Shown here: piece by piece, positions 1 to 48,239 of the stretch
How the letters are laid out: the number at the start of each line of letters is the position of its first letter
Position numbering within the stretch: position 1 is the first letter of the stretch
IMG/VR virus record: IMGVR_UViG_3300008448_000147
Coordinates: 1-48,239 of that record
Reading direction: 5' to 3' (one strand)
DNA from: a virus
DNA: 48,239 bases
Program-made: the position numbers and the translations under genes
Notes under the pieces: model-generated
The model's input: the letters and a program-made list of their open reading frames with translations, nothing else
Told to the model about the DNA's origin: nothing
The model's database searches: none

Positions 1-1084
1 GGTATACCTCTTCTCCTTCTTCCAATTGAGAGGAATAACGTTTATTTAATGATAAAACCTTATCCATAACATCATCTTCAACTTTAAAATCTTTTAAATA
101 ATCACGAATAAGTTTTTCTTGTACAGATAAATCACGAAGATTTTGATCTTCTGATACGATATCAGATACAATTTCTTCATCAGACCCTCTTAAATTTGCT
201 TTATTTAAAAATGTAACTGATTCTGGTTCATATTTTGTTTTTACAAACTCAGTAGCTTTCTTGATTTTATCTAGTGTGATATTACTATCTGCTACAATCC
301 TGACCCTTGAACCTTTTTTCAGATCTAATTTTGGTAGATTACCGTCAAAATCAAGAGAGATAGTAACAAAAGGATTAGGATTTGGAATAGAAATATGTTG
401 ACAAGTAAAATTATCCTTGTCTTGGATATTCCATATCAAAAATCCCTTATCATCAGTTTCTCCAAAATTTTGTTGAACTGTAGAACCGGGGTATCTTACT
501 CGTCCTTTTGAGTCTAGTGATTGATTAGTCTTGTGAATATCGCCAAGAAAAGCAAAATCATGCCCACTAAAGATATCAACACTATAGTCGCCGTGGTCCA
601 TAATATAACCAGTATCAGTAGCAACACCTGCAACGGAACCGTGAAACAGTGCAATATTAATTTTGTCAGGATTTGAAGGCTTTTTCCAATTAGTTTCATC
701 GAATATACTCATAACATTAAAAGAAAAATTTTCTCCGACATTTACTTCGCCGGATTCTTTCAATAAGAAAAGATTATCTAAATTTAGAGCATTGATGATA
801 GGGGTAATTGCATCTTGACGACTGCCGTTTCGTAGATTACCATCATGATTTCCTAAAATAACAAAAGTTGGAGCAATTGAAGCAAGATTTCTAAAAAAGT
901 TACTTGCCATTTCTACAAATTCAGGACTAATTTGAGTTTTTGTATGTGCAATATCACCACAATGTACAATACAATCTACTTGTTCCTGCTGTAAAACCTG
1001 ATAGATTTTATCAAAAATTTCATTGTATTCGTCATGATATTTTAAATTTTTAATATGTGTGTCTGCTAAGTGTGCAAATTTCAT
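1..1084 (-). CDS. SbcD/Mre11-like recombination nuclease subunit (T4 gp47-like), partial
   Basis: The reading frame begins with ATG at 1084 and stays open through base 1, so the C-terminus lies outside the window. The start is preceded by GGAG with good spacing. The N-terminal 185 residues carry the calcineurin-like metallophosphoesterase motifs in order: D8-T-H10, G43-D44, G78-N-H80-D81, H148 in LFHGS, and H184 in LGDIH. This is the layout of Mre11/SbcD and phage T4 gp47, the nuclease subunit of a gp46/gp47 complex that resects DNA ends for recombination-dependent replication. The ATPase partner (gp46/SbcC) is not in the window and would be expected next, beyond base 1. The upstream neighbour is separated by an 80-base gap containing a hairpin. 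The family assignment is firm; the exact phage role is inferred from T4. Confidence 0.9.
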   Translation of the reverse strand, partial: MKFAHLADTHIKNLKYHDEYNEIFDKIYQVLQQEQVDCIVHCGDIAHTKTQISPEFVEMASNFFRNLASIAPTFVILGNHDGNLRNGSRQDAITPIINALNLDNLFLLKESGEVNVGENFSFNVMSIFDETNWKKPSNPDKINIALFHGSVAGVATDTGYIMDHGDYSVDIFSGHDFAFLGDIHKTNQSLDSKGRVRYPGSTVQQNFGETDDKGFLIWNIQDKDNFTCQHISIPNPNPFVTISLDFDGNLPKLDLKKGSRVRIVADSNITLDKIKKATEFVKTKYEPESVTFLNKANLRGSDEEIVSDIVSEDQNLRDLSVQEKLIRDYLKDFKVEDDVMDKVLSLNKRYSSQLEEGEEVY

Positions 1085-1098
1085 TTATTCTCCAATAA

Positions 1099-1132
1099 AT
1101 TAATCCTGCCGATTTTTGTCAGCAGGATTAAT
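1099..1132 (-). other. Intergenic hairpin before the gp47-like gene
   Basis: Two 11-base arms, 1099-1109 and 1122-1132, are perfect reverse complements and enclose a 12-base loop. The element sits in the gap between the 80-residue protein gene and the nuclease gene, just upstream of the nuclease ribosome-binding site. There is no T-run after the stem on the minus strand, so it does not look like a standard Rho-independent terminator. It may be an RNA stability or processing element, or a weak attenuator; this is inference. Confidence 0.6.
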
Positions 1133-1163
1133 CATACTACACTAAATTTTTTGTGTCTAGTGT

Positions 1164-1406
1164 TTATTTAGCTCTTTTAATACTTAAAATAGAGTCGCGG
1201 TCCATCGGTACTACAACAAAATCATGAGTATCATAATCAGAATTTTCCATAAAACTTTTTACTTCTTCTCTGCTAGTAAGAATTTTTGGTGGAAACATCA
1301 TTCCGGAATCATCATATACTAAATAAAATTCAACATCAGAGTTTTTTGATTCATCATCTAATTGCTCTTTGATTACTTTTCTTAAGTAATTTTTTGTTAT
1401 TTTCAT
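1164..1406 (-). CDS. Hypothetical small protein with marine-phage-type N-terminal motif
   Basis: An 80-residue protein of unknown function. It begins MKITKNYLRKVIKEQL, a short basic/amphipathic helix, followed by an acidic linker and a compact alpha/beta-looking region ending in SILSIKRAK. The next upstream gene product begins with a related motif (SYIKKIIKEEI), so the two share an N-terminal module. From memory, N-termini of this kind recur in proteins of environmental phages; I cannot run the search to confirm it. A GGAG precedes the ATG at about ten bases. It lies downstream of the primase and the 178-residue protein and is followed by a 79-base gap with a hairpin. No function is assigned. 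Confidence 0.75.
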   Translation of the reverse strand: MKITKNYLRKVIKEQLDDESKNSDVEFYLVYDDSGMMFPPKILTSREEVKSFMENSDYDTHDFVVVPMDRDSILSIKRAK

Positions 1407-1419
1407 AATACTGTCTCTC

Positions 1420-1956
1420 CTATGACTGTGTTAGTGTTTTTCTATCGCGACGAAGATCTTCTTGGTCGTCTATAGCATTATCAGTTTTTGGAACTCTCAT
1501 AAATCCCGGATCTGGATCTTTTTTTATAGCTGGTTGGTATTTTTCCTCTTCTGGGGTTATAGAGTGGTCGTAGGAATCTAGTTTATCTAGATAATTTTTA
1601 AACCTTCTATCTCCTCTAGCTATTGTTCTAATAAACGTAACTAGCTGCGGATCAGCTTTGCCATTTAAAATATGTATACAGAATACAAAAAATTTAGGAT
1701 AATTTAGATTATCTAATCCAAACTTTTCTCTAATTGATGATAAATCTTTCTCTAAGTTATCTCTTACTTGCTCTTTAGACGTTACAGACATACTAGTAAC
1801 AGAGTGTCTGTAATTTATAAACAAATCAATTAATTCTTTTCTTAAGACTTCTAATTTAGAAGATTTTGAACTCTTTTTTAATTTTTTAGTCATATTCAAA
1901 GCGTTTGCTATCTCTTCTTTTATTATTTTTTTAATATATGATTTATCTAATACCAT
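1420..1956 (-). CDS. Hypothetical protein, helical, shared N-terminal motif
   Basis: A 178-residue protein I do not recognise. The N-terminus (DKSYIKKIIKEEIANAL) resembles that of the downstream 80-residue protein. Residues about 20-70 are strongly Lys/Ser-rich and then helical. The middle contains a hydrophobic stretch (YPKFFVFCIHIL), and the last 45 residues are charged and probably disordered. The gene sits one base after the primase stop, so it is probably co-translated with replication genes. A replication accessory role is possible from position alone; there is no catalytic motif to support one. Confidence 0.75.
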   Translation of the reverse strand: MVLDKSYIKKIIKEEIANALNMTKKLKKSSKSSKLEVLRKELIDLFINYRHSVTSMSVTSKEQVRDNLEKDLSSIREKFGLDNLNYPKFFVFCIHILNGKADPQLVTFIRTIARGDRRFKNYLDKLDSYDHSITPEEEKYQPAIKKDPDPGFMRVPKTDNAIDDQEDLRRDRKTLTQS

Positions 1957-1957
1957 T

Positions 1958-2902
1958 TTATATACTCATTATTTTATTGATAAGAAAATAATCTGTATTT
2001 TTAATTAGTTTGGCTTTCTTTTTACACTCCAAAAATTGTTCATGAGACATCTCTCCAACATCAATATTTTCTGGGATTGGAATTTTATAAACCTCTGCAT
2101 CATAATGTAGAAGATCTTTGATTAATCTGTCAGCTTTTTTCTCTGCATCGGGATCAAGGGCAATGAATACTGCTGAATCGTTTTTAATGAGTTCACGAAA
2201 AGTACGGGAACCTTCGCGCAAGGTGCTACCAAGAATAGGGATAGCATTTTTAGCTTTGATTGCGTCAAAAACTCCTTCAACGATTGTAACATCCTGACTC
2301 CAATCTACATATAGTTCGTTAAAAATAAGATCTTTTCTGACATCTGGATTAATGTATTTCTTCCAGTTATCTTCGTATGTTCTTCCAATATAGTAATTTA
2401 CTTTACCATCCATATTAAAGGATGGAATAATTACACGACCAGCATATTCACCGGACACGGCATATCCTATTTTCCAATATAGAATATCTTCTTTTGTCAG
2501 GCCACGCTCTCTTAAATACCTACGAGCAGGTAAAGAAGATAAACTATGATCTTTATTGCAAAGAGATTGAAATTCTGGTGGTAGATCTAAAATTATTTCT
2601 GTTTCTTCTTGAACTTCTGTTTGTTCTGCAAATATTTTTTCATAATCAGAAATTTCTATTATACCGCAAAGCTCATTCCACAACTGAACTTGACTATAAT
2701 TTCCTAGCCTTTTTACAATTCTAGATAAATTAGGCGTAGACCAATCACAAACCCAGCATTTAGCTGCTCCTTTTGCGATATTAACACTTAATTTTTTCTT
2801 GTGATGACTACAAAAAGGACATTTAAAAAGGAGTTCATTACCAGAATGATAATAATCTCCTAAAATATCTGTTAGGATTTGGATTTTTTTTGCTTCTGAC
2901 AC
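1958..2902 (-). CDS. DNA primase (zinc ribbon plus Toprim)
   Basis: A 314-residue primase that would synthesise RNA primers for lagging-strand replication. The N-terminus has a zinc-binding pair, C28-P-F-C31 and C49-W-V-C52, as in DnaG and T4 gp61. The Toprim core follows: E209 in TIVEGVFDA is the expected catalytic glutamate, and D250/D252 in FIALDPDAE are the metal-binding aspartates. The region 125-165 (YLRERGL to RVIIPSF) matches the usual primase core entry. No C-terminal helicase domain is present, so the replicative helicase should be a separate gene outside the window. The start is GTG at 2902, inside the end of the RuvC gene (31-base overlap). Confidence 0.9.
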   Translation of the reverse strand: MSEAKKIQILTDILGDYYHSGNELLFKCPFCSHHKKKLSVNIAKGAAKCWVCDWSTPNLSRIVKRLGNYSQVQLWNELCGIIEISDYEKIFAEQTEVQEETEIILDLPPEFQSLCNKDHSLSSLPARRYLRERGLTKEDILYWKIGYAVSGEYAGRVIIPSFNMDGKVNYYIGRTYEDNWKKYINPDVRKDLIFNELYVDWSQDVTIVEGVFDAIKAKNAIPILGSTLREGSRTFRELIKNDSAVFIALDPDAEKKADRLIKDLLHYDAEVYKIPIPENIDVGEMSHEQFLECKKKAKLIKNTDYFLINKIMSI

Positions 2903-3411
2903 AACAAGTACCCTGCTTTCGCTATTACATACGAATCTGCTCTATCGTATGTTCCCTTTTTTGGGTTGTTGTGAGCAGTATACTCGACTTTAAACGTCGG
3001 CTCAAGCCCTAAAATATGCGCTAAAACAATTTCTTTTGCGTTGGCACCCTTCTCAATTTTAATGCCTAAAGCTTTTCTTGCTGTCGAAGCGCCGATATAT
3101 TCTGGCTCAAATCCAAAAACTTCGCAACAAATCCAAGACACTATACCATTAAATTTTCCGAGTGTCAAGATAACTTGCGCGCTAGATAATCCTGGTCGGA
3201 AGGCGTTGAGACTTTGCTCAATATAAACATTTGTTATGTAAAATAAGTGTTTTAGTTCTGTTAATTTCTGTTTTACTTGCGCTGCTTTTTTAAAAAGTGT
3301 ATCATTTTTTTTACTAGTAAGGTCTAGCATTTCGTTGTATATAACAATGCCTTCATCAGTAAGTACGGTAAGCCCGGTTATTGAAGTGCTTATATCTAAT
3401 CCAAGTATCAT
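2872..3411 (-). CDS. RuvC-like Holliday junction resolvase
   Basis: A 179-residue RNase H-fold nuclease. It begins with the RuvC signature ILGLDISTSITG, giving catalytic D6. E65 lies in VYIEQSL, and D156/D159 in YDRADSYVIA complete the acidic set; the length is typical for RuvC (about 170). It would cleave four-way junctions formed during phage recombination and before packaging. T4 uses the unrelated endonuclease VII, so this is a lineage-specific replacement. The ATG overlaps the stop of the preceding 97-residue gene in a TAATG junction, and its end overlaps the primase gene, indicating one translation unit. Confidence 0.9.
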   Translation of the reverse strand: MILGLDISTSITGLTVLTDEGIVIYNEMLDLTSKKNDTLFKKAAQVKQKLTELKHLFYITNVYIEQSLNAFRPGLSSAQVILTLGKFNGIVSWICCEVFGFEPEYIGASTARKALGIKIEKGANAKEIVLAHILGLEPTFKVEYTAHNNPKKGTYDRADSYVIAKAGYLLCQKQKKSKS

Positions 3412-3704
3412 TAAACAATACTACCTGAAGTTTCTGTGTTTGTTAAGCTGGAGCTGAGTTGTGGTTTTATTGCCTCTAACATATTAACTTCTTCTTCTAA
3501 TATAGAACCCCAAAGTGCTTTAGCTATATTTTTTACCTTTTCATCTTGAGAGATAAAATTACTACCAGAAGTCAAAACATATCTAGATAAAGTTCTAGCT
3601 ATTTCTTTTCCATCTTTTTTAATAATATTACTCTCTCTTACCTGAATATTGTTATAGTTTACAATTTCAATTAAATCTATTATTTTTTCTTCAGTTAAAC
3701 TCAT
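3411..3704 (-). CDS. Small conserved-looking protein linked to tail fibre genes
   Basis: A 97-residue protein without a confident family name. The core reads DGKEIARTLSRYVLTSGSN, followed by DEKVKNIAKALWGSIL. I associate this pattern (Arg-x-x-Leu, then a polar turn, then helix with Ala-Leu-Trp) with small proteins encoded next to tail fibre genes in environmental phages, but I cannot verify it here. It starts directly after the fibre gene stop with a GAGG ribosome-binding site and is coupled to RuvC. A fibre assembly or structural accessory role is possible by location only. Confidence 0.7.
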   Translation of the reverse strand: MSLTEEKIIDLIEIVNYNNIQVRESNIIKKDGKEIARTLSRYVLTSGSNFISQDEKVKNIAKALWGSILEEEVNMLEAIKPQLSSSLTNTETSGSIV

Positions 3705-4724
3705 TTAAACCTCATATGTTATTGTAAAAGCTAATCTTGACTCATCATTGAGAGTACTACTTAGCTCGGAAGCTGGTACGTTAGAGCCAAAGTCATATAA
3801 AATATCTACAGAAGTTGCGTTCTCGGCCATCAAAAGAGTATAAGGGCCACGTCCTGCTGGTCCTATAAAACCATAATAACCAACAAGTCCGGTATAAAAT
3901 ATTACTTCAGTAGCGGCTCTTGACGTAAAAGGAAATCCTCCTATTCGCAAATTTCCTGTTGGTTTAGTACCCCAACTCCAAATTCTTATAGAACCATGAC
4001 AAGTAACAGTACGACCAATTTTAGTGTAACTTCCTAATGCGTAACCTGTATCAGTATAGGTTACACTACCAGAAACTGTAGAACCCCAAAAACCAGGCGT
4101 CCATTTTCCTTCTTCATAGTCATCTAAAACTTCTGATGTCTTGCCGGTAGCATTTGAGAAATTTGAAAAATCAATTCCTCCTCCGTCAGAAACTACAAAA
4201 TATTTTCCATATATATTTCTCCATCTTATAGTAGAATCAAATGGATCATTCATTCCCAAATCACGCGTATGGTCTCCATCTGGTAATAAACTACTTCTAA
4301 CCGTATAGGCAACTTGTAAAAACTCAGTTGTAACTAGTCCCTGATTAGTAACTTTTAAAGGCGTTGATTCAATTGTACCATCTTGATTATAACATGCTAC
4401 ATTATACTCCCCAGCGCCAACATAATCAAAGGAAGGAATTCCAGTATTTAATGCAGCTGGCTCCATAAACAGACCCCAGGTGCCAACACCTTGTTTATCC
4501 CCTGAATCAATTGGATTCCAATTTCTAGTTATAAGGGGACCATCATATGCGTTTAATTTTATTCCAGTACTGCTAGTTAAAATTAAATTAGAATTACTGC
4601 CGGTAATAAGTAAATTACCACTTACATACGTATCGCCATACCCAGAATTAATATTTTGAGTTTTTTTTTCGGTTGTAAGAGTTTTGTTTCTTATCCTAGC
4701 AAACTCTGATTCTTCAACTGCCAT
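3705..4724 (-). CDS. Tail fibre / receptor-binding protein
   Basis: A 339-residue fibre protein. The first 80 residues have the fibre-shaft style seen in neighbours (DTYVSGNLLITGSNSNL, LILTSSTGIKL). Residues about 155-180 (RDLGMNDPFDSTIRWRNIYG) resemble the strand-repeat endings common before fibre tips. From about residue 205, LDDYEEGKWTPGFWG begins a C-terminal beta domain, with GSYTKIGRTVTCHGSI and GNLRIGGFPFTS. This LDDYEEGxWTP domain is widespread at the ends of phage fibres and is usually taken as a receptor-binding tip. It is the last virion gene before the DNA metabolism block and the best candidate here for host recognition. Confidence 0.8.
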   Translation of the reverse strand: MAVEESEFARIRNKTLTTEKKTQNINSGYGDTYVSGNLLITGSNSNLILTSSTGIKLNAYDGPLITRNWNPIDSGDKQGVGTWGLFMEPAALNTGIPSFDYVGAGEYNVACYNQDGTIESTPLKVTNQGLVTTEFLQVAYTVRSSLLPDGDHTRDLGMNDPFDSTIRWRNIYGKYFVVSDGGGIDFSNFSNATGKTSEVLDDYEEGKWTPGFWGSTVSGSVTYTDTGYALGSYTKIGRTVTCHGSIRIWSWGTKPTGNLRIGGFPFTSRAATEVIFYTGLVGYYGFIGPAGRGPYTLLMAENATSVDILYDFGSNVPASELSSTLNDESRLAFTITYEV

Positions 4725-4734
4725 AAAAAATTCC

Positions 4735-5718
4735 TTATACTAATTGATAAGAAGCTGTGTTGTAGTTTTCTGCTAATAGTTTATATTTATCAGAAGTTCC
4801 CATTGCTGGTGCGTCTAGTACAACGTGTAATTCATCATTTACAGCCCCAGATACTTTTAATTGAACAGATAATAAATCGTTAACCCACACCCCTGACTCT
4901 AATACTGATACATCAACCATAACGTAATCTATGTCTGTAGCCGGGAATGCATTTTGAGAAAGTTTTGTCTTAGGTAATACAACAATTGCGCTTCCATTCG
5001 CGTCAAAAGAACCAGTTATTTGATGACGTAATCTACTATATCCATTAATAATTACTTGATTATTAATACCAGCACCTAACGCGTGATCAATTGCATGAAA
5101 TGCTTCATCTAAGTTAAATCTTTCTCCTACTATCTGTAAACTAGTTAAATTAGTAAAACTTGCTGAAGTATGTAGTGATGCTGTTTTATCTAAAATAATA
5201 TCAGAAGAAACAGTAACTCCACCAGACCCAGAGATATTATTAATTTTTGCTTTATTAAATTGTAGGTCTGCGAAAGTGCTTGAAGCACCATTTGCAGTTG
5301 TGTATTTAAACTGATAATCGTTGCTTGCACTATTCCATAAAAAGGAAGCTGTTTCAAAATTTCCACGGTTAATATAGAGACCGGCTTCTACTGAACTATA
5401 AGGTAATTCAGATCCACTTAATTTGTTTATAACTACAATATTATCTTTTACTTCAATAACATCTGTATTTATAATTGCTAAAGCACCACTGACTAGTAAA
5501 TTACCCTTTACTTCTAGACTACCATTGATATAGCCGGAACCTGCTGACAGATGGCCGCTTCCTGAAATTGTGCTATTAGAAACAAGCGCAGATGCTGTTA
5601 ATGGTAAAGATGAGCTAATGTTTGAATCACTAACTTCAAATACAATATTTGATCCTACTTTTTTTTGTAGTAACTTTTGCGCTGATAAGTCTGTTAGCGA
5701 TTTTATTTGACGGGCCAT
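4735..5718 (-). CDS. Tail fibre-like structural protein
   Basis: A 327-residue Ser/Gly/Asn-rich beta protein. Its middle contains the pattern TDVIEVKDNIVVINK followed by AGLYINRGN and SFLWNSASNDYQFKY, which is typical of phage fibre shaft segments. The C-terminal 105 residues (from INGYSRLRHQITG) are clearly paralogous to the C-terminus of the next upstream gene product (INAYKRLRYKTTG). The N-termini are also related (SNIVFEVSDSNISSSLP here). The two genes therefore look like long and short versions of one fibre or baseplate decoration protein, differing by an inserted shaft. A GGAG lies just before the ATG. Confidence 0.75.
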   Translation of the reverse strand: MARQIKSLTDLSAQKLLQKKVGSNIVFEVSDSNISSSLPLTASALVSNSTISGSGHLSAGSGYINGSLEVKGNLLVSGALAIINTDVIEVKDNIVVINKLSGSELPYSSVEAGLYINRGNFETASFLWNSASNDYQFKYTTANGASSTFADLQFNKAKINNISGSGGVTVSSDIILDKTASLHTSASFTNLTSLQIVGERFNLDEAFHAIDHALGAGINNQVIINGYSRLRHQITGSFDANGSAIVVLPKTKLSQNAFPATDIDYVMVDVSVLESGVWVNDLLSVQLKVSGAVNDELHVVLDAPAMGTSDKYKLLAENYNTASYQLV

Positions 5719-5734
5719 TTATTTTTCTCCAATT

Positions 5735-6325
5735 TTATACTATATTAAATAGTTCTCCATTTTCATTTACTGCTACTAATTTATACTTATAAGAGGAATT
5801 AAGTTCTGGTGCCTCTAAAATCACACAAAGCTCATCATTTCCAGAACCAGTAATTTTTAATTCATATGCTATAATTTCGTTAACCCAAGAACTCCCAGAG
5901 AGTACTAATACATCTACTGATATATCGTTAAAGTATGGAATTGTAAAAGCACTAGATCCTAGAGAAGAAGTTGGTAAAGTAATTATTGCATTTCCATTAT
6001 TATCAAAATTACCAGTAGTCTTATATCTTAATCGCTTATAAGCATTAATTAATTTTGTATTTAATGATTGCTCTAGGCTTGAAGCTGTATAAGCAAAAGT
6101 TGCTGTTAAGGCAGTTTCTACTGAGCCTTGTAAATATGAAGCTGTAAGAGCAAAATTTGCATAAGAAGCTGTACCTAAAAAGACGCCCTTATAAGGAACA
6201 GAAGAACTTACATGACCATTAACACCGCTTGTTACTTCGAATATTAAATTATTTGTATCGTCGTATTTTAATACACTACCGTTTACTATAAGATTAGGTA
6301 ATATTTTAAACGGTGCTGTTGGCAT
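5735..6325 (-). CDS. Short paralogue of the fibre-like structural protein
   Basis: A 196-residue virion-type protein. It starts with a head region (NNLIFEVTSGVNGHVSSSVP) and ends with a domain of about 105 residues (INAYKRLRYKTTGNFDNNGN, then SSWVNEIIAYELKITG, then YKYKLVAVNENG). Both ends match the neighbouring 327-residue protein, which carries an extra 130 or so residues between them. The start is supported by GAGGA upstream and overlaps the previous gene by 20 bases. The family is inferred from the paralogue and position; no enzymatic motif is seen. Confidence 0.7.
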   Translation of the reverse strand: MPTAPFKILPNLIVNGSVLKYDDTNNLIFEVTSGVNGHVSSSVPYKGVFLGTASYANFALTASYLQGSVETALTATFAYTASSLEQSLNTKLINAYKRLRYKTTGNFDNNGNAIITLPTSSLGSSAFTIPYFNDISVDVLVLSGSSWVNEIIAYELKITGSGNDELCVILEAPELNSSYKYKLVAVNENGELFNIV

Positions 6326-6542
6326 CTAATTTCCTCTTTAGATCTTTATAATTTTCTAAAAATTTTTTCTGAATTCCGATAAGTCTTGTTTTTTTATTTA
6401 TAATATCTATTGTTTTTAGAAGTATTTCTTTTTGTTTAAGAAGCTCTTTGACTGTGTTATCATCATCTTTAATATTTTCTAATTTCTCTTTTAATAGATA
6501 GATCCAATTAGAAATTTGAATAAAGTTAATGTTGTATTTCAT
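6306..6542 (-). CDS. Small helical protein, unknown
   Basis: A 78-residue Lys/Leu/Ile-rich protein predicted to be almost all helix with heptad-like spacing (LKEKLENIKDDDNTVKELLK). Its start overlaps the upstream 56-residue gene by 17 bases and its end overlaps the fibre-like gene by 20, so three small frames are translationally linked. It might be a coiled-coil chaperone or assembly factor for the fibre-like proteins; this is inferred only from location and composition. Confidence 0.6.
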   Translation of the reverse strand: MKYNINFIQISNWIYLLKEKLENIKDDDNTVKELLKQKEILLKTIDIINKKTRLIGIQKKFLENYKDLKRKLDANSTV

Positions 6543-6696
6543 TTATATACTCTTCGTATTTTTTACTAATATGAATAATTTTATCTATTAATATATTCTT
6601 ATTTTTCCATAAAAATCTAATTTTTTCCTTATCAGCAGACATTAATTCATTTAACAAATCGTTGTACAATTTTAATATTTCTTCTTTTTTAGTCAT
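6526..6696 (-). CDS. Very small helical protein, unknown
   Basis: A 56-residue frame (begins MTKKEEILKLYNDLLNELM, ends YEEYINEIQH) fills the gap between the gp15-like gene and the 78-residue gene. Its ATG is at 6696, one base after the stop of the gp15-like gene. It is Lys/Glu/Ile-rich and predicted helical, like its downstream neighbour. The exact packing between flanking genes supports it being real even though it is short. Function unknown. Confidence 0.6.
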   Translation of the reverse strand: MTKKEEILKLYNDLLNELMSADKEKIRFLWKNKNILIDKIIHISKKYEEYINEIQH

Positions 6697-6697
6697 A

Positions 6698-7783
6698 TTA
6701 AGAAATTATTGTTACCAAATGAGAATTTACACCTATAGAAGAACCGAAGTTAATACTTATACTGTTTAAACTAACAAAACTAACACCAGCAAAAACCATA
6801 TTATAATCACCAGCAGTTTCTCTAACATTTACATACATGTCTCGACTGTTTAAATCGTGTGTTACTGTATACGTAGAATTTATTCCATCCCCTATTAAAA
6901 ATGTCTTTTTAATTACATTTCCAACCGAAACCAATTCTGGACCTAGACTTCCTGGGTTAGATACCGTTTTTCTCTTCTTTTTTGATTCATCCTCTATTAT
7001 AAGATTTGATTCTTTTGGAAATTTAAATTCTACTATATTTTCTGCTGAAGTTGACGTTGGAATATCTTGGTTTACATCATCGCCAATTAATTGACCTAAG
7101 ACTTTAACTAAAATGGTTGTTTTATATTTTCTCTCTTCCTCGGCACTTATCTCAGATTCTTGGTTAAAATCTTGCTGTATAAAACATTCATATCTAAAAG
7201 ATTCATGTGTAATAACGAAGTAGTTAGTGCCAGCTGTATTTGTTATGAATGGCTGTATTATTTCATTCATCTGCTGTAGGTAATTTGTTAAAACATTTAT
7301 CTCATAATCTATCATCACATACACAGGTAAAAGAACTGATTTGTATGTAAAAACCTTTTTTTTATTTTTTTTAGAAGTTATAAAACTAAGCTGTCCTACT
7401 TTTTTTTGAGTATCAGAATTTGCAAAGTTAGATGTTTTTTCTTGATTTATTTCCTGTGTGTAAACAATTCTATTATCTTTAGGTGCTAAATTTGCCTGAT
7501 AAGTTCCTTTTTTGCTTGGATCTTTTGATATATTCTTTCTATCAATTGAAATAATGGGTGGTATCAAAGATCCATAAGAATCTCTAATTTTAACATTATT
7601 TTTTATCTGGAATGCTCTTTCGGAATTTGCCCAAATTACTGGTACTTTTTTAAATCCATCGGATGTGGTGCAAGATATATTTAATTTTTCATCAATATAT
7701 CTAAAAAAAGCTTCGTCTATCGTTTCTATACTAGAACGAGGTAGTGCTTTAATCTCTTGTTTGGATTCGTTATTATTTTCCAT
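6698..7783 (-). CDS. gp15-like tail terminator / sheath stabiliser
   Basis: A 361-residue protein. Its first 230 residues follow the layout I recall for T4 gp15, the protein that caps the tail tube and sheath and joins the tail to the head. The shared features are a short helix, then FKKVPVIWANSERAF at 44-58 (T4: IRVPITYASKEHF), then SLIPPIISI at 72-80 (T4: ILPRINL). Next comes an amphipathic segment, VYVMIDYEINVLTNYLQQMN, around 154-173, and a closing strand KYKTTILVKVLGQLIGD. T4 gp15 has 272 residues. This protein adds a linker and a C-terminal beta domain (about 287-361, IKKTFLIGDGINSTYTV). The assignment is by remembered sequence pattern, so moderate confidence. Confidence 0.65.
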   Translation of the reverse strand: MENNNESKQEIKALPRSSIETIDEAFFRYIDEKLNISCTTSDGFKKVPVIWANSERAFQIKNNVKIRDSYGSLIPPIISIDRKNISKDPSKKGTYQANLAPKDNRIVYTQEINQEKTSNFANSDTQKKVGQLSFITSKKNKKKVFTYKSVLLPVYVMIDYEINVLTNYLQQMNEIIQPFITNTAGTNYFVITHESFRYECFIQQDFNQESEISAEEERKYKTTILVKVLGQLIGDDVNQDIPTSTSAENIVEFKFPKESNLIIEDESKKKRKTVSNPGSLGPELVSVGNVIKKTFLIGDGINSTYTVTHDLNSRDMYVNVRETAGDYNMVFAGVSFVSLNSISINFGSSIGVNSHLVTIIS

Positions 7784-7793
7784 AGCATATTAA

Positions 7794-9002
7794 TTAGATA
7801 TCAAGTTTAACTTTAAACGTATATTCTCTATCAGAATTTTTCTTTATTGGTGTAGCAAATTTTACAACGCCTAATAATTTTTTATTCTCATCAAATATAG
7901 CCATTTTTGATATAAAAGATTGTCTAGTGTAAGATCCACTAACAGAAGAAAAAGGTGTTTTAACTGTATTTTTGTATAATATAGATTTATCTTCAATATA
8001 ACTATCAGAACTTGTAGTTATATATTTATCTAAACTCTCTATTCTTTGAACTGCAGTCTTATTTATACTTGTATTAAATTCATTTTTTTTGGCCGTTGCA
8101 AACATTGTTATATTTGAAATATAGTTAGTTCCCTTAAAATTTAGTCTATAACTAGAGCTTTGTATTAAAGAACCAGTTAAAAGCGATTTACCCCAGTGTA
8201 CCCATCTAGGAGAATCAAGAGATATTATTTCACCAGCACTTCTGGAAATATAGGAATATCTATCAACACAAGAAGAAGAAATATTCCAACTTCCACTTAA
8301 CAATATAAGACCCTCGTCATAAAGAACAACACCAGCAGAAGAACCACTAACAGTTTCATCCGTTCCAGAAGGAAATGTTTGTATCAATTCCCCGTTGTAT
8401 CTTAAATCCTCTAATCTTCCTACTAAATTACCAGTTATATAAAAATCTAAACTAACACTTCCTCTTTTTATTGTCGAAGAATAAAAAACAGATGGGATAT
8501 TTATAATTGTAACATCCTTGTTTTCATAATTTGAGTAATCATAAAATGGAGAAACTGATTCATACCAATTTAATGAATTTCTTAAGGAATTTAAATAAAA
8601 ACTAGAAGCTTTACCGGTTTTAGATGTTAGATCATTGTAATATAAATCATTGCTAGATGTAATACAAATTACATTTATTGAAGAGGTAAGAAGACCAGAA
8701 GAATTTTTTGTTGTAACCGTATTTACTCCGTATCTCTCTAAACTTGATAAATTCTTAGGAACAAGAGGAGAAACAGAATCATTAACGGGGCTAAATTCAT
8801 ATATTCTTCTATATGAACTAGCCCCACTTAAATTAAAATTTGTAGAAGCAACTAAGTTAGAATTATTAGAATTATTTGGATCTATTTGTGCTATATTTTG
8901 AATATAAACAGTACCAGAAGAATTAATAAATAATAAATTCTCTGGATATGCTTTTATTGTATTCCTTAATATTTCACCTGGTCCAAATTTTTTATAATTC
9001 AT
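7794..9002 (-). CDS. Tail/baseplate structural protein, paralogue pair member A
   Basis: A 402-residue Ser/Asn/Tyr-rich beta protein with no enzymatic motif. It is paralogous to the next upstream gene product. Shared blocks, in order, are TIKRGSVSLDFYITG, GVVLYDEGLILLSG, a KNEFN motif, and the final segment KLLGVVKFATPIKKN ending in FKVKLDI. The adjacent protein has KDEIKKGSFRMTLMLSSS, GLIFYQAGVVYL, NNEFN, and ELMAVAKLSQPLKK ending in LRVRLDY. Tandem duplication and heteromeric assembly in the baseplate or tail periphery is the likely explanation. It follows its paralogue by one base and precedes the gp15-like gene. Confidence 0.7.
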   Translation of the reverse strand: MNYKKFGPGEILRNTIKAYPENLLFINSSGTVYIQNIAQIDPNNSNNSNLVASTNFNLSGASSYRRIYEFSPVNDSVSPLVPKNLSSLERYGVNTVTTKNSSGLLTSSINVICITSSNDLYYNDLTSKTGKASSFYLNSLRNSLNWYESVSPFYDYSNYENKDVTIINIPSVFYSSTIKRGSVSLDFYITGNLVGRLEDLRYNGELIQTFPSGTDETVSGSSAGVVLYDEGLILLSGSWNISSSCVDRYSYISRSAGEIISLDSPRWVHWGKSLLTGSLIQSSSYRLNFKGTNYISNITMFATAKKNEFNTSINKTAVQRIESLDKYITTSSDSYIEDKSILYKNTVKTPFSSVSGSYTRQSFISKMAIFDENKKLLGVVKFATPIKKNSDREYTFKVKLDI

Positions 9003-9003
9003 A

Positions 9004-10155
9004 TTAATAATCCAATCTAACTCTCAATATCATAGATTGTTCTTCAGTCTTCTTCAAAGGTTGAGATAATTTTGCTACTGCCATAAGTTCATTTTCAGGA
9101 GAATATAATCCAACAGAAGTTATATAACTTACTGGAGGGTTACTTGCCACTCCTCCCTTCACCAAAATACTGCTTCCCGAGGTATAAGTTGGATTTGTGC
9201 TGTAATTAAATTCATTATTATTTATTCTTGCAAAATATATCGTTGAGTTTAACTCAGTTGTATTTTGAAACTGAATATTATGAATTCTTCTTCTGAGTGC
9301 TTGCGACATTTCATCTAAAGATCCTGTACCAGCTAATGTTTGAATGTTTGTATAACTTGTTCCATTTGCAACCATAGTAGTTGCAGTAGTTAATTGTCCA
9401 TTTGTGTTGCCTGACATATTCATGTTTGAAGTATTAGAAGTTAAATAAGCTGCAAAAATATCACTATTCAAGTAAACAACGCCTGCTTGATAAAATATCA
9501 AACCAACTTTAGGATCCAGCTGGCTATTATTATAGGCGACTCTTCCACCAGCAGCGGATTCAGATAGGAAAAGTATTCCATAATCACCGGCTGGTGAGTT
9601 CGTTAGATATCCAGGCGGATTAAATGCACCGCTGATATCAGTAATAGTACCAGTTAAGCTTTGTCTAGAGGCATCAGATGAACTTAACATAAGCGTCATT
9701 CTAAAGCTACCTTTTTTAATCTCATCTTTAACTAAGAGTCTAGAAAAGGTTAAAAAGTAACCATTGTGTGTTCTAGCAGCCCCAGATTCAGAAATGCCTT
9801 CTTCATCAAAATAATTGATAGAACCAGTTATATCGTATCCTACAAGTACTTTAGCCATCTGATTATATATACTTAATTTTTTAGATCTTTGATTCGTTGT
9901 AGAATAGCGGTTTAAAAAAGATCCACTAGAAATTCCGAATGTTATATCAAATAATTGATTTGCAGAGGAGCTTAAATAAGGATAATCATAGACAGTGGAA
10001 AACATTCCGTGGGAATAATATTGCACGTTTCCTTCGCCAGCACTAGAAGAATAAGTGCCGGATAATATTGTTCCGGTTAAAGGAATTTGTTCATATAGTA
10101 AGGTTCTACTATTTGCTATATCTTCCGGTGTTAGAGTTTTAAAAGTTGTCGCCAT
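9004..10155 (-). CDS. Tail/baseplate structural protein, paralogue pair member B
   Basis: A 383-residue Ser/Thr/Gly-rich structural protein related to the 402-residue product encoded immediately downstream. It contains the same ordered blocks (IKKGSFRMTLMLSSS, GLIFYQAGVVYLNSD, ARINNNEFNYSTNP, SVGLYSPENELMAVAKL) and the same C-terminal ending pattern (LRVRLDY). An AAGGA ribosome-binding site precedes the ATG. It contains no transmembrane or catalytic motif. From its place in the run of virion genes after the 310-residue protein, it probably forms part of the baseplate. Function beyond structure cannot be read. Confidence 0.7.
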   Translation of the reverse strand: MATTFKTLTPEDIANSRTLLYEQIPLTGTILSGTYSSSAGEGNVQYYSHGMFSTVYDYPYLSSSANQLFDITFGISSGSFLNRYSTTNQRSKKLSIYNQMAKVLVGYDITGSINYFDEEGISESGAARTHNGYFLTFSRLLVKDEIKKGSFRMTLMLSSSDASRQSLTGTITDISGAFNPPGYLTNSPAGDYGILFLSESAAGGRVAYNNSQLDPKVGLIFYQAGVVYLNSDIFAAYLTSNTSNMNMSGNTNGQLTTATTMVANGTSYTNIQTLAGTGSLDEMSQALRRRIHNIQFQNTTELNSTIYFARINNNEFNYSTNPTYTSGSSILVKGGVASNPPVSYITSVGLYSPENELMAVAKLSQPLKKTEEQSMILRVRLDY

Positions 10156-10171
10156 TTTTTAGTCCTTTAAA

Positions 10172-11104
10172 TTAGGTTGTATATTTAACAAAAGCAATAG
10201 GAATTACAACAGAATATCCGGTTGTAGCACCAGTGATTGTAACTTGTGAAGGAATATAACGTAAAGTACCAGTAGAAGGTGATCTTGTTCCTGTATATAA
10301 TCTTCCTAGCGAATCAAAAAAATATGTGCTAGCTTTTGTTGATGTGCTTGCTTCGATTCCAAAATGAAGCATAGTCCCTCTAGGTCCGTTTATAACTTCA
10401 CCAGTAGAAGAATTTGATGTATTTAAAAAGCTGTTTGGATTATCAGAAACCATTGAAGGATCAGTTCCAAGAGAAACAAAATAACTAGCAATATCATCAT
10501 CATCTATATAAGAAGGAGAAATTGCTTTATTGTTTGAATCAGTTATAGTTCCAAATCTATTATCAATTTCAATAATATATTGAGTTTCCTTAAGTTCAGG
10601 AGGCAAAACATTTACAGCGTTAGTATCTAATCCTTGATCTACTCTAATAATTGGACTCCCAGCTGTGGTAAATCCTCTAAGGACGCCAGTTAATCTAGCA
10701 CTTGCAAATGTTGTAGTAGTTGCGGTAAGATAAGTTTCAGTAGCTGAATCGACAGCCACTAAATAACCATTTACAATCATTTTATTTGTATAATCTCTAT
10801 TATTTTTATTATTTACTTTTACAGTTGGAAGATATAAAAGATTTTTTAAGTTAATAGAAACTAATTTGCTTTTCATAGAAGATGCATTATTTGTAAATGC
10901 TTCTAAAACAGGTGTTTGTAAAATTTGTAAATCAGTGTAAGCACTACCTGTATTAGAAACATATAATCCATAATCTATTTCATCGTCTGCTAAAGCAAAT
11001 TTTGAGATCTTAAAAGATCCATCTCCTCTAGCTAACTTCATTCTACCTGTGTCGGTAAGAACAGCATCTAAAATAATATCACCTGAATTGTTTAAAAAGC
11101 CCAT
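10172..11104 (-). CDS. Structural protein sharing an N-terminal module with the 297-residue protein
   Basis: A 310-residue protein. The N-terminus reads DAVLTDTGRMKLARGDGSF, then ISKFALADDEIDYGL, then ILQTPVLEAFT. The same spaced pattern (L-T-x-x-G-R-x-K, G-x-F, A-x-x-D-D-x-I-x-Y, T-P-x-L) occurs in the protein encoded at 15741-16634. The C-terminal half is Thr/Ser-rich and beta-like (TYFFDSLGRLYTGTRSP, GYSVVIPIAFVKY). GGGAG stands six bases before the ATG, after a 58-base gap with a hairpin. I read it as a baseplate or tail attachment protein; the module may be a docking domain. Confidence 0.7.
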   Translation of the reverse strand: MGFLNNSGDIILDAVLTDTGRMKLARGDGSFKISKFALADDEIDYGLYVSNTGSAYTDLQILQTPVLEAFTNNASSMKSKLVSINLKNLLYLPTVKVNNKNNRDYTNKMIVNGYLVAVDSATETYLTATTTTFASARLTGVLRGFTTAGSPIIRVDQGLDTNAVNVLPPELKETQYIIEIDNRFGTITDSNNKAISPSYIDDDDIASYFVSLGTDPSMVSDNPNSFLNTSNSSTGEVINGPRGTMLHFGIEASTSTKASTYFFDSLGRLYTGTRSPSTGTLRYIPSQVTITGATTGYSVVIPIAFVKYTT

Positions 11105-11116
11105 TTGTGTCTCCCT

Positions 11117-11130
11117 GAAATGTAATTAGT
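11117..11130 (-). repeat. Short repeated leader element, copy 1
   Basis: On the minus strand this reads ACTAATTACATTTC, directly upstream of the GGGAG and ATG of the 310-residue protein gene. A copy with 13 of 14 bases identical lies at 29667-29680, at nearly the same distance before another start. It may be a shared leader or promoter fragment, or chance in AT-rich DNA. Confidence 0.3.
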
Positions 11131-11145
11131 TTCATAGACTAATTA
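11123..11145 (-). other. Intergenic hairpin between two structural genes
   Basis: Perfect 8-base arms at 11123-11130 and 11138-11145 flank a 7-base loop. It lies in the 58-base gap after the 720-residue protein gene, one of the longest gaps in the tail module. All eight stem pairs but two are A-T, and no T-run follows on the minus strand, so a terminator role is doubtful. An mRNA processing or stability role is possible. Confidence 0.4.
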
Positions 11146-11162
11146 TATCTTATTTTTAAAAT

Positions 11163-13325
11163 TTACTTTTGCTTTAAAAGATTATTAATTCTTAATCTAT
11201 ACTTAACGTTGATATCTATCATTTTTCCTGATTGTTTTGAGATTAATCTAATTTTAAACTTAGGGTTTAACTGATATATACTTTGTAGACCAGGATATCT
11301 TTCAGAATCAATTTCTATACTTGCATTTTTATATGTATCTTCTAAGTCATCTGATATAGCCTTAAAAACTAATTGTTTCCAAGCTGGACTAAGTGATATT
11401 GTCTGTTTAAAACTCTTTGAACTCATCAAAAACTTATTCTCTTCTTTTATTCTATCTGGAAAGCTAAAAGTCTTTATTATTGGCGTAATAACCCCTTCTT
11501 CGTTTTTAATCTCAACCTCCATTATATTACTAGGGTTAGAAAAGAAACTTCCATTAAATGATCTAACCATATAATAGTATTTTTTATTATATTCAATTAT
11601 ATCATAAAATTCTCTACTAGGCAAATCCAAAGAGTTTATTTTAGCATTTTCATCTACAAAATTTGTAAATGTGACTGGTGCTTCTTTTTCAATTCTGTAA
11701 ATAAAATATTGTTTAAAGTCTTCGCTTAAAAAATTTGCATTTCCGTTTTCAAGATTATCCTCTGAATTTAATACTCTTCTTTCTTCCTGACCAGATAAAA
11801 ATATTGGTCTTTCTGAAGATCTTCTATTGCTTAAAAATACTTTTAAAAGATTTGGTTCTTTTTCATTAGAGTATATATTGATTTCTGGTATTGCTGGGAA
11901 GGTTCTTCTTTCAGACGCTATGGTTTTTTCTATAAATGGAATTTCTATAACAATTGGCTGTGAAAAACACTTTTCAGGATCTAAAACAAAATCTTGAAAT
12001 ACTGTTGGTTGAGTAGATTGCATAGAAAACACACAATTTATGCCTAAGCTAACGCCCACTAGAGATACTGAATATTCAAATTTTTCACTTGGTAAGACCT
12101 GGTTATCAATAAAGTTCATACCAGACCCAGCTTTATATGGAATAAAAAATATTTGTGAAGGAGAAGTAAAGTTATTATAGTATTTTTGAACTTTATAATA
12201 TAAAGGTATAAAATCAGTATCTTTCTTTTTTTTCAAAATATCAAATTTCTTTTCAGTACTCATATTAAATAAATCAAGAAACATTTCTTTGGTTGGAAAA
12301 AAATTATTTGAATAATTTTCTGTATTTATATAATTTGTTTCTTCTTCTTTAACTGATGTGTAGTCAAAATAAGAAATTGTATGATCTAAAAGTAGTGGTA
12401 GTGGATAAAACTTAACAACCTGTCTTTTGTTATTATAATAGTGTTCAAAATCATTTACTAGTTTATTTGAATTATAAAGATAATTTATAAAAGAAATTAT
12501 ATAAAGATCATGGTTAGGAATAATTCCTATTTTTGTTTCCGAAAAAAATAAGTAATTAACAGTGCTAGAATAATCCTCAGTGTCTTTTGATACTCCTTGA
12601 ATAGAAGGCATTCTTAAATTAACGTATTGTGGTAGATAACTAATGTGATTATTAGACTTATCTATATCGGTTATCTGTTGGTGAGCAAATAAATAAGTTC
12701 TATAGTTATCCCATGTTTCTGCGGTGGTAGGAGATAAGATTCCATTATAGTATTCTTCCACTTCTGGAGTTTTGCTGACATAATTTGTTTGAGTAACATC
12801 AGATTTTTTCTTTTTATCCAACAGATAGTAGTTTTTTATTTTTTTAAAATCTGTTATCTTTTCTGCTTCAACCTTATTAGAAAACTCTCTAAAAGAACCC
12901 TTTTTATAAAAAGCTCCTCTTTTGCTATCATAACTTTCTTGCGTTGACTCATTATAGTGCATGATACAATCATATGAGTAATTTGAATTTATTGAATTCT
13001 GAGGGGAATTATAAGAGAACTTGTGATAGTCAATACTAAATTTTTCTCTATAAACCGAATTTATTCTAGAAATATTATTTTTTTGTTTTTTTACATCAAA
13101 TCTAAAAATGATCTTTTTTTCTTTATTATCTATAATTTTTTTTATTCCATCAGATAAACTAATCTCTATTGGAGTAGATTCATTATCAAGATTATTGGCG
13201 TCTAAAAAATCGTTATCTATGTAGTCTCTAACGATACCCATAAAAATATTTTTAGTTTGTTTATCTGATTCGTTTTTTGACATTTCTCTAGAAACGAACA
13301 TTTGTTTTTTAATTGTATTTGACAC
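11163..13325 (-). CDS. Large tail/baseplate structural protein with Fn3-like segment
   Basis: A 720-residue Asn/Lys/Tyr/Ser-rich protein of unknown family. The first 90 residues are charged (KKQMFVSREMSKNESDKQ). The centre is Tyr- and Asn-rich. Residues about 540-605 look like a fibronectin type III-type strand pattern (FIYRIEKEAP, then YYYMVRSFNGSFFSNPSN, then IMEVEI). The C-terminus (about 660-720) is another beta segment ending in YRLRINNLLKQK. The start codon is GTG at 13325 with GAGG upstream. It follows the 805-residue gene by four bases. Its position between the 3250-residue giant and the gp15-like gene suggests a baseplate wedge or peripheral tail protein. Confidence 0.65.
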   Translation of the reverse strand: MSNTIKKQMFVSREMSKNESDKQTKNIFMGIVRDYIDNDFLDANNLDNESTPIEISLSDGIKKIIDNKEKKIIFRFDVKKQKNNISRINSVYREKFSIDYHKFSYNSPQNSINSNYSYDCIMHYNESTQESYDSKRGAFYKKGSFREFSNKVEAEKITDFKKIKNYYLLDKKKKSDVTQTNYVSKTPEVEEYYNGILSPTTAETWDNYRTYLFAHQQITDIDKSNNHISYLPQYVNLRMPSIQGVSKDTEDYSSTVNYLFFSETKIGIIPNHDLYIISFINYLYNSNKLVNDFEHYYNNKRQVVKFYPLPLLLDHTISYFDYTSVKEEETNYINTENYSNNFFPTKEMFLDLFNMSTEKKFDILKKKKDTDFIPLYYKVQKYYNNFTSPSQIFFIPYKAGSGMNFIDNQVLPSEKFEYSVSLVGVSLGINCVFSMQSTQPTVFQDFVLDPEKCFSQPIVIEIPFIEKTIASERRTFPAIPEINIYSNEKEPNLLKVFLSNRRSSERPIFLSGQEERRVLNSEDNLENGNANFLSEDFKQYFIYRIEKEAPVTFTNFVDENAKINSLDLPSREFYDIIEYNKKYYYMVRSFNGSFFSNPSNIMEVEIKNEEGVITPIIKTFSFPDRIKEENKFLMSSKSFKQTISLSPAWKQLVFKAISDDLEDTYKNASIEIDSERYPGLQSIYQLNPKFKIRLISKQSGKMIDINVKYRLRINNLLKQK

Positions 13326-13329
13326 CTTT

Positions 13330-15747
13330 TTACCTCACAACAATATTTTGATAACTTATTACTTTATATTGATTACTGATAGGAAGATTCGTAAATTCTT
13401 TTAAATTAGCACCTAAAATATCTGATGAAATTGGTATACATCTAATTAATATTTTTTTTCCAACCTTAAGGGAGTTTTTAATTTCTTGATTACTTATATC
13501 AAATATTTCCCATGTAAGTTTTTTCATTTTTTTAACACTAGAACCATCTAATACTTCATCTTCTGCATTTTTTAAATATTCTATCCTTACAATTCTTTGA
13601 GATAAAATTGAATAAAGTAAAAAACTATCTAAGTCTTTTACAATATTATTTTTTCTTGCATCTGTACTTGCAGCGATTTCATAGATAAACAATTTATTTT
13701 TTGACATTAATGCCATAATTGTATCTACATATTCCTCTTTTGTTTGATTTGTATTTTCTAAAGTTTCGTCTACTGAAACTTTAAATACCTGACTTAGTAT
13801 AGATTTAATCTGTTGCATATCAATACTGAGTAAAAATGTTCTGTAATCATTAAGAGTAGAAAATTTAAAATCCCCAGTGTCAATAAAAGACATTTCTGGA
13901 TAATTTTCTGCTAGCATTTTATATAAATATTGTGTTTCATCAAAACAGTTTTCGTTGATCCCTTTTTTTACGGCATTTTTAAAAATAGAACTTTTAAAAT
14001 TTTGATTGTTTTGCGAAAAAATATTGTTTAAAGCTGGAAAACTCTCCTTATATATTGCACTATTAATTTTAGAAATTAAAAATTTGGGAGATGAAAAACT
14101 TTTACCTTGGTTCTCATTGAGTCTATCAAAAAGATATCCTTCATCATTAAAGTAACTAAAACTAAAATCATTATCTATAGTTTGCTGTGTATCATTTAAG
14201 AGTCTATATTTATCTTGTAAGTGATCATTTTTTTGAAGTTCTAATATTTTAGAAGCTTTAAACAATAAATCTTTATAAAAATCTAAGAAAGCACCAATGG
14301 ATTCTAAATTACCATTTTCTGGTGATATCAAATTTAAAATTTCTGTTTCTTTCATCAGTAAATCATATTCAGAAATAGCGTTATATAGTTCTACGTATGT
14401 ATTTGCAGATTTTTTAGAGAGATCCCAAGCGGATCTTTTAGAATTCTGCAATAAAATAAATTCATCTGTAAAATAATCAGAAGAGAAATCATAATAGATA
14501 TTTCTTCCAAGACTATCTTTTTTACTACTCATGCTTTGACATAAACTATAATATTGTTTTAAATAAGCAAAATCAGAGTTACAACTTGTTATTAAATTGC
14601 TTAAAACAACTTTATAACCGTCTGAGATCAATATAGATAAATCATAGTTAAATTTTTTATTTACAATAAATGATGGACGAACTTCATATCCTTTTATAAG
14701 AGAATTAGAGTTAGAATTAGACAAAAAATTAAATTCATTTGTAGAATGCATATAGGAATTATTATCTTCTCCACGTATTTCTGTGTTTATTACATTGGAG
14801 AACCTTTTAATGGTTTCTATATTATTTTCTATAAATTTTGTTTTTAAAAATGGAAAAATAGAAGATCTATTCCTTAAGAAGTTTAATATGTCAATTGCAA
14901 AATGCACAATTAAACTACCACTGTCGTTACGAGAAGTATAAAAATTTGTAAAAGCACTTCCTAAATCTTTATTTTGTTTAAGAGGCTGCTTAATATTAAT
15001 TTGTCGTAATCTGTTCTCTGGTCTTAAAATATTTCTATATCTAACAAAAATTTCTTGTGATAAATTTTCTAATTTTATCTCTTTTTGATTTACAAAAGCA
15101 TAGGCATCGCCATTTTTTAGTGAATACTCAGAACACCATAACTCTTTTACGCTATCATTATTTATAAACCATCTAGAAATATTTTTATTTATTAATCCAT
15201 CTTTAAATATAATATGCTTATCTAAAATAAATTTTAGATTTGAAGAGGATTGTTTTATTTGTATCGAATAATCTTTAGAATATTGCTGATAATCAAAATA
15301 AACATATGCAATCATGCCTATGAATTTTTTTTGTTCTAGTTGGATTTCATATCTACAATCATACATTAATTTATATATCGTAGATTCATCATCTGAATAT
15401 TCTATAAATTGCTTTTCAAGTTCTTTACTATCAGAAGAGATATTTAGTATTGGGATTGTTTTTTTTTCAACTTGACCAGCTTCTATTAAACTAATATAGT
15501 TATTTTTATTAACAGAATTGAATAAATTTTCGTCATAAACTACTGCTAATTTTATACTACAATACTTATTCAAATTATTGTTATAAAACCAGCCATCCTC
15601 ACCAGAAGATTTTATAAAATCTCTGGTACATAATTTTGTGTTAATAATCAATTCATCATTTATTTTTGAAACACTGAAACTTTCAAAAAAAACATTAGGA
15701 AATCCACTATCCAATATTGATTGTATATTTATATTTGACACTAGCAA
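13330..15747 (-). CDS. Large tail/baseplate structural protein, unknown
   Basis: An 805-residue protein rich in Asn, Ser, Ile, Lys and Phe, with no family I can name. The N-terminal third is mixed beta (CSIKLAVVYDENLF, KKFIGMIAYVYFDYQQY). The middle and C-terminal parts are more helical (ISEYDLLMKETEILNLI, YVDTIMALMSKNKLFIYEI). The longest frame starts with TTG at 15747, very close to a GGAG. A GTG at 15741, overlapping the previous stop as TAGTG, is an equally good start and would remove two residues. It is flanked by structural genes on both sides and is probably a virion component. Confidence 0.65.
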   Translation of the reverse strand: MLVSNINIQSILDSGFPNVFFESFSVSKINDELIINTKLCTRDFIKSSGEDGWFYNNNLNKYCSIKLAVVYDENLFNSVNKNNYISLIEAGQVEKKTIPILNISSDSKELEKQFIEYSDDESTIYKLMYDCRYEIQLEQKKFIGMIAYVYFDYQQYSKDYSIQIKQSSSNLKFILDKHIIFKDGLINKNISRWFINNDSVKELWCSEYSLKNGDAYAFVNQKEIKLENLSQEIFVRYRNILRPENRLRQINIKQPLKQNKDLGSAFTNFYTSRNDSGSLIVHFAIDILNFLRNRSSIFPFLKTKFIENNIETIKRFSNVINTEIRGEDNNSYMHSTNEFNFLSNSNSNSLIKGYEVRPSFIVNKKFNYDLSILISDGYKVVLSNLITSCNSDFAYLKQYYSLCQSMSSKKDSLGRNIYYDFSSDYFTDEFILLQNSKRSAWDLSKKSANTYVELYNAISEYDLLMKETEILNLISPENGNLESIGAFLDFYKDLLFKASKILELQKNDHLQDKYRLLNDTQQTIDNDFSFSYFNDEGYLFDRLNENQGKSFSSPKFLISKINSAIYKESFPALNNIFSQNNQNFKSSIFKNAVKKGINENCFDETQYLYKMLAENYPEMSFIDTGDFKFSTLNDYRTFLLSIDMQQIKSILSQVFKVSVDETLENTNQTKEEYVDTIMALMSKNKLFIYEIAASTDARKNNIVKDLDSFLLYSILSQRIVRIEYLKNAEDEVLDGSSVKKMKKLTWEIFDISNQEIKNSLKVGKKILIRCIPISSDILGANLKEFTNLPISNQYKVISYQNIVVR

Positions 15748-16634
15748 TCATCTCCAGAAGGTACAATTTTAGAAGATCCATAGATATAAATTCTATCAGG
15801 TTCTTCCAAACTTTCTTGTTCAATATCAAATTGTACATCAAAATAAGAACTAACTAATTTTATTTTTTCTTCAGACCAATCCTCAGCTTCTGCGTCTGGA
15901 TCGGAAATATCTATATCATATGTAGAACCTGCACCACCTAGCATATCATCTACAACTTTTAATAATCTTGGATTATTTGTATCTTCAAAAGACAACAACT
16001 CTCCCTTATCATTTTCTATTTTATAGATTTCTATATCAAAATTTTTATTGAAAAAATCAGTATTTTCTTCAAATATGTTGATAAAGATACTGTCAGCTTT
16101 CATTTTTATATAAGTATTGTCTAAATTTGGTTCAAATATTAATATTTCATTTTGTAAAATTTCTTTATTAGAAAATTCGCTATCTATTGTAATGTCTACA
16201 TATGATTCTTTTAAATTTATTTGAGTTATTTTATCAGAAGAAAATTTATCATATTCATAACTACTTGTTAAAACTACCGATTCTAGTTGAACATTTTTAA
16301 ATGATATATTAAAAGAAGCTACTTCTTGACCAACATCCTCTGAACTGACTAATGGCACTCCTAAATATCTAGAATAATCTAATTGCTCTTGAAGCATATT
16401 TGTAGATGCACTTGTAAATCTTGGAATTGGCTTTAAATACGGTGTTTCTGTCAATATTCTTGTTTGTGTATTATTTTGTGTTTCTGTGAATCCTATTTTT
16501 TCCGAATCATAGATTATATCATCGTCATAAAATGCATAATAATAAGGGTTAAATAGTCCATTAAAATATTTCTGTCTACCATATGGAGTTAACTCAACAG
16601 ACATTACCTCCTCTTTACTGTTGAAAAAAGACAT
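15741..16634 (-). CDS. Structural protein sharing an N-terminal module with the 310-residue protein
   Basis: A 297-residue acidic protein. Residues 14-41 (ELTPYGRQKYFNGLF, then YAFYDDDIIY) reproduce the spaced pattern found at the start of the 310-residue protein. Both go on to a T-P-x-L segment and an F-T-S/N-x-x-S patch. The remainder is beta-like with strongly acidic stretches (DISDPDAEAEDWSEEK). AAGGA lies seven bases before the ATG. It follows the 3250-residue giant after 33 bases, the only visible gap in that part of the operon. A baseplate role is inferred. Confidence 0.7.
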   Translation of the reverse strand: MSFFNSKEEVMSVELTPYGRQKYFNGLFNPYYYAFYDDDIIYDSEKIGFTETQNNTQTRILTETPYLKPIPRFTSASTNMLQEQLDYSRYLGVPLVSSEDVGQEVASFNISFKNVQLESVVLTSSYEYDKFSSDKITQINLKESYVDITIDSEFSNKEILQNEILIFEPNLDNTYIKMKADSIFINIFEENTDFFNKNFDIEIYKIENDKGELLSFEDTNNPRLLKVVDDMLGGAGSTYDIDISDPDAEAEDWSEEKIKLVSSYFDVQFDIEQESLEEPDRIYIYGSSKIVPSGDDC

Positions 16635-16667
16635 TTTATTTTCCTTTTACATAAATATAATCAATAT

Positions 16668-19600
16668 TTATTTTTTTCTAGTTTTCTTTCTTAGAACAGT
16701 AGATGCTACATCTCCTACATTACCAGTTCTATTCATTCTATCAGATAACGTAGTACCACTTCCAACCCCCGTTAATGCATTACCACTAACTCCACTAACA
16801 ACATTAGTTCCATATCCAGGTTTTGATGTATCTACTACAGTAGTTACTTCAACTTTTTCTTTATTTCTTAAGTCAGTTAATCTTCTCTGATCTTCTTCTC
16901 TTCTTTTACGCTCTTCTTCTTCTATTCTTTTTCTATTCTCTTCTTCTATTCTTCGTCTTTCTAGTTCTTCATAATAAGCAGTTTTTTGCGCCTCACGTTC
17001 ATCGACTTTCCACCATTTATCTTGTGGAATTAATCTAGTAGGTTCAGGAGTTTCATCAGAAATTTTTAATGATGCATCAATATTAATCATTTCGACTAAT
17101 GAGAAATAATCATAAGGCCAATTATATGAATATTCAGGTCTCCTATCCCCAGAAATAAATGAGAATTTAAATCTTTGATCATCCTTAGAATCTGCTGTTA
17201 ATTTATAATAATTCGTATTAGCTCTTTTCTTTACTTTAAATACTTTCCATCTTATATCTTTTGGTAAAGTTTTTCCATGAAAAAATTCATTTTCTGTTAA
17301 ATCATGAGATAAAGTAACAGAGTCTTTTTCTGCAATTCTAGAAATTTTTGGCATCAGACCTTGCCACATATCTAATAAATCTTCTTTATCTAATATATGA
17401 TTAAATTCAATAATATACATAACAAATGGATCTATATTTTTATTTGATATCCAATCCAAATTTGGAGGTAGATTATAATTAAACATATTTTTCATTGTTT
17501 TAACTATAGAGTTATTTTGCTCTACGGTAATATCATTTAATCTATTATTTAATTGTTCTAATGTTAATTTAGAAGATTTTATGTCTAAACCGATAATAGA
17601 ATTAATTTTATTGGTATCTACATAAAAATAACTTGGTTTATTTTGTGTATCTGCTGATTTTCTATCGCTACCATAAAATCCAAACTCTCCGCTTAAAGGA
17701 AGTATTGTTCTCGCTGTAGATTTATCTCCTACATGATTTTTTTCTAATGTATATGGGATCATAACTATAGCTTCTGATATATTTTTTTCTTCCGCAATAG
17801 TTCCTATGTTTTTTACTTCCTGATTAAAACCACATAAATCTATTAAAGAGTCTGAATAAATATCAGTTTTAATGCCTGATCTCTCTTTTATCTCTAAACG
17901 TAATTTTTCTTTTTCACTTGGAATGTTTCCATAAGCCATCCAATAATCATTAGTGTCAGTAGTTGAAACAACAGGACACTCAAACTTTGTTTGAATTACC
18001 CATCTATCAAGACTATTATCGGGATTATCTGAAATATTTAATGGATTTCCTGCCTGATCAAATTGAACTATCCTTTCACTAGATTTTTGTAAATAATTTA
18101 AACTGGATGTTAGGGACATTATTTCTGTGTTAGCAGGTAGTCCTAAACCATAGTAATTAACCATAGTTGATATTGTATAATTTTCTTTCCAGAAGTTACT
18201 TCTTTTTTGCAAAATATTATTCACAATATTGCTTGCACTTACATACGAATAAGTGGCAGAAGGAGTTCCAGCGGAATAAACAACTAAATTACTTAAAATT
18301 TCATCTAAAGAATATTTTCTTGTATCAGTAGGAGTAAATGCTAAAGTCATATAACTTTCTCCATAGTGATATGGTGGACTATAAGCTCCATGTGTCCACG
18401 AATTTACAGCTGAGTCTATCATTCCTTCTATATAAACAGTATTACCTGGTAAGGTTGATGCATAACTGCAAAATCCAGGTCCATAGTGATTTCTACTTCC
18501 ACTCGCTGAATAATCTTTATTAAGGTTTTCTTCTTTAGATAGCACTATGTCTAAAGTATAGGCAACTCCAGATACAGCAACTTTAAAATCTTTCTGAGGT
18601 GAAGATACAAATGATGTAAGTCCTTTATTTTTTAAAAAAAAGTTAGGAATCTCGGATAAGAAATTGTGCATAGCCATTTTATATCTATTATCTTTAAAAT
18701 TAAATGTATTGTTTGCAACGCCAGTGAGATTAGTGCTTAAGTTATAAAAAGGAACAATATAGTTAGACCTATCTTCCGATTCTGGAGTTGATGCTGATAT
18801 CATACTATAACTATAATATGCTGGATTTATGTAGTAGAGAGATGCGCTTTGAGCTATGTTAGCTGGTATAATTGTATCAAACTCTAATAAAGATTCAAAT
18901 GGCATTCTATAGTTAGCTCTACTTCTAAGTTGAAATTCTCTTTCTACAGCGCCAGTAATAACTGTAAGATATGGCGACCCAAACGGTCCACCAGTTCGTT
19001 CCCAGCCTCTAACTAAGGCACCGGTTGTATAAAAATGAGGTAATCTTCTATAATTATTATTTATCTCACTATCCCCAAAAGATCCAGTATTTATATAAGC
19101 AGGCCAATCACAGGCTATACCAGCTTTAATACTATTAAATAATATACCAGGTGAAAATAAAGGTTGAGTTAAGGAAAGCATCTGTTGATTATATGTTGGA
19201 CCGAGATAATCAGTTGCTCCATATGATACAGTATGTCTTCCCCTTTCTGTTGAATCCCCAACCCATGAATTACAAAAATGGTAAAATAATTGTACAGATC
19301 TCTCTGAAGGATAAAATCCTTTATATGGCAACAGCTTTTTGATACCATCAATAGTTATTTCTAATTTCTTATTACCTATTTCTTCAAAAATATCAGAATG
19401 GAAGTTGTTGGTTAAATTTAGATTGCCTGTAACATTTATAAATTCTTCGTCTGCTCCATCTAAAGATAAATAAGAAGAAGTATATATAGCATTAAAATCA
19501 CCATTGTTATCTTTTATATAAAAGTCAGAAACATCATGAAATTTATATTCTGGTACGTAAGAATATTCATATGCTGAATATTTAATATCTTCATAAAAAT

Positions 19601-22600
19601 CTTGATAAGAATCAAAAAATGGTTTTTTACCACTAGAAGTCATTGTATATGTTGTTCCTGTATTAAATGAAACAAACTCAACCCCTCCAGTAACAAACTT
19701 TGGGCCTGGATTCATAAAGAACAATTGTGGTCTTGGGATAAATTCACTATTTGACATTGATAATACAGAAAATAATGTCTCATATTCCGTATATGGAACC
19801 AACTCTCCATATATATAATTACTTCCAGTCATAATATGACTTAATCTTGATCCTATCGTAACACTTCTTGTAATTAATGGACTAAATGATTTATCTAATT
19901 CAAAAATACTAGAAGTGTGGAAAGTATCAAAAGAAGAAGTTAGAGGGTGTACTAAGTATAAATGGTTAGGATGTGCTAACCAATTATCATTATAATGACA
20001 AGCTGTAATTATATCTGATCTTACAGTTTTTCCTCTTAGAGTGTTAGATCCTGAAAAATAAGATGAATAAGAACTTGATTCAAGAGCACCAAAAGAACTG
20101 GTTGAAATATGTGTTGATCTTATTCTATTTAATATATTATCTTTCCAAAAAGTTCTCACATTAGCAATATTTCCATTTCTTCCATTTGATCCCGTAGTTC
20201 CATCTGATTCATAGTTTGGTTTACTTCTTATTCTACTAAGAGTTGAATATAATTTAGAAGGGAATATTTTTTTCTTATGTTCCGCTCTTTTTAGCTCAAA
20301 CGAAGAATTGTTCTCATATAAAAATCTATATTTAGAATAGTCTAGTTTATTTATTTCCACATCTTTAATGTCTAGTTTTAATTGAAGACCTTCATTTGCG
20401 AATGAAGAAGAAATATTATCATATTCATTTAGCATGTATGGCTCATAAAATATTTTATTTTCTTCTAATTTATATTGATTTGTTAAAATAGAGTTTTTTG
20501 TTTTATCTAGGATCACTTGCTTAATAGGATAGTTATACTGCACAGGCGGTTCTTTGTACGAGCTAAATGTATTCAAAAACCCACTTGATTGTCTATCCTG
20601 TGTAGATATTTCATTATCTTGAACTGTTATAATATTTTCTTTTTTGTTTAATCTAACTAAATTGTTATCGTTATTTCTTATCTGTTTCCAAGAAGGATAT
20701 CTATAAACTGAGTTATTATTTAACAAAAATTCTCTATATGGATTTCTATTAGGTCCGCTTAAATCAGTTAATGCTTCATTATTTAAATATACAAGATTAG
20801 ATGATCTATCATATGTTTTAGTATTTCCCATAAAGATATTGCTTACTGATACTGGTTCTACTTTTTTGATTACATTATAAATGTTCGGCGGAGAATTAAG
20901 GAAATCATATACATAGAAACTGATATTTTCTAATGTACCGCTTGTATCTCTAACATATAAACCAGCTGCTGTCATATCATAATTAGTGAAGCTGGAATAT
21001 TGAATTATTCTATTTGTAAGTCTTGCGGATGATATATCCCAAGCAGTTGAAAGAGTAAATTCATATAATCCGTCTGGTAACAACAATGGATCGTCGTCTT
21101 GAACGTCAGAACTGACATATAATTTTGTTCCATCAGAAGAAAATCTAATTGAGTCAGGATTTCCCATTAAAACAGCACATCCAGTAAGACTTGTTGCAAA
21201 ACTACTAGATGTATGAATTTCTGCGCTATCGCGAGTAACACCAGCATTAATTGTAAACGGAGTAGCTAAAGAAAATTGATATATTTTTTTATCTACATTG
21301 TTAGCTATGTACATCTTTGTACCATCTGGTTTAAACTCTAATCCCTTACCCATGTTAGAACCAGTAACTAGCGTTTGTGCTGCAACTGTAGATAATTTTA
21401 AAAAGTTCCAAGCATCTGCAGCTGCTAAAGTAGAAGATTTTGTTATTCTTGAGTTGTATTCATCTAGTATAAAAATTTCTCTTCCATTGGGATTAATCCA
21501 AATTCCTTGAGGATATATACCAGCAGCACTTCCACCTAAAAGAGTTCCAATGTTAATAGACCCAGTAGATATAATACTTGTTATATCCCAAGCATATTGA
21601 AGATCATATTGCCATAATGTAGAATTTGCAGCCACACCGCCAGCAGTAGCATAAAGTCTTTTTCCATCTGGTTTAAAATATATCTCTAGGCCATATTGAA
21701 CTATTGAATCTCTATTTTTTACATAAATAGACTCTATTGTTTCATTGACACCTGTTAAGAAAGTTATATAGTTGGCTAAACTAGATGATGCTTGGCTGTT
21801 TATATAACCACCAATCCCTAAATTACCAGTTACAGAAGCTGTAATCCAGCTATAATTTCTATCAGATCTAGGAATTTGGTGCTGGACAAATTGATTATCG
21901 TATTCTACTCCTTGAGTGGTTATGGTTGTTGAAGTACCTGATAAAACTGCTTGATAAAGAGCATTTTTATTTACCTTGTGTAAAGAAGGAAAATTTGAAT
22001 CAATACTAGAAGTATTTGAATGCCAAGCATTTAAATATTTTCTTACTTTTTGGTTTCTATTATTTATTGAGTTATATACACTATACTCTTCACTATCTTC
22101 GTCTAATGCTCCTCTTGCATTTGTTTCTGCACCAGGGGTTGAGAATCTATTAACTATAACTGTTGAATTTGCTTTTCTTTCTCTTAATTGTTTTTCTCTA
22201 AATATACTATTAGAACTTGCAGTAGAAGAATAGTTCATGGCTCCACTGTTAATCAATTCAGTGTTTGTATCATATCTGCTATTTAAAGATAATACTTCAT
22301 ATCCTTTACTATAATTACCAAGTTCTTCTTTAGAAATATTATGTTGAATATTTCTTATATTCACCGGACTTTTAATTCTTGTATTTCTGTATAACAATCC
22401 ATTAATCGATGCAGCTGGTGCTACAGAAGAAGATCCATCTGTCAGATATAATTCTTTTCTATCTAAAGTTTGATTAATAGAATTATGTCTATGAGAGTTC
22501 CCGCCTACATGTGCATCGGTAAATGGTCCTTGTAAACCAATTTCTCTTGTTTCTGTATAGGCATCAGAAAAGTTATTAGTAATATAATTTGTATTATTTG

Positions 22601-25600
22601 ATGTATTTTTAAATACACTGAAAGGTAAAATGCCTTCAGAGTTTAAAGAAAATAGATCATCCAGATTCCCACTTATTGAAGTATACAATTTTTGCTTCAA
22701 TAGCGATAAATCTTCAGTTGATTCATTGACACTGGCTGAGAAGATTATATTAAAATTATTTCCCTGTGCATATAGACTCTTTATAAATTTATACTTATTC
22801 ATTGGTTTTAAGTCATGAACACTTGAAACCACTGATAATGCATTTGAAAATAATCTAACTTTATCTTCATAATTGTTATAAGCTATATTTAAATTTTTAT
22901 CAAATGCGTTATAAATTGTATTTATATTCTTATGATATGAAGCCTTTCTGATCTGTTCTCTATCTGCATCAACTTCTAAAACTCCACTCGAAGAGGAAAC
23001 ATCGGTCACTCTATTCGCTCTTTGTTTTGCCCATGTTTTTCCAGAAGGAGAAGAAGGTGGTTTAATATCGCTATAATTAATATTTGTTGTTGTGATAGAT
23101 GTTGGACTAGAAATAAATATGCTTTTTTGTGGAGGATTGCTTATCATAGAAAAAGCTCTAGATTGACGGATTTTATTTCTTTCCATCACATGGCTTTCTA
23201 TTGTATTTGATATAAAGTTATTAGATTGTGCTGAAGCTGGAACTAGTCTTGATAGCATTTCTATTATAGAAGAATCTATCCATTTATAGAATTCTATATA
23301 TTTTTCTAGATCTGGTGTAGAACCTAGTTTGTTAAAATATAGAGTTCTAAAATATTCTAATTGTTTATAGTTATCTGAATAGTTATTTATTTTGTGACCA
23401 ATTATTGTATTTAAATCATTTACAGAAGAGAATAATTTTATAGCATCTTCTGAAATTGTTTGATACATGCTTTTTTCAAAAATCATCTGATAATCAGTTG
23501 TCTTAACATCTTTATTTGTTCTAATAGTTTCATTGCTTACTATTTGAATCATATCATCACCAGAAATTATTTCTGGTAGCTTACTTTTATTTGATGAAAG
23601 ATAATATGATTTACCGACTTCTGAATTACTAGATGGGAATCCGTATCCCCTCGCACTATGTTTTTTAAATAAGTTTTGACTATAATCACCATATCTTCTA
23701 TCGTTTAAACTACCAGAAGATAAATCGTATGAGTAGAAATTACCACCAGAATTAGATCCTGTAATATTATCAAAATTCCAATGAAGAACTAATGTATCCA
23801 AATTAGTAATATTCAATGTTCTTAGGGAATTGATTCCTTTATAAGCTATGGCATCAGGATCTTTTATTCCATAAAGATCAGGGTTTAATGCATGGTTATT
23901 TATCTGTGTGTTATCTAAGTAATTTAGCCAATACTTAACAGAAAACACTCCAACATCAGAATAATTTATAACTGATCCTGTAAAGTTTTGTCTATTTGCT
24001 CCAACATATAACCTTCTAAAGTTTTTTAATGCAGAAACTGCTGTCGCGTTAGTTATTGTTGTGGAGCTAGAGAAAGAATTTACTATATCGCCGGCAACCG
24101 TATTTACGCCATAAAATTCTAATCTATAATCTTCACTGGCTGAAGCAAAAGAAATGTCAGCTAATTCATATTTTGGATGCAATATTCTAACAGCTAAATT
24201 CCATCTTTCATCATTATAGGCATTATATATGATTGGCGATTCTAAGTATTTTCCTCCAAAAGCAGAAGAACTTAAAACAAATCTTATATGAGGACTCTCA
24301 TATGAAGTTTTTACAGCATAGACTTGAAAATTAAAATTGTCTGGGGATTGAAATGAAAGATCTCTTTCATCTGAAGCTGCTTGATACACACCATATATAG
24401 AAGATGTTAGGTATCCAAACTCAAAATATTGAGGTGAGTCATCTTCAAATTTTTTAGGAAGAAATATTTCTGCTTCTATTGTATTTGGCACTAATTCAAA
24501 ATTATTTAAAGAAGAAGAAATTCTTAGATATCCTCTTTCATCTGATTGTCCAAACACAGAAGCTGATTGAAATACAGTAGCTGAGAAACTTGAAGTATTA
24601 TTAAAATTAACATATCTTCTTGTATATGTTTCTTGCTCCAAATTATCTTCTATCAAATACTCTGAATTATTTGCATATATATTAGGTTTTACTATTTTTT
24701 CATCGATTCCAAAAGTTCTTAGAAGATTTCTTATTGATTTTGATGTTCCCTTAGATTTATATAAATAAATTAAATTATTGTATATATTTCTTAGTATTTG
24801 ATTTTTTACTTCATGTACTTTTTCATCAAAATTTAAGTTTTTATTTTTTGAATCCAATAATTCATATAAAGAGGTGTCTGAAAGAATATCCGACACATCG
24901 AAATCATATGAAGTTAAAATTTTATCGTAGAAAGGTAGTGCTTTTTCACTTCCAAATGAAGGATATTCTGAATATCCAAGAGTTTTTAATTTATCTATTT
25001 GTACATGCAAATTATCAAAATAACTTCCAATAATTTGCATCAAATTTTTAATTTCATCTCGTCCTTCTCTTTGCTCTTCTTCAACAATCCAAGAAGGAAT
25101 TGTATTTATAAGCATATTTGGATTATTTTCATCATACTCACTACCAGTGGTTTCATATAGAGAGTATAAGTTTACAACATCAGAGTGATTTGCATAAATA
25201 ATTGGATCTTTTGGTTCAGTAATGCTTGGATTAGCTAATTCCATAGCTGAACCAGTTGATCTATCAGAAGAATTAAAATAATTTACTATTGTTCCATTGC
25301 AGATATGTCCTGAGTAATCCAAACATATTGAATCTATACTAGAAGTTCCTGTAGTGCCTTCATTAAATTTATAGTAAACTCCTAAGTTTTGATTATTTTC
25401 ATCATTGTTAACACCGCCTCCGACATGAGAATACATGTTTAATCTAATGTCAGATTCATCTCTTTCCTCATTCCAGAATCTAAATTCATCAAATGAGCCA
25501 TATACAGAATATAAAGTTGGACCCTGTGTTAGTCCAAGTGTAGATAACATACCACTTCCCAGAACACCTGTAATATTATAAGAAGATGATAAAAATCCAT

Positions 25601-26420
25601 TTGTAGTTTGTCCTGCTGAAGCACTTGTTGATACTAATACTCCATCTAAGTAAACTTTTGTAACTAAGTTGGATCCGCTATTTATAACTGAAATAGCGTA
25701 ATGATGCCAACTATCTATCTGTGTAGTTACGGAAGAAATTGTTTTAACACTATTAACATATCCATATGAACCAGATCTATAAGTAAGAACTAAATTACTG
25801 TCCTGAAAGTAGCCAGCAAATCTTCCATAATCACTACTAGAAGCGGTTACATTATTCCAAAAATCAAATACTCTTTGAATATTGCTTGGGGATCCATTTC
25901 TTTTAAACCAAAATTCAATAGTATTGCCTCTTCTACCATCTAAATTAAGATTATAATTAATGTCTGATTCCGTTTTATCGGCTTTTGTAAAAATAGAACT
26001 AGAGTTATAGTTTCCATAAAATATTATATATTGAGGTCTTGATGTTGTGGTGGAAGAAACATAGTAAGAATTCCAAGATGAAGAACCTAAATTAATAAAG
26101 CCAGTTGTTTTTGGATAAGAATTGTCTAAAATATGCAAATCTAGATCAGTTGCATTATTTCTCCACTCTTGTCTTTCTTTTTTAGATCCATCATATGGAT
26201 AAGTTAAATAAATATTATTAATAGAATCTGTATAATATTTTTCTGCAGATCCATACCTTGCAAAATAACTAGCAGTTGAGTAGTCTACTGGATAGTAGGT
26301 TCTTTCCCTCTCAGTAACTGCTTGCTCCATGTATTCCTTAGAGCCGAGTTTTTCATTTATACTATCTAATGATTCTTTTTGAGTGCTGTTATTTAATTCT
26401 AATAAGTCTTTTAGATTCAT
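16668..26420 (-). CDS. Giant 3250-residue virion protein with LamG-like and beta-propeller-like regions
   Basis: One uninterrupted frame of 9753 bases. Residues about 115-340 look like a concanavalin/LamG jellyroll (GNTIEFWFKRNGSPS, WHHYAISVINSG, VTKVYLDGVLVSTSA, GSFDEFRFWNEERDESDI). Residues about 1560-1840 contain repeated GLEFKPDGTKMYIAN, SIRFSSDGTKLYVSS and GLEIYFKPDGKRLYAT units with the blade spacing of a beta-propeller. The rest is Ser/Asn/Tyr-rich, with helical patches near 440-560. Residues about 3140-3190 form a Glu/Arg-rich coiled coil (EENRKRIEEEERKRREEDQR), and the tail is Gly/Thr/Val-rich. The gene follows the gp6 and DNRLRE-like genes, where T4 has wedge protein gp7. I infer a giant baseplate wedge or peripheral fibre protein with glycan-binding potential; the function is untested. 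Confidence 0.75.
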   Translation of the reverse strand: MNLKDLLELNNSTQKESLDSINEKLGSKEYMEQAVTERERTYYPVDYSTASYFARYGSAEKYYTDSINNIYLTYPYDGSKKERQEWRNNATDLDLHILDNSYPKTTGFINLGSSSWNSYYVSSTTTSRPQYIIFYGNYNSSSIFTKADKTESDINYNLNLDGRRGNTIEFWFKRNGSPSNIQRVFDFWNNVTASSSDYGRFAGYFQDSNLVLTYRSGSYGYVNSVKTISSVTTQIDSWHHYAISVINSGSNLVTKVYLDGVLVSTSASAGQTTNGFLSSSYNITGVLGSGMLSTLGLTQGPTLYSVYGSFDEFRFWNEERDESDIRLNMYSHVGGGVNNDENNQNLGVYYKFNEGTTGTSSIDSICLDYSGHICNGTIVNYFNSSDRSTGSAMELANPSITEPKDPIIYANHSDVVNLYSLYETTGSEYDENNPNMLINTIPSWIVEEEQREGRDEIKNLMQIIGSYFDNLHVQIDKLKTLGYSEYPSFGSEKALPFYDKILTSYDFDVSDILSDTSLYELLDSKNKNLNFDEKVHEVKNQILRNIYNNLIYLYKSKGTSKSIRNLLRTFGIDEKIVKPNIYANNSEYLIEDNLEQETYTRRYVNFNNTSSFSATVFQSASVFGQSDERGYLRISSSLNNFELVPNTIEAEIFLPKKFEDDSPQYFEFGYLTSSIYGVYQAASDERDLSFQSPDNFNFQVYAVKTSYESPHIRFVLSSSAFGGKYLESPIIYNAYNDERWNLAVRILHPKYELADISFASASEDYRLEFYGVNTVAGDIVNSFSSSTTITNATAVSALKNFRRLYVGANRQNFTGSVINYSDVGVFSVKYWLNYLDNTQINNHALNPDLYGIKDPDAIAYKGINSLRTLNITNLDTLVLHWNFDNITGSNSGGNFYSYDLSSGSLNDRRYGDYSQNLFKKHSARGYGFPSSNSEVGKSYYLSSNKSKLPEIISGDDMIQIVSNETIRTNKDVKTTDYQMIFEKSMYQTISEDAIKLFSSVNDLNTIIGHKINNYSDNYKQLEYFRTLYFNKLGSTPDLEKYIEFYKWIDSSIIEMLSRLVPASAQSNNFISNTIESHVMERNKIRQSRAFSMISNPPQKSIFISSPTSITTTNINYSDIKPPSSPSGKTWAKQRANRVTDVSSSSGVLEVDADREQIRKASYHKNINTIYNAFDKNLNIAYNNYEDKVRLFSNALSVVSSVHDLKPMNKYKFIKSLYAQGNNFNIIFSASVNESTEDLSLLKQKLYTSISGNLDDLFSLNSEGILPFSVFKNTSNNTNYITNNFSDAYTETREIGLQGPFTDAHVGGNSHRHNSINQTLDRKELYLTDGSSSVAPAASINGLLYRNTRIKSPVNIRNIQHNISKEELGNYSKGYEVLSLNSRYDTNTELINSGAMNYSSTASSNSIFREKQLRERKANSTVIVNRFSTPGAETNARGALDEDSEEYSVYNSINNRNQKVRKYLNAWHSNTSSIDSNFPSLHKVNKNALYQAVLSGTSTTITTQGVEYDNQFVQHQIPRSDRNYSWITASVTGNLGIGGYINSQASSSLANYITFLTGVNETIESIYVKNRDSIVQYGLEIYFKPDGKRLYATAGGVAANSTLWQYDLQYAWDITSIISTGSINIGTLLGGSAAGIYPQGIWINPNGREIFILDEYNSRITKSSTLAAADAWNFLKLSTVAAQTLVTGSNMGKGLEFKPDGTKMYIANNVDKKIYQFSLATPFTINAGVTRDSAEIHTSSSFATSLTGCAVLMGNPDSIRFSSDGTKLYVSSDVQDDDPLLLPDGLYEFTLSTAWDISSARLTNRIIQYSSFTNYDMTAAGLYVRDTSGTLENISFYVYDFLNSPPNIYNVIKKVEPVSVSNIFMGNTKTYDRSSNLVYLNNEALTDLSGPNRNPYREFLLNNNSVYRYPSWKQIRNNDNNLVRLNKKENIITVQDNEISTQDRQSSGFLNTFSSYKEPPVQYNYPIKQVILDKTKNSILTNQYKLEENKIFYEPYMLNEYDNISSSFANEGLQLKLDIKDVEINKLDYSKYRFLYENNSSFELKRAEHKKKIFPSKLYSTLSRIRSKPNYESDGTTGSNGRNGNIANVRTFWKDNILNRIRSTHISTSSFGALESSSYSSYFSGSNTLRGKTVRSDIITACHYNDNWLAHPNHLYLVHPLTSSFDTFHTSSIFELDKSFSPLITRSVTIGSRLSHIMTGSNYIYGELVPYTEYETLFSVLSMSNSEFIPRPQLFFMNPGPKFVTGGVEFVSFNTGTTYTMTSSGKKPFFDSYQDFYEDIKYSAYEYSYVPEYKFHDVSDFYIKDNNGDFNAIYTSSYLSLDGADEEFINVTGNLNLTNNFHSDIFEEIGNKKLEITIDGIKKLLPYKGFYPSERSVQLFYHFCNSWVGDSTERGRHTVSYGATDYLGPTYNQQMLSLTQPLFSPGILFNSIKAGIACDWPAYINTGSFGDSEINNNYRRLPHFYTTGALVRGWERTGGPFGSPYLTVITGAVEREFQLRSRANYRMPFESLLEFDTIIPANIAQSASLYYINPAYYSYSMISASTPESEDRSNYIVPFYNLSTNLTGVANNTFNFKDNRYKMAMHNFLSEIPNFFLKNKGLTSFVSSPQKDFKVAVSGVAYTLDIVLSKEENLNKDYSASGSRNHYGPGFCSYASTLPGNTVYIEGMIDSAVNSWTHGAYSPPYHYGESYMTLAFTPTDTRKYSLDEILSNLVVYSAGTPSATYSYVSASNIVNNILQKRSNFWKENYTISTMVNYYGLGLPANTEIMSLTSSLNYLQKSSERIVQFDQAGNPLNISDNPDNSLDRWVIQTKFECPVVSTTDTNDYWMAYGNIPSEKEKLRLEIKERSGIKTDIYSDSLIDLCGFNQEVKNIGTIAEEKNISEAIVMIPYTLEKNHVGDKSTARTILPLSGEFGFYGSDRKSADTQNKPSYFYVDTNKINSIIGLDIKSSKLTLEQLNNRLNDITVEQNNSIVKTMKNMFNYNLPPNLDWISNKNIDPFVMYIIEFNHILDKEDLLDMWQGLMPKISRIAEKDSVTLSHDLTENEFFHGKTLPKDIRWKVFKVKKRANTNYYKLTADSKDDQRFKFSFISGDRRPEYSYNWPYDYFSLVEMINIDASLKISDETPEPTRLIPQDKWWKVDEREAQKTAYYEELERRRIEEENRKRIEEEERKRREEDQRRLTDLRNKEKVEVTTVVDTSKPGYGTNVVSGVSGNALTGVGSGTTLSDRMNRTGNVGDVASTVLRKKTRKK

Positions 26421-26422
26421 TT

Positions 26423-27847
26423 TTATTCAACCCTAAATTTATATACTTGCTTATATTCTTCTAAAACGTTTCCATCCCACCTAGCTAATTGTAAACCATA
26501 AGAATAATCAGGCTCTAAAATATTCATGTCAAAATTAAAATAATTTCCATTTGTGTCATATGAGGTTTTTGTATATTCTAATGAGCCAGTTGAGTATGGT
26601 ACTATTTCAAGTCCATCATCTATTCTATATATTCTATAGAATAGATTTTTAACAACAGAATTTTCTATATTTCTTGTTGAGACACTATAGACGTTTGGAT
26701 CCCAATCTTTCAGTCTACTAAATATTCTAAATATAACATTTTCTCCACTTGAGTATTTAGTTTTCATATTGGTAATTGAAAAAACATATTGTTCATTTGA
26801 ATAAAAATCTTGTGCATTATATTGATTAACATCAAAAGAACTAGAAAAGTATATTACTGATTGGTTACCAGATAAATGCCATTTATCATATAAAGCACTT
26901 GCAGTAGTAGACACTCTAATACTTGCTTTATAAACCCCAATAGAAGGATTACTTACAGAAGAAGAAACAACAGATACTTGATTTGTATAATTACTGTCTG
27001 AATATAATTTAATTTGTAGATTAGGATTGGAATTTATATTTTTTAATTTTCCATTAAATCTATTGTAAAAATATAAATTATATGTATTATCAGAATCACT
27101 TAAAAGACTGCTTGTAGAATAAAAGGATCCCCTATCGTCTTTAACTACATCTTCCCATCTACATTCTATTATTGGTTTTTTAAAGAAATATTGAGTTCCT
27201 CTTGAGAAGAATTTTTTTGTATAATAACTATTTCGCTTACTTCCATCTTCGTAAGAACCAGATAATTTTACTAAAAATCCATTATTATTTAATGTACCAC
27301 TTATCCAATTTTCTACTAAGTTTGTTACATCTACTTCTAAATCTTCATTTCCTTTTAAAAAGTGTTGTTTTATATCATAACTTTGGGTTATAAAAGAACT
27401 ACCAGTTCCTTCCCATGCAGATCCAGATTTTGCATATATCCAGTTAGTCCCGTACCCATTATAAACTCCAAACCCTGGATCTGAATAATTTTCCATATCT
27501 AATCCATATCCTTCATCCCACGATTGAGATAGCGGATAAACAGAAAGATAATAATCTTTTGGAAGGCTGAATGGATGTTGTGCGTTATATAATTTAAAAA
27601 AGAAACTTACGCTACCAGAGGCTGGAATTTTTCCAGAAGCTCTATCGGATATAATATCTGATACTGGGAATCTTACTAGTGCTCTTGATAATTCTAAAGA
27701 AGAGGTTGTAACTTGAGCATATAAAGAAAATACCTCCATAGAATCAGAAGCCCCCATATTTGAGCCAGTTGCCCTATAGACAAGATTTTCTTTATAAGCA
27801 TTTGTTATGGTAGTATCTGCTTCCGCATTATATCTTTTGATAGACAT
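26423..27847 (-). CDS. DNRLRE-like baseplate protein
   Basis: A 474-residue beta-rich protein. The N-terminus matches the general layout of DNRLRE-type domains: an opening ADTTITNAYKEN, a GASDSMEV motif, ALVRFPVSDI, SFFFKLYNAQHPF, LSQSWDEGYG, and DVTNLVENWISG followed by NNGFLVKLSG. Such domains occur in secreted and surface proteins and in phage tail proteins. The C-terminal half looks like two or more Ig-like beta domains (PNLQIKLYSDSNYTNQVS, KYSSGENVIFRIFSRL). Its ATG overlaps the gp6 stop as TAATG. It is probably a baseplate component bridging gp6 and the giant downstream protein. Confidence 0.65.
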   Translation of the reverse strand: MSIKRYNAEADTTITNAYKENLVYRATGSNMGASDSMEVFSLYAQVTTSSLELSRALVRFPVSDIISDRASGKIPASGSVSFFFKLYNAQHPFSLPKDYYLSVYPLSQSWDEGYGLDMENYSDPGFGVYNGYGTNWIYAKSGSAWEGTGSSFITQSYDIKQHFLKGNEDLEVDVTNLVENWISGTLNNNGFLVKLSGSYEDGSKRNSYYTKKFFSRGTQYFFKKPIIECRWEDVVKDDRGSFYSTSSLLSDSDNTYNLYFYNRFNGKLKNINSNPNLQIKLYSDSNYTNQVSVVSSSVSNPSIGVYKASIRVSTTASALYDKWHLSGNQSVIYFSSSFDVNQYNAQDFYSNEQYVFSITNMKTKYSSGENVIFRIFSRLKDWDPNVYSVSTRNIENSVVKNLFYRIYRIDDGLEIVPYSTGSLEYTKTSYDTNGNYFNFDMNILEPDYSYGLQLARWDGNVLEEYKQVYKFRVE

Positions 27848-29652
27848 TAAATTATTCTTCCTTCAACGTCAGATGTTGGGTATTTTAATTCCATTACAAC
27901 ATTTTTTGGAACTCTAATAAATGTACCGTCTTTAGTCATATTTTCATCAAAATTAAATGAATAGTTTGAATAAGATACGGTTGATGAATCTAATTTATTT
28001 GTGATCATTACAGATCTTACGTCTATTAATCCATCAACCTTTCTTAATGCATTGTACACTCTAGCAATATGTAAATGTTCTCCTATGTCCATTTTTATAG
28101 AAAATTCATTTATAACAGCTTGAATTCCATTAGCTAAAACATCGTATTTATTATAATTTCTGTCTATCATAGCAGTAAAATATATTCCAAAGTTAACTAC
28201 ATATGGATCTAAAATTTCTATATTATCATTTATCATTTTACTCTTATTTAGCCAATTCTTTAAATTATTTTTTGTAGAATTATTAGCAGACACTAAATTT
28301 CCATCATCATCCTCTGAAAGAACATAGAGGTTAATTTTCTTTTGTCCAGCGTGATAACCCTGCATTGCTCTTACTCTTCTTATTGCACCATATTTTCCAG
28401 GCATATTATAACATAAAGCTTCATAATCACTTGTTGTTACTGCTCTGTTTTGTGCTGAAAAAGTACCATAGATTTTATTTTTTATTTCTTCGGATGTAAA
28501 TTCATCTTGAAATCCAACTATAGGGAACTCATTTGTAACTCTTATTCCATTTCTTACTATAGCTAACATTCCTATATCTAGATTTTGCTGGTCTTGAAAT
28601 TCCAGTACTGGATTTGCAACTCTTGTTATAGAATTTGATGGGGTTGCCATCATAATTGTTTCGTCTGCTCGATATTTAATGGTAATTATTGTATTCGATG
28701 GTGCTATTCCTAGTTTATCATTTGATACTAAAATAGAAGGATCAAAACTTTCATCCGTTATGTAGTCTTTTCCATAAGAATTAATTACAACATTGGATGG
28801 ATCTAATTTTTTATTATTATTAAATATTGTAGAGGAATCACTAGCACCTCCAAATTGTATATAAACACCATCATCTTCTCGTACAACAATAAACCTTCTT
28901 GCAACTCCATAAGGTTTTAAAAGAGAAGGAGTCTGAGATCTTTGCGAAGCGTCTGGATTTAAAGTAGATCTATAAATTACATTTTGCGTTAGATAATCGA
29001 CTTCATAATACTCATTTCCGTTTGTATCTACTACTGATAATATCTCACTTATATTATTAAAGCCTACTTTTACTTTTTTAAATTTTTCAAAATCTCCTAT
29101 TGAAATAGTAGTTTCTTCCTCTAGACCAGAAATTACTTTTCCATATGTTTTAGCAACAAATTGAAAAGGGCTATTTTCATTAATTTTTGATTTTCTAATT
29201 TCTGTATTAGATGTTGTCATCACAACATCATCTATTAATGTATAATTATTTCCGTTATTGGAAGAAAAAGAAGTACCTTTTTTTATAACTGGGAGATAGT
29301 TGCTATCATAAGAAGTACCGAAAGAGTTGGCTGGAATTGGAACATAAATTGTTACAATTCCAGATGCTGCAGTTGCTAATTTTGGCCTGTATCCTAATGC
29401 TTTTCCTAGTTTTAAAATATTTCCATACTCTATCGCTGTTGCCAAAAATGATTCATTTGCCTGGTAATCTAGGTAGTACGATAAAACATCTCCAACATAA
29501 GCAACCATATCAGTAACAAGAGATCCAAAAGATCCCTCATTAAAATCTTGATGAACATCTGGATAATATTTCTTGGCGTAATTAACTAAATCAGTTTTTA
29601 TACTATCAAAATCCCTTGATGTATACCTAATAATTGGCGTTCTTTTAGACAT
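27847..29652 (-). CDS. Baseplate wedge protein gp6 / baseplate J-like
   Basis: A 601-residue homologue of the T4 gp6/P2 gpJ family, which forms the ring holding the baseplate wedges around the hub. Diagnostic features are YTSRDFDSIKTDL at 10-22, the segment GSFGSLVTDMVAYVGDVLSYYLD at about 40-62 with ANESFLATA after it, and GKALGYRPK near 84-92. The middle contains the beta domain, and AVTTSDYEALCYNMPGKYGA near residue 411 is the conserved core of baseplate J proteins. The order gp25 then gp6 is the usual one in contractile tails. GAGAGGG lies before the ATG. Confidence 0.9.
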   Translation of the reverse strand: MSKRTPIIRYTSRDFDSIKTDLVNYAKKYYPDVHQDFNEGSFGSLVTDMVAYVGDVLSYYLDYQANESFLATAIEYGNILKLGKALGYRPKLATAASGIVTIYVPIPANSFGTSYDSNYLPVIKKGTSFSSNNGNNYTLIDDVVMTTSNTEIRKSKINENSPFQFVAKTYGKVISGLEEETTISIGDFEKFKKVKVGFNNISEILSVVDTNGNEYYEVDYLTQNVIYRSTLNPDASQRSQTPSLLKPYGVARRFIVVREDDGVYIQFGGASDSSTIFNNNKKLDPSNVVINSYGKDYITDESFDPSILVSNDKLGIAPSNTIITIKYRADETIMMATPSNSITRVANPVLEFQDQQNLDIGMLAIVRNGIRVTNEFPIVGFQDEFTSEEIKNKIYGTFSAQNRAVTTSDYEALCYNMPGKYGAIRRVRAMQGYHAGQKKINLYVLSEDDDGNLVSANNSTKNNLKNWLNKSKMINDNIEILDPYVVNFGIYFTAMIDRNYNKYDVLANGIQAVINEFSIKMDIGEHLHIARVYNALRKVDGLIDVRSVMITNKLDSSTVSYSNYSFNFDENMTKDGTFIRVPKNVVMELKYPTSDVEGRII

Positions 29653-29666
29653 TTTTTTCCCTCTCA

Positions 29667-29680
29667 GAAATATAATTAGT
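29667..29680 (-). repeat. Short repeated leader element, copy 2
   Basis: On the minus strand this reads ACTAATTATATTTC and spans the gp25 stop codon. It lies 14 bases before the gp6 start, just ahead of a GAGAGGG ribosome-binding site. It matches copy 1 at 11117-11130 at 13 of 14 positions. Confidence 0.3.
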
Positions 29681-30062
29681 CTGGGTTAAGAATTAATTCG
29701 ATACTATCTCTTTCTTTTAGAGAAGGAACAGAATAAGAAATTGAAATAAAAACAGCATTTTGTTCTTGTGGCAAAATATCCGTTATATCTATATCTTGAA
29801 TTATAATATATGGCATATATTTTTGTATTTGATTCCTTATTATTCTTTCCATATCTATTTCAGATACTGATTCTTTTCTGTTAAAAAATAGCAATCTTTT
29901 AGCACCGACTCCATAATCAGTATTCATAATTCTCTCACCGGGATTAGTTAAGATAAGCATTTTTAAATTTTGCTTTATAACCTCTCGTAGATCTTTATTC
30001 ATCTTATAAAAACCATCACCAGCATCATATTTTAATGGAACTTGAACGGAATACCCTTTCAT
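29676..30062 (-). CDS. Baseplate wedge protein gp25 (GPW/gp25 family)
   Basis: A 128-residue member of the GPW/gp25 family, a lysozyme-like-fold wedge component that initiates sheath polymerisation in contractile tails. The signature TNPGERIMNTDYGVG lies at 39-53, matching the conserved PGER core. It is preceded by a helix DLREVIKQNLKMLIL and followed by IRNQIQKYMPYIIIQDIDI. The length is typical (T4 gp25 has 132 residues). GAGGA precedes the ATG. It sits between the 2226-residue giant and gp6, as expected for a wedge operon. Confidence 0.92.
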   Translation of the reverse strand: MKGYSVQVPLKYDAGDGFYKMNKDLREVIKQNLKMLILTNPGERIMNTDYGVGAKRLLFFNRKESVSEIDMERIIRNQIQKYMPYIIIQDIDITDILPQEQNAVFISISYSVPSLKERDSIELILNPD

Positions 30063-30078
30063 CTATTTTCCTCATATT

Positions 30079-33000
30079 TTAAGAATATTGTAGATCTATC
30101 ATTTGTTCTTCTGTCAATTCGATCTTTGGTTTTAGTGCTTTTTTTGCCATTCTAGCAATATTACAAGAATCTGCTTTGTAGTTAGATTTTACATTTAAAA
30201 AGTTAATTGCATTAGTTGTATTTACTGTTTCATTATTTGATGTATCATCAATAAAATCGTCATACCAACATCCTAATAAATAATACGCTAAACCAAAAGG
30301 AGTTGGAGGAATAAAACAGAATGTTAATGCAAGACCCGCAGCTGGTGTTGCGTAAAATAAACCGTGAGACATGTTAAAACCTATTCTTCTCATGACATCT
30401 TCCGCATAAGGTAATCCTTTTAATGCACCTTCTTCATAAATTCTTGGAGGAGGAGGCTTTAAATCATCAGGACCATATGTTTTTTCTGGTAACATGGGGA
30501 TCTGATTCATTATAGCAAGAGTGATAGGTCTTGCTATATTATACGGTAGTGATGCTAAAAATACGTTAGGATCACCTACTTCACACAAACCTTTTAACAT
30601 CTGCCATGGTGTTTGTACAGCAAGCCTTAAAATAAGAGGTAGAAGAGATTGCCATCCGGCTTCTTGATCTCCAGAATTAGCTGTAGAATTTCCTCCATTT
30701 GCTGGAGCGCCACCAAGATCATTATTATTTTTATAGCCATTTCCAGCCATTAAAGAGTTGTGTCTAGCCTTTAGAGCTGCTTTTGTACTAAAAAATGTTT
30801 TCATGCTTTGTAATCTTGCATTGTTAGCCATTATGGCTTGCATTGTAACTACGCTTATATATTTTCTAATTGGAAAACAGAACTCAAACAAGAATTTAAA
30901 TGTTATAGATTTTTTAAATTTGCTCTTAGTTACCAATATCTTCTTTGATTTAAAATATAACTCTAAAGTTTCTCCTTTTGTATCAATCACTCTCCCGCCT
31001 GCAACAGGTACTTTGGTTTGAGAGCTGTTTTTTACAACTGTAAATATTTTTTCAGATGGATCTCTATTTTCAAAAAACTTCAATATATGACCTTGGATAT
31101 TGTCATAGTTTTCAAATTGTTGTAATTCATATTGTGACTCATATTTTTTTGTTTCATCTCCATATACAAAAAGTCTTTGCCAAGGAGCTGCATTCTTTTC
31201 ATTTATTACATTGTTGATTTTTTTTGTTACTCTAGTAGAAATATAAAGTATTTGCGATTTTATAACTTTTTTAAAAATTTCTTTTTTGGTTCTCGCTGAT
31301 AGTGTATCGTATCTCTCTCCTGTTTTAATTTCTATTTTTTTAGATTCAGTGGGATTTTTCTTATAGAAGTAAGAAACACATTGATCTAAAAATCTTTGAT
31401 AGTAAATAGGTTCAAAAGATTTCATTTCTATCTCAAAACATCTAGATAAAAATTCCAACATTGGATCAGTAGCTACAATACCAATAGGATATTTATCAAA
31501 TAAGAAAATTCCTTTTAAGAAATAATCATATATATAGACTCTTAAGGTTGCTAGTAAAAATGCATCAGACATAGCTCTTTCTGTAGGATGCATATTTTCT
31601 CTTTTACCTCCAGTTGGATTAGGAGGCTCATTGTTACATGCTTCCTCTCTAAAATCGTTAATCACATCTTCGATTATTTCGTCTAAATCCAGGGAATTAT
31701 TATTAATTCCACAAAATTGATCACTATTTGTTCCTGGTGGCTCTCTTAAAGTTGCTTGAAACTTTTTAAGATTTGACATATTTTTATAAGGTGTATTTCC
31801 AATATTATCAGGCTTCTTATAAAAGAAACTTTGTTTTAAATCATTATATATATCAGACATAAATTCACTCTCTATGTCAGAATAATTTATTTCTTTTGGA
31901 TCTATTTTTCTAATTTGCGTCATATATTTTTCAAAAGCATATTGTTGTATACTAGAGCTTCCATTATAACCAGCTAGAAGATTATTATTTTTTATATACA
32001 TCGCAATGTCTGGGCTTATTTCTTCCAAATAAGATGAAGAAATAAATGGATTTAAATTTTTTGTAATGTTAATGTTGCTTACTTGGGATAAAAATTCACT
32101 AGTTCTTGCTCTCTCGGGTGAGATCACAGATCCAAAAGTATATTTTATATCATAATTTGGAAAAGCAATATCTGCTGATGCTAATTGCTTTCTAGCGTCT
32201 TCTAATTGTGCATCTAAAGTACTAACCTCTGATTGCAAACCACTTATTGCATCTAAAATTGTTGTCCAAATACCAGAAATAGCTTTAAATGCAAATGATT
32301 CTTCAAATAATTTAATATCCCTACTTATACCCTCCGCCAAACTATCTATCCCAGCAAATAATTCGGTTGTTCCCAGTTTATTTTCAGGAATCAAAAATTC
32401 ATCTTGTCTTTGAGCATTATCTAAATTTGCTGTAGCTGTTTTTTCTGCCTGTTTGGCTGCATCTAATCCCTGTTGAGTAGTTTCTGTAATTCCAAATCTC
32501 TCGGCAGCACTTTTCGCATTTGGATCACTAGGGTTATTTAAATAATTTTCATATGCCGCTCTTTTGTCTATTGCCGCTTTTTTTTCATTTTCAAGAACCA
32601 CAACTTCTGCTGAGGTTTTTCCTTTTGATTGAATTGTAGATGCGTAAGAGGAATCATATGTAGCAACAATTGTATCACCAGAAGTAACAGTATACACAGA
32701 ATCAGCTCTTTTTGCTACAGCAACACGAGTTCCAGCTGGAGCCGCTCTTGCGGCTTCTGTTCTAATACTTCTATTTACGGTAGATATCTGTGATACATCT
32801 CCTATGCCTACTCTTTGCGCTCCTTGTGTTCTCACAGCACCGGTAATATCAGCAATAAACACATCTAATAATTCATATATTGCCCATAATCCAGCTAGAA
32901 GCGTACTCCACCATCCATCCCAGCCGCCCTTATAACGTTTTTCTAGATCCTGTAAACCAATCCAAAATCCTGCATCTTCTTCAATAGTGCCAGCGGCCCA

Positions 33001-36000
33001 TTGTTCTAGTAGTGTTATACCTCCGTTTACAAGTTCGGTTGTTATTTGATAATAAATTGTACCCATCTTTTCGGCGGCTATTCTTTTAATTTCATCTTGT
33101 ATGCCTGTATTTAACTGTGCTTCTGCTAATATTTTAAATTTTTCTCTCTCTATGTCTGAATTAACTCTTGTGTTTATAATTATTTCAGATAAATTTTTAG
33201 TAATCTCTAGAAAATCCACTCTTTCTAGCGTTTGTGTTAATATTGGAGAAATTACCATATTTGAGGTATCTACATTATTTTTATTTTCATTACTTTCAGA
33301 TTGTTGAGATTGATCATTGGATTTTGGTTTTGGAAATGCATCATCTGACAATTTCCATTGTTTTACTCCGTTTATTTCTTTTTGTTTCGCCCCAGTTTTC
33401 TTTTCATAATCTTCATACTTAATACCACCATTTTCGTCTAATACATAATCTGCTACTAATATGCCTTTTGCAATTAACATTGCTAAAAGTTTTTCTCTAT
33501 TTTCTTCTGCAGCTTTAGTATTTGAAGCGTTAGAGCCGCCCAAAGGAGATGTTGAAGCAGCTGAAAGAGTTTTTATCTCTTCTGGAGTCAGACTTATTTT
33601 AGGATTTTCAATCATATTAGCTGACCACTCTTTTAAGTCGCTATTAAACATTTCATAATATGGCTGTAAAGATCCTTGTAGTGTACCTTGGAACATATCA
33701 AGATAGTTAGTATCAACTTTTGCAGGATTTATAATTCCTGGCTTTCCATTTCTACACAACATAGGTAATTGTTCCGGGGTTCTTGTCACACCGTCCAATA
33801 AATCGGAAAGTCTTTTATTTTTTTCATCCTCTGCATCAGCAATTAAACCCTCAATTTGTTCTGGTGTTAGGCCGTTTTGTGCTAGAGCATCTTTTAATGC
33901 TTTTGTAGCAGATTCCGTAGAACAAATATTGGTATTTTCTTGAGCTATTTGATCTCCTAATTTTTTGCACACGTCTGAAATATTTAAAATCTGTCCTAAT
34001 TTTTGAAATAAGTATTCCACTTCAGATCTGGTTTTTAGTACTGATGATATATTTGGATACTTAGCTTCTATTATAGCTCTGACCAAAGATAAAATATCAT
34101 CTGTTGCTGTACCTTCTGCAATCAATCTACAAATCTCTGTAGGATTCATAAGACATGCAATATCTGCAATTAAATTTTTTAAGTCTTCTTTTGCTCTCTC
34201 TCTTTCTTGTATGTCTTCATCAGAATTTCCTGTAGGAAGCCCCATTGCTCCATATATGTCCGCAATAGAACTATTAGAAAAAGGATTATCTTGATTATCT
34301 AAAATTGCATCTAGTGCTGCAGAAAGACCTAGTTCTTGATCTGAAGTAAAAGGAGAATTTTTGCCTTGTCCTTGTTTTGAACAATTAGCCATAAGTTTTA
34401 TAAGCTCTTTTATAGCAATATTGAAAGTTTCAATTATAGCTTGTGATAATGCAGTAACATACGCATCTCTTAAGGCTTTTGACATATCAGAAGGATTAAA
34501 TTTTGGAACTTTGTAAGCAGCTAAAGCTTTAATTAACATATCCATGAAAGGAGTGCAGAAAAATTTAGTTAAAGCTTCTTGTATCCTTTTTTTTAAATCA
34601 CTATTAAATTGTGAATCTAAATTAGCCAATGCTTGTTGATTATTTGCATCCCTTATCCAACAAATAATTTGTTGTAATAAAGCTCTCTGAAAGTTTGTCT
34701 CTCTTAGAGTTTTTTTGAGAAGATGCAAAGCAGCAGGACCAGGTTTACTCCAATCTCCATAACCAGCATTTTTAATTGCACTAAGGGTATCATCACCAAA
34801 GGTAGGAGGTTCAGGATCTGTTGTTGGTAAAGTAGCTGCTGGAGTTGATGCTGCCTGTTTGTCTGCTTCTGCATCAAAATCTATCCATCTTCTTTTGCCG
34901 CCTCTAGCATAAGCTAGTTGTTTTTTAAAGTTAGCTTCTGCAACAGGTGCTACGGCTTTTATTGAATTATAACCTTTTATAATTCCATCTTCCCAAAGTT
35001 TTTTCATGTTATTTTTTGCACAATCAAAATCTCTTTTAGGGATATCTATTTCTTTTGGCTGTGGAATAACAAATTTTTCTATATACTTATCGATATCTAA
35101 ATTATTTCTAAGCTCTTTATTCCATTCTCCTTCATATGTTGCTAAATCGGTAATAATTTTATATGTACAGTAGTTATATAAAAAGAAGCCGCTTCTATTT
35201 GATATAACCCCATAACTTCCAAATTCATTTTCAAATATATACCCATCAATTACAAAAGTTTGTGCTATACCATCTCTAACGATATCTATATATGCTATAT
35301 TAAATTGATCTGTCAATCCAAAAGCTATATTATTTTTTGTAGCATCTGTATATAAAACATCATGTTCTATGGTATTTATTTCTAATAATTTTTTAATAGT
35401 TATTAAAAAGTTTCCTACATTATCTTTATCATAGAATTTTTTAGCTTCTTTTCTTAAATCTAATTCTATCAACTCTAAATAATTGTCAGCCGTTAAAGCA
35501 CCCATGTACTGATCAGCTGCTTTTAAGGCAAAATTAAATTGCTCCTCTCCTCTACTAGCTAAAATTTTAGATATATCTTTTATAGTTTCAGCAAAGCTAT
35601 TATAGTTTAAAAAACTATAAGTTACTATGTATTTAATATCTTCTGGATTTACTGAGGGATCTAATAGGCCACCAGTAACTCCATCTTTAGCAGCTTGTAG
35701 TGGATCTGCTCTATAATCAATTAAATCAGTAGAAGATAGATATTTTTTAGGAAACACTACAAGTGTATAAAAATTTGAACAAGGTCTAAGTTTTATAGCC
35801 CAATCTCTAGCATATCCGAATAGATAAAATCTATCAGACATTTGTTTTATATAATCTTCAGAGTTTTTCTTAGCGTTAGATTTAAAAATTAATCTTAAGC
35901 CGGTGAAATAAGCATCTTCAACATATTTTTGTATTTTTTCATCAGTAAGTTCAAGGCCATCATATTCCGCTTCTACTGAACAGTAATACAATTCACTCCT

Positions 36001-36759
36001 TTCATCATAATAAACAATAAATGGTTTTTTATCAGACCATCCAATTATATCTGTTTCCTGTAAATAACCAATCCTAGGTATTTCTACTGGCTTTAAAAAG
36101 CTATATTCTAATCCTTCAATTGGAGTAAGCTGGTTTCTTCTTACAAAAAATTCAATAGGGCCAGAATCTAACATTAAAGACACTTTACTAAACAATCCAA
36201 GAATGCCGATAAAATCTTCTACTATGGTAACTGAATATTCAACCTCGGTTTGCTCTGCTTCTCTAGGTGGTCCCAAAGTTTCATTAAAGAAAGTTTGAGA
36301 TATTAAATCTGTTGTTGTGGGTATTGCACCATATAAACCTTCAGATTCTCTTCTATCAATTACTGTATTTGCAACAGTTTTTGGAAATGAAAATTCTTGT
36401 GTTTCTGTAGATGATAAATTATTATCAATCCCCAAATCAGCAGCATAAGGCTCTTGTGGTTGAGCGTCTGGGAATGTAAGACCTTTTAATTCTTCGTCTG
36501 TAAGTTCGTCAAAAATTATCTCTTCTTCTTCCATATTTGATACTGGTGTTTCAGTATTAAAATCTGGCAACACTGAAAATTTAGTGTCTGAATTAGAAAA
36601 TCTTTCAACAACTGGCTGTGTTAAATCTTGGTTAACTATACTATCAAAATCATAGTATACAATCGATCCAACTGATAAAATATGAGTTGGCTTTTCTTCT
36701 CTATATGGTAATCTATTATTTTTATTTAATCTAGCGTATCTATCTGGGCTGTTAGACAT
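30079..36759 (-). CDS. Giant 2226-residue tail protein, hub/baseplate or tape-measure candidate
   Basis: One uninterrupted frame. The first 170 residues are acidic and low complexity (MEEEEIIFDELTDEEL). Residues about 170-560 are mixed alpha/beta. From about 650 to 1200 it is mainly helical with Ala/Gln/Asp-rich segments (AIIETFNIAIKELIKLM). Residues about 1350-1530 look like coiled coil (LDAAKQAEKTATANLDNAQR). The C-terminal 100 residues hold a hydrophobic run, ALTFCFIPPTPFGLAYYLL at about 2143-2161. Length, helicity and a hydrophobic segment would suit a tape-measure protein. However, location between the hub protein and gp25 and the long non-helical N-terminus also suit a baseplate protein. 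I cannot decide between them. Confidence 0.6.
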   Translation of the reverse strand: MSNSPDRYARLNKNNRLPYREEKPTHILSVGSIVYYDFDSIVNQDLTQPVVERFSNSDTKFSVLPDFNTETPVSNMEEEEIIFDELTDEELKGLTFPDAQPQEPYAADLGIDNNLSSTETQEFSFPKTVANTVIDRRESEGLYGAIPTTTDLISQTFFNETLGPPREAEQTEVEYSVTIVEDFIGILGLFSKVSLMLDSGPIEFFVRRNQLTPIEGLEYSFLKPVEIPRIGYLQETDIIGWSDKKPFIVYYDERSELYYCSVEAEYDGLELTDEKIQKYVEDAYFTGLRLIFKSNAKKNSEDYIKQMSDRFYLFGYARDWAIKLRPCSNFYTLVVFPKKYLSSTDLIDYRADPLQAAKDGVTGGLLDPSVNPEDIKYIVTYSFLNYNSFAETIKDISKILASRGEEQFNFALKAADQYMGALTADNYLELIELDLRKEAKKFYDKDNVGNFLITIKKLLEINTIEHDVLYTDATKNNIAFGLTDQFNIAYIDIVRDGIAQTFVIDGYIFENEFGSYGVISNRSGFFLYNYCTYKIITDLATYEGEWNKELRNNLDIDKYIEKFVIPQPKEIDIPKRDFDCAKNNMKKLWEDGIIKGYNSIKAVAPVAEANFKKQLAYARGGKRRWIDFDAEADKQAASTPAATLPTTDPEPPTFGDDTLSAIKNAGYGDWSKPGPAALHLLKKTLRETNFQRALLQQIICWIRDANNQQALANLDSQFNSDLKKRIQEALTKFFCTPFMDMLIKALAAYKVPKFNPSDMSKALRDAYVTALSQAIIETFNIAIKELIKLMANCSKQGQGKNSPFTSDQELGLSAALDAILDNQDNPFSNSSIADIYGAMGLPTGNSDEDIQERERAKEDLKNLIADIACLMNPTEICRLIAEGTATDDILSLVRAIIEAKYPNISSVLKTRSEVEYLFQKLGQILNISDVCKKLGDQIAQENTNICSTESATKALKDALAQNGLTPEQIEGLIADAEDEKNKRLSDLLDGVTRTPEQLPMLCRNGKPGIINPAKVDTNYLDMFQGTLQGSLQPYYEMFNSDLKEWSANMIENPKISLTPEEIKTLSAASTSPLGGSNASNTKAAEENREKLLAMLIAKGILVADYVLDENGGIKYEDYEKKTGAKQKEINGVKQWKLSDDAFPKPKSNDQSQQSESNENKNNVDTSNMVISPILTQTLERVDFLEITKNLSEIIINTRVNSDIEREKFKILAEAQLNTGIQDEIKRIAAEKMGTIYYQITTELVNGGITLLEQWAAGTIEEDAGFWIGLQDLEKRYKGGWDGWWSTLLAGLWAIYELLDVFIADITGAVRTQGAQRVGIGDVSQISTVNRSIRTEAARAAPAGTRVAVAKRADSVYTVTSGDTIVATYDSSYASTIQSKGKTSAEVVVLENEKKAAIDKRAAYENYLNNPSDPNAKSAAERFGITETTQQGLDAAKQAEKTATANLDNAQRQDEFLIPENKLGTTELFAGIDSLAEGISRDIKLFEESFAFKAISGIWTTILDAISGLQSEVSTLDAQLEDARKQLASADIAFPNYDIKYTFGSVISPERARTSEFLSQVSNINITKNLNPFISSSYLEEISPDIAMYIKNNNLLAGYNGSSSIQQYAFEKYMTQIRKIDPKEINYSDIESEFMSDIYNDLKQSFFYKKPDNIGNTPYKNMSNLKKFQATLREPPGTNSDQFCGINNNSLDLDEIIEDVINDFREEACNNEPPNPTGGKRENMHPTERAMSDAFLLATLRVYIYDYFLKGIFLFDKYPIGIVATDPMLEFLSRCFEIEMKSFEPIYYQRFLDQCVSYFYKKNPTESKKIEIKTGERYDTLSARTKKEIFKKVIKSQILYISTRVTKKINNVINEKNAAPWQRLFVYGDETKKYESQYELQQFENYDNIQGHILKFFENRDPSEKIFTVVKNSSQTKVPVAGGRVIDTKGETLELYFKSKKILVTKSKFKKSITFKFLFEFCFPIRKYISVVTMQAIMANNARLQSMKTFFSTKAALKARHNSLMAGNGYKNNNDLGGAPANGGNSTANSGDQEAGWQSLLPLILRLAVQTPWQMLKGLCEVGDPNVFLASLPYNIARPITLAIMNQIPMLPEKTYGPDDLKPPPPRIYEEGALKGLPYAEDVMRRIGFNMSHGLFYATPAAGLALTFCFIPPTPFGLAYYLLGCWYDDFIDDTSNNETVNTTNAINFLNVKSNYKADSCNIARMAKKALKPKIELTEEQMIDLQYS

Positions 36760-36770
36760 ATTTATTCCCT

Positions 36771-37775
36771 TTAATTACAAAATACATAACTGCTTAGTAT
36801 ATTTGCTGAATTTTCCATTCCATCGTCTGGCACTAAGATGTATCTAGCTTTAGAGGCTTCAATAAATCCAGTTAATTCCATAGTCGATGCTTTAACATCT
36901 GTTAAAAGTCTTATTGCTTGATTATATCCATTAAATATCAATGACTGAGAAGGCAATCCTACATTTCCATAGAAAGAATCTCTATGTGTATGATTTAATA
37001 CTAACATATTTAAAGCATTTTGGCTAATAACAAAAGACTCTAGAGTGGATATAATATGATGCATTGCATCTGTAATTTCTACTAAAAATCCTTGTAAATT
37101 TTCTCCTTTTACCAAAGGCTGTAGAAGATCATCTCTATTATCTCCTATTAAACATATTCTGTGTCCAATAGGATAATCTACGCCAACTGCATTACCATGT
37201 GAGTCATAAAAATCAGTTCCAGAGACTATTTTTATATCTTTTCTGCCAATGATTCTAACTGAATCAGCTTTTATTCCTATACCGGAACAATTTTCAGACG
37301 GTGCGGCTAAACTACTTCTTATTCTAAAATTATGATCTAAATTTGTTCTTTGGCTTATAACTATTCTTGCTGCATCCATAGTATAGTTATTTTCAGTAAA
37401 TATTGGATTATTTGTAGAATCGGTAGATTTTGGATTTGGACCCATTCTTCCTACGACTATATCTATCGCTGCAGATCTTTTTACCGCAGCACCTCCATAT
37501 CCAGATAATCTATCTGATGGTCTGTCTCTACCAAAAACTATTGAACAATTTAAATTGTGATAGGATAAAACATTTTCACAGTCTGCTTTATTAAAAATAG
37601 GTATAGCTTCAATTAATTCAGTATTTCCTATTCCAAGTTTTGAAGTTATATTTTCTGAATTTCTTTGTGACAAAATTACGCTAGCTGGTACATCACCTAT
37701 TTTCATAGAATTAGGTGATGTTATTTCTCTGGCGTCTTCACTTTCTATTATTACTTTTTTAAAGGATTCAAACAT
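36771..37775 (-). CDS. Virion protein, probable baseplate hub partner
   Basis: A 334-residue protein between the NlpC/P60 hub protein and the giant tail protein. The centre contains a beta segment, ADSVRIIGRKDIKIVSG at 170-186. It resembles the repeated strand motif after the OB domain in gp5/VgrG-type spike proteins, although only one copy is seen. The C-terminal third is helical with His/Asn-rich patches (NALNMLVLNHTHRDSFYGN). No signal peptide or catalytic motif is present. The neighbours suggest a hub or spike component; the family is not recognised. Confidence 0.6.
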   Translation of the reverse strand: MFESFKKVIIESEDAREITSPNSMKIGDVPASVILSQRNSENITSKLGIGNTELIEAIPIFNKADCENVLSYHNLNCSIVFGRDRPSDRLSGYGGAAVKRSAAIDIVVGRMGPNPKSTDSTNNPIFTENNYTMDAARIVISQRTNLDHNFRIRSSLAAPSENCSGIGIKADSVRIIGRKDIKIVSGTDFYDSHGNAVGVDYPIGHRICLIGDNRDDLLQPLVKGENLQGFLVEITDAMHHIISTLESFVISQNALNMLVLNHTHRDSFYGNVGLPSQSLIFNGYNQAIRLLTDVKASTMELTGFIEASKARYILVPDDGMENSANILSSYVFCN

Positions 37776-37784
37776 ATTTTTTCT

Positions 37785-39479
37785 CTATACAGTACGTGAT
37801 TTAGATGCTGTTATTGCTTTACCACCACCAGCGATAGCTGGTGTTCCAGACATCGGATTTGCCGAGCCTTTTCTTCTTCCACTTCTTTGATGAAGATTGT
37901 TTGCTAATAACCAAACTCTTCTTTCTTTTGCTATATCTGGAGCTTTTATTACAGCTGGTGGATGGACAGAAACGGATGCAGGATATTTATATTGATTCGC
38001 ATAATTTTTAGGAAAATTACCACTTTTCTCTAAAGCCCCAGATGTTGATAAAAGTTCTTTTCTAGCAAATTGAGGTTTTACTCGATAATATCCAGCAAAA
38101 GCTTTCCACCAATCTCCATATTGTGGTTTAAACCATACATCATGATTGTATTCTTTACTTTTTGCACACCAAGATTTAGCTCCTGGGGTATCTACTCCTA
38201 TTCCAGAATCTGCCATATCTGCATCACAAGGCGCTCCAGGTCCATTTGCTCCCCAAACTATAGAATGATTACCATGTGAAGGATCAGGATATGATACAAC
38301 CATCATAATGTGAGCACCACCAGCGTATATAACTACATCTCCAGGAACTTGTTGTCCAATTGGTACTCTGTTACAAAATAGTTGAAAAAACCCTTTTGCG
38401 TTATTTTGACCAATTCCATATGCAACAGTACTGTAACCAGGTGGCCCTGGTGCTTTTGGATCTAAAGCTCCTATTTTTATTAGGCAATATCTGCAATATC
38501 CAATACAGTCAAGTCCTACATACATAGCTTCCCATGGTCCACTTGGATACCAATTTGCATTAGGATACTTGGCACTATAATTTTTCCATCCTTCATGTGT
38601 TAAACATTCGTCTGGTGGGCTTCTATTGCCTTTGCCATTTAATGCACCAGAAAATTTTCCTGGTTCATAAAAATTTGGATACCATCCATATCTATATAGA
38701 CATCCTTTTGAATTTATCATGGTATCAATAATTTCACTATAATCAACTATCCATCTTCCATTATATCCAGGTGGCATAGATGGATCACCTTTATTACCAT
38801 CGGGAGCAACAGAGCCGCCAGTAAATGCAGCACCAACGATTCCAGAGCCAGCTGGGCCTCCAGCAGCTGAACCATATGCTCCATTTGGACCAGACATGTT
38901 TGGTTCAGATACTATTTTAGATATTAAAAAGCCATTCTCTCTAGTTCTAGCATTTTGGAACATAATCCAAACGCCATCACCCGGCTGGATGTTCTCATTT
39001 TTACCTGGATTAAATTCTGCTACTTGCGTATAACTTGCCATTTTTTGTTCTGTTCTGGCAAATTTTTCTTTATCTTCTTTAGAGGCTTCTAGGCCATTTT
39101 GTAATTCTGGTAGCGTTTCCGGTGCTGGCAATCCAGCATGAACTTCTGGGATATATACAATAAATTTTCGTATAACCAATGAAGTATCTGCAACTGGTGC
39201 TTGTTCGGAAGTAACAGATTCGCCTTCTGGCGGTGTGCCGGTTGAAGGTCTAGGTGGAATATTCATAAATGCCAAGGAGAAAGTTTCTTCACCTGGGTCT
39301 GCTGATTCTATTTGTTTTAGAACTGTTCCTGCGTAAAATACAGTTCCACCTAGAGCATCCGGCGTATATTTTTCTCTTAGGACTTCTTTTAGTGCGCTTT
39401 GCACGGTAGAAGTTTGAGCATTTAATTCGCTCCTAAATAAATCAGCAGAAACGAAATTTAAACCTCTAACTTGACTCAT
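37785..39479 (-). CDS. Tail hub protein with NlpC/P60 peptidoglycan hydrolase domain
   Basis: A 564-residue protein. The N-terminal 200 residues are beta-rich (GGTVFYAGTVLKQIESADP, KFIVYIPEVHAGLP, IQPGDGVWIMFQN), compatible with the OB-type hub domain of T4 gp5-like proteins. A Gly/Ala linker (195-235) leads to a cysteine peptidase-like domain at about 245-470. The presumed nucleophile is C325 in GLDCIGYCRY, and the His is H390 in YAGGAHIMMVV, preceded by VPGDVVIY, the canonical NlpC/P60 spacing. The domain has extra cysteines (C260, C292, C329, C332). It should cut peptide cross-links in the host wall during tail penetration, the job done by the lysozyme domain of T4 gp5. GGAG precedes the ATG. 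Confidence 0.85.
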   Translation of the reverse strand: MSQVRGLNFVSADLFRSELNAQTSTVQSALKEVLREKYTPDALGGTVFYAGTVLKQIESADPGEETFSLAFMNIPPRPSTGTPPEGESVTSEQAPVADTSLVIRKFIVYIPEVHAGLPAPETLPELQNGLEASKEDKEKFARTEQKMASYTQVAEFNPGKNENIQPGDGVWIMFQNARTRENGFLISKIVSEPNMSGPNGAYGSAAGGPAGSGIVGAAFTGGSVAPDGNKGDPSMPPGYNGRWIVDYSEIIDTMINSKGCLYRYGWYPNFYEPGKFSGALNGKGNRSPPDECLTHEGWKNYSAKYPNANWYPSGPWEAMYVGLDCIGYCRYCLIKIGALDPKAPGPPGYSTVAYGIGQNNAKGFFQLFCNRVPIGQQVPGDVVIYAGGAHIMMVVSYPDPSHGNHSIVWGANGPGAPCDADMADSGIGVDTPGAKSWCAKSKEYNHDVWFKPQYGDWWKAFAGYYRVKPQFARKELLSTSGALEKSGNFPKNYANQYKYPASVSVHPPAVIKAPDIAKERRVWLLANNLHQRSGRRKGSANPMSGTPAIAGGGKAITASKSRTV

Positions 39480-39483
39480 TTTT

Positions 39484-39768
39484 TTAGTTCTCCTTTATCA
39501 TGTCAAAGAGACCATCAATTTCTCTTTCGGAAAGCTTTTCTTTATTTCCTTCTTTCTTTTGAACGATTGCAGTTAATTTAACCATCTGTTCATTTGATCT
39601 TTGAAGAGTTTCTAAATATTGTGCTGCAATATGACCTAAGTTTTGGTGTGAAGATGCATCATCTTTCATTTTATCTACTAAACGAGTTAAAAGATAGGAA
39701 GCAACTGCTCTATCTTGCTCTATATTTTGTACAGATTTTTCTATAAAATCTTGTAATGATTTACTCAT
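39484..39768 (-). CDS. Small helical protein next to the late sigma factor
   Basis: A 94-residue protein, almost entirely helical by composition (YLLTRLVDKMKDDASSHQNL, AAQYLETLQRSNEQMVKL). It ends in a hydrophobic-acidic tail, REIDGLFDMIKEN. It overlaps the sigma factor gene by 8 bases and has its own GGAG. In T4 the late coactivator gp33 works with gp55 and binds the sliding clamp through a short hydrophobic-acidic C-terminus. That makes a gp33-like role an attractive but unproven idea. Small terminase-like or structural accessory roles are alternatives. Confidence 0.65.
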   Translation of the reverse strand: MSKSLQDFIEKSVQNIEQDRAVASYLLTRLVDKMKDDASSHQNLGHIAAQYLETLQRSNEQMVKLTAIVQKKEGNKEKLSEREIDGLFDMIKEN

Positions 39769-40480
39769 CTTCTTCGCTCCATAGATGTGTTATCTTTCCT
39801 TCATCCCAATCATTTTTAAAGTGTGTATATCTACCTCTAAATTTTTTTAAGTTGTTTACAACTTGTTTTGTACTTAAACCAGTCATCTCTCTTATGTAAA
39901 GATAAATAGCTTTTTTATTAAAAATTTGTATACTTTCGGGACTTTCTAGTAAAACTTTTATAGCCTTAAAGACTTTTAATTCATTTTGCTTCATTTTTTC
40001 AGGTTGCCATGAATCTATTTCTTTCCATAGAGCTGTCCAAAATTCTGTTTCTTCTCTTTTTTGATCGTATGTATTATAAGATATAAAATTTTCATCCTCG
40101 GCTAAATTTCCTATATCATCTATACACACTTCTTTACTGTTTTGTATTTTTTTTACCTTATGGATGAACCAATTTTTTGTAATAACCGAAAAATAAGAAA
40201 AGGCTTTAGACCCTTTGGATACATCGTATTTATCCAATATGGTCGTAAGCCAAATTTTACATTCATCTTTTAAGTCTTGAATATTAGGAAGCGTATTAAA
40301 TTTATACGTATATACAATTTTATCAACCATTTCATTAAACGCTGGTTGTATTAGAGTTATATATAATTCTGTTCTTCTTTTATGATCTATTATAGTTGCG
40401 TATTCTAAAATCGCATCTTCATGCGTCTTAGAAAAATAGATCTTATTTTCTTTGTTATCATTCTCTGTTCTTTTCTTCAA
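39761..40480 (-). CDS. Late-transcription sigma factor, T4 gp55-like
   Basis: A 239-residue sigma-70-superfamily protein (T4 gp55 has 185). The core LKDECKIWLTTILDKYDVSK, followed by KAFSYFSVITKNWFIHKVKK, is a sigma region 2-type stretch: the aromatic/basic helix that binds the core polymerase clamp and melts the -10 element. A C-terminal helix-turn-helix-like segment (IREMTGLSTKQVVNNLKKF) follows. The last residues, THLWSEEDE, are hydrophobic-acidic, as in the clamp-binding tail of gp55. The only plausible start is TTG at 40480, inside the previous gene, preceded by GGAAG. It probably directs host RNA polymerase to late promoters for the tail genes downstream. Confidence 0.85.
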   Translation of the reverse strand: MKKRTENDNKENKIYFSKTHEDAILEYATIIDHKRRTELYITLIQPAFNEMVDKIVYTYKFNTLPNIQDLKDECKIWLTTILDKYDVSKGSKAFSYFSVITKNWFIHKVKKIQNSKEVCIDDIGNLAEDENFISYNTYDQKREETEFWTALWKEIDSWQPEKMKQNELKVFKAIKVLLESPESIQIFNKKAIYLYIREMTGLSTKQVVNNLKKFRGRYTHFKNDWDEGKITHLWSEEDE

Positions 40481-40760
40481 CTTTTTTTTCTTCCTGTTTT
40501 TGAATTATAGTTTCTTTATATACACGACATGCTTCAACGATTAATTTTGTATTCTCTATAGCAATTTTAATTGTTTCATCACCATAGAATTCTTCTAATT
40601 CATAAACAGACTGTAAAGAATTTGAATATTCATTTAATAGTTTCTGAAGTTCATCTACATTAGATATACCATACCATAGATTTTTTACTAACTTTCTACA
40701 ATACCAAATTAATACAATATTTATAAGTGCCGATAAAAAAAGGATTGTTAAAAGTATCAT
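40458..40760 (-). CDS. Small membrane-anchored protein
   Basis: A 100-residue protein with one N-terminal hydrophobic segment (LLTILFLSALINIVLIWY, residues 3-20). A soluble helical part and a Lys/Glu-rich end (EEKKVEEKNRE) follow. The arrangement fits an inner-membrane protein with a cytoplasmic coiled-coil tail. Its ATG overlaps the FmdB-like gene stop in an ATGA junction, and its 3' end overlaps the sigma factor gene by 23 bases, so the three are probably co-translated. No family recognised. Confidence 0.65.
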   Translation of the reverse strand: MILLTILFLSALINIVLIWYCRKLVKNLWYGISNVDELQKLLNEYSNSLQSVYELEEFYGDETIKIAIENTKLIVEACRVYKETIIQKQEEKKVEEKNRE

Positions 40761-41011
40761 TTATATTCTCTTCCTTTAAGTTCTTGTTTAGAATCCAATA
40801 ATAACTTTCTGGAATCCTCTATAAATTTTTCGACTCTTTCACCAGCCATGTCTCTTTCGGATTTTTGTTTAGAATAGGAAGTTAATAGTTGTGGGATTCT
40901 TTCCAAAGTTTCTTTTCCGCACTTTTCACATAGTTTTAAACTTTCATTCATGCTGTGAAAAGAATCAAATTTATATTCACACTGTTTACATTCGTATGTA
41001 TATAATGGCAT
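40757..41011 (-). CDS. FmdB-type zinc ribbon protein
   Basis: An 84-residue protein beginning MPLYTYECKQCEYKFDSF, the classic FmdB/CxxC zinc-ribbon opening. A second pair in CEKCGKETLERI completes a four-cysteine site. A longer start at 41017 is possible, but GGGAG lies only two bases before it. The same GGGAG is seven bases before the ATG at 41011, and family members begin MPLY, so I choose 41011. FmdB-like ribbons are presumed regulatory or nucleic-acid-binding; the C-terminal half is helical and basic. Adjacency to the sigma factor fits a transcription role, by inference. Confidence 0.75.
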   Translation of the reverse strand: MPLYTYECKQCEYKFDSFHSMNESLKLCEKCGKETLERIPQLLTSYSKQKSERDMAGERVEKFIEDSRKLLLDSKQELKGREYK

Positions 41012-41013
41012 GA

Positions 41014-41193
41014 TCATTCTCCCGCTTGGTCTTCCGATAGTTTCATAGCAACAGGTGGATTTACAACAACTAACTCTCCATCTTCTAATTCTAGATCAAA
41101 ACTTTTCATAAGTGGAACAATATCAGTTTGTTCCATTAGACTTTTTTGTAAAGCTACCATAACACATGTTAAAGCTTGGTCAGATAATTTCAT
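41014..41193 (-). CDS. Small 59-residue protein, unknown
   Basis: A frame exactly filling the space between the epimerase gene and the zinc-ribbon gene. It begins MKLSDQALTCVMVALQKSLM and ends VAMKLSEDQAGE. Its ATG is one base after the epimerase stop, and its TGA overlaps the longer ATG option of the next gene. The composition suggests a helix-strand-helix fold, with a Gly-Glu-Leu-Val-Val-Val strand in the middle. No family recognised; it is probably a small regulatory or accessory protein. Confidence 0.65.
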   Translation of the reverse strand: MKLSDQALTCVMVALQKSLMEQTDIVPLMKSFDLELEDGELVVVNPPVAMKLSEDQAGE

Positions 41194-41194
41194 T

Positions 41195-42139
41195 TTATAC
41201 TCCTCTTATATTTGGATAATTTTTTTTAAACCAGTCACAAGTCTTCTTTATCCCTACTTCTAAACTTGTATACGTTTCTTCTTTCCATCCTAAATCTAGA
41301 AATTTTTTATTAGAAGTTGGTTTACGAATTTGTCCTTTTGGTTTTTTATTATCATACGTTATATCACCATTATATTCTAATTCTTTAGAAATTAAAGTAA
41401 TAACATCTTTTAATTTGTATTCTTTAGTAGATCCAATATTTACTGGATCTCCGGTATAATTATTATCTAATAAGAATTTTATCGCTTTAGCAATATCTTC
41501 AGCATAAGTAAACTCACGATAAACTTCACCATCACCCCAAACTTCAAACGATGGTTTATTATTAATTTTTGCCTCCCAGATTTTACGGATTAAAGATGGG
41601 ATAACATGACCATTCTCAAGATCAAAATTATCATGTTCTCCATACATGTTGTTTGGAATAACTGATATATATTCTGTACTGTATTGTTGATTTGCTGCTT
41701 TTAATTGAACATCAACCATACGTTTTGCATAAGCATATCCAAAATTTGAATCATGTGGAGGGCCATTATGAAGCTGATCTTCAGTTAGTGGATAATTTAC
41801 ATATTTTTCGTCTGGGTATATACACGTTGATAGACAACAAATTAACTTTGGGACATCTGTAAATATACAAGATTGAATAATGTTGTTATTTATCTCAGAG
41901 TTTGTGTTATAAAAATCAGAAATATAGCGAGTATTTGCTTTTACTCCTCCAACCTTTCCTGCTAAATGTATTACTGCTTTTATTTTTGATTCGGAGAATT
42001 CATTAAAATTATCAAAATATCGATGAGTATCATCATAGTTTTCTAAGTTTAATTCTTTATGTGTTGGATAGAGAGCATCCGGTAATATTTTTTTAAATGC
42101 ACTTCCAAGTAATCCAGAGCCGCCAGTTATAATAATCAT
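41195..42139 (-). CDS. GDP-L-fucose synthase-like NAD(P)-dependent epimerase/reductase
   Basis: A 314-residue extended short-chain dehydrogenase. The N-terminus has the nucleotide-binding motif TGGSGLLGS at 5-13, followed by HLAGKVGGVKAN. The catalytic set of GDP-L-fucose synthase is present: S104 and C106 in STCIYP, Y135 and K139 in YAYAK, and H178 in GHVIP. NMYGEHDNFD and NFGYAYAKRM are family hallmarks. The enzyme makes GDP-L-fucose from GDP-4-keto-6-deoxymannose. No GDP-mannose 4,6-dehydratase is visible, so the substrate would come from the host or a gene outside the window. Relatives acting on other GDP-sugars cannot be excluded. GAGGA precedes the ATG. Confidence 0.88.
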   Translation of the reverse strand: MIIITGGSGLLGSAFKKILPDALYPTHKELNLENYDDTHRYFDNFNEFSESKIKAVIHLAGKVGGVKANTRYISDFYNTNSEINNNIIQSCIFTDVPKLICCLSTCIYPDEKYVNYPLTEDQLHNGPPHDSNFGYAYAKRMVDVQLKAANQQYSTEYISVIPNNMYGEHDNFDLENGHVIPSLIRKIWEAKINNKPSFEVWGDGEVYREFTYAEDIAKAIKFLLDNNYTGDPVNIGSTKEYKLKDVITLISKELEYNGDITYDNKKPKGQIRKPTSNKKFLDLGWKEETYTSLEVGIKKTCDWFKKNYPNIRGV

Positions 42140-42148
42140 ATAATTCCT

Positions 42149-42562
42149 CTAATATAATTCAGGAAAATCGGTACATACCCCTAATATATTTTTAGGTAGG
42201 TTTTTGTTGTGTCCAAATTCTACCGTAATCCCATCTTGTATATAAACACCAGGAAAACACCATAAATAATTTTTACTAGTTAAAGTAATTTTATCATTTT
42301 CATGCCAAAACCAATTTAACTCAGTATTTTTCAGTCTGATACAAGCATCAAAATTTTTAGCATGTAGCCACATTTTATTGCTAAAGAAAAAATTTGTTAC
42401 TTCGTATGTTGGTAAATCGTGTCCTAAAAACCATTTATTATTTACATACCAAACATCTACTTCAACTTCAAATTTTTTTATTACTTCTAAGATCCTATCT
42501 GGATTGTTTTCCAGATTTCTTTCTATGCCATTTAAATTTCCTCTATGTGATATAATTTTCAT
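42149..42562 (-). CDS. Compact glycerophosphodiester phosphodiesterase-like protein
   Basis: A 137-residue protein with the first three active-site blocks of the GDPD/PI-PLC-like barrel: H6-R7-G in IISHRGN, E34-V-D36 in VEVDVW, and G-H48-D49 in FLGHDLPTY. Full GDPD enzymes have about 230-250 residues, so half the barrel is shortened or missing. The ORF still ends normally and keeps a conserved-looking end (LGVCTDFPELY). Similar short proteins occur, from memory, in capsule-type clusters. It may hydrolyse a glycerophospho group on a glycan, but activity is uncertain. It overlaps the WavE-like gene by 20 bases. Confidence 0.7.
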   Translation of the reverse strand: MKIISHRGNLNGIERNLENNPDRILEVIKKFEVEVDVWYVNNKWFLGHDLPTYEVTNFFFSNKMWLHAKNFDACIRLKNTELNWFWHENDKITLTSKNYLWCFPGVYIQDGITVEFGHNKNLPKNILGVCTDFPELY

Positions 42563-43328
42563 CAGAAATTCTTTCTTTGTATTGTTCTTCTGTTAAATAA
42601 CATGATAAATATTCTGGTTGATTAATCCATTTTCCAATATTTATAATACCTGCAGTGCTTTTTGTATCTATAACCTTATAGTTGTTTAATATATATTTCC
42701 ACGAATCTCTTGTCAGAGTTATGTAGTCTTCTAGGGTTAAATCCTTGTAGATATATTTTTTTATCAGATTAAAAGATAATATATGTTCAGTTCCAAAAAA
42801 AGAATTAGAAAAGTCTGTTTTCTCTAAGTCATCATATACATCACAAATTTTTTTAATATCTTCTTTCATGCCTAAATAAAACCAATCAGAAATTCTAAAC
42901 CAAGGTTTTGGTTCTGATGTGGAGTCTGGGTTTATGGTCATCATATTACTGACCACTACTTTACTATCAAAGATTTTATATTCTCCAAATGCTTTTTCAA
43001 AATTAAAATAACTAAAAATATTTTTAGTTACCAAACAATCATTTCTTATCTTGAATATAAGATCATTTGAACTTTCTTCTAGTGCTTTTTTAAGCCCATA
43101 TAACTGTCTTTTTAGATTGCAATGTTGTTGTACAGGCAATAAACCATTAAAAGGCCCAGGTCCGGGATCTTTACAAAATAATATTTTATCATATCCGCTT
43201 AAATTATTATTTTGTCCTTCCCAAGTTGATATTATTAATTCTCCATCAAACCATTCCCTTATTTGGTTTATGGATCTCTGCACCATATTATTTTGTATTT
43301 CGCCTTGAATTATTACTGTTTTTTCCAT
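42543..43328 (-). CDS. WavE-like glycosyltransferase
   Basis: A protein of 261 residues when started at ATG 43328. The open frame extends to a TTG at 43376, but the family sequence begins at MEKTVIIQGEIQ. The motif IISTWEGQNN, a conserved GPGPFNGLLPVQQHCNLKRQ segment and FKIRNDCLV are the pattern of the WavE lipopolysaccharide-synthesis family. The R-N-D takes the place of a GT-A metal-binding DxD. WavE-type proteins are thought to add sugars to LPS core or capsule. It overlaps the methyltransferase gene by 16 bases. A second protein with a related layout is encoded at 46330-47070. Confidence 0.72.
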   Translation of the reverse strand: MEKTVIIQGEIQNNMVQRSINQIREWFDGELIISTWEGQNNNLSGYDKILFCKDPGPGPFNGLLPVQQHCNLKRQLYGLKKALEESSNDLIFKIRNDCLVTKNIFSYFNFEKAFGEYKIFDSKVVVSNMMTINPDSTSEPKPWFRISDWFYLGMKEDIKKICDVYDDLEKTDFSNSFFGTEHILSFNLIKKYIYKDLTLEDYITLTRDSWKYILNNYKVIDTKSTAGIINIGKWINQPEYLSCYLTEEQYKERISDENYIT

Positions 43329-43921
43329 ACAAAAGAAATTCCATGATCTGTTAAACATTCTTTCTGAACTACCCAATCAAAATTTAAATTTTGGACAAAC
43401 AGTTTTGGTCCTGGATGGTTGTTCGTATCGTGAAATCCAACAATTCCATATTCGGATAATAAGTTTGTAAATTCCCACTCTGCATATACTTGATTTATAC
43501 TATGCCAACCATCTATAAAAATAAAATCTATTTCCTCAACTCCTTTAGATTTTATGAATTCTAATATTTCAGAATAATTTTCAGATTTTGTTTGAAGAGT
43601 ATAAACATTATTCTCTTCGTCATTCAAAAATGAACAATCTCTGATATCTACTCCAATATATACACAGTCTTTGTTTTTGTTTTTTACAAGTGTATATGAA
43701 CTACCAAATTCACTTCTAGCAATTCCTATCTCTAAAATAGCTCTACATCTATCTTTAACTGTTAAAAAATATTTTTTTAAGCTTTCATGATTGCATGGAG
43801 TAAATTCACCATTTTGTCCATCATAATATACATCAGTTGTTTCACTTAGAGGAAGATCTGAATCATCTCTTGAATCATTAAATCTTATGTCTCTTAATAA
43901 ATCAGATTGCCATTTTTTCAT
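43313..43921 (-). CDS. Class I SAM-dependent methyltransferase
   Basis: A 202-residue protein starting at ATG 43921, whose A is shared with the RLP stop codon (TAATG). An in-frame ATG at 43939 lacks a ribosome-binding site. Motif I is ILEIGIARSEFGSS, the acidic end of strand 2 is VYIGVDIRD, and DFIFIDGWHSINQVYAEWE plus VGFHDT complete the Methyltransf_24/cephalosporin hydroxylase-like pattern. Within a sugar cluster it would most likely O-methylate a sugar or a small precursor. Direct translational coupling to the RLP suggests the two act in the same pathway. The substrate is unknown. Confidence 0.8.
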   Translation of the reverse strand: MKKWQSDLLRDIRFNDSRDDSDLPLSETTDVYYDGQNGEFTPCNHESLKKYFLTVKDRCRAILEIGIARSEFGSSYTLVKNKNKDCVYIGVDIRDCSFLNDEENNVYTLQTKSENYSEILEFIKSKGVEEIDFIFIDGWHSINQVYAEWEFTNLLSEYGIVGFHDTNNHPGPKLFVQNLNFDWVVQKECLTDHGISFVWKKQ

Positions 43922-45114
43922 TATTTTACCAATCCCCATTTTTCTATAGCTATATTATATTCAGATTTATAATTTTTATCAATTGACTGTCTCATTGCCA
44001 TAGCACCAGAAATTGTACCATTAGGATGACCATGGACAGCACCACCCGCATTTGCTAGATAGTCAATACCAACTTTTGAAGTTACATACTCCACTAACCC
44101 TGGGTGCATACCACAACTTAATGCTGGGAGTGTGTTTCCATTTCTTAAAGTTGAGATACATTCTAAAATTTCTTCTGGATCGTCATTACTATATCCACCA
44201 ATCATACCAGTTTGGATGGTATCAACGCCCATTAAAGTAGCTAAATAACACATAACCTTCCAAGAAATACTGTATTTATGATCTTTCTCTGTAAAAACTT
44301 TTGCGCCGCTACTCTGATAGTGTAAAAATAAAGGTAGATTTAATTTTCTTATGCTATTATAAGAACCTAAGCCGCTAAACACGTTAATATGTACACCATT
44401 TCCTCCTAATTCATATACTCTTTTTACTCTATCTACAAGAATATGTGGATCACAATTTATGGTGTGACAGAAAACAACTTTACGGTTTTGGCTTGCTAGA
44501 TAATTTGAAACAATCTCTACTCTTTTTTCAAGAGGAGCCACCACTGGGTTGCTCATGATTTCATCTTCTTTGATAAAGTCGGCACCACCATCAACCATTT
44601 GTTTTACCATTTCTAGTAAAATATATGGAGTTACTCCAATTTTTGGCTTAACAATACTTCCGAACAGGGGTTTATTATATTGTCCTGTAAAATTCCTAAA
44701 TCCACTGATTCCAAATTTTGGACCTAAAAAATTGTCTGTAACAGATTTAGGTAATTTTAAATCAATTAATCTACATCTTTCAACTATATCTATATCAACA
44801 TGACCACCCATTAATTGGCATATCATGTGAGAAATTCCATCAGATTGCCAGTCATTGTTTGCAACAGGAAATGCAATATTTACTTCACCTTCAGTTTTTT
44901 CGCTCAATTCTGATTCTGAATGTAAAATAAGGCAAGAATGATTTTGAAACAATTCTTCAGTTTCCCATTCGTTTCTAACATTTGGATTGCCAACGCTTTG
45001 TCCGATTGCTAAATTCCAAGCAGCATCCTTTAAATTAGTTTTTGACTTAATTTTATATTTTGCTATATAATATTTCTCGTAATCCAACTCACTAGTAAAA
45101 ATATTAAATTTCAT
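43921..45114 (-). CDS. RuBisCO-like protein (probable form IV)
   Basis: A 397-residue RuBisCO-superfamily protein: N-terminal alpha/beta domain (1-125) and TIM barrel. K156 and K158 in VKPKIG match spinach K175/K177. K182, D184 and E185 in DFIKEDE match the carbamylated K201, D203 and E204. S333 and G357-G358 match S379 and G403-G404. However, the H294-R295 site reads Q267-S268 (LHYQSSG), the H327 position is Q301, the loop-6 K334 is absent (GGYSND), and E60/N123 are replaced. The enolisation site is thus kept but carboxylation is unlikely. Known RLPs are methionine-salvage enolases or act on sugar acids. It has a GAGGA ribosome-binding site. Nothing in its sequence makes me assign a substrate; the glycan context suggests a sugar phosphate. 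Confidence 0.88.
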   Translation of the reverse strand: MKFNIFTSELDYEKYYIAKYKIKSKTNLKDAAWNLAIGQSVGNPNVRNEWETEELFQNHSCLILHSESELSEKTEGEVNIAFPVANNDWQSDGISHMICQLMGGHVDIDIVERCRLIDLKLPKSVTDNFLGPKFGISGFRNFTGQYNKPLFGSIVKPKIGVTPYILLEMVKQMVDGGADFIKEDEIMSNPVVAPLEKRVEIVSNYLASQNRKVVFCHTINCDPHILVDRVKRVYELGGNGVHINVFSGLGSYNSIRKLNLPLFLHYQSSGAKVFTEKDHKYSISWKVMCYLATLMGVDTIQTGMIGGYSNDDPEEILECISTLRNGNTLPALSCGMHPGLVEYVTSKVGIDYLANAGGAVHGHPNGTISGAMAMRQSIDKNYKSEYNIAIEKWGLVK

Positions 45115-45121
45115 ATTTTCC

Positions 45122-46012
45122 TCATAATTGTAAAATATTTTTTACAATTTCATAATATTTTTCGAAGCATTTTTCGGGAGTGTGAAACTTTGTGTAAGAT
45201 TCATACGCAGCTTCTCCATAGTCAATATATCTCTTATTTTCCATTGTGTAAAGTATTTTTTCTTTTAAATCCTGAAAATCATCTCTTATTTCTATATAAC
45301 TATCGAATAGTATACCATCTTTTGATGTAGATTTTAGTTTTAATTTTGGCATTATTATAGCGCATTTTGTACTTGCCAATTCCCAAGTTCTTTTAGAGTC
45401 ATAAGAATTACCAAAATAATTTAGTCCTATTTTTGAAGAATTTATAACTTCTGTATATTTTTTAGTAATTTTATCAGCTACACCTACATGATCATCAACA
45501 TCAATATGCCAGTTCATATTTTTTAACTCATTCACTGATAGTTGCTTAATGTGCTCAACAAACGGTTTCCTTCTTCCAGAAGTCATTCTTCCTATAAAAG
45601 ATAAATCGATCTCTTTTAATTGAAATCTTTGATCATATTTTGTAGCAACAGGAAAATGAAATCCATATACAGGGCTTTTCCATGGATTTTTTGAATTATC
45701 TGTCAACTCTCTATGCATTATTAAGTCTGGTTTTCTATTGCTCCAAATTTGTATATCTTCAAAGTCGGTATCATCGTGTTGAATAAGATTAGAGAATCTA
45801 TAATATGTATCTATTATTTTATTAGTTATTGGTATAGTATTCCACTCATGAAGATATAAAACAATATTTTGATAATCATGTACTGGCTTAAAATCTGCTA
45901 GGTTTGTTTCATATACATAATCACACTTATAGCCTAATTCTTCAAATTTTTTGAAATAAAAATTTGCATTATCAACCCAAGAATAAGAAAAAAATAAAAA
46001 ATCTTTAGTCAT
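45122..46012 (-). CDS. CgeB-like GT-B glycosyltransferase
   Basis: A 296-residue protein with the layout of the CgeB-like glycosyltransferases (GT-B fold). The N-terminal half is the variable acceptor domain, with YQNIVLYLHEWN and a short EDIQIWSNRKPDLIMHRE. The C-terminal half contains LSFIGRMTSGRRKPFVEHI, then SSKIGLNYFGNSYDSKRTWE. It ends in the ELASTKCAIIMPKLK and FDSYIEIRDDFQDL segments that bind the nucleotide-sugar. GAGG precedes the ATG. It probably transfers a sugar within the local glycan pathway; the donor cannot be read. Confidence 0.78.
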   Translation of the reverse strand: MTKDFLFFSYSWVDNANFYFKKFEELGYKCDYVYETNLADFKPVHDYQNIVLYLHEWNTIPITNKIIDTYYRFSNLIQHDDTDFEDIQIWSNRKPDLIMHRELTDNSKNPWKSPVYGFHFPVATKYDQRFQLKEIDLSFIGRMTSGRRKPFVEHIKQLSVNELKNMNWHIDVDDHVGVADKITKKYTEVINSSKIGLNYFGNSYDSKRTWELASTKCAIIMPKLKLKSTSKDGILFDSYIEIRDDFQDLKEKILYTMENKRYIDYGEAAYESYTKFHTPEKCFEKYYEIVKNILQL

Positions 46013-46333
46013 TTATACCTCATATTTATCATTTGGAACAGAAGCTGTTTTTACAACAACTATTTTGCAATCTTCTAAAAATTCAGGATCTGCTATTTCT
46101 AGCGGTTCAAGAATAAAAATATCACCTGGGTTGATTTCTTTTCCGCATATTACCATCTTACCAGAAATTAAGCAGTTAATTTCTGTAGCAATTTTATGAT
46201 AATGTTTAGGCCACTTTTCACCTTTTTTATGAATAAGTATTCCAACTTCAAAGAGGTCAGTTTTATAAACGCTCGGATTGAAATTTCCTACCATCCAACC
46301 TCTCCACATATTATTTATATTATCTATTTTCAT
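46013..46333 (-). CDS. Cupin-domain protein
   Basis: A 106-residue single-domain cupin. Cupin motif 1 is exact: G followed by five residues, then HYH, four residues, E, six residues and G (from GEKWPKHYH to LISGK). Motif 2 (GDIFILEPLE) lacks the usual histidine, so metal binding would depend on the motif-1 residues or be altered. Cupins in sugar clusters can be epimerases, isomerases or sensors. Its stop is adjacent to the next start. In this cluster it may act on the same precursor as the RLP, which is inference. Confidence 0.75.
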   Translation of the reverse strand: MKIDNINNMWRGWMVGNFNPSVYKTDLFEVGILIHKKGEKWPKHYHKIATEINCLISGKMVICGKEINPGDIFILEPLEIADPEFLEDCKIVVVKTASVPNDKYEV

Positions 46334-47070
46334 CTCTTAAGCCTATATTCTAAATCATATCTTAAATTATTATCTATTGTTAAAGGTATTTTTAGATCAT
46401 TATTTTTTAAAGTATATTCAAGCATGGTTTCTGCAGAAAAATTATTATATTTTTTAAAATTTTCAATACTCAAAGCATAGATATTTTTCATAATATCAAA
46501 AGCTTCAGGTTTTATATATACGATATAGTCTCTTATATTGTAATAATTTTCTACTCCATAAGAATCTCCAACGACAATTTTTTCATCCACAAAATTAAAT
46601 GGCTTTAATAAATCAATATCAAATCGACTTCTGATAAGAAAATCATATTTTTCATAGTTTTTTATAGATTTAAAACCCTCAGACACAGCATACCATTGCG
46701 AAGTTAATCTATTTACTGCCTCTTCTGGTACATTTCCACCTTGATATGTTTTGTATTGACTATTTTCCGTATTCCAAGTTCCATATTTGGTAGGATGTAT
46801 TTCTATATTTTTTTTATTGTATTCAAAAAAACCCCTAGATTCATTTATTACTATCACCTTAGTCCAAGGAGAATAAACAGATAATAATTTTTTCATAGAC
46901 TCTTCAGAGTGATAAAAATCAGTAAGATGATCCGTATTATTCCAGGTGGAGATGTATATATCACAATCATATAAATCTAATAAATTTTTCTTTAAATTAA
47001 GAAATGTATCCATATATGTTCTTAAATGACCGCTTAGTACTAATGCTATTTTTTTATTTTCTGTTTTCAT
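46330..47070 (-). CDS. Glycosyltransferase-like protein, WavE-type layout
   Basis: A 246-residue protein starting with IALVLSGHLRTYMDTF, then CDIYISTWNNTDHL, and later FLIRSRFDIDLLKPF. This order (strand, D-x-x-I-S-T-W, R-F-D metal-binding-like motif) parallels the WavE-like protein at 42543-43328, where IISTWEGQNN and FKIRNDCLV occupy the same places. The C-terminus is helical and Lys-rich. I infer a GT-A-type transferase for a surface glycan. It overlaps the nucleotidyltransferase gene by 17 bases and the cupin gene by an ATGA. Confidence 0.65.
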   Translation of the reverse strand: MKTENKKIALVLSGHLRTYMDTFLNLKKNLLDLYDCDIYISTWNNTDHLTDFYHSEESMKKLLSVYSPWTKVIVINESRGFFEYNKKNIEIHPTKYGTWNTENSQYKTYQGGNVPEEAVNRLTSQWYAVSEGFKSIKNYEKYDFLIRSRFDIDLLKPFNFVDEKIVVGDSYGVENYYNIRDYIVYIKPEAFDIMKNIYALSIENFKKYNNFSAETMLEYTLKNNDLKIPLTIDNNLRYDLEYRLKR

Positions 47071-47782
47071 AAATTTTTATGTCCTCCGGCGTTCCTAAAG
47101 AATAAAATTCACCCTTATTGAGAGAGTGATAACCTATGTTCATACCTTTTTTTATTAAATAATTATATGTTTTAGATACATAAAATTCATTATTAACTCT
47201 ATCATTGTTTTTTAACAATTCCACCGCAGAGTTTACAAAATAGCTTCCTTTTCTCCAATAATGAATACCGCATAAAGCCAAATTAGAAATAGCAGTTTTT
47301 TCATCTAACAGTAGACCTAAATTATTTTCATCTGTTTTTATAAAACTATAAGGACTCTTTTCTCCCACTATTATATTATCATAAGGATAAGTAGCAACAC
47401 AGCCATCGAGATTTTTTCTTCGACATGAATTTAAAAATAAGTTACTATCCCAGATAGTTCTTTGATCACAATTTGTAGTGATAAGTTCTGTATCATTATC
47501 TATAAATTCTTTTGCTAATAATATAGAGCTTACTGTACCATCAGTTAAATAATCAATTTCAATAATTATAGAGTCGGGCTTAGTATTATATAATACATCT
47601 TTTAGCTTATCAGAAAAGTTACTTTTTCTAATTACAAATATATATTGTCCTTCTATTCCTAGACTATCTATAGCGTGTTGAACTATTGTTTTTTCCTCTA
47701 TTTTAATTAATGGTTTTGGATCTAAATATCCCGCATCAAAAAATCTCTTCCCAAGACCAACCATCGGTATAACTATATTCAT
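47054..47782 (-). CDS. Sugar-phosphate nucleotidyltransferase
   Basis: A 242-residue GT-A fold nucleotidyltransferase. The N-terminus, IPMVGLGKRFFDAGYLDPKP, is the nucleotide-binding loop (P-M-x-G-x-G-x-R-F) followed by the PKPLI lysine. TTNCDQRTIWDS carries the aspartate expected to bind Mg2+. The pattern is that of enzymes activating sugar-1-phosphates, or similar alcohol phosphates, to NDP or CDP derivatives. An AAGGA precedes the ATG, which overlaps the HAD gene stop as ATGA, so the two are coupled. Pairs of HAD phosphatase and nucleotidyltransferase are common in heptose and capsule pathways; the exact sugar is unknown. Confidence 0.8.
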   Translation of the reverse strand: MNIVIPMVGLGKRFFDAGYLDPKPLIKIEEKTIVQHAIDSLGIEGQYIFVIRKSNFSDKLKDVLYNTKPDSIIIEIDYLTDGTVSSILLAKEFIDNDTELITTNCDQRTIWDSNLFLNSCRRKNLDGCVATYPYDNIIVGEKSPYSFIKTDENNLGLLLDEKTAISNLALCGIHYWRKGSYFVNSAVELLKNNDRVNNEFYVSKTYNYLIKKGMNIGYHSLNKGEFYSLGTPEDIKIYENRK

Positions 47783-48239
47783 ATGTATTCCTTCATAAGG
47801 TCTATATTAACCTGTTTAGCATTATCGACTTTTATTATAAAAGCGCCGGCACCAGAAGCTGCTTCAATTCCTTTTGGAGAATCTTCCACTATTATAGTTT
47901 CGTTTGGAGAGACATTAAAAAAATTAATACAATTTATATAACCTTCTGGGTTTGGTTTTGGAGAATTAACGTCTTGATTTGTGATCAGTTTATCTAACGA
48001 GGATAAAACACCTGCTTTTTTCAGGATCAATTCGGCAGTTTTTCTTATGCTATTAGTATAGCAAGCAATTTTAATATTTTTATCTTTTAAGTATTTTAAT
48101 AGTTCTACTTTAGAAGAATCATACGCGCAAAGATCATTTATTAATTTTATAGTATTTTCTTGTTTTAGTGATTCTATGGTATCAAATAAATTTTCTGTGA
48201 CCATCCCTTTATCTTTTAATTTTTTTAATTTTATTTTTG
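47779..48239 (-). CDS. HAD-superfamily phosphatase, partial
   Basis: The frame is open to the window edge, so the N-terminus with the catalytic DxD motif is missing. An internal ATG at 48204 is unlikely to be the true start. Motif II is ACYTNSIRKTAE, motif III is K in NSPKPNPEGY, and motif IV is ETIIVEDSPKGIEAA with the VEDS acidic pair. These are the features of beta-phosphoglucomutase/phosphoglycolate phosphatase-type subfamily I HADs. It would remove a phosphate from a small sugar phosphate. It is coupled by ATGA to the nucleotidyltransferase gene. Confidence 0.82.
   Translation of the reverse strand, partial: KIKLKKLKDKGMVTENLFDTIESLKQENTIKLINDLCAYDSSKVELLKYLKDKNIKIACYTNSIRKTAELILKKAGVLSSLDKLITNQDVNSPKPNPEGYINCINFFNVSPNETIIVEDSPKGIEAASGAGAFIIKVDNAKQVNIDLMKEYI

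Follow-up and report, generated by a model that had tools for sequence, protein, structure and literature searches.

The baseplate wedge proteins gpI of phage P2, gp7 of phage T4 and TssG are equivalent, and belong to the pairs gpJ/gpI, gp6/gp7 and TssF/TssG, respectively (PMC6300606). P2 gpI has 176 aa and follows gpW and gpJ in the gene order W-J-I, and T4 gp7 has 1032 aa and follows gp6. A literature search found no paper on the family of the giant protein described here. Two phage proteins annotated as hypothetical have a core homologous to that of the giant protein described here: QQO92079.1 (1265 aa) of Flavobacterium phage immuto, which occupies the same place after gp25 and gp6, and WWT39511.1 (1336 aa) of Microcystis phage Mel-JY01, with 22 % identity in the core and the same operon position.

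The viral DNA that was analysed (the window, 48,239 nt) belongs to a large phage with a contractile tail and encodes a 3250-aa protein, probably a baseplate wedge subunit of the gp7/gpI/TssG type that added modules have enlarged. It resembles P2 gpI, T4 gp7 and TssG in its slot after the gp25/gpW-type and gp6/gpJ-type genes, in a KGT helix segment, and in being one long gene in the gp7 slot. It differs from them in its length, in a core combined with two LamG domains, in a variable lectin/propeller region and in a C-terminal module of ~1200 aa. The features of the locus, all on the minus strand, are as follows:

29676-30062, minus strand: gp25/gpW-type wedge protein (PF04965, E=4.9e-13)
27847-29652, minus strand: gp6/gpJ-type wedge protein (phrog_219, E=3.4e-21; hhalign to T4 gp6, probability 94.7 %, E=6.4e-8)
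26423-27847, minus strand: 474-aa protein that separates gp6 from the giant, as it does in 71 of 73 relatives
16668-26420, minus strand: giant ORF, 3250 aa from ATG to stop, probable gp7/gpI-type wedge protein with inserted modules
25206-26108, minus strand: LamG1, residues 105-405, LamG/pentraxin (concanavalin-like) fold by AlphaFold2 model and fold search (Z 17.6-20.9)
24621-25208, minus strand: first half of the putative wedge core, residues 405-600, helical, with a K-G-T motif invariant in 74 cores (hhalign score to gpI 30.4)
24687-24803, minus strand: Tail_P2_I-like segment, residues 540-578 (12.8 bits at E=0.0104, short of the curated PF09684 cut-off)
23766-24620, minus strand: LamG2, residues 601-885, LamG-like sandwich between the core halves (two-LamG PDB chains aligned over residues 106-940)
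23136-23765, minus strand: second half of the putative wedge core, residues 886-1095, with the motif LVPASA...ESHVMERNK, conserved in 70 sequences (pairwise identity 48 %)
21981-22673, minus strand: block m1, residues 1250-1480, in the middle of the protein, conserved (matched by HMM in most relatives)
20895-21734, minus strand: beta-propeller of about five blade-like repeats, residues 1563-1842, within the variable region (1l0q, E=4e-12; repeat HMM, E=2.4e-83)
17031-20738, minus strand: conserved C-terminal module (residues 1895-3130), encoded separately in some relatives and matched to no known fold
16851-17003, minus strand: charged ER/K-type helix, about residues 3140-3190, by composition

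The giant is a single frame of 3250 codons, as the preliminary description had reported (a single frame of about 10 kb, strand unstated). Its start lies 2 nt past the stop of the 474-aa gene, with the purine-rich sequence TTAGGGTTG upstream. The entire window is contained at 100 % identity within a 187,450-bp contig (G001), and a 126,749-bp contig from another sample (L001) encodes the first 2678 residues of the giant at 100 %; the frame did not arise from faulty assembly, since two longer contigs carry identical copies. Its length had been regarded as unusual for a tail protein, a view at odds with the homologous family itself, in which 70 complete core ORFs span 1155 to 4274 aa and a further one (L040) extends over 4502 aa before running off its contig. 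At least 397 loci of the family were confirmed in aquatic viromes. A PHROGs search with the whole giant gave no match.

The 187-kb contig encodes a contractile sheath (phrog_23, E=2.4e-64) together with a tube protein, portal, major head protein and terminase, and the phage is therefore a myophage. The nearest relatives of its terminase, at 41-42 %, are those of Microcystis phage Mel-JY01, LR756508 (a 484-kb uncultured phage) and Flavobacterium phage immuto; the core of the Mel-JY01 homologue likewise found matches, among 50,697 phage records, only in Mel-JY01, LR756508 and immuto. Along the minus strand the genes run gp25-type, gp6-type, 474-aa protein, giant and more genes of the same strand. 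This order is conserved: among the 73 relatives with sufficient upstream sequence, a gp6 homologue was located no more than 3 kb upstream of the giant in every case, and in 71 fewer than 60 nt separated the end of a homologue of the 474-aa protein from the start of the giant. The place of the giant after gp25 and gp6 thus matches that of gpI in P2, and, like gp7 in T4, it lies downstream of gp6, with the difference that one conserved 474-aa gene intervenes, at a slot where T4 and P2 have no gene. The 474-aa protein has a weak Disaggr_repeat match (E=1.3e-4, below the cut-off). A baseplate position after gp6 had been proposed beforehand, and the upstream gp25 and gp6 homologues and the contractile sheath agree with it.

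Directly upstream of gp25 is a second giant ORF of 2226 aa (window 30079-36759, minus strand), which gave no Pfam match; ORFs of ~2000 aa occupy the same place in several relatives. A RuBisCO-like protein of 397 aa is encoded at window positions 43921-45114 on the minus strand (PF00016, E=1.9e-33), the best PDB relative of which is 2oej, a 2,3-diketo-5-methylthiopentyl-1-phosphate enolase (E=7.6e-35). It keeps the KPK and KEDE motifs, scores far under the NCBIfam equivalog cut-offs of RuBisCO III, mtnW and OiaX, and has no match in the 50,697 phage records. Around it is a sugar-nucleotide-type gene cassette (window 41195-48239, minus strand, continuing to ~68.6 kb in the 187-kb contig), with an NAD-dependent epimerase (PF01370, E=7.6e-45), a nucleotidyltransferase (PF00483, E=1.3e-4) and a HAD-like protein recognised by its N-terminal motif. 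The same contig is otherwise minus-strand; at ~88-106 kb it has ORFs on the plus strand and long ORFs are scarce, and this stretch may represent a different class of genes or a join made during assembly.

The candidate wedge core consists of residues 405-600 and 886-1095, which all relatives conserve. Among 24,736 Pfam families, Tail_P2_I had the largest number of matching core sequences (7 out of 74, with 0.012 as the lowest E), and residues 540-578 of the giant are the sole PF09684 match in the 187-kb contig. All matches of the giant family to PF09684 are below its curated cut-off (20.6 bits, against 12.8 bits for the giant). The record of T4 gp7 itself has no PF09684 match either, so that such a match is not a necessary feature of gp7. 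When the core was compared by hhalign with 11 diverse gpI proteins, the KGT helix of gpI aligned with the giant segment NIYNNLIYLYKSKGTSKSIRNLLRTFGI with a score of 30.4 (P=0.00097), the probability being only 22 % over the 50 aligned columns. This score was reached by none of 400 column shuffles (maximum 22.2), and decoys, consisting of other operon families and other segments of the giant, scored at most 21.5 against gpI. A LamG-free immuto-type profile aligned the same motif with a score of 20.9, inside its own shuffle range. Homology of the core to gpI/gp7 is therefore likely but not proven, being supported statistically by the shuffles and not by the immuto-type profile.

Several further comparisons were less informative. 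Profile comparison of T4 gp7 with the core gave no significant match, and a PDB profile search with a six-row core alignment returned chance Rab-33B rows only. The fold search with the model of residues 1-1110 listed no wedge protein; LamG matches fill that list, and it is not evidence against one. Relatives of P2 gpI from viral_contigs were useless as a profile, all being 99-100 % identical, and were replaced by 10 diverse phage gpI proteins. Joining both core halves for hhalign scored 28.2, with no gain and a doubtful C-terminal alignment.

The likeness to gpI would be due to chance if the giant were a tail-fibre or tip-attachment protein merely encoded after gp6, with the LamG and propeller domains as its working part. 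LamG and propeller modules do dominate the sequence, they are all that Pfam recognises in the relatives, and the Tail_P2_I matches are sub-threshold. This explanation is nevertheless rather unlikely, as conservation within the first 1100 residues is highest in the N-terminus (mean pairwise identity 50 %) and the two core halves (49 % and 48 %) and not in LamG1 (45.5 %) or LamG2 (37 %), homologues free of LamG occur at the same place after gp6, neither the shuffles nor the same-operon decoys reach the score of the gpI match, and no other gene of the 187-kb contig provides a second Tail_P2_I match. A wedge subunit remains the preferred reading.

The LamG-like fold noted in the preliminary description was found twice in the giant. 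In an AlphaFold2 model of residues 1-1110 (70 sequences, pLDDT 78.6, pTM 0.58), residues 105-405 matched 4dqa (Z 19.9, rmsd 3.1, 204 residues), Limulus pentraxin (Z 19.4) and 1sac (Z 18.0 over 195 residues), that is with Z of about 20, and two-LamG PDB chains aligned across residues 106-940, thereby taking in the second domain at about 601-885. Relatives of the giant matched the LamG family PF13385 with E=3.6e-58. In the immuto homologue the core is continuous and without LamG2, its N-terminal part is unlike LamG1, and no propeller or conserved C-terminal module was recognised; the LamG domains have therefore either been added onto the wedge core or been lost in immuto. The Mel-JY01 homologue has a stretch of LamG2-like length between its core halves, with no Pfam LamG match, and is without the C-terminal module.

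The conservation of LamG1 comes close to that of the wedge core, a level that appears to fit a scaffold better than a hypervariable receptor binder and argues against simple receptor capture for all LamG domains. Pentraxin and LamG folds are frequent protein-protein interfaces. Both points would also suit a function that is compatible with a wedge subunit, in which the LamG and propeller domains bind phage proteins, such as long tail fibres or whiskers, and not host glycans; such binding is possible, if somewhat doubtful, in view of the variation between relatives in the region that follows the core. There, from about residue 1460 to 1905 of the giant, the stretch between the middle block and the C-terminal module ranges from 107 to 927 aa across 64 ORFs, and the type of domain shifts, with LamG_3 matched by 13 of 20 long inserts of relatives and a propeller in this phage, a pattern more like host-facing diversification.

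The propeller-like region reported earlier is a YVTN-type beta-propeller (residues 1563-1842), homologous by phmmer to the surface-layer beta-propeller 1l0q. It has the F-x-PDG-x-K-x-Y blade repeats in common with 1l0q and with marine bacterial and phage repeat proteins, and differs from 1l0q-type propellers in having about five blade-like repeats (counted by eye from the sequence) and in being embedded in a wedge protein. Relatives of the repeat were found in marine phages and SAR11 genomes, and the propeller was absent from all other giants fetched. An immuto-type wedge protein of 1860 aa (L299, 2840-8419, plus strand) has eight propeller HMM matches after its core, in the C-terminal ~1000 residues, and seems, from its sequence, to have combined a wedge core and a propeller independently. 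Insertion of propeller and LamG modules at one site was considered and rejected as a misalignment; the motif HxIPxSDxxYxWI separates the two, being preceded by the LamG insert in L007 and followed by the propeller in the giant.

Most relatives conserve residues 1895-3130, and at least eight of them (L014, L022, L042, L066, L070, L077, L082 and L083) encode the C-terminal module in an ORF of its own, downstream of the one for the core; in L077 this second ORF has its own start with AGGGAGCAATATG. Splits at other places occur in L026, L030 and L034. Searches of 50,697 phage records, of PHROGs and of PDB sequences returned nothing for the module. A model of it (947 aa, the second gene of L077; pLDDT 65.5, pTM 0.78) gave no PDB fold at E<=0.001 and a best VIA-align Z of 2.8, and at this pLDDT a new fold is not demonstrated. 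Foldseek returned only uncharacterised proteins of uncultured marine viruses (E 1.6e-58 to 3e-55); A0A0F7LAZ6, A0A1B1IWQ4 and A0A516M7I0 in UniProt have the same fold and were deposited without a function. The coiled coil described earlier does correspond to a helical segment at the C-terminus, but one that is ER/K-rich with few hydrophobic residues (residues 3136-3205 are 56 % charged and 14 % V/I/L/M/F), and is probably better called a charged ER/K-type helix of ~50 residues. In relatives, the end of the conserved module and the stop codon are usually no more than ~50 residues apart (median 48), so that such a tail seems specific to the present phage.

Since the C-terminal module is a separate ORF in at least eight relatives, either two or more units have been fused in the giant or those relatives are products of fission. 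It had been suggested that the protein replaces several T4 wedge genes. If this is taken to mean that several genes were fused, so that gp7 and other T4-type wedge or pin proteins (gp8, gp10, gp11) are provided by a single polypeptide, it is very improbable, even with the split genes in its favour: profile comparison of T4 gp8, gp9, gp10 and gp11 with segments of the giant and the tested neighbours gave no match, a weak negative because single T4 sequences give low sensitivity, and the C-terminal model had no PDB match at E<=0.001, likewise a weak negative at its pLDDT. Among T4 gp53-gp11 compared with the core and segments, the only match was that of T4 gp6 to the gp6-like neighbour. What stands of the suggestion is the gp7/gpI slot, the gpI-like core and the presence of two genes in several relatives; that the giant contains T4 gp8-gp11 is not supported.

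As a gp7/gpI-type subunit, the protein would pair through its core with the gp6-like neighbour, placing it in the inner wedge, and LamG1, which precedes the core, and LamG2, which lies between its halves, may mainly serve as scaffold by stiffening or decorating the wedge. The variable region follows the core, with an extra LamG in many relatives and the beta-propeller in this phage, and then the conserved C-terminal module. The variable modules would face outward and contact host-surface glycans or proteins, and the lectin or propeller modules at these sites probably hold the host surface, glycan binding being putative. Host contact would then act directly on the wedge, a part that rearranges upon sheath contraction.

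Most likely, the giant is a wedge protein of the gp7/gpI type that bears added modules, is encoded in split form in some relatives and belongs to a large, unannotated family of aquatic phages. More tentatively, and with some doubt, the family may represent a widespread class of aquatic myophages, unannotated so far, whose platform for host recognition is the wedge subunit itself, with swappable lectin or propeller modules in the gp7/gpI protein and a large conserved C-terminal module of a fold unseen in solved structures, the two halves having undergone repeated gene fusion or fission. If the giant is indeed a wedge subunit, abundant "hypothetical" giants of aquatic viromes would gain a function as baseplate wedge subunits, putative receptor-binding lectin modules would be carried on the wedge and not on fibres alone, host-range variation would be sought at residues ~1460-1905, and the conserved C-terminal module, for which no known fold was found, would become a target for structure determination.

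Follow-up and report, generated by a model that had tools for sequence, protein, structure and literature searches.

A mainly viral clade of RuBisCO-like proteins recurs beside a sugar nucleotidyltransferase in probable glycan cassettes

The window analysed here, the whole 48,239-nucleotide stretch of IMG/VR record IMGVR_UViG_3300008448_000147, encodes a RuBisCO-like protein (RLP) whose clade is a recurrent component of viral sugar-activation cassettes and is carried by few of the cellular genomes searched. The recurring core of these cassettes is a sugar-phosphate nucleotidyltransferase (NTase), a cupin, the RLP and a GDPD-like protein, often joined by a methyltransferase. We read the region as a phage nucleotide-sugar and glycan cluster with this mobile four-gene core, in which the RLP supplies the NTase by the route proposed below, and we put the probability of this reading at roughly 55%. 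The viral RLP family probably helps to build an unusual sugar coat.

All ten genes of the set were found on the minus strand at 41195-48239, with intergenic gaps of -64 to +9 bases, and the sequence-only reading of a tightly packed, nearly gapless run on one strand holds. The -64 overlap arises because the WavE ORF was counted from its first TTG; the true start of this gene probably lies further in. At one end, a HAD_2 hydrolase resembling beta-phosphoglucomutase (47779..48239; PF13419, 7.2e-22) continues beyond the window at its 5' end; the full gene encodes 202 aa in locus L003 (PF13419, 5.5e-31). It is followed by the NTase (47054..47782; phrog_3980, 1.3e-60; nearest PDB entry 4evw, 5.7e-34), whose PF00483 match (1.3e-4) is barely above the Pfam cut-off, a putative glycosyltransferase (46330..47070) with phrog_13607, of unnamed function, as its sole family match, the single-domain cupin (46013..46333) and a GT-B-type glycosyltransferase (45122..46012) whose PF13524 match is also barely above cut-off (1.6e-5). 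Beyond the RLP (43921..45114; PF00016, 1.9e-33; PF02788, 4e-4) lie a SAM methyltransferase-like gene (43313..43939), a WavE-family transferase (42543..43376; PF07507, 7e-22), a miniature GDPD-like phosphodiesterase barrel of 137 aa (42149..42562) and a GDP-L-fucose-synthase-like (Fcl-like) epimerase (41195..42139; PF01370, 7.6e-45), which scores 234.3 bits against the NF047922 equivalog, under its cut-off of 500. Pfam matches above cut-off back the earlier labels for the Fcl-like, WavE, RLP, GT-B-type, NTase and HAD_2 proteins; that of the methyltransferase falls below (PF13578, 5.3e-4, 21.3 bits against 26.3).

Pfam gave no match for the window's cupin, and none at 0.01 for its GDPD-like protein; both were assigned from motifs, predicted models and PHROGs without named function (phrog_24762, 2.8e-37, and phrog_34507, 1.4e-17, respectively). 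The predicted models resemble sugar-phosphate isomerases and GDPDs, respectively. For the cupin (pLDDT 95.6) the best PDB fold is 7zvm, an archaeal cupin phosphomannose isomerase (E 3.5e-6). For the GDPD-like model (pLDDT 95.4), GDPDs fill the top five VIA-align rows, 1v8e with Z 9.8 and rmsd 3.1 over 130 of 137 residues. The GDPD superfamily motif, HR(G), E-N, E-x-D, H-D, is present, with H6, R7, E18, N19, E34, D36, H48 and D49 invariant in 26 of 26 sequences and G8 kept in at least 90%. At one archaeal locus (L079) a full-size neighbour matches PF03009 at 1.2e-21.

The gene run is continuous towards the late genes, since a 59-aa ORF (41014..41193, minus strand) fills the gap before the next gene, which it overlaps by 4 bases. 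That gene, an FmdB-like zinc ribbon (40757..41017, minus strand; PF09723, 2.6e-11; phrog_1076, 2.4e-4), is the first of a conserved downstream block and has homologues at 8 loci outside the window phage. A 239-aa protein (39761..40480, minus strand) has homologues at 19 such loci (18 contigs); it matches no Pfam or PHROG family, which leaves its earlier label of sigma factor unproven. Baseplate genes lie downstream of the module (gp25-like, PF04965, 4.9e-13; baseplate wedge, phrog_219), and the view that a glycan-type sugar module leads into phage late genes is supported. A GDP-mannose 4,6-dehydratase had been forecast upstream, and at family level each of the two longer records of this phage encodes one (PF16363, 385.9 bits; L385, 7620-8618), the family being broad and also present in 14 of 14 control genomes. 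Its score against the TIGR01472 (gmd) equivalog, 392.4 bits, is slightly under the cut-off of 415. The Gmd-like and Fcl-like pair could yield a GDP-6-deoxyhexose. Also upstream in this phage are an HldC-like gene (TIGR02199, 176.5 against 181.5 bits), PfkB and two more glycosyltransferase-family genes; its HldA-like gene scores 153.9 against 345 bits (TIGR02198).

In our tree the viral RLPs group with the cellular ones in a single clade (support 100/99), separate from the form I, II and III, OiaX and MtnW references, which included one MtnW (L363), four OiaX (L354-L357) and three OiaX-like sequences, with DeepYkr, photo, AMC and GOS outside the set. All 58 clade members retain K175, K177, K201, D203, E204, S379 and G381, and so have the carbamylated lysine and metal ligands of RuBisCO (K201, D203, E204). 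They do not qualify as carboxylases: in all 58 the loop-6 K334 is Tyr and the catalytic H294 is Gln. With a RuBisCO large-chain domain and an incomplete catalytic set they are form IV RLPs in the broad sense, and the RLP is probably unable to fix carbon. Neither of two known form IV families accommodates them. As MtnW, the RLP scores 164 bits against a cut-off of 409 (NF007095) and 138 against 513.6 (TIGR03332), and its clade stands apart from L363, a long branch that passes NF007095; as OiaX, it scores 140.9 against 700, and the clade stands apart from L354-L357, which pass that cut-off. The MtnW reference lacks K177, whereas the RLP clade has it, and the combination of K177 kept, H294 changed to Gln and K334 changed to Tyr is unique relative to the references used.

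In the scans made, the clade is mostly viral, where viral means IMG/VR's own assignment, record by record. A profile scan of IMG/VR found 297 stretches encoding an RLP relative, of which the best 80 were kept, and clustering at 90% sorts the 104 full-length viral RLPs (same-contig duplicates counted) into 63 clusters. Across 84,980 prokaryote species, a scan of the same kind found 23 loci, 10 of them from SAR11, and tblastn found no RLP among 50,697 GenBank phage records. Some of the cellular relatives (L069, L079) belong to loci for polysaccharides or of the O-antigen type: an archaeal one is in a polysaccharide locus, and the neighbourhood of one from SAR11 includes members of the GDP-mannose dehydratase and O-antigen ligase families and a Glycos_transf_4 protein.

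The ten genes had been taken for a single module, but this was not borne out, as only part of the set co-occurs across 61 loci, two of which are the window phage. Relatives of the RLP were found in 58, of the NTase in 54, of the GDPD-like protein in 45, of the cupin in 43 and of the methyltransferase in 31. The three transferases, the epimerase and the HAD are the variable part: 9 loci have the transferase at 46330-47070, 6 the GT-B-type, 5 WavE, 8 Fcl and 5 HAD. What the earlier reading overlooked, and what is interesting here, is the pairing of RLP and NTase. All the loci used here are samples pulled with different baits, near-copies included, and not a census. Of the viral RLPs with enough flank, 69 of 71 have a same-strand NTase no more than 3 kb away, as do 15 of 17 cellular ones, the exceptions being viral L043 and L089 and cellular L070 (same strand) and L083. 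Within the same distance of the viral RLPs a cupin occurs 57 times, a GDPD-like gene 53 times and a methyltransferase 35 times; cupin and RLP are no more than 50 bases apart in 48 of the 71, while near cellular RLPs the cupin is rare (3/17). As a whole-record control, 18 large records were searched, of which 17 were used after removal of one near-duplicate, and compared with 20,000 random placements. In 16 of the 17 the nearest NTase lay no further than 3 kb from the RLP (random expectation 0.94, maximum 5), and 13 of the 17 had a GDPD-like gene at up to 5 kb (1.15, maximum 7). Outside the window phage, the RLP is the best conserved member of the set relative to the window (53-76% identity, against 43-66% for the cupin, 35-47% for the NTase and 31-49% for the GDPD-like protein). 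The pair of GDPD-like protein and NTase is commoner than the RLP; of 53 GDPD-like loci, 49 have the NTase within 4 kb and 7 have an RLP nearby. All 16 GenBank phage records with this GDPD-like protein have the NTase, and they make up 16 of the 19 NTase-bearing records (duplicates included in both counts).

Sister cassettes are built around the same NTase family, fused there to RpiB, DHBP synthase or a HAD. Among 274 loci, 82 have an NTase-RpiB fusion (RpiB domain PF02502, 4.8e-30), 124 have an RLP and none has both; likewise, none of the 17 large RLP records contains RpiB, and none of 20 RpiB records contains the RLP. This exclusion could mirror phage lineage, and the 18 host-named GenBank records with the NTase family are all Synechococcus phages (some duplicate submissions), none with an RLP. 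The 82 RpiB cassettes also have a cupin (76), a GDPD-like gene (75), a PfkB-like kinase (80) and a KdsC-like HAD (76), the last two labels scoring below cut-off (PF00294, 19.5 against 25.8 bits; TIGR01670, 72 against 107). The swap is thus not one-for-one, as kinase and phosphatase are mostly lacking in RLP cassettes: of 101, 2 have PfkB and 9 have a HAD within 5 kb. In the cultured phage S-SKS1 the NTase is fused to DHBP synthase (PF00926, 5.4e-65), and none of 11 DHBP-synthase-type loci has a GDPD-like gene. Relatives L158, L372 and L373 carry an NTase-HAD fusion; RLP and HAD are nevertheless not exclusive, as the window phage has both and L037, L044, L045 and L104 carry both with a single NTase.

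Ribulose 5-phosphate is a substrate of both RpiB and DHBP synthase. From the swaps of RpiB, DHBP synthase and HAD around the NTase it follows that the RLP most likely handles a ribulose-phosphate-type ketose that feeds the NTase, and the RpiB and DHBP synthase swaps reduce its substrate candidates to a short list. We propose a model where the RLP would enolise such a ketose to give an isomerised, or rearranged, sugar phosphate, and the cupin might carry out a second isomerisation or epimerisation. The NTase would turn the product into a nucleotide sugar, possibly after the HAD has trimmed or moved a phosphate, and the GDPD-like protein would make or break a phosphodiester of the activated product. 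Variable transferases, the methyltransferase and the Gmd/Fcl-like pair would then assemble and decorate a glycan, most likely placed on the host surface or the virion. In its most specific form, to which we give somewhat less than even odds, the mainly viral clade turns ribulose 5-phosphate, or a closely related ketose phosphate, into a precursor from which a new nucleotide-activated sugar or polyol is made, replacing the RpiB or DHBP synthase of the sister cassettes, with the GDPD-like barrel closing or trimming the product's phosphodiester; this would be a previously undescribed activity of the RuBisCO superfamily, serving glycan biosynthesis.

It is possible, if unlikely, that the region is an ordinary variable sugar cluster of the cyanophage LPS type, with an interchangeable RLP and ten genes that share no common product. 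Jumbo cyanophage clusters do hold epimerases, cupin isomerases, PfkB kinases, NTases, transferases and O-methyltransferases in the available text of PMC7824862, half of the ten genes are freely variable, and the upstream Gmd-like, HldC-like, PfkB and glycosyltransferase-family genes fit as well. Recurrence of the core, tested for the NTase and the GDPD-like gene, nevertheless far exceeds random placement, the RLP is the most conserved of the set, and the word rubisco is absent from that same available text. We consider it distinctly improbable that an activated pentose-type sugar is made for glycosylating the phage's own DNA. RpiB does indicate a pentose, and from the portion of PMC12838424 at hand, RB69 arabinosylates its cytosine while in Thanatos the cytosine bears a deoxypentose and the phage has a UDP-xylose pyrophosphorylase. 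The thymidylate-synthase/dCMP-hydroxymethylase family (PF00303), however, is absent from both window-phage records, which are possibly fragments (3 of 8 large RLP records have such a gene), and the SAR11 and archaeal relatives sit in polysaccharide loci.

Proximity of cupin and RLP, often with a methyltransferase nearby, recalls methylthioadenosine salvage through the MTA-isoprenoid shunt of Rhodospirillum rubrum, where a DeepYkr RLP isomerises methylthioribulose-1-P and a cupin removes methanethiol (PMC5893883, in the part available). This is very unlikely here: the persistent partner is a sugar NTase, missing near 2 of 71 viral RLPs against 14 for the cupin, and the clade, in a tree without DeepYkr, lies apart from the one MtnW reference and keeps the K177 missing there. 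Phage ugpQ is counted as a phosphorus-acquisition gene in the available text of PMC10987575, and the GDPD-like gene could by that token be a scavenging gene in an incidental neighbourhood; its regular company, the NTase within 4 kb in 49 of 53 cases and in every GenBank phage record that has it, makes the chance of this remote. Nor does the intact K201/D203/E204 triad, or the listing of rbcL for landfill viruses in the accessible part of PMC12607003, lend much to the idea of a metabolic gene for a carbon-fixing or RuBisCO-like carboxylase, which we regard as next to negligible given the Tyr and Gln replacements in 58 of 58 members and family scores far under cut-offs (rubisco_III, 159 against 497 bits).

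Should the RLP supply the NTase, as in our preferred reading of a nucleotide-sugar cluster, a RuBisCO fold would act in glycan synthesis, carried chiefly by viruses as far as the collections searched show. The RLP-NTase link challenges the carbon-fixation reading of phage rbcL-like genes, and the link to the cassette may likewise challenge the phosphorus-scavenging reading of phage GDPD genes. RuBisCO-like proteins have known roles in methionine salvage and sugar-acid breakdown. The present RLPs share with the form IV proteins MtnW (DK-MTP-1-P enolase), OiaX (3-oxo-isoapionate-4-P decarboxylase) and R. rubrum DeepYkr (isomerase) the large-chain family, an intact carbamate and metal triad and an incomplete carboxylase set; they differ from MtnW and OiaX in forming a separate clade, in their sugar-NTase context and in being mostly viral. 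The NDP-heptose pathway follows a logic of isomerase, kinase, phosphatase and NTase, which the RpiB-type cassettes match with isomerase, PfkB-like kinase, KdsC-like HAD and NTase; HldC-like and HldA-like genes also occur in the window phage, whereas RLP cassettes mostly lack kinase and phosphatase.

By description, Global Ocean Sampling reported 65 RuBisCO homologues outside known forms, for which the available text gives no viral cassette or neighbours (PMC1821046); they may overlap with the present clade, given that 10 of its 23 cellular loci are SAR11. Viral RbcL from a landfill virome, likewise virus-encoded and likewise compared by description, groups with RbcL-like proteins and is placed under carbon fixation, its neighbourhood not being given in the part available (PMC12607003). 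The T4-like and jumbo cyanophage clusters, such as that of P-SSM2, differ in that their available description (PMC7824862) mentions no RLP, no pairing of GDPD-like protein and NTase and no swap among RLP, RpiB and DHBP synthase. In that same text they contain epimerases, a cupin, a PfkB kinase, a HIGH-type NTase, many transferases and methyltransferases, and are proposed to remodel the host surface against rival phages; every one of these gene types is present in the window phage, the methyltransferase below its Pfam cut-off.

Ten open reading frames (ORFs) run along the minus strand of the window, a 48,239-base virus record, from its end down to 41195 with almost no gaps, and the tightly packed ten-gene sugar cluster described in the sequence-only reading holds. 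Its interpretation is right in part: the genes form a sugar cluster, but the notable element is a recurring viral core that contains the RuBisCO-like protein (RLP) together with a sugar nucleotidyltransferase (NTase), a cupin and a miniature glycerophosphodiester-phosphodiesterase-like (GDPD-like) protein.

Among 71 viral loci with at least 3 kb of flank on both sides, the NTase lies no more than 3 kb from the RLP, on the same strand, in 69, and by the same criterion the cupin is found in 57, the GDPD-like gene in 53 and a methyltransferase in 35. Cellular loci, with 1.5 kb of flank on both sides, carry the NTase in 15/17, the GDPD-like gene in 10/17, the cupin in 3/17 and the methyltransferase in 0/17; because it occurs in only those three, the cupin is not core in cells. 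For a chance control, 18 large records were searched whole and 17 used, with G379 dropped as a near-duplicate of G008 and strand ignored: the NTase lay at most 3 kb from the RLP in 16/17 (random mean 0.94, maximum 5 in 20,000 draws) and the GDPD-like gene within 5 kb in 13/17 (random mean 1.15, maximum 7). Other module genes are variable, the window's three transferases having relatives in 9/61, 6/61 and 5/61 compared loci, the Fcl-like epimerase in 8/61 and the HAD phosphatase in 5/61, counts that take in both longer records of the window phage (L002 and L003). Without these two, the RLP is found in 56/59 loci, the NTase in 52/59, the GDPD-like gene in 43/59, the cupin in 41/59 and the methyltransferase in 29/59. 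Both records were also kept in the 71- and 274-locus counts, and same-contig duplicates were removed (3 from the 61-locus count, 5 from the RLP-flank count, and 11 plus the window from the 274-locus cassette counts). Around GDPD-like genes, sampled as the best 80 of at least 589 relatives, the NTase lies within 4 kb in 49/53 loci and the RLP in only 7/53, and therefore the NTase and GDPD-like pair is a wider core than the RLP-containing set.

The cassette comes in three versions. The first is made up of 101 viral RLP loci, with the NTase in 92, the GDPD-like gene in 81, the cupin in 73, HAD in 9 and RpiB in none. The second comprises 82 loci with an NTase-RpiB (PF02502) fusion, accompanied by PfkB-like (80), KdsC-like HAD (76), cupin (76) and GDPD-like (75) genes and never by the RLP, and the third 67 loci with neither RLP nor RpiB fusion, where HAD (51) or a HAD-NTase fusion (39) is frequent and the cupin occurs in 10. 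The cultured phages B23 and S-CAM9 have HAD-NTase. Two annotations in cultured Synechococcus phages hide such fusions: the "phosphatase" of Bellamy (L371, 7492-8649) is an NTase-RpiB fusion, and the "DHBP synthase" of S-SKS1 (L369, 7001-8428) is an NTase-DHBP synthase fusion with relatives in 11 IMG/VR loci, 10 of which match into the DHBP part.

RLP and NTase-RpiB occur together in 0/274 loci. RpiB was found in 0/17 large RLP records (its family matches in 7/14 control genomes), and the RLP in 0/20 RpiB records (the same profile matches 18/18 records in a separate search). This exclusion could be an effect of lineage; against a purely lineage-based account, all three cassette types occur in loci sharing parts of the window's downstream block, RLP-type in L042, L099-L101 and L110, HAD-type in L152, L158 and L207 (HAD confirmed by profile) and RpiB-type in L210. 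Ribulose 5-phosphate is a substrate common to RpiB and DHBP synthase, and it is mainly because these swapped-in enzymes share it that we suggest that the RLP, too, acts on a ribulose-phosphate-type substrate. In its cassettes the RLP takes the position held elsewhere by known ketose-phosphate enzymes that feed the NTase.

The active site is consistent with such a role. In a 91-row tree, 36 viral and 22 cellular RLPs group in a single clade (100/99) that excludes form I/II RuBisCO, form III RuBisCO, OiaX, OiaX-like proteins and one MtnW, in a tree with long branches, the MtnW reference among them, and without DeepYkr, photo, AMC or GOS references. All 58 clade members keep K175, K177, K201, D203, E204, S379 and G381, and all have Gln for H294 and Tyr for K334; R295 is replaced by Lys in 43 members and by Ser in 14 and kept in 1, and H327 is kept in 40 and replaced by Gln in 18. 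At position 177, the residue is Ala in OiaX and Gly in the MtnW reference. By established RuBisCO chemistry, the enolizing Lys and the metal site are retained and the CO2-handling lysine is lost, which points to enolization or isomerization rather than carboxylation. These residues led us to reject a carboxylase reading.

Among the partner proteins, the NTase is nearest to PDB 4evw, titled a nucleoside-diphosphate-sugar pyrophosphorylase. For the cupin model (pLDDT 95.6), the top matches are archaeal phosphomannose isomerases of the cupin type, followed closely by other cupin families that include dioxygenases. The GDPD-like protein, 137 aa long, folds in its model into a barrel (pLDDT 95.4) and has an invariant HR...EN...ExD...HD motif; Foldseek alone gave nothing under E 0.001, though a GDPD ranked first, and VIA-align settled the fold match, its best structural matches being GDPDs (Z 9.8).

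A single-protein scan of IMG/VR yielded 54 RLP loci and a profile scan 297 stretches with an RLP relative (tblastn E <=1e-3), of which the best 80, at 55-100% identity, were sampled; the RLP was found in 0/50,697 GenBank phage records. In the viral record L047 the RLP frame is interrupted by stops (TAG/TAA), which recoding or errors could explain. At least 23 cellular loci (one genome per species) carry the RLP, a lower bound because the genome scan used two short peptide patterns only; 10 are SAR11, and the others include Patescibacteria, archaea, Legionella and Azospirillum. One contig, L067 of a Crocinitomicaceae MAG, may be viral, since its GDPD-like and cupin sequences are identical to those of viral L111.

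In cells, the neighbors support a surface-glycan role. Around the core in SAR11 L069 lie a GDP-mannose dehydratase family gene (4.2e-137), other epimerase-family genes, an O-antigen ligase family protein and Glycos_transf_4, and in archaeal L079 the neighbors include a flippase-type polysaccharide biosynthesis family protein, a GT2 and a full-size GDPD. In Legionella (L085-L087) a divergent LicD-like gene adjoins RLP-NTase, its motif present in 3/3 and a Pfam match in one (L086, PF04991 1e-42). Relatives of LicD use CDP donors as the source of the phospho-groups that they transfer, which hints at a CDP-linked product. For phages, the target may be the host surface, the virion or DNA; PF00303 was found in 0/2 records of the window phage and 3/8 large RLP records, a result that lowers the base-modification reading.

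An identical RLP occurs in L002 (126,749 bases) and L003 (187,450 bases), where the other nine module proteins are also 100% identical. In L003 the full HAD gene encodes 202 aa and is preceded by a cupin_2 protein; upstream lie a 109-aa capsule-phosphatase-like HAD (TIGR01689, under cut-off), a PfkB kinase scoring HldA-like and a cytidylyltransferase-like gene scoring HldC-like. Further upstream come two ORFs that match no family, a pair of glycosyltransferase-family genes (PF00535 1e-19, PF00534 1.4e-13) and, at 7620-8618 of L385 (upstream DNA of the same phage), a GDP-mannose-dehydratase-like gene (PF16363 2.1e-115; TIGR01472 just under cut-off, 392.4 against 415 bits), by which the expectation of the sequence-only reading holds at family level. 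A gene of the PD-(D/E)XK nuclease family follows it. With these genes, the sugar cluster is therefore about 14 kb long. L385 also holds a 227-aa ORF (9413-10096) with a HEIAH metalloprotease-type motif by eye, whose sole Pfam match is a metalloprotease-type family at 21.8 against a 27.4-bit cut-off, a PIN-PhoH gene (10392-11726, PF02562 9.9e-53), a 452-aa ORF (12625-13983) without a Pfam match and with, by eye, a CxxCH motif (CMSCH) like c-type cytochromes, and a Clp protease (15136-15729, PF00574 1.6e-27).

Downstream, a 59-aa ORF (41014-41193) links the ten ORFs to an FmdB-like zinc-ribbon gene, beyond which lie baseplate genes. The "sigma factor" label given to 39761-40480 found no Pfam or PHROG match; relatives of this protein occur at 19 loci (18 contigs) outside the window phage. 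The FmdB-like, 100-aa, 239-aa and 94-aa genes (39484-41017) form a conserved junction that differing sugar cassettes adjoin in related phages, possibly an insertion hotspot. A search for sigma-70-type and T4-type late promoters gave 54 promoter-like sites around the module, where 56.4 were expected, and TATAAATA 17 times across the whole window, where 15.9 were expected; because these counts are close to expectation, we make no promoter claim. Terminator-like sites number 6 against 2.9 expected. A near-identity search of 20000-44900 against GenBank phages matched nothing, and two very large ORFs, 16668-26420 (3250 aa) and 30079-36759 (2226 aa), have no Pfam match.

No account of the cassette was found among the titles and abstract openings listed in searches of the open-licence PMC literature. 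In the parts available, PMC12607003 notes viral RbcL-like genes in landfills, PMC1821046 notes unplaced RuBisCO homologues in ocean data, and PMC9875498 and PMC11421388 hold nothing on phage RLP. Sugar clusters of jumbo phages are described in the available part of PMC7824862 as surface-modifying systems, an account in which a word search found no RLP.

Follow-up and report, generated by a model that had tools for sequence, protein, structure and literature searches.

The described enzymes closest to the RuBisCO-like protein (RLP) studied here are form III RuBisCO (PDB 3a12, 8dht), its best structural match with a TM-score of 0.88, and the DK-MTP-1-P enolase MtnW (PDB 2oej, 2zvi), its best single-sequence match in the PDB. 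OiaX and the RLPs encoded beside DUF1537 kinases do not carboxylate and act on sugar-acid phosphates. In R. rubrum, the Deep-Ykr RLP Rru_A1998 acts as an isomerase and is followed in its pathway by the cupin Rru_A2000, so that an RLP isomerase and a small cupin are paired there, as they may be at our locus (PMC4958253). In viruses, RbcL or RbcL-like genes have been noticed earlier in contigs, including random IMG/VR viruses (PMC12607003, PMC12615777, PMC8506154), and, in the portions of these reports and of PMC13390420 that were accessible, they are taken as carbon fixation genes or left unassigned. For one of these viral rbcL genes, possibly a different gene from the RLP, carboxylase activity is reported (PMC12615777). 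The accessible portions of PMC12607003, PMC12615777 and PMC8506154 hold no comparable clade, active-site or cassette analysis, and no earlier description of the gene cassette reported below was found in the literature searched on phage RLPs, IV-GOS and RLPs in polysaccharide clusters.

The RLP gene occupies positions 43921..45114 on the minus strand of the window, the 48,239-nucleotide stretch of viral DNA analysed here. The open reading frame is intact, with 397 codons, and a Shine-Dalgarno-like GAGG lies 5-9 bases 5' of its ATG, in agreement with the first-pass annotation of an intact gene with a good ribosome-binding site. The predicted protein matches RuBisCO_large (PF00016, E=1.9e-33, 116.5 bits against a cut-off of 30.1) and, also above cut-off, RuBisCO_large_N (PF02788), and its PDB sequence matches are MtnW and form III enzymes (E 1e-35 to 1e-33). 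An AlphaFold model built from a 67-sequence alignment (pLDDT 93.2, pTM 0.92) returned form III RuBisCO as the top Foldseek match over the whole chain, at 24% identity, and MtnW with a TM-score of 0.84; no RuBisCO-like viral structure was found in BFVD. Sequence, including Pfam and NCBIfam matches, and predicted fold thus place the protein in the RuBisCO superfamily, as a RuBisCO-like protein (form IV in the broad sense). The 3' end of the gene is overlapped by the downstream gene for a methyltransferase-like protein (43313..43939, minus strand; Methyltransf_24-like, below the curated cut-off). The TAATG coupling of these two genes proposed earlier holds if the methyltransferase starts at its second Met; the listed start, an earlier ATG at 43939, gives a 19-base overlap instead.

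To place the RLP within the superfamily, we computed a maximum-likelihood tree (80 rows, LG+C20, 398 columns) that covered forms I-III, MtnW, OiaX, the RLPs beside DUF1537 kinases and a cupin-linked group of RLPs. The viral and cellular RLP members, 36 rows in all, lie on one side of a single branch with a support of 100/100 and a stem length of 1.08. Forms I-III constitute a separate group (100/97) that leaves the RLP clade outside, OiaX and the RLPs beside DUF1537 kinases form another (100/100), apart from the RLP clade, and MtnW is placed elsewhere. The RLP clade is also absent from a cupin-linked group (L205, L207, L208, L210 and L222) that, judging from its own adjacent cupins, is probably Deep-Ykr. 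Profile scores draw the same boundaries: full-length members score at least 304 bits against the family HMM and all other collected RuBisCO and RLP sequences at most 197 bits, and the RLP falls far short of both the MtnW equivalog (138 bits against a cut-off of 513.6) and the OiaX equivalog NF042437 (140.9 bits against 700, in spite of E=4.8e-41). The placements that would have contradicted the first-pass annotation, within forms I-III or MtnW, were therefore not found. By these comparisons the RLP belongs to a clade of RuBisCO-like, probably non-carboxylating proteins that is separate from forms I-III, from MtnW, from the OiaX type and, by way of the group assigned from its cupins, probably from Deep-Ykr. 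The cellular lineages fall outside the viral radiation, and several exchanges are seen; in this tree, whose root is unproven, that pattern suggests a bacterial origin followed by uptake into phages.

We then aligned the family to forms I-III and judged residue invariance over 67 members. K156-P157-K158 (44641..44649, minus strand) corresponds to RuBisCO K175 and K177, and K182-E183-D184-E185 (44560..44571, minus strand) to the carbamate lysine K201 and the Mg ligands D203 and E204; both segments are invariant, as are S379 (S333) and G403 (G357). Loop-6 K334 is replaced by an equally invariant tyrosine, Y308 (44191..44193, minus strand), and further changes affect E60 (G38), T65 (N43), W66 (P44), N123 (G104), H294 (Q267) and R295 (K/S268). 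The residue set of true RuBisCO (K334, E60, N123, H294 and R295) is thus absent from the family, which retains the metal site with its carboxylation residues substituted, a second mark of a RuBisCO-like protein. Most members keep H327; the subclade of the window has Gln at this place (Q301), and deductions from RuBisCO phosphate binding are weakened by this. In the RuBisCO mechanism, a metal/carbamate site with K175 in the absence of K334, N123, H294 and E60 is expected to yield an enediolate and no carboxylation. Since the Mg/carbamate site and K175/K177 are kept and E60, N123, H294, R295 and K334 are lost, the RLP should be an enolising enzyme rather than a carboxylase. Among the groups compared, forms I, II and III alone share K175, K177 and the carbamate/Mg site with the RLP; form III nevertheless differs by its low identity (about 24%), its separate clade and the presence of the loop-6 Lys and other carboxylation residues that the RLP lacks. 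MtnW resembles the RLP in the loss of the loop-6 Lys, the E60 to G change and, as predicted for the RLP, enolisation chemistry, but it lacks K177 and belongs to another clade, and no methionine-salvage context was seen around the RLP.

The first-pass annotation had considered that the contig might be a chimaera of host and phage DNA. Two further IMG/VR records (126,749 and 187,450 bp) contain positions 35924-48239 of the window with 100% identity across all 12,316 bp, and the occurrence of the same sequence in these longer virus assemblies makes a chimaera very unlikely; we rejected it. A gene for a T4-type Gp23 capsid protein is present in the 187,450-bp record and was found in 10 of the 17 RLP-bearing records examined. 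The window itself encodes baseplate-wedge, head-decoration, primase and SbcD-like phage families. A 239-aa protein at 39761-40480 has, by eye, the look of a late-transcription sigma factor, with no PHROG or Pfam match. RuBisCO-superfamily proteins had been called rare in phages, which proved wrong for environmental phages: a scan of viral contigs with the single RLP sequence gave 54 relatives (55-100% identity), and a profile scan of IMG/VR found at least 297 stretches encoding RLP relatives, out of which 80 loci were kept. Yet no RLP was found in 50,697 isolate or deposited phage records (INPHARED). A form I/II alignment used likewise on viral contigs, within the limits of its motif patterns, gave no confirmed relative. 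One RLP copy, on a 145 kb viral contig (L047:8001-9167), is frameshifted; an alternative genetic code, considered for its in-frame stops, was rejected. In GTDB genomes, 23 loci encode clade members, in SAR11, Legionella, Azospirillum, Verrucomicrobia, Elusimicrobia, Bacteroidota, Patescibacteria and DPANN archaea; some of the SAR11 contigs are short and possibly phage DNA, others are long (L059, 232 kb; L065, 167 kb).

The RLP lies in a glycan cluster, all on the minus strand. As described earlier, it is flanked by glycosyltransferases, a Glyco_trans_1_2 protein (45122..46012) and a WavE-type enzyme (42543..43376), both identified by Pfam. A further glycosyltransferase-like protein (46330..47070) has no Pfam match and groups by sequence with WavE-like neighbours, and Pfam also identifies an NAD-dependent sugar epimerase/dehydratase of the SDR type (41195..42139). 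A HAD protein of the beta-phosphoglucomutase/sugar phosphatase type (47779..48237) has its 5' end outside the window and is complete in a longer assembly (L002:4728-5336). Beyond the window end, the same assembly carries cytidylyltransferase-like, PfkB kinase, small HAD and cupin genes (L002:2972-4735), a set that resembles a split heptose (HldE-type) activation set. Clustering of neighbouring genes, followed by HMM recounts over the 79 viral loci that extend 4 kb or more upstream of the RLP, revealed a conserved glycan cassette, whose tightest members are not the methyltransferase and glycosyltransferases emphasised at first. They are a sugar nucleotidyltransferase of the NTP_transferase fold (47054..47782; Pfam), present in 77/79 loci, a small GDPD-like protein with the motif HRG..EN..E.D..GHD (42149..42562; 65/79), and a small cupin of 106 aa with an HxH...E motif (46013..46333; 60/79). 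The cupin is the tightest partner, at most 100 bp from the RLP in 64 of the 74 loci having both; it is not strictly required, as it is absent from 19/79 viral loci and from Legionella. The cassette HMMs derive from these same loci, with E-values far below any threshold, and the counts are not independent events because many loci are close relatives.

In about 90 phage loci, and likewise in several groups of bacteria, the RLP gene is accompanied by those for a cupin, for a nucleotidyltransferase and for the small phosphodiesterase-like protein. The nucleotidyltransferase is present in 21/23 cellular loci; Elusimicrobia (L072) and Azospirillum (L073) have the GDPD, RLP, cupin and nucleotidyltransferase genes as one contiguous run, and all four also occur together in L057, L060 and L061. 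The NTP and sugar used by the nucleotidyltransferase cannot be named because only distant named relatives match it: RmlA, MurU and GlmU types fall far below their cut-offs, and the best PDB match, 4evw, is a nucleoside-diphosphate-sugar pyrophosphorylase of unstated specificity. The cupin gave weak PDB matches only. The GDPD-like protein (137-167 aa) has no match in Pfam or NCBIfam, and its model (pLDDT 97) gave only a weak GDPD match with Foldseek (1v8e, E=0.007, TM 0.56). At least 591 viral stretches encode it, nearly always next to the nucleotidyltransferase. Verrucomicrobia (L070) have a full-length GDPD (PF03009) in place of the small protein. In Legionella maceachernii, nautarum and drozanskii (L075-L077), the RLP-nucleotidyltransferase pair is divergent from a gene for a LicD phosphotransferase (PF04991, E=1e-42 in L076), which suggests that the Legionella unit is phosphodiester-linked, on a surface glycan.

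In reciprocal searches, we seeded scans with the partners of the RLP. With the cupin, 65 of the 66 loci longer than 10 kb, among the best 80 of 527 matches, encode the RLP. With the GDPD-like protein, the nucleotidyltransferase was found in 48/49 loci and the RLP in 7/49. The GDPD-like protein and the nucleotidyltransferase, mostly found without the RLP, are thus a general unit, to which RLP and cupin form an optional front end. Eight RLP-less GDPD-seeded loci carry a nucleotidyltransferase fused to RpiB (PF02502, E=9.5e-30), accompanied by the cupin in six of them, and this fusion is frequent in RLP-less cassettes that have a cupin; no locus among those examined holds both RpiB and the RLP. 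The cyanophage isolates Bellamy (L395:4989-6146) and SynMITS9220M01 (L396:4132-5289) encode the fusion, then the cupin, with the GDPD gene also present; the fusion is annotated there as 'phosphatase' and its partners as hypothetical proteins. A PfkB-like kinase gene lies directly upstream of the Bellamy fusion. In L273 (624-6438), a HAD-nucleotidyltransferase fusion is found beside a GDPD-like gene, next to genes that by eye resemble those of a dehydroquinate-synthase-type cyclase and an SDR protein, possibly another sugar-precursor front end. RpiB, which stands in the alternative place, is a sugar-phosphate isomerase that interconverts aldose and ketose phosphates, and an equivalent function of the RLP is thus the simplest interpretation. 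The cupins of the RpiB loci form one weakly supported clade, so the exchange of RLP and RpiB was probably a single swap; these loci are few, and RpiB could serve another product instead of replacing the RLP.

The first-pass annotation had suggested an undescribed role, for instance the enolisation of a sugar phosphate or sugar acid during glycan building. Of the putative reactions, enolisation of a sugar phosphate is the best fit. Given the clade, the residue set, the cassette linkage, the RpiB replacement, the Deep-Ykr precedent and the LicD neighbour in Legionella, we propose, with moderate confidence, that the RLP is a Mg2+-dependent (Lys-carbamate) sugar-phosphate isomerase/enolase that feeds nucleotide-sugar synthesis for a surface glycan. 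Starting from the observed family, predicted fold and conserved cassette, we infer the isomerase chemistry, substrate size, step order and target glycan as follows. The substrate would be a small ketose or aldose phosphate of about C4-C6, bound by K156/K158 together with the K182-D184-E185 metal site. From it the RLP would form an enediolate whose reprotonation at another carbon, instead of reaction with CO2, would result in isomerisation. The cupin may take this product through further isomerisation, epimerisation or elimination, after which the nucleotidyltransferase would charge it to an NDP-sugar. The same supply line may involve the GDPD-like protein as well as the HAD protein, in the role of a mutase or phosphatase. 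The unit would then be attached to a host-surface or phage-made glycan by the glycosyl- and methyltransferases.

The same evidence would also serve another outcome of enolisation within the cassette, such as epimerisation at position 2 or 3, or a 1,3-proton shift, with a branched or C7 sugar phosphate as substrate, to which the heptose-type genes upstream in the longer assembly (PfkB kinase, cytidylyltransferase-like) would be suited; as RpiB in the alternative place points to a small sugar phosphate undergoing aldose-ketose isomerisation, we regard these outcomes as possible but unlikely. It is more doubtful that the RLP is an OiaX-like decarboxylase converting a 3-oxo sugar-acid phosphate to a ketose phosphate for a glycan precursor. 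The OiaX type is the nearest functionally assigned group other than MtnW, with enolate chemistry in common and a significant NF042437 E-value, but the bit score and the separate clade set the RLP apart, OiaX-type RLPs adjoin DUF1537 four-carbon acid-sugar kinases whereas the frequent neighbours of the RLP clade are other families, and OiaX has H294 and R295 without K177, the reverse of the RLP clade. Salvage of a methylthio-sugar, by an RLP isomerase and a cupin cleaving the C-S bond as in the R. rubrum MTA-isoprenoid shunt, has the known RLP-cupin pairing (PMC4958253) and the very tight cupin adjacency on its side. The R. rubrum pair differs, however, in its unrelated cupin, in the lack of any reported nucleotidyltransferase/GDPD/glycosyltransferase cassette and probably in its RLP clade. 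Homology of the phage cupin to those beside the Deep-Ykr-like RLPs, as a cupin sulfurylase partner, was rejected, nothing beyond the fold being detectable (hhalign probability 0.7-1.3%), and the nucleotidyltransferase, GDPD and glycosyltransferase surroundings are unsuited to sulphur salvage, which makes this reading improbable. Finally, that the RLP is a viral RuBisCO boosting host carbon fixation, as viral rbcL genes have been reported to do (PMC12615777, PMC8506154), is very improbable despite the RuBisCO fold and the intact Mg/carbamate site with K175/K177, given the lost carboxylation residues, the position outside forms I-III and the glycan setting. As the first-pass annotation had stated, carbon-fixation and methionine-salvage genes are not nearby: no phosphoribulokinase was found in the 17 RLP-phage records, and no methionine-salvage context was seen.

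Phage members of this family are easily misread as carbon-fixation 'rbcL'. At least 297 IMG/VR stretches encode RLP relatives, whereas the motif-limited form I/II query gave no confirmed relative in this collection; viral contigs of this kind are therefore probably mislabelled where automatic annotation reads 'rbcL, carbon fixation'. The superfamily, famed for carbon fixation, gains a well-supported clade that has conserved gene partners of its own and gives a concrete substrate hunt. Because the cassette also occurs in Elusimicrobia, Azospirillum and SAR11, the glycan chemistry should be reachable outside phages. Tentatively, we suggest that a RuBisCO-fold enzyme has been recruited by bacteria and by hundreds of large phages, within a portable RLP-cupin-nucleotidyltransferase-GDPD cassette, and that, by a reaction new to the superfamily, it may commit a sugar phosphate of central metabolism to the synthesis of a novel nucleotide sugar that serves surface glycans.
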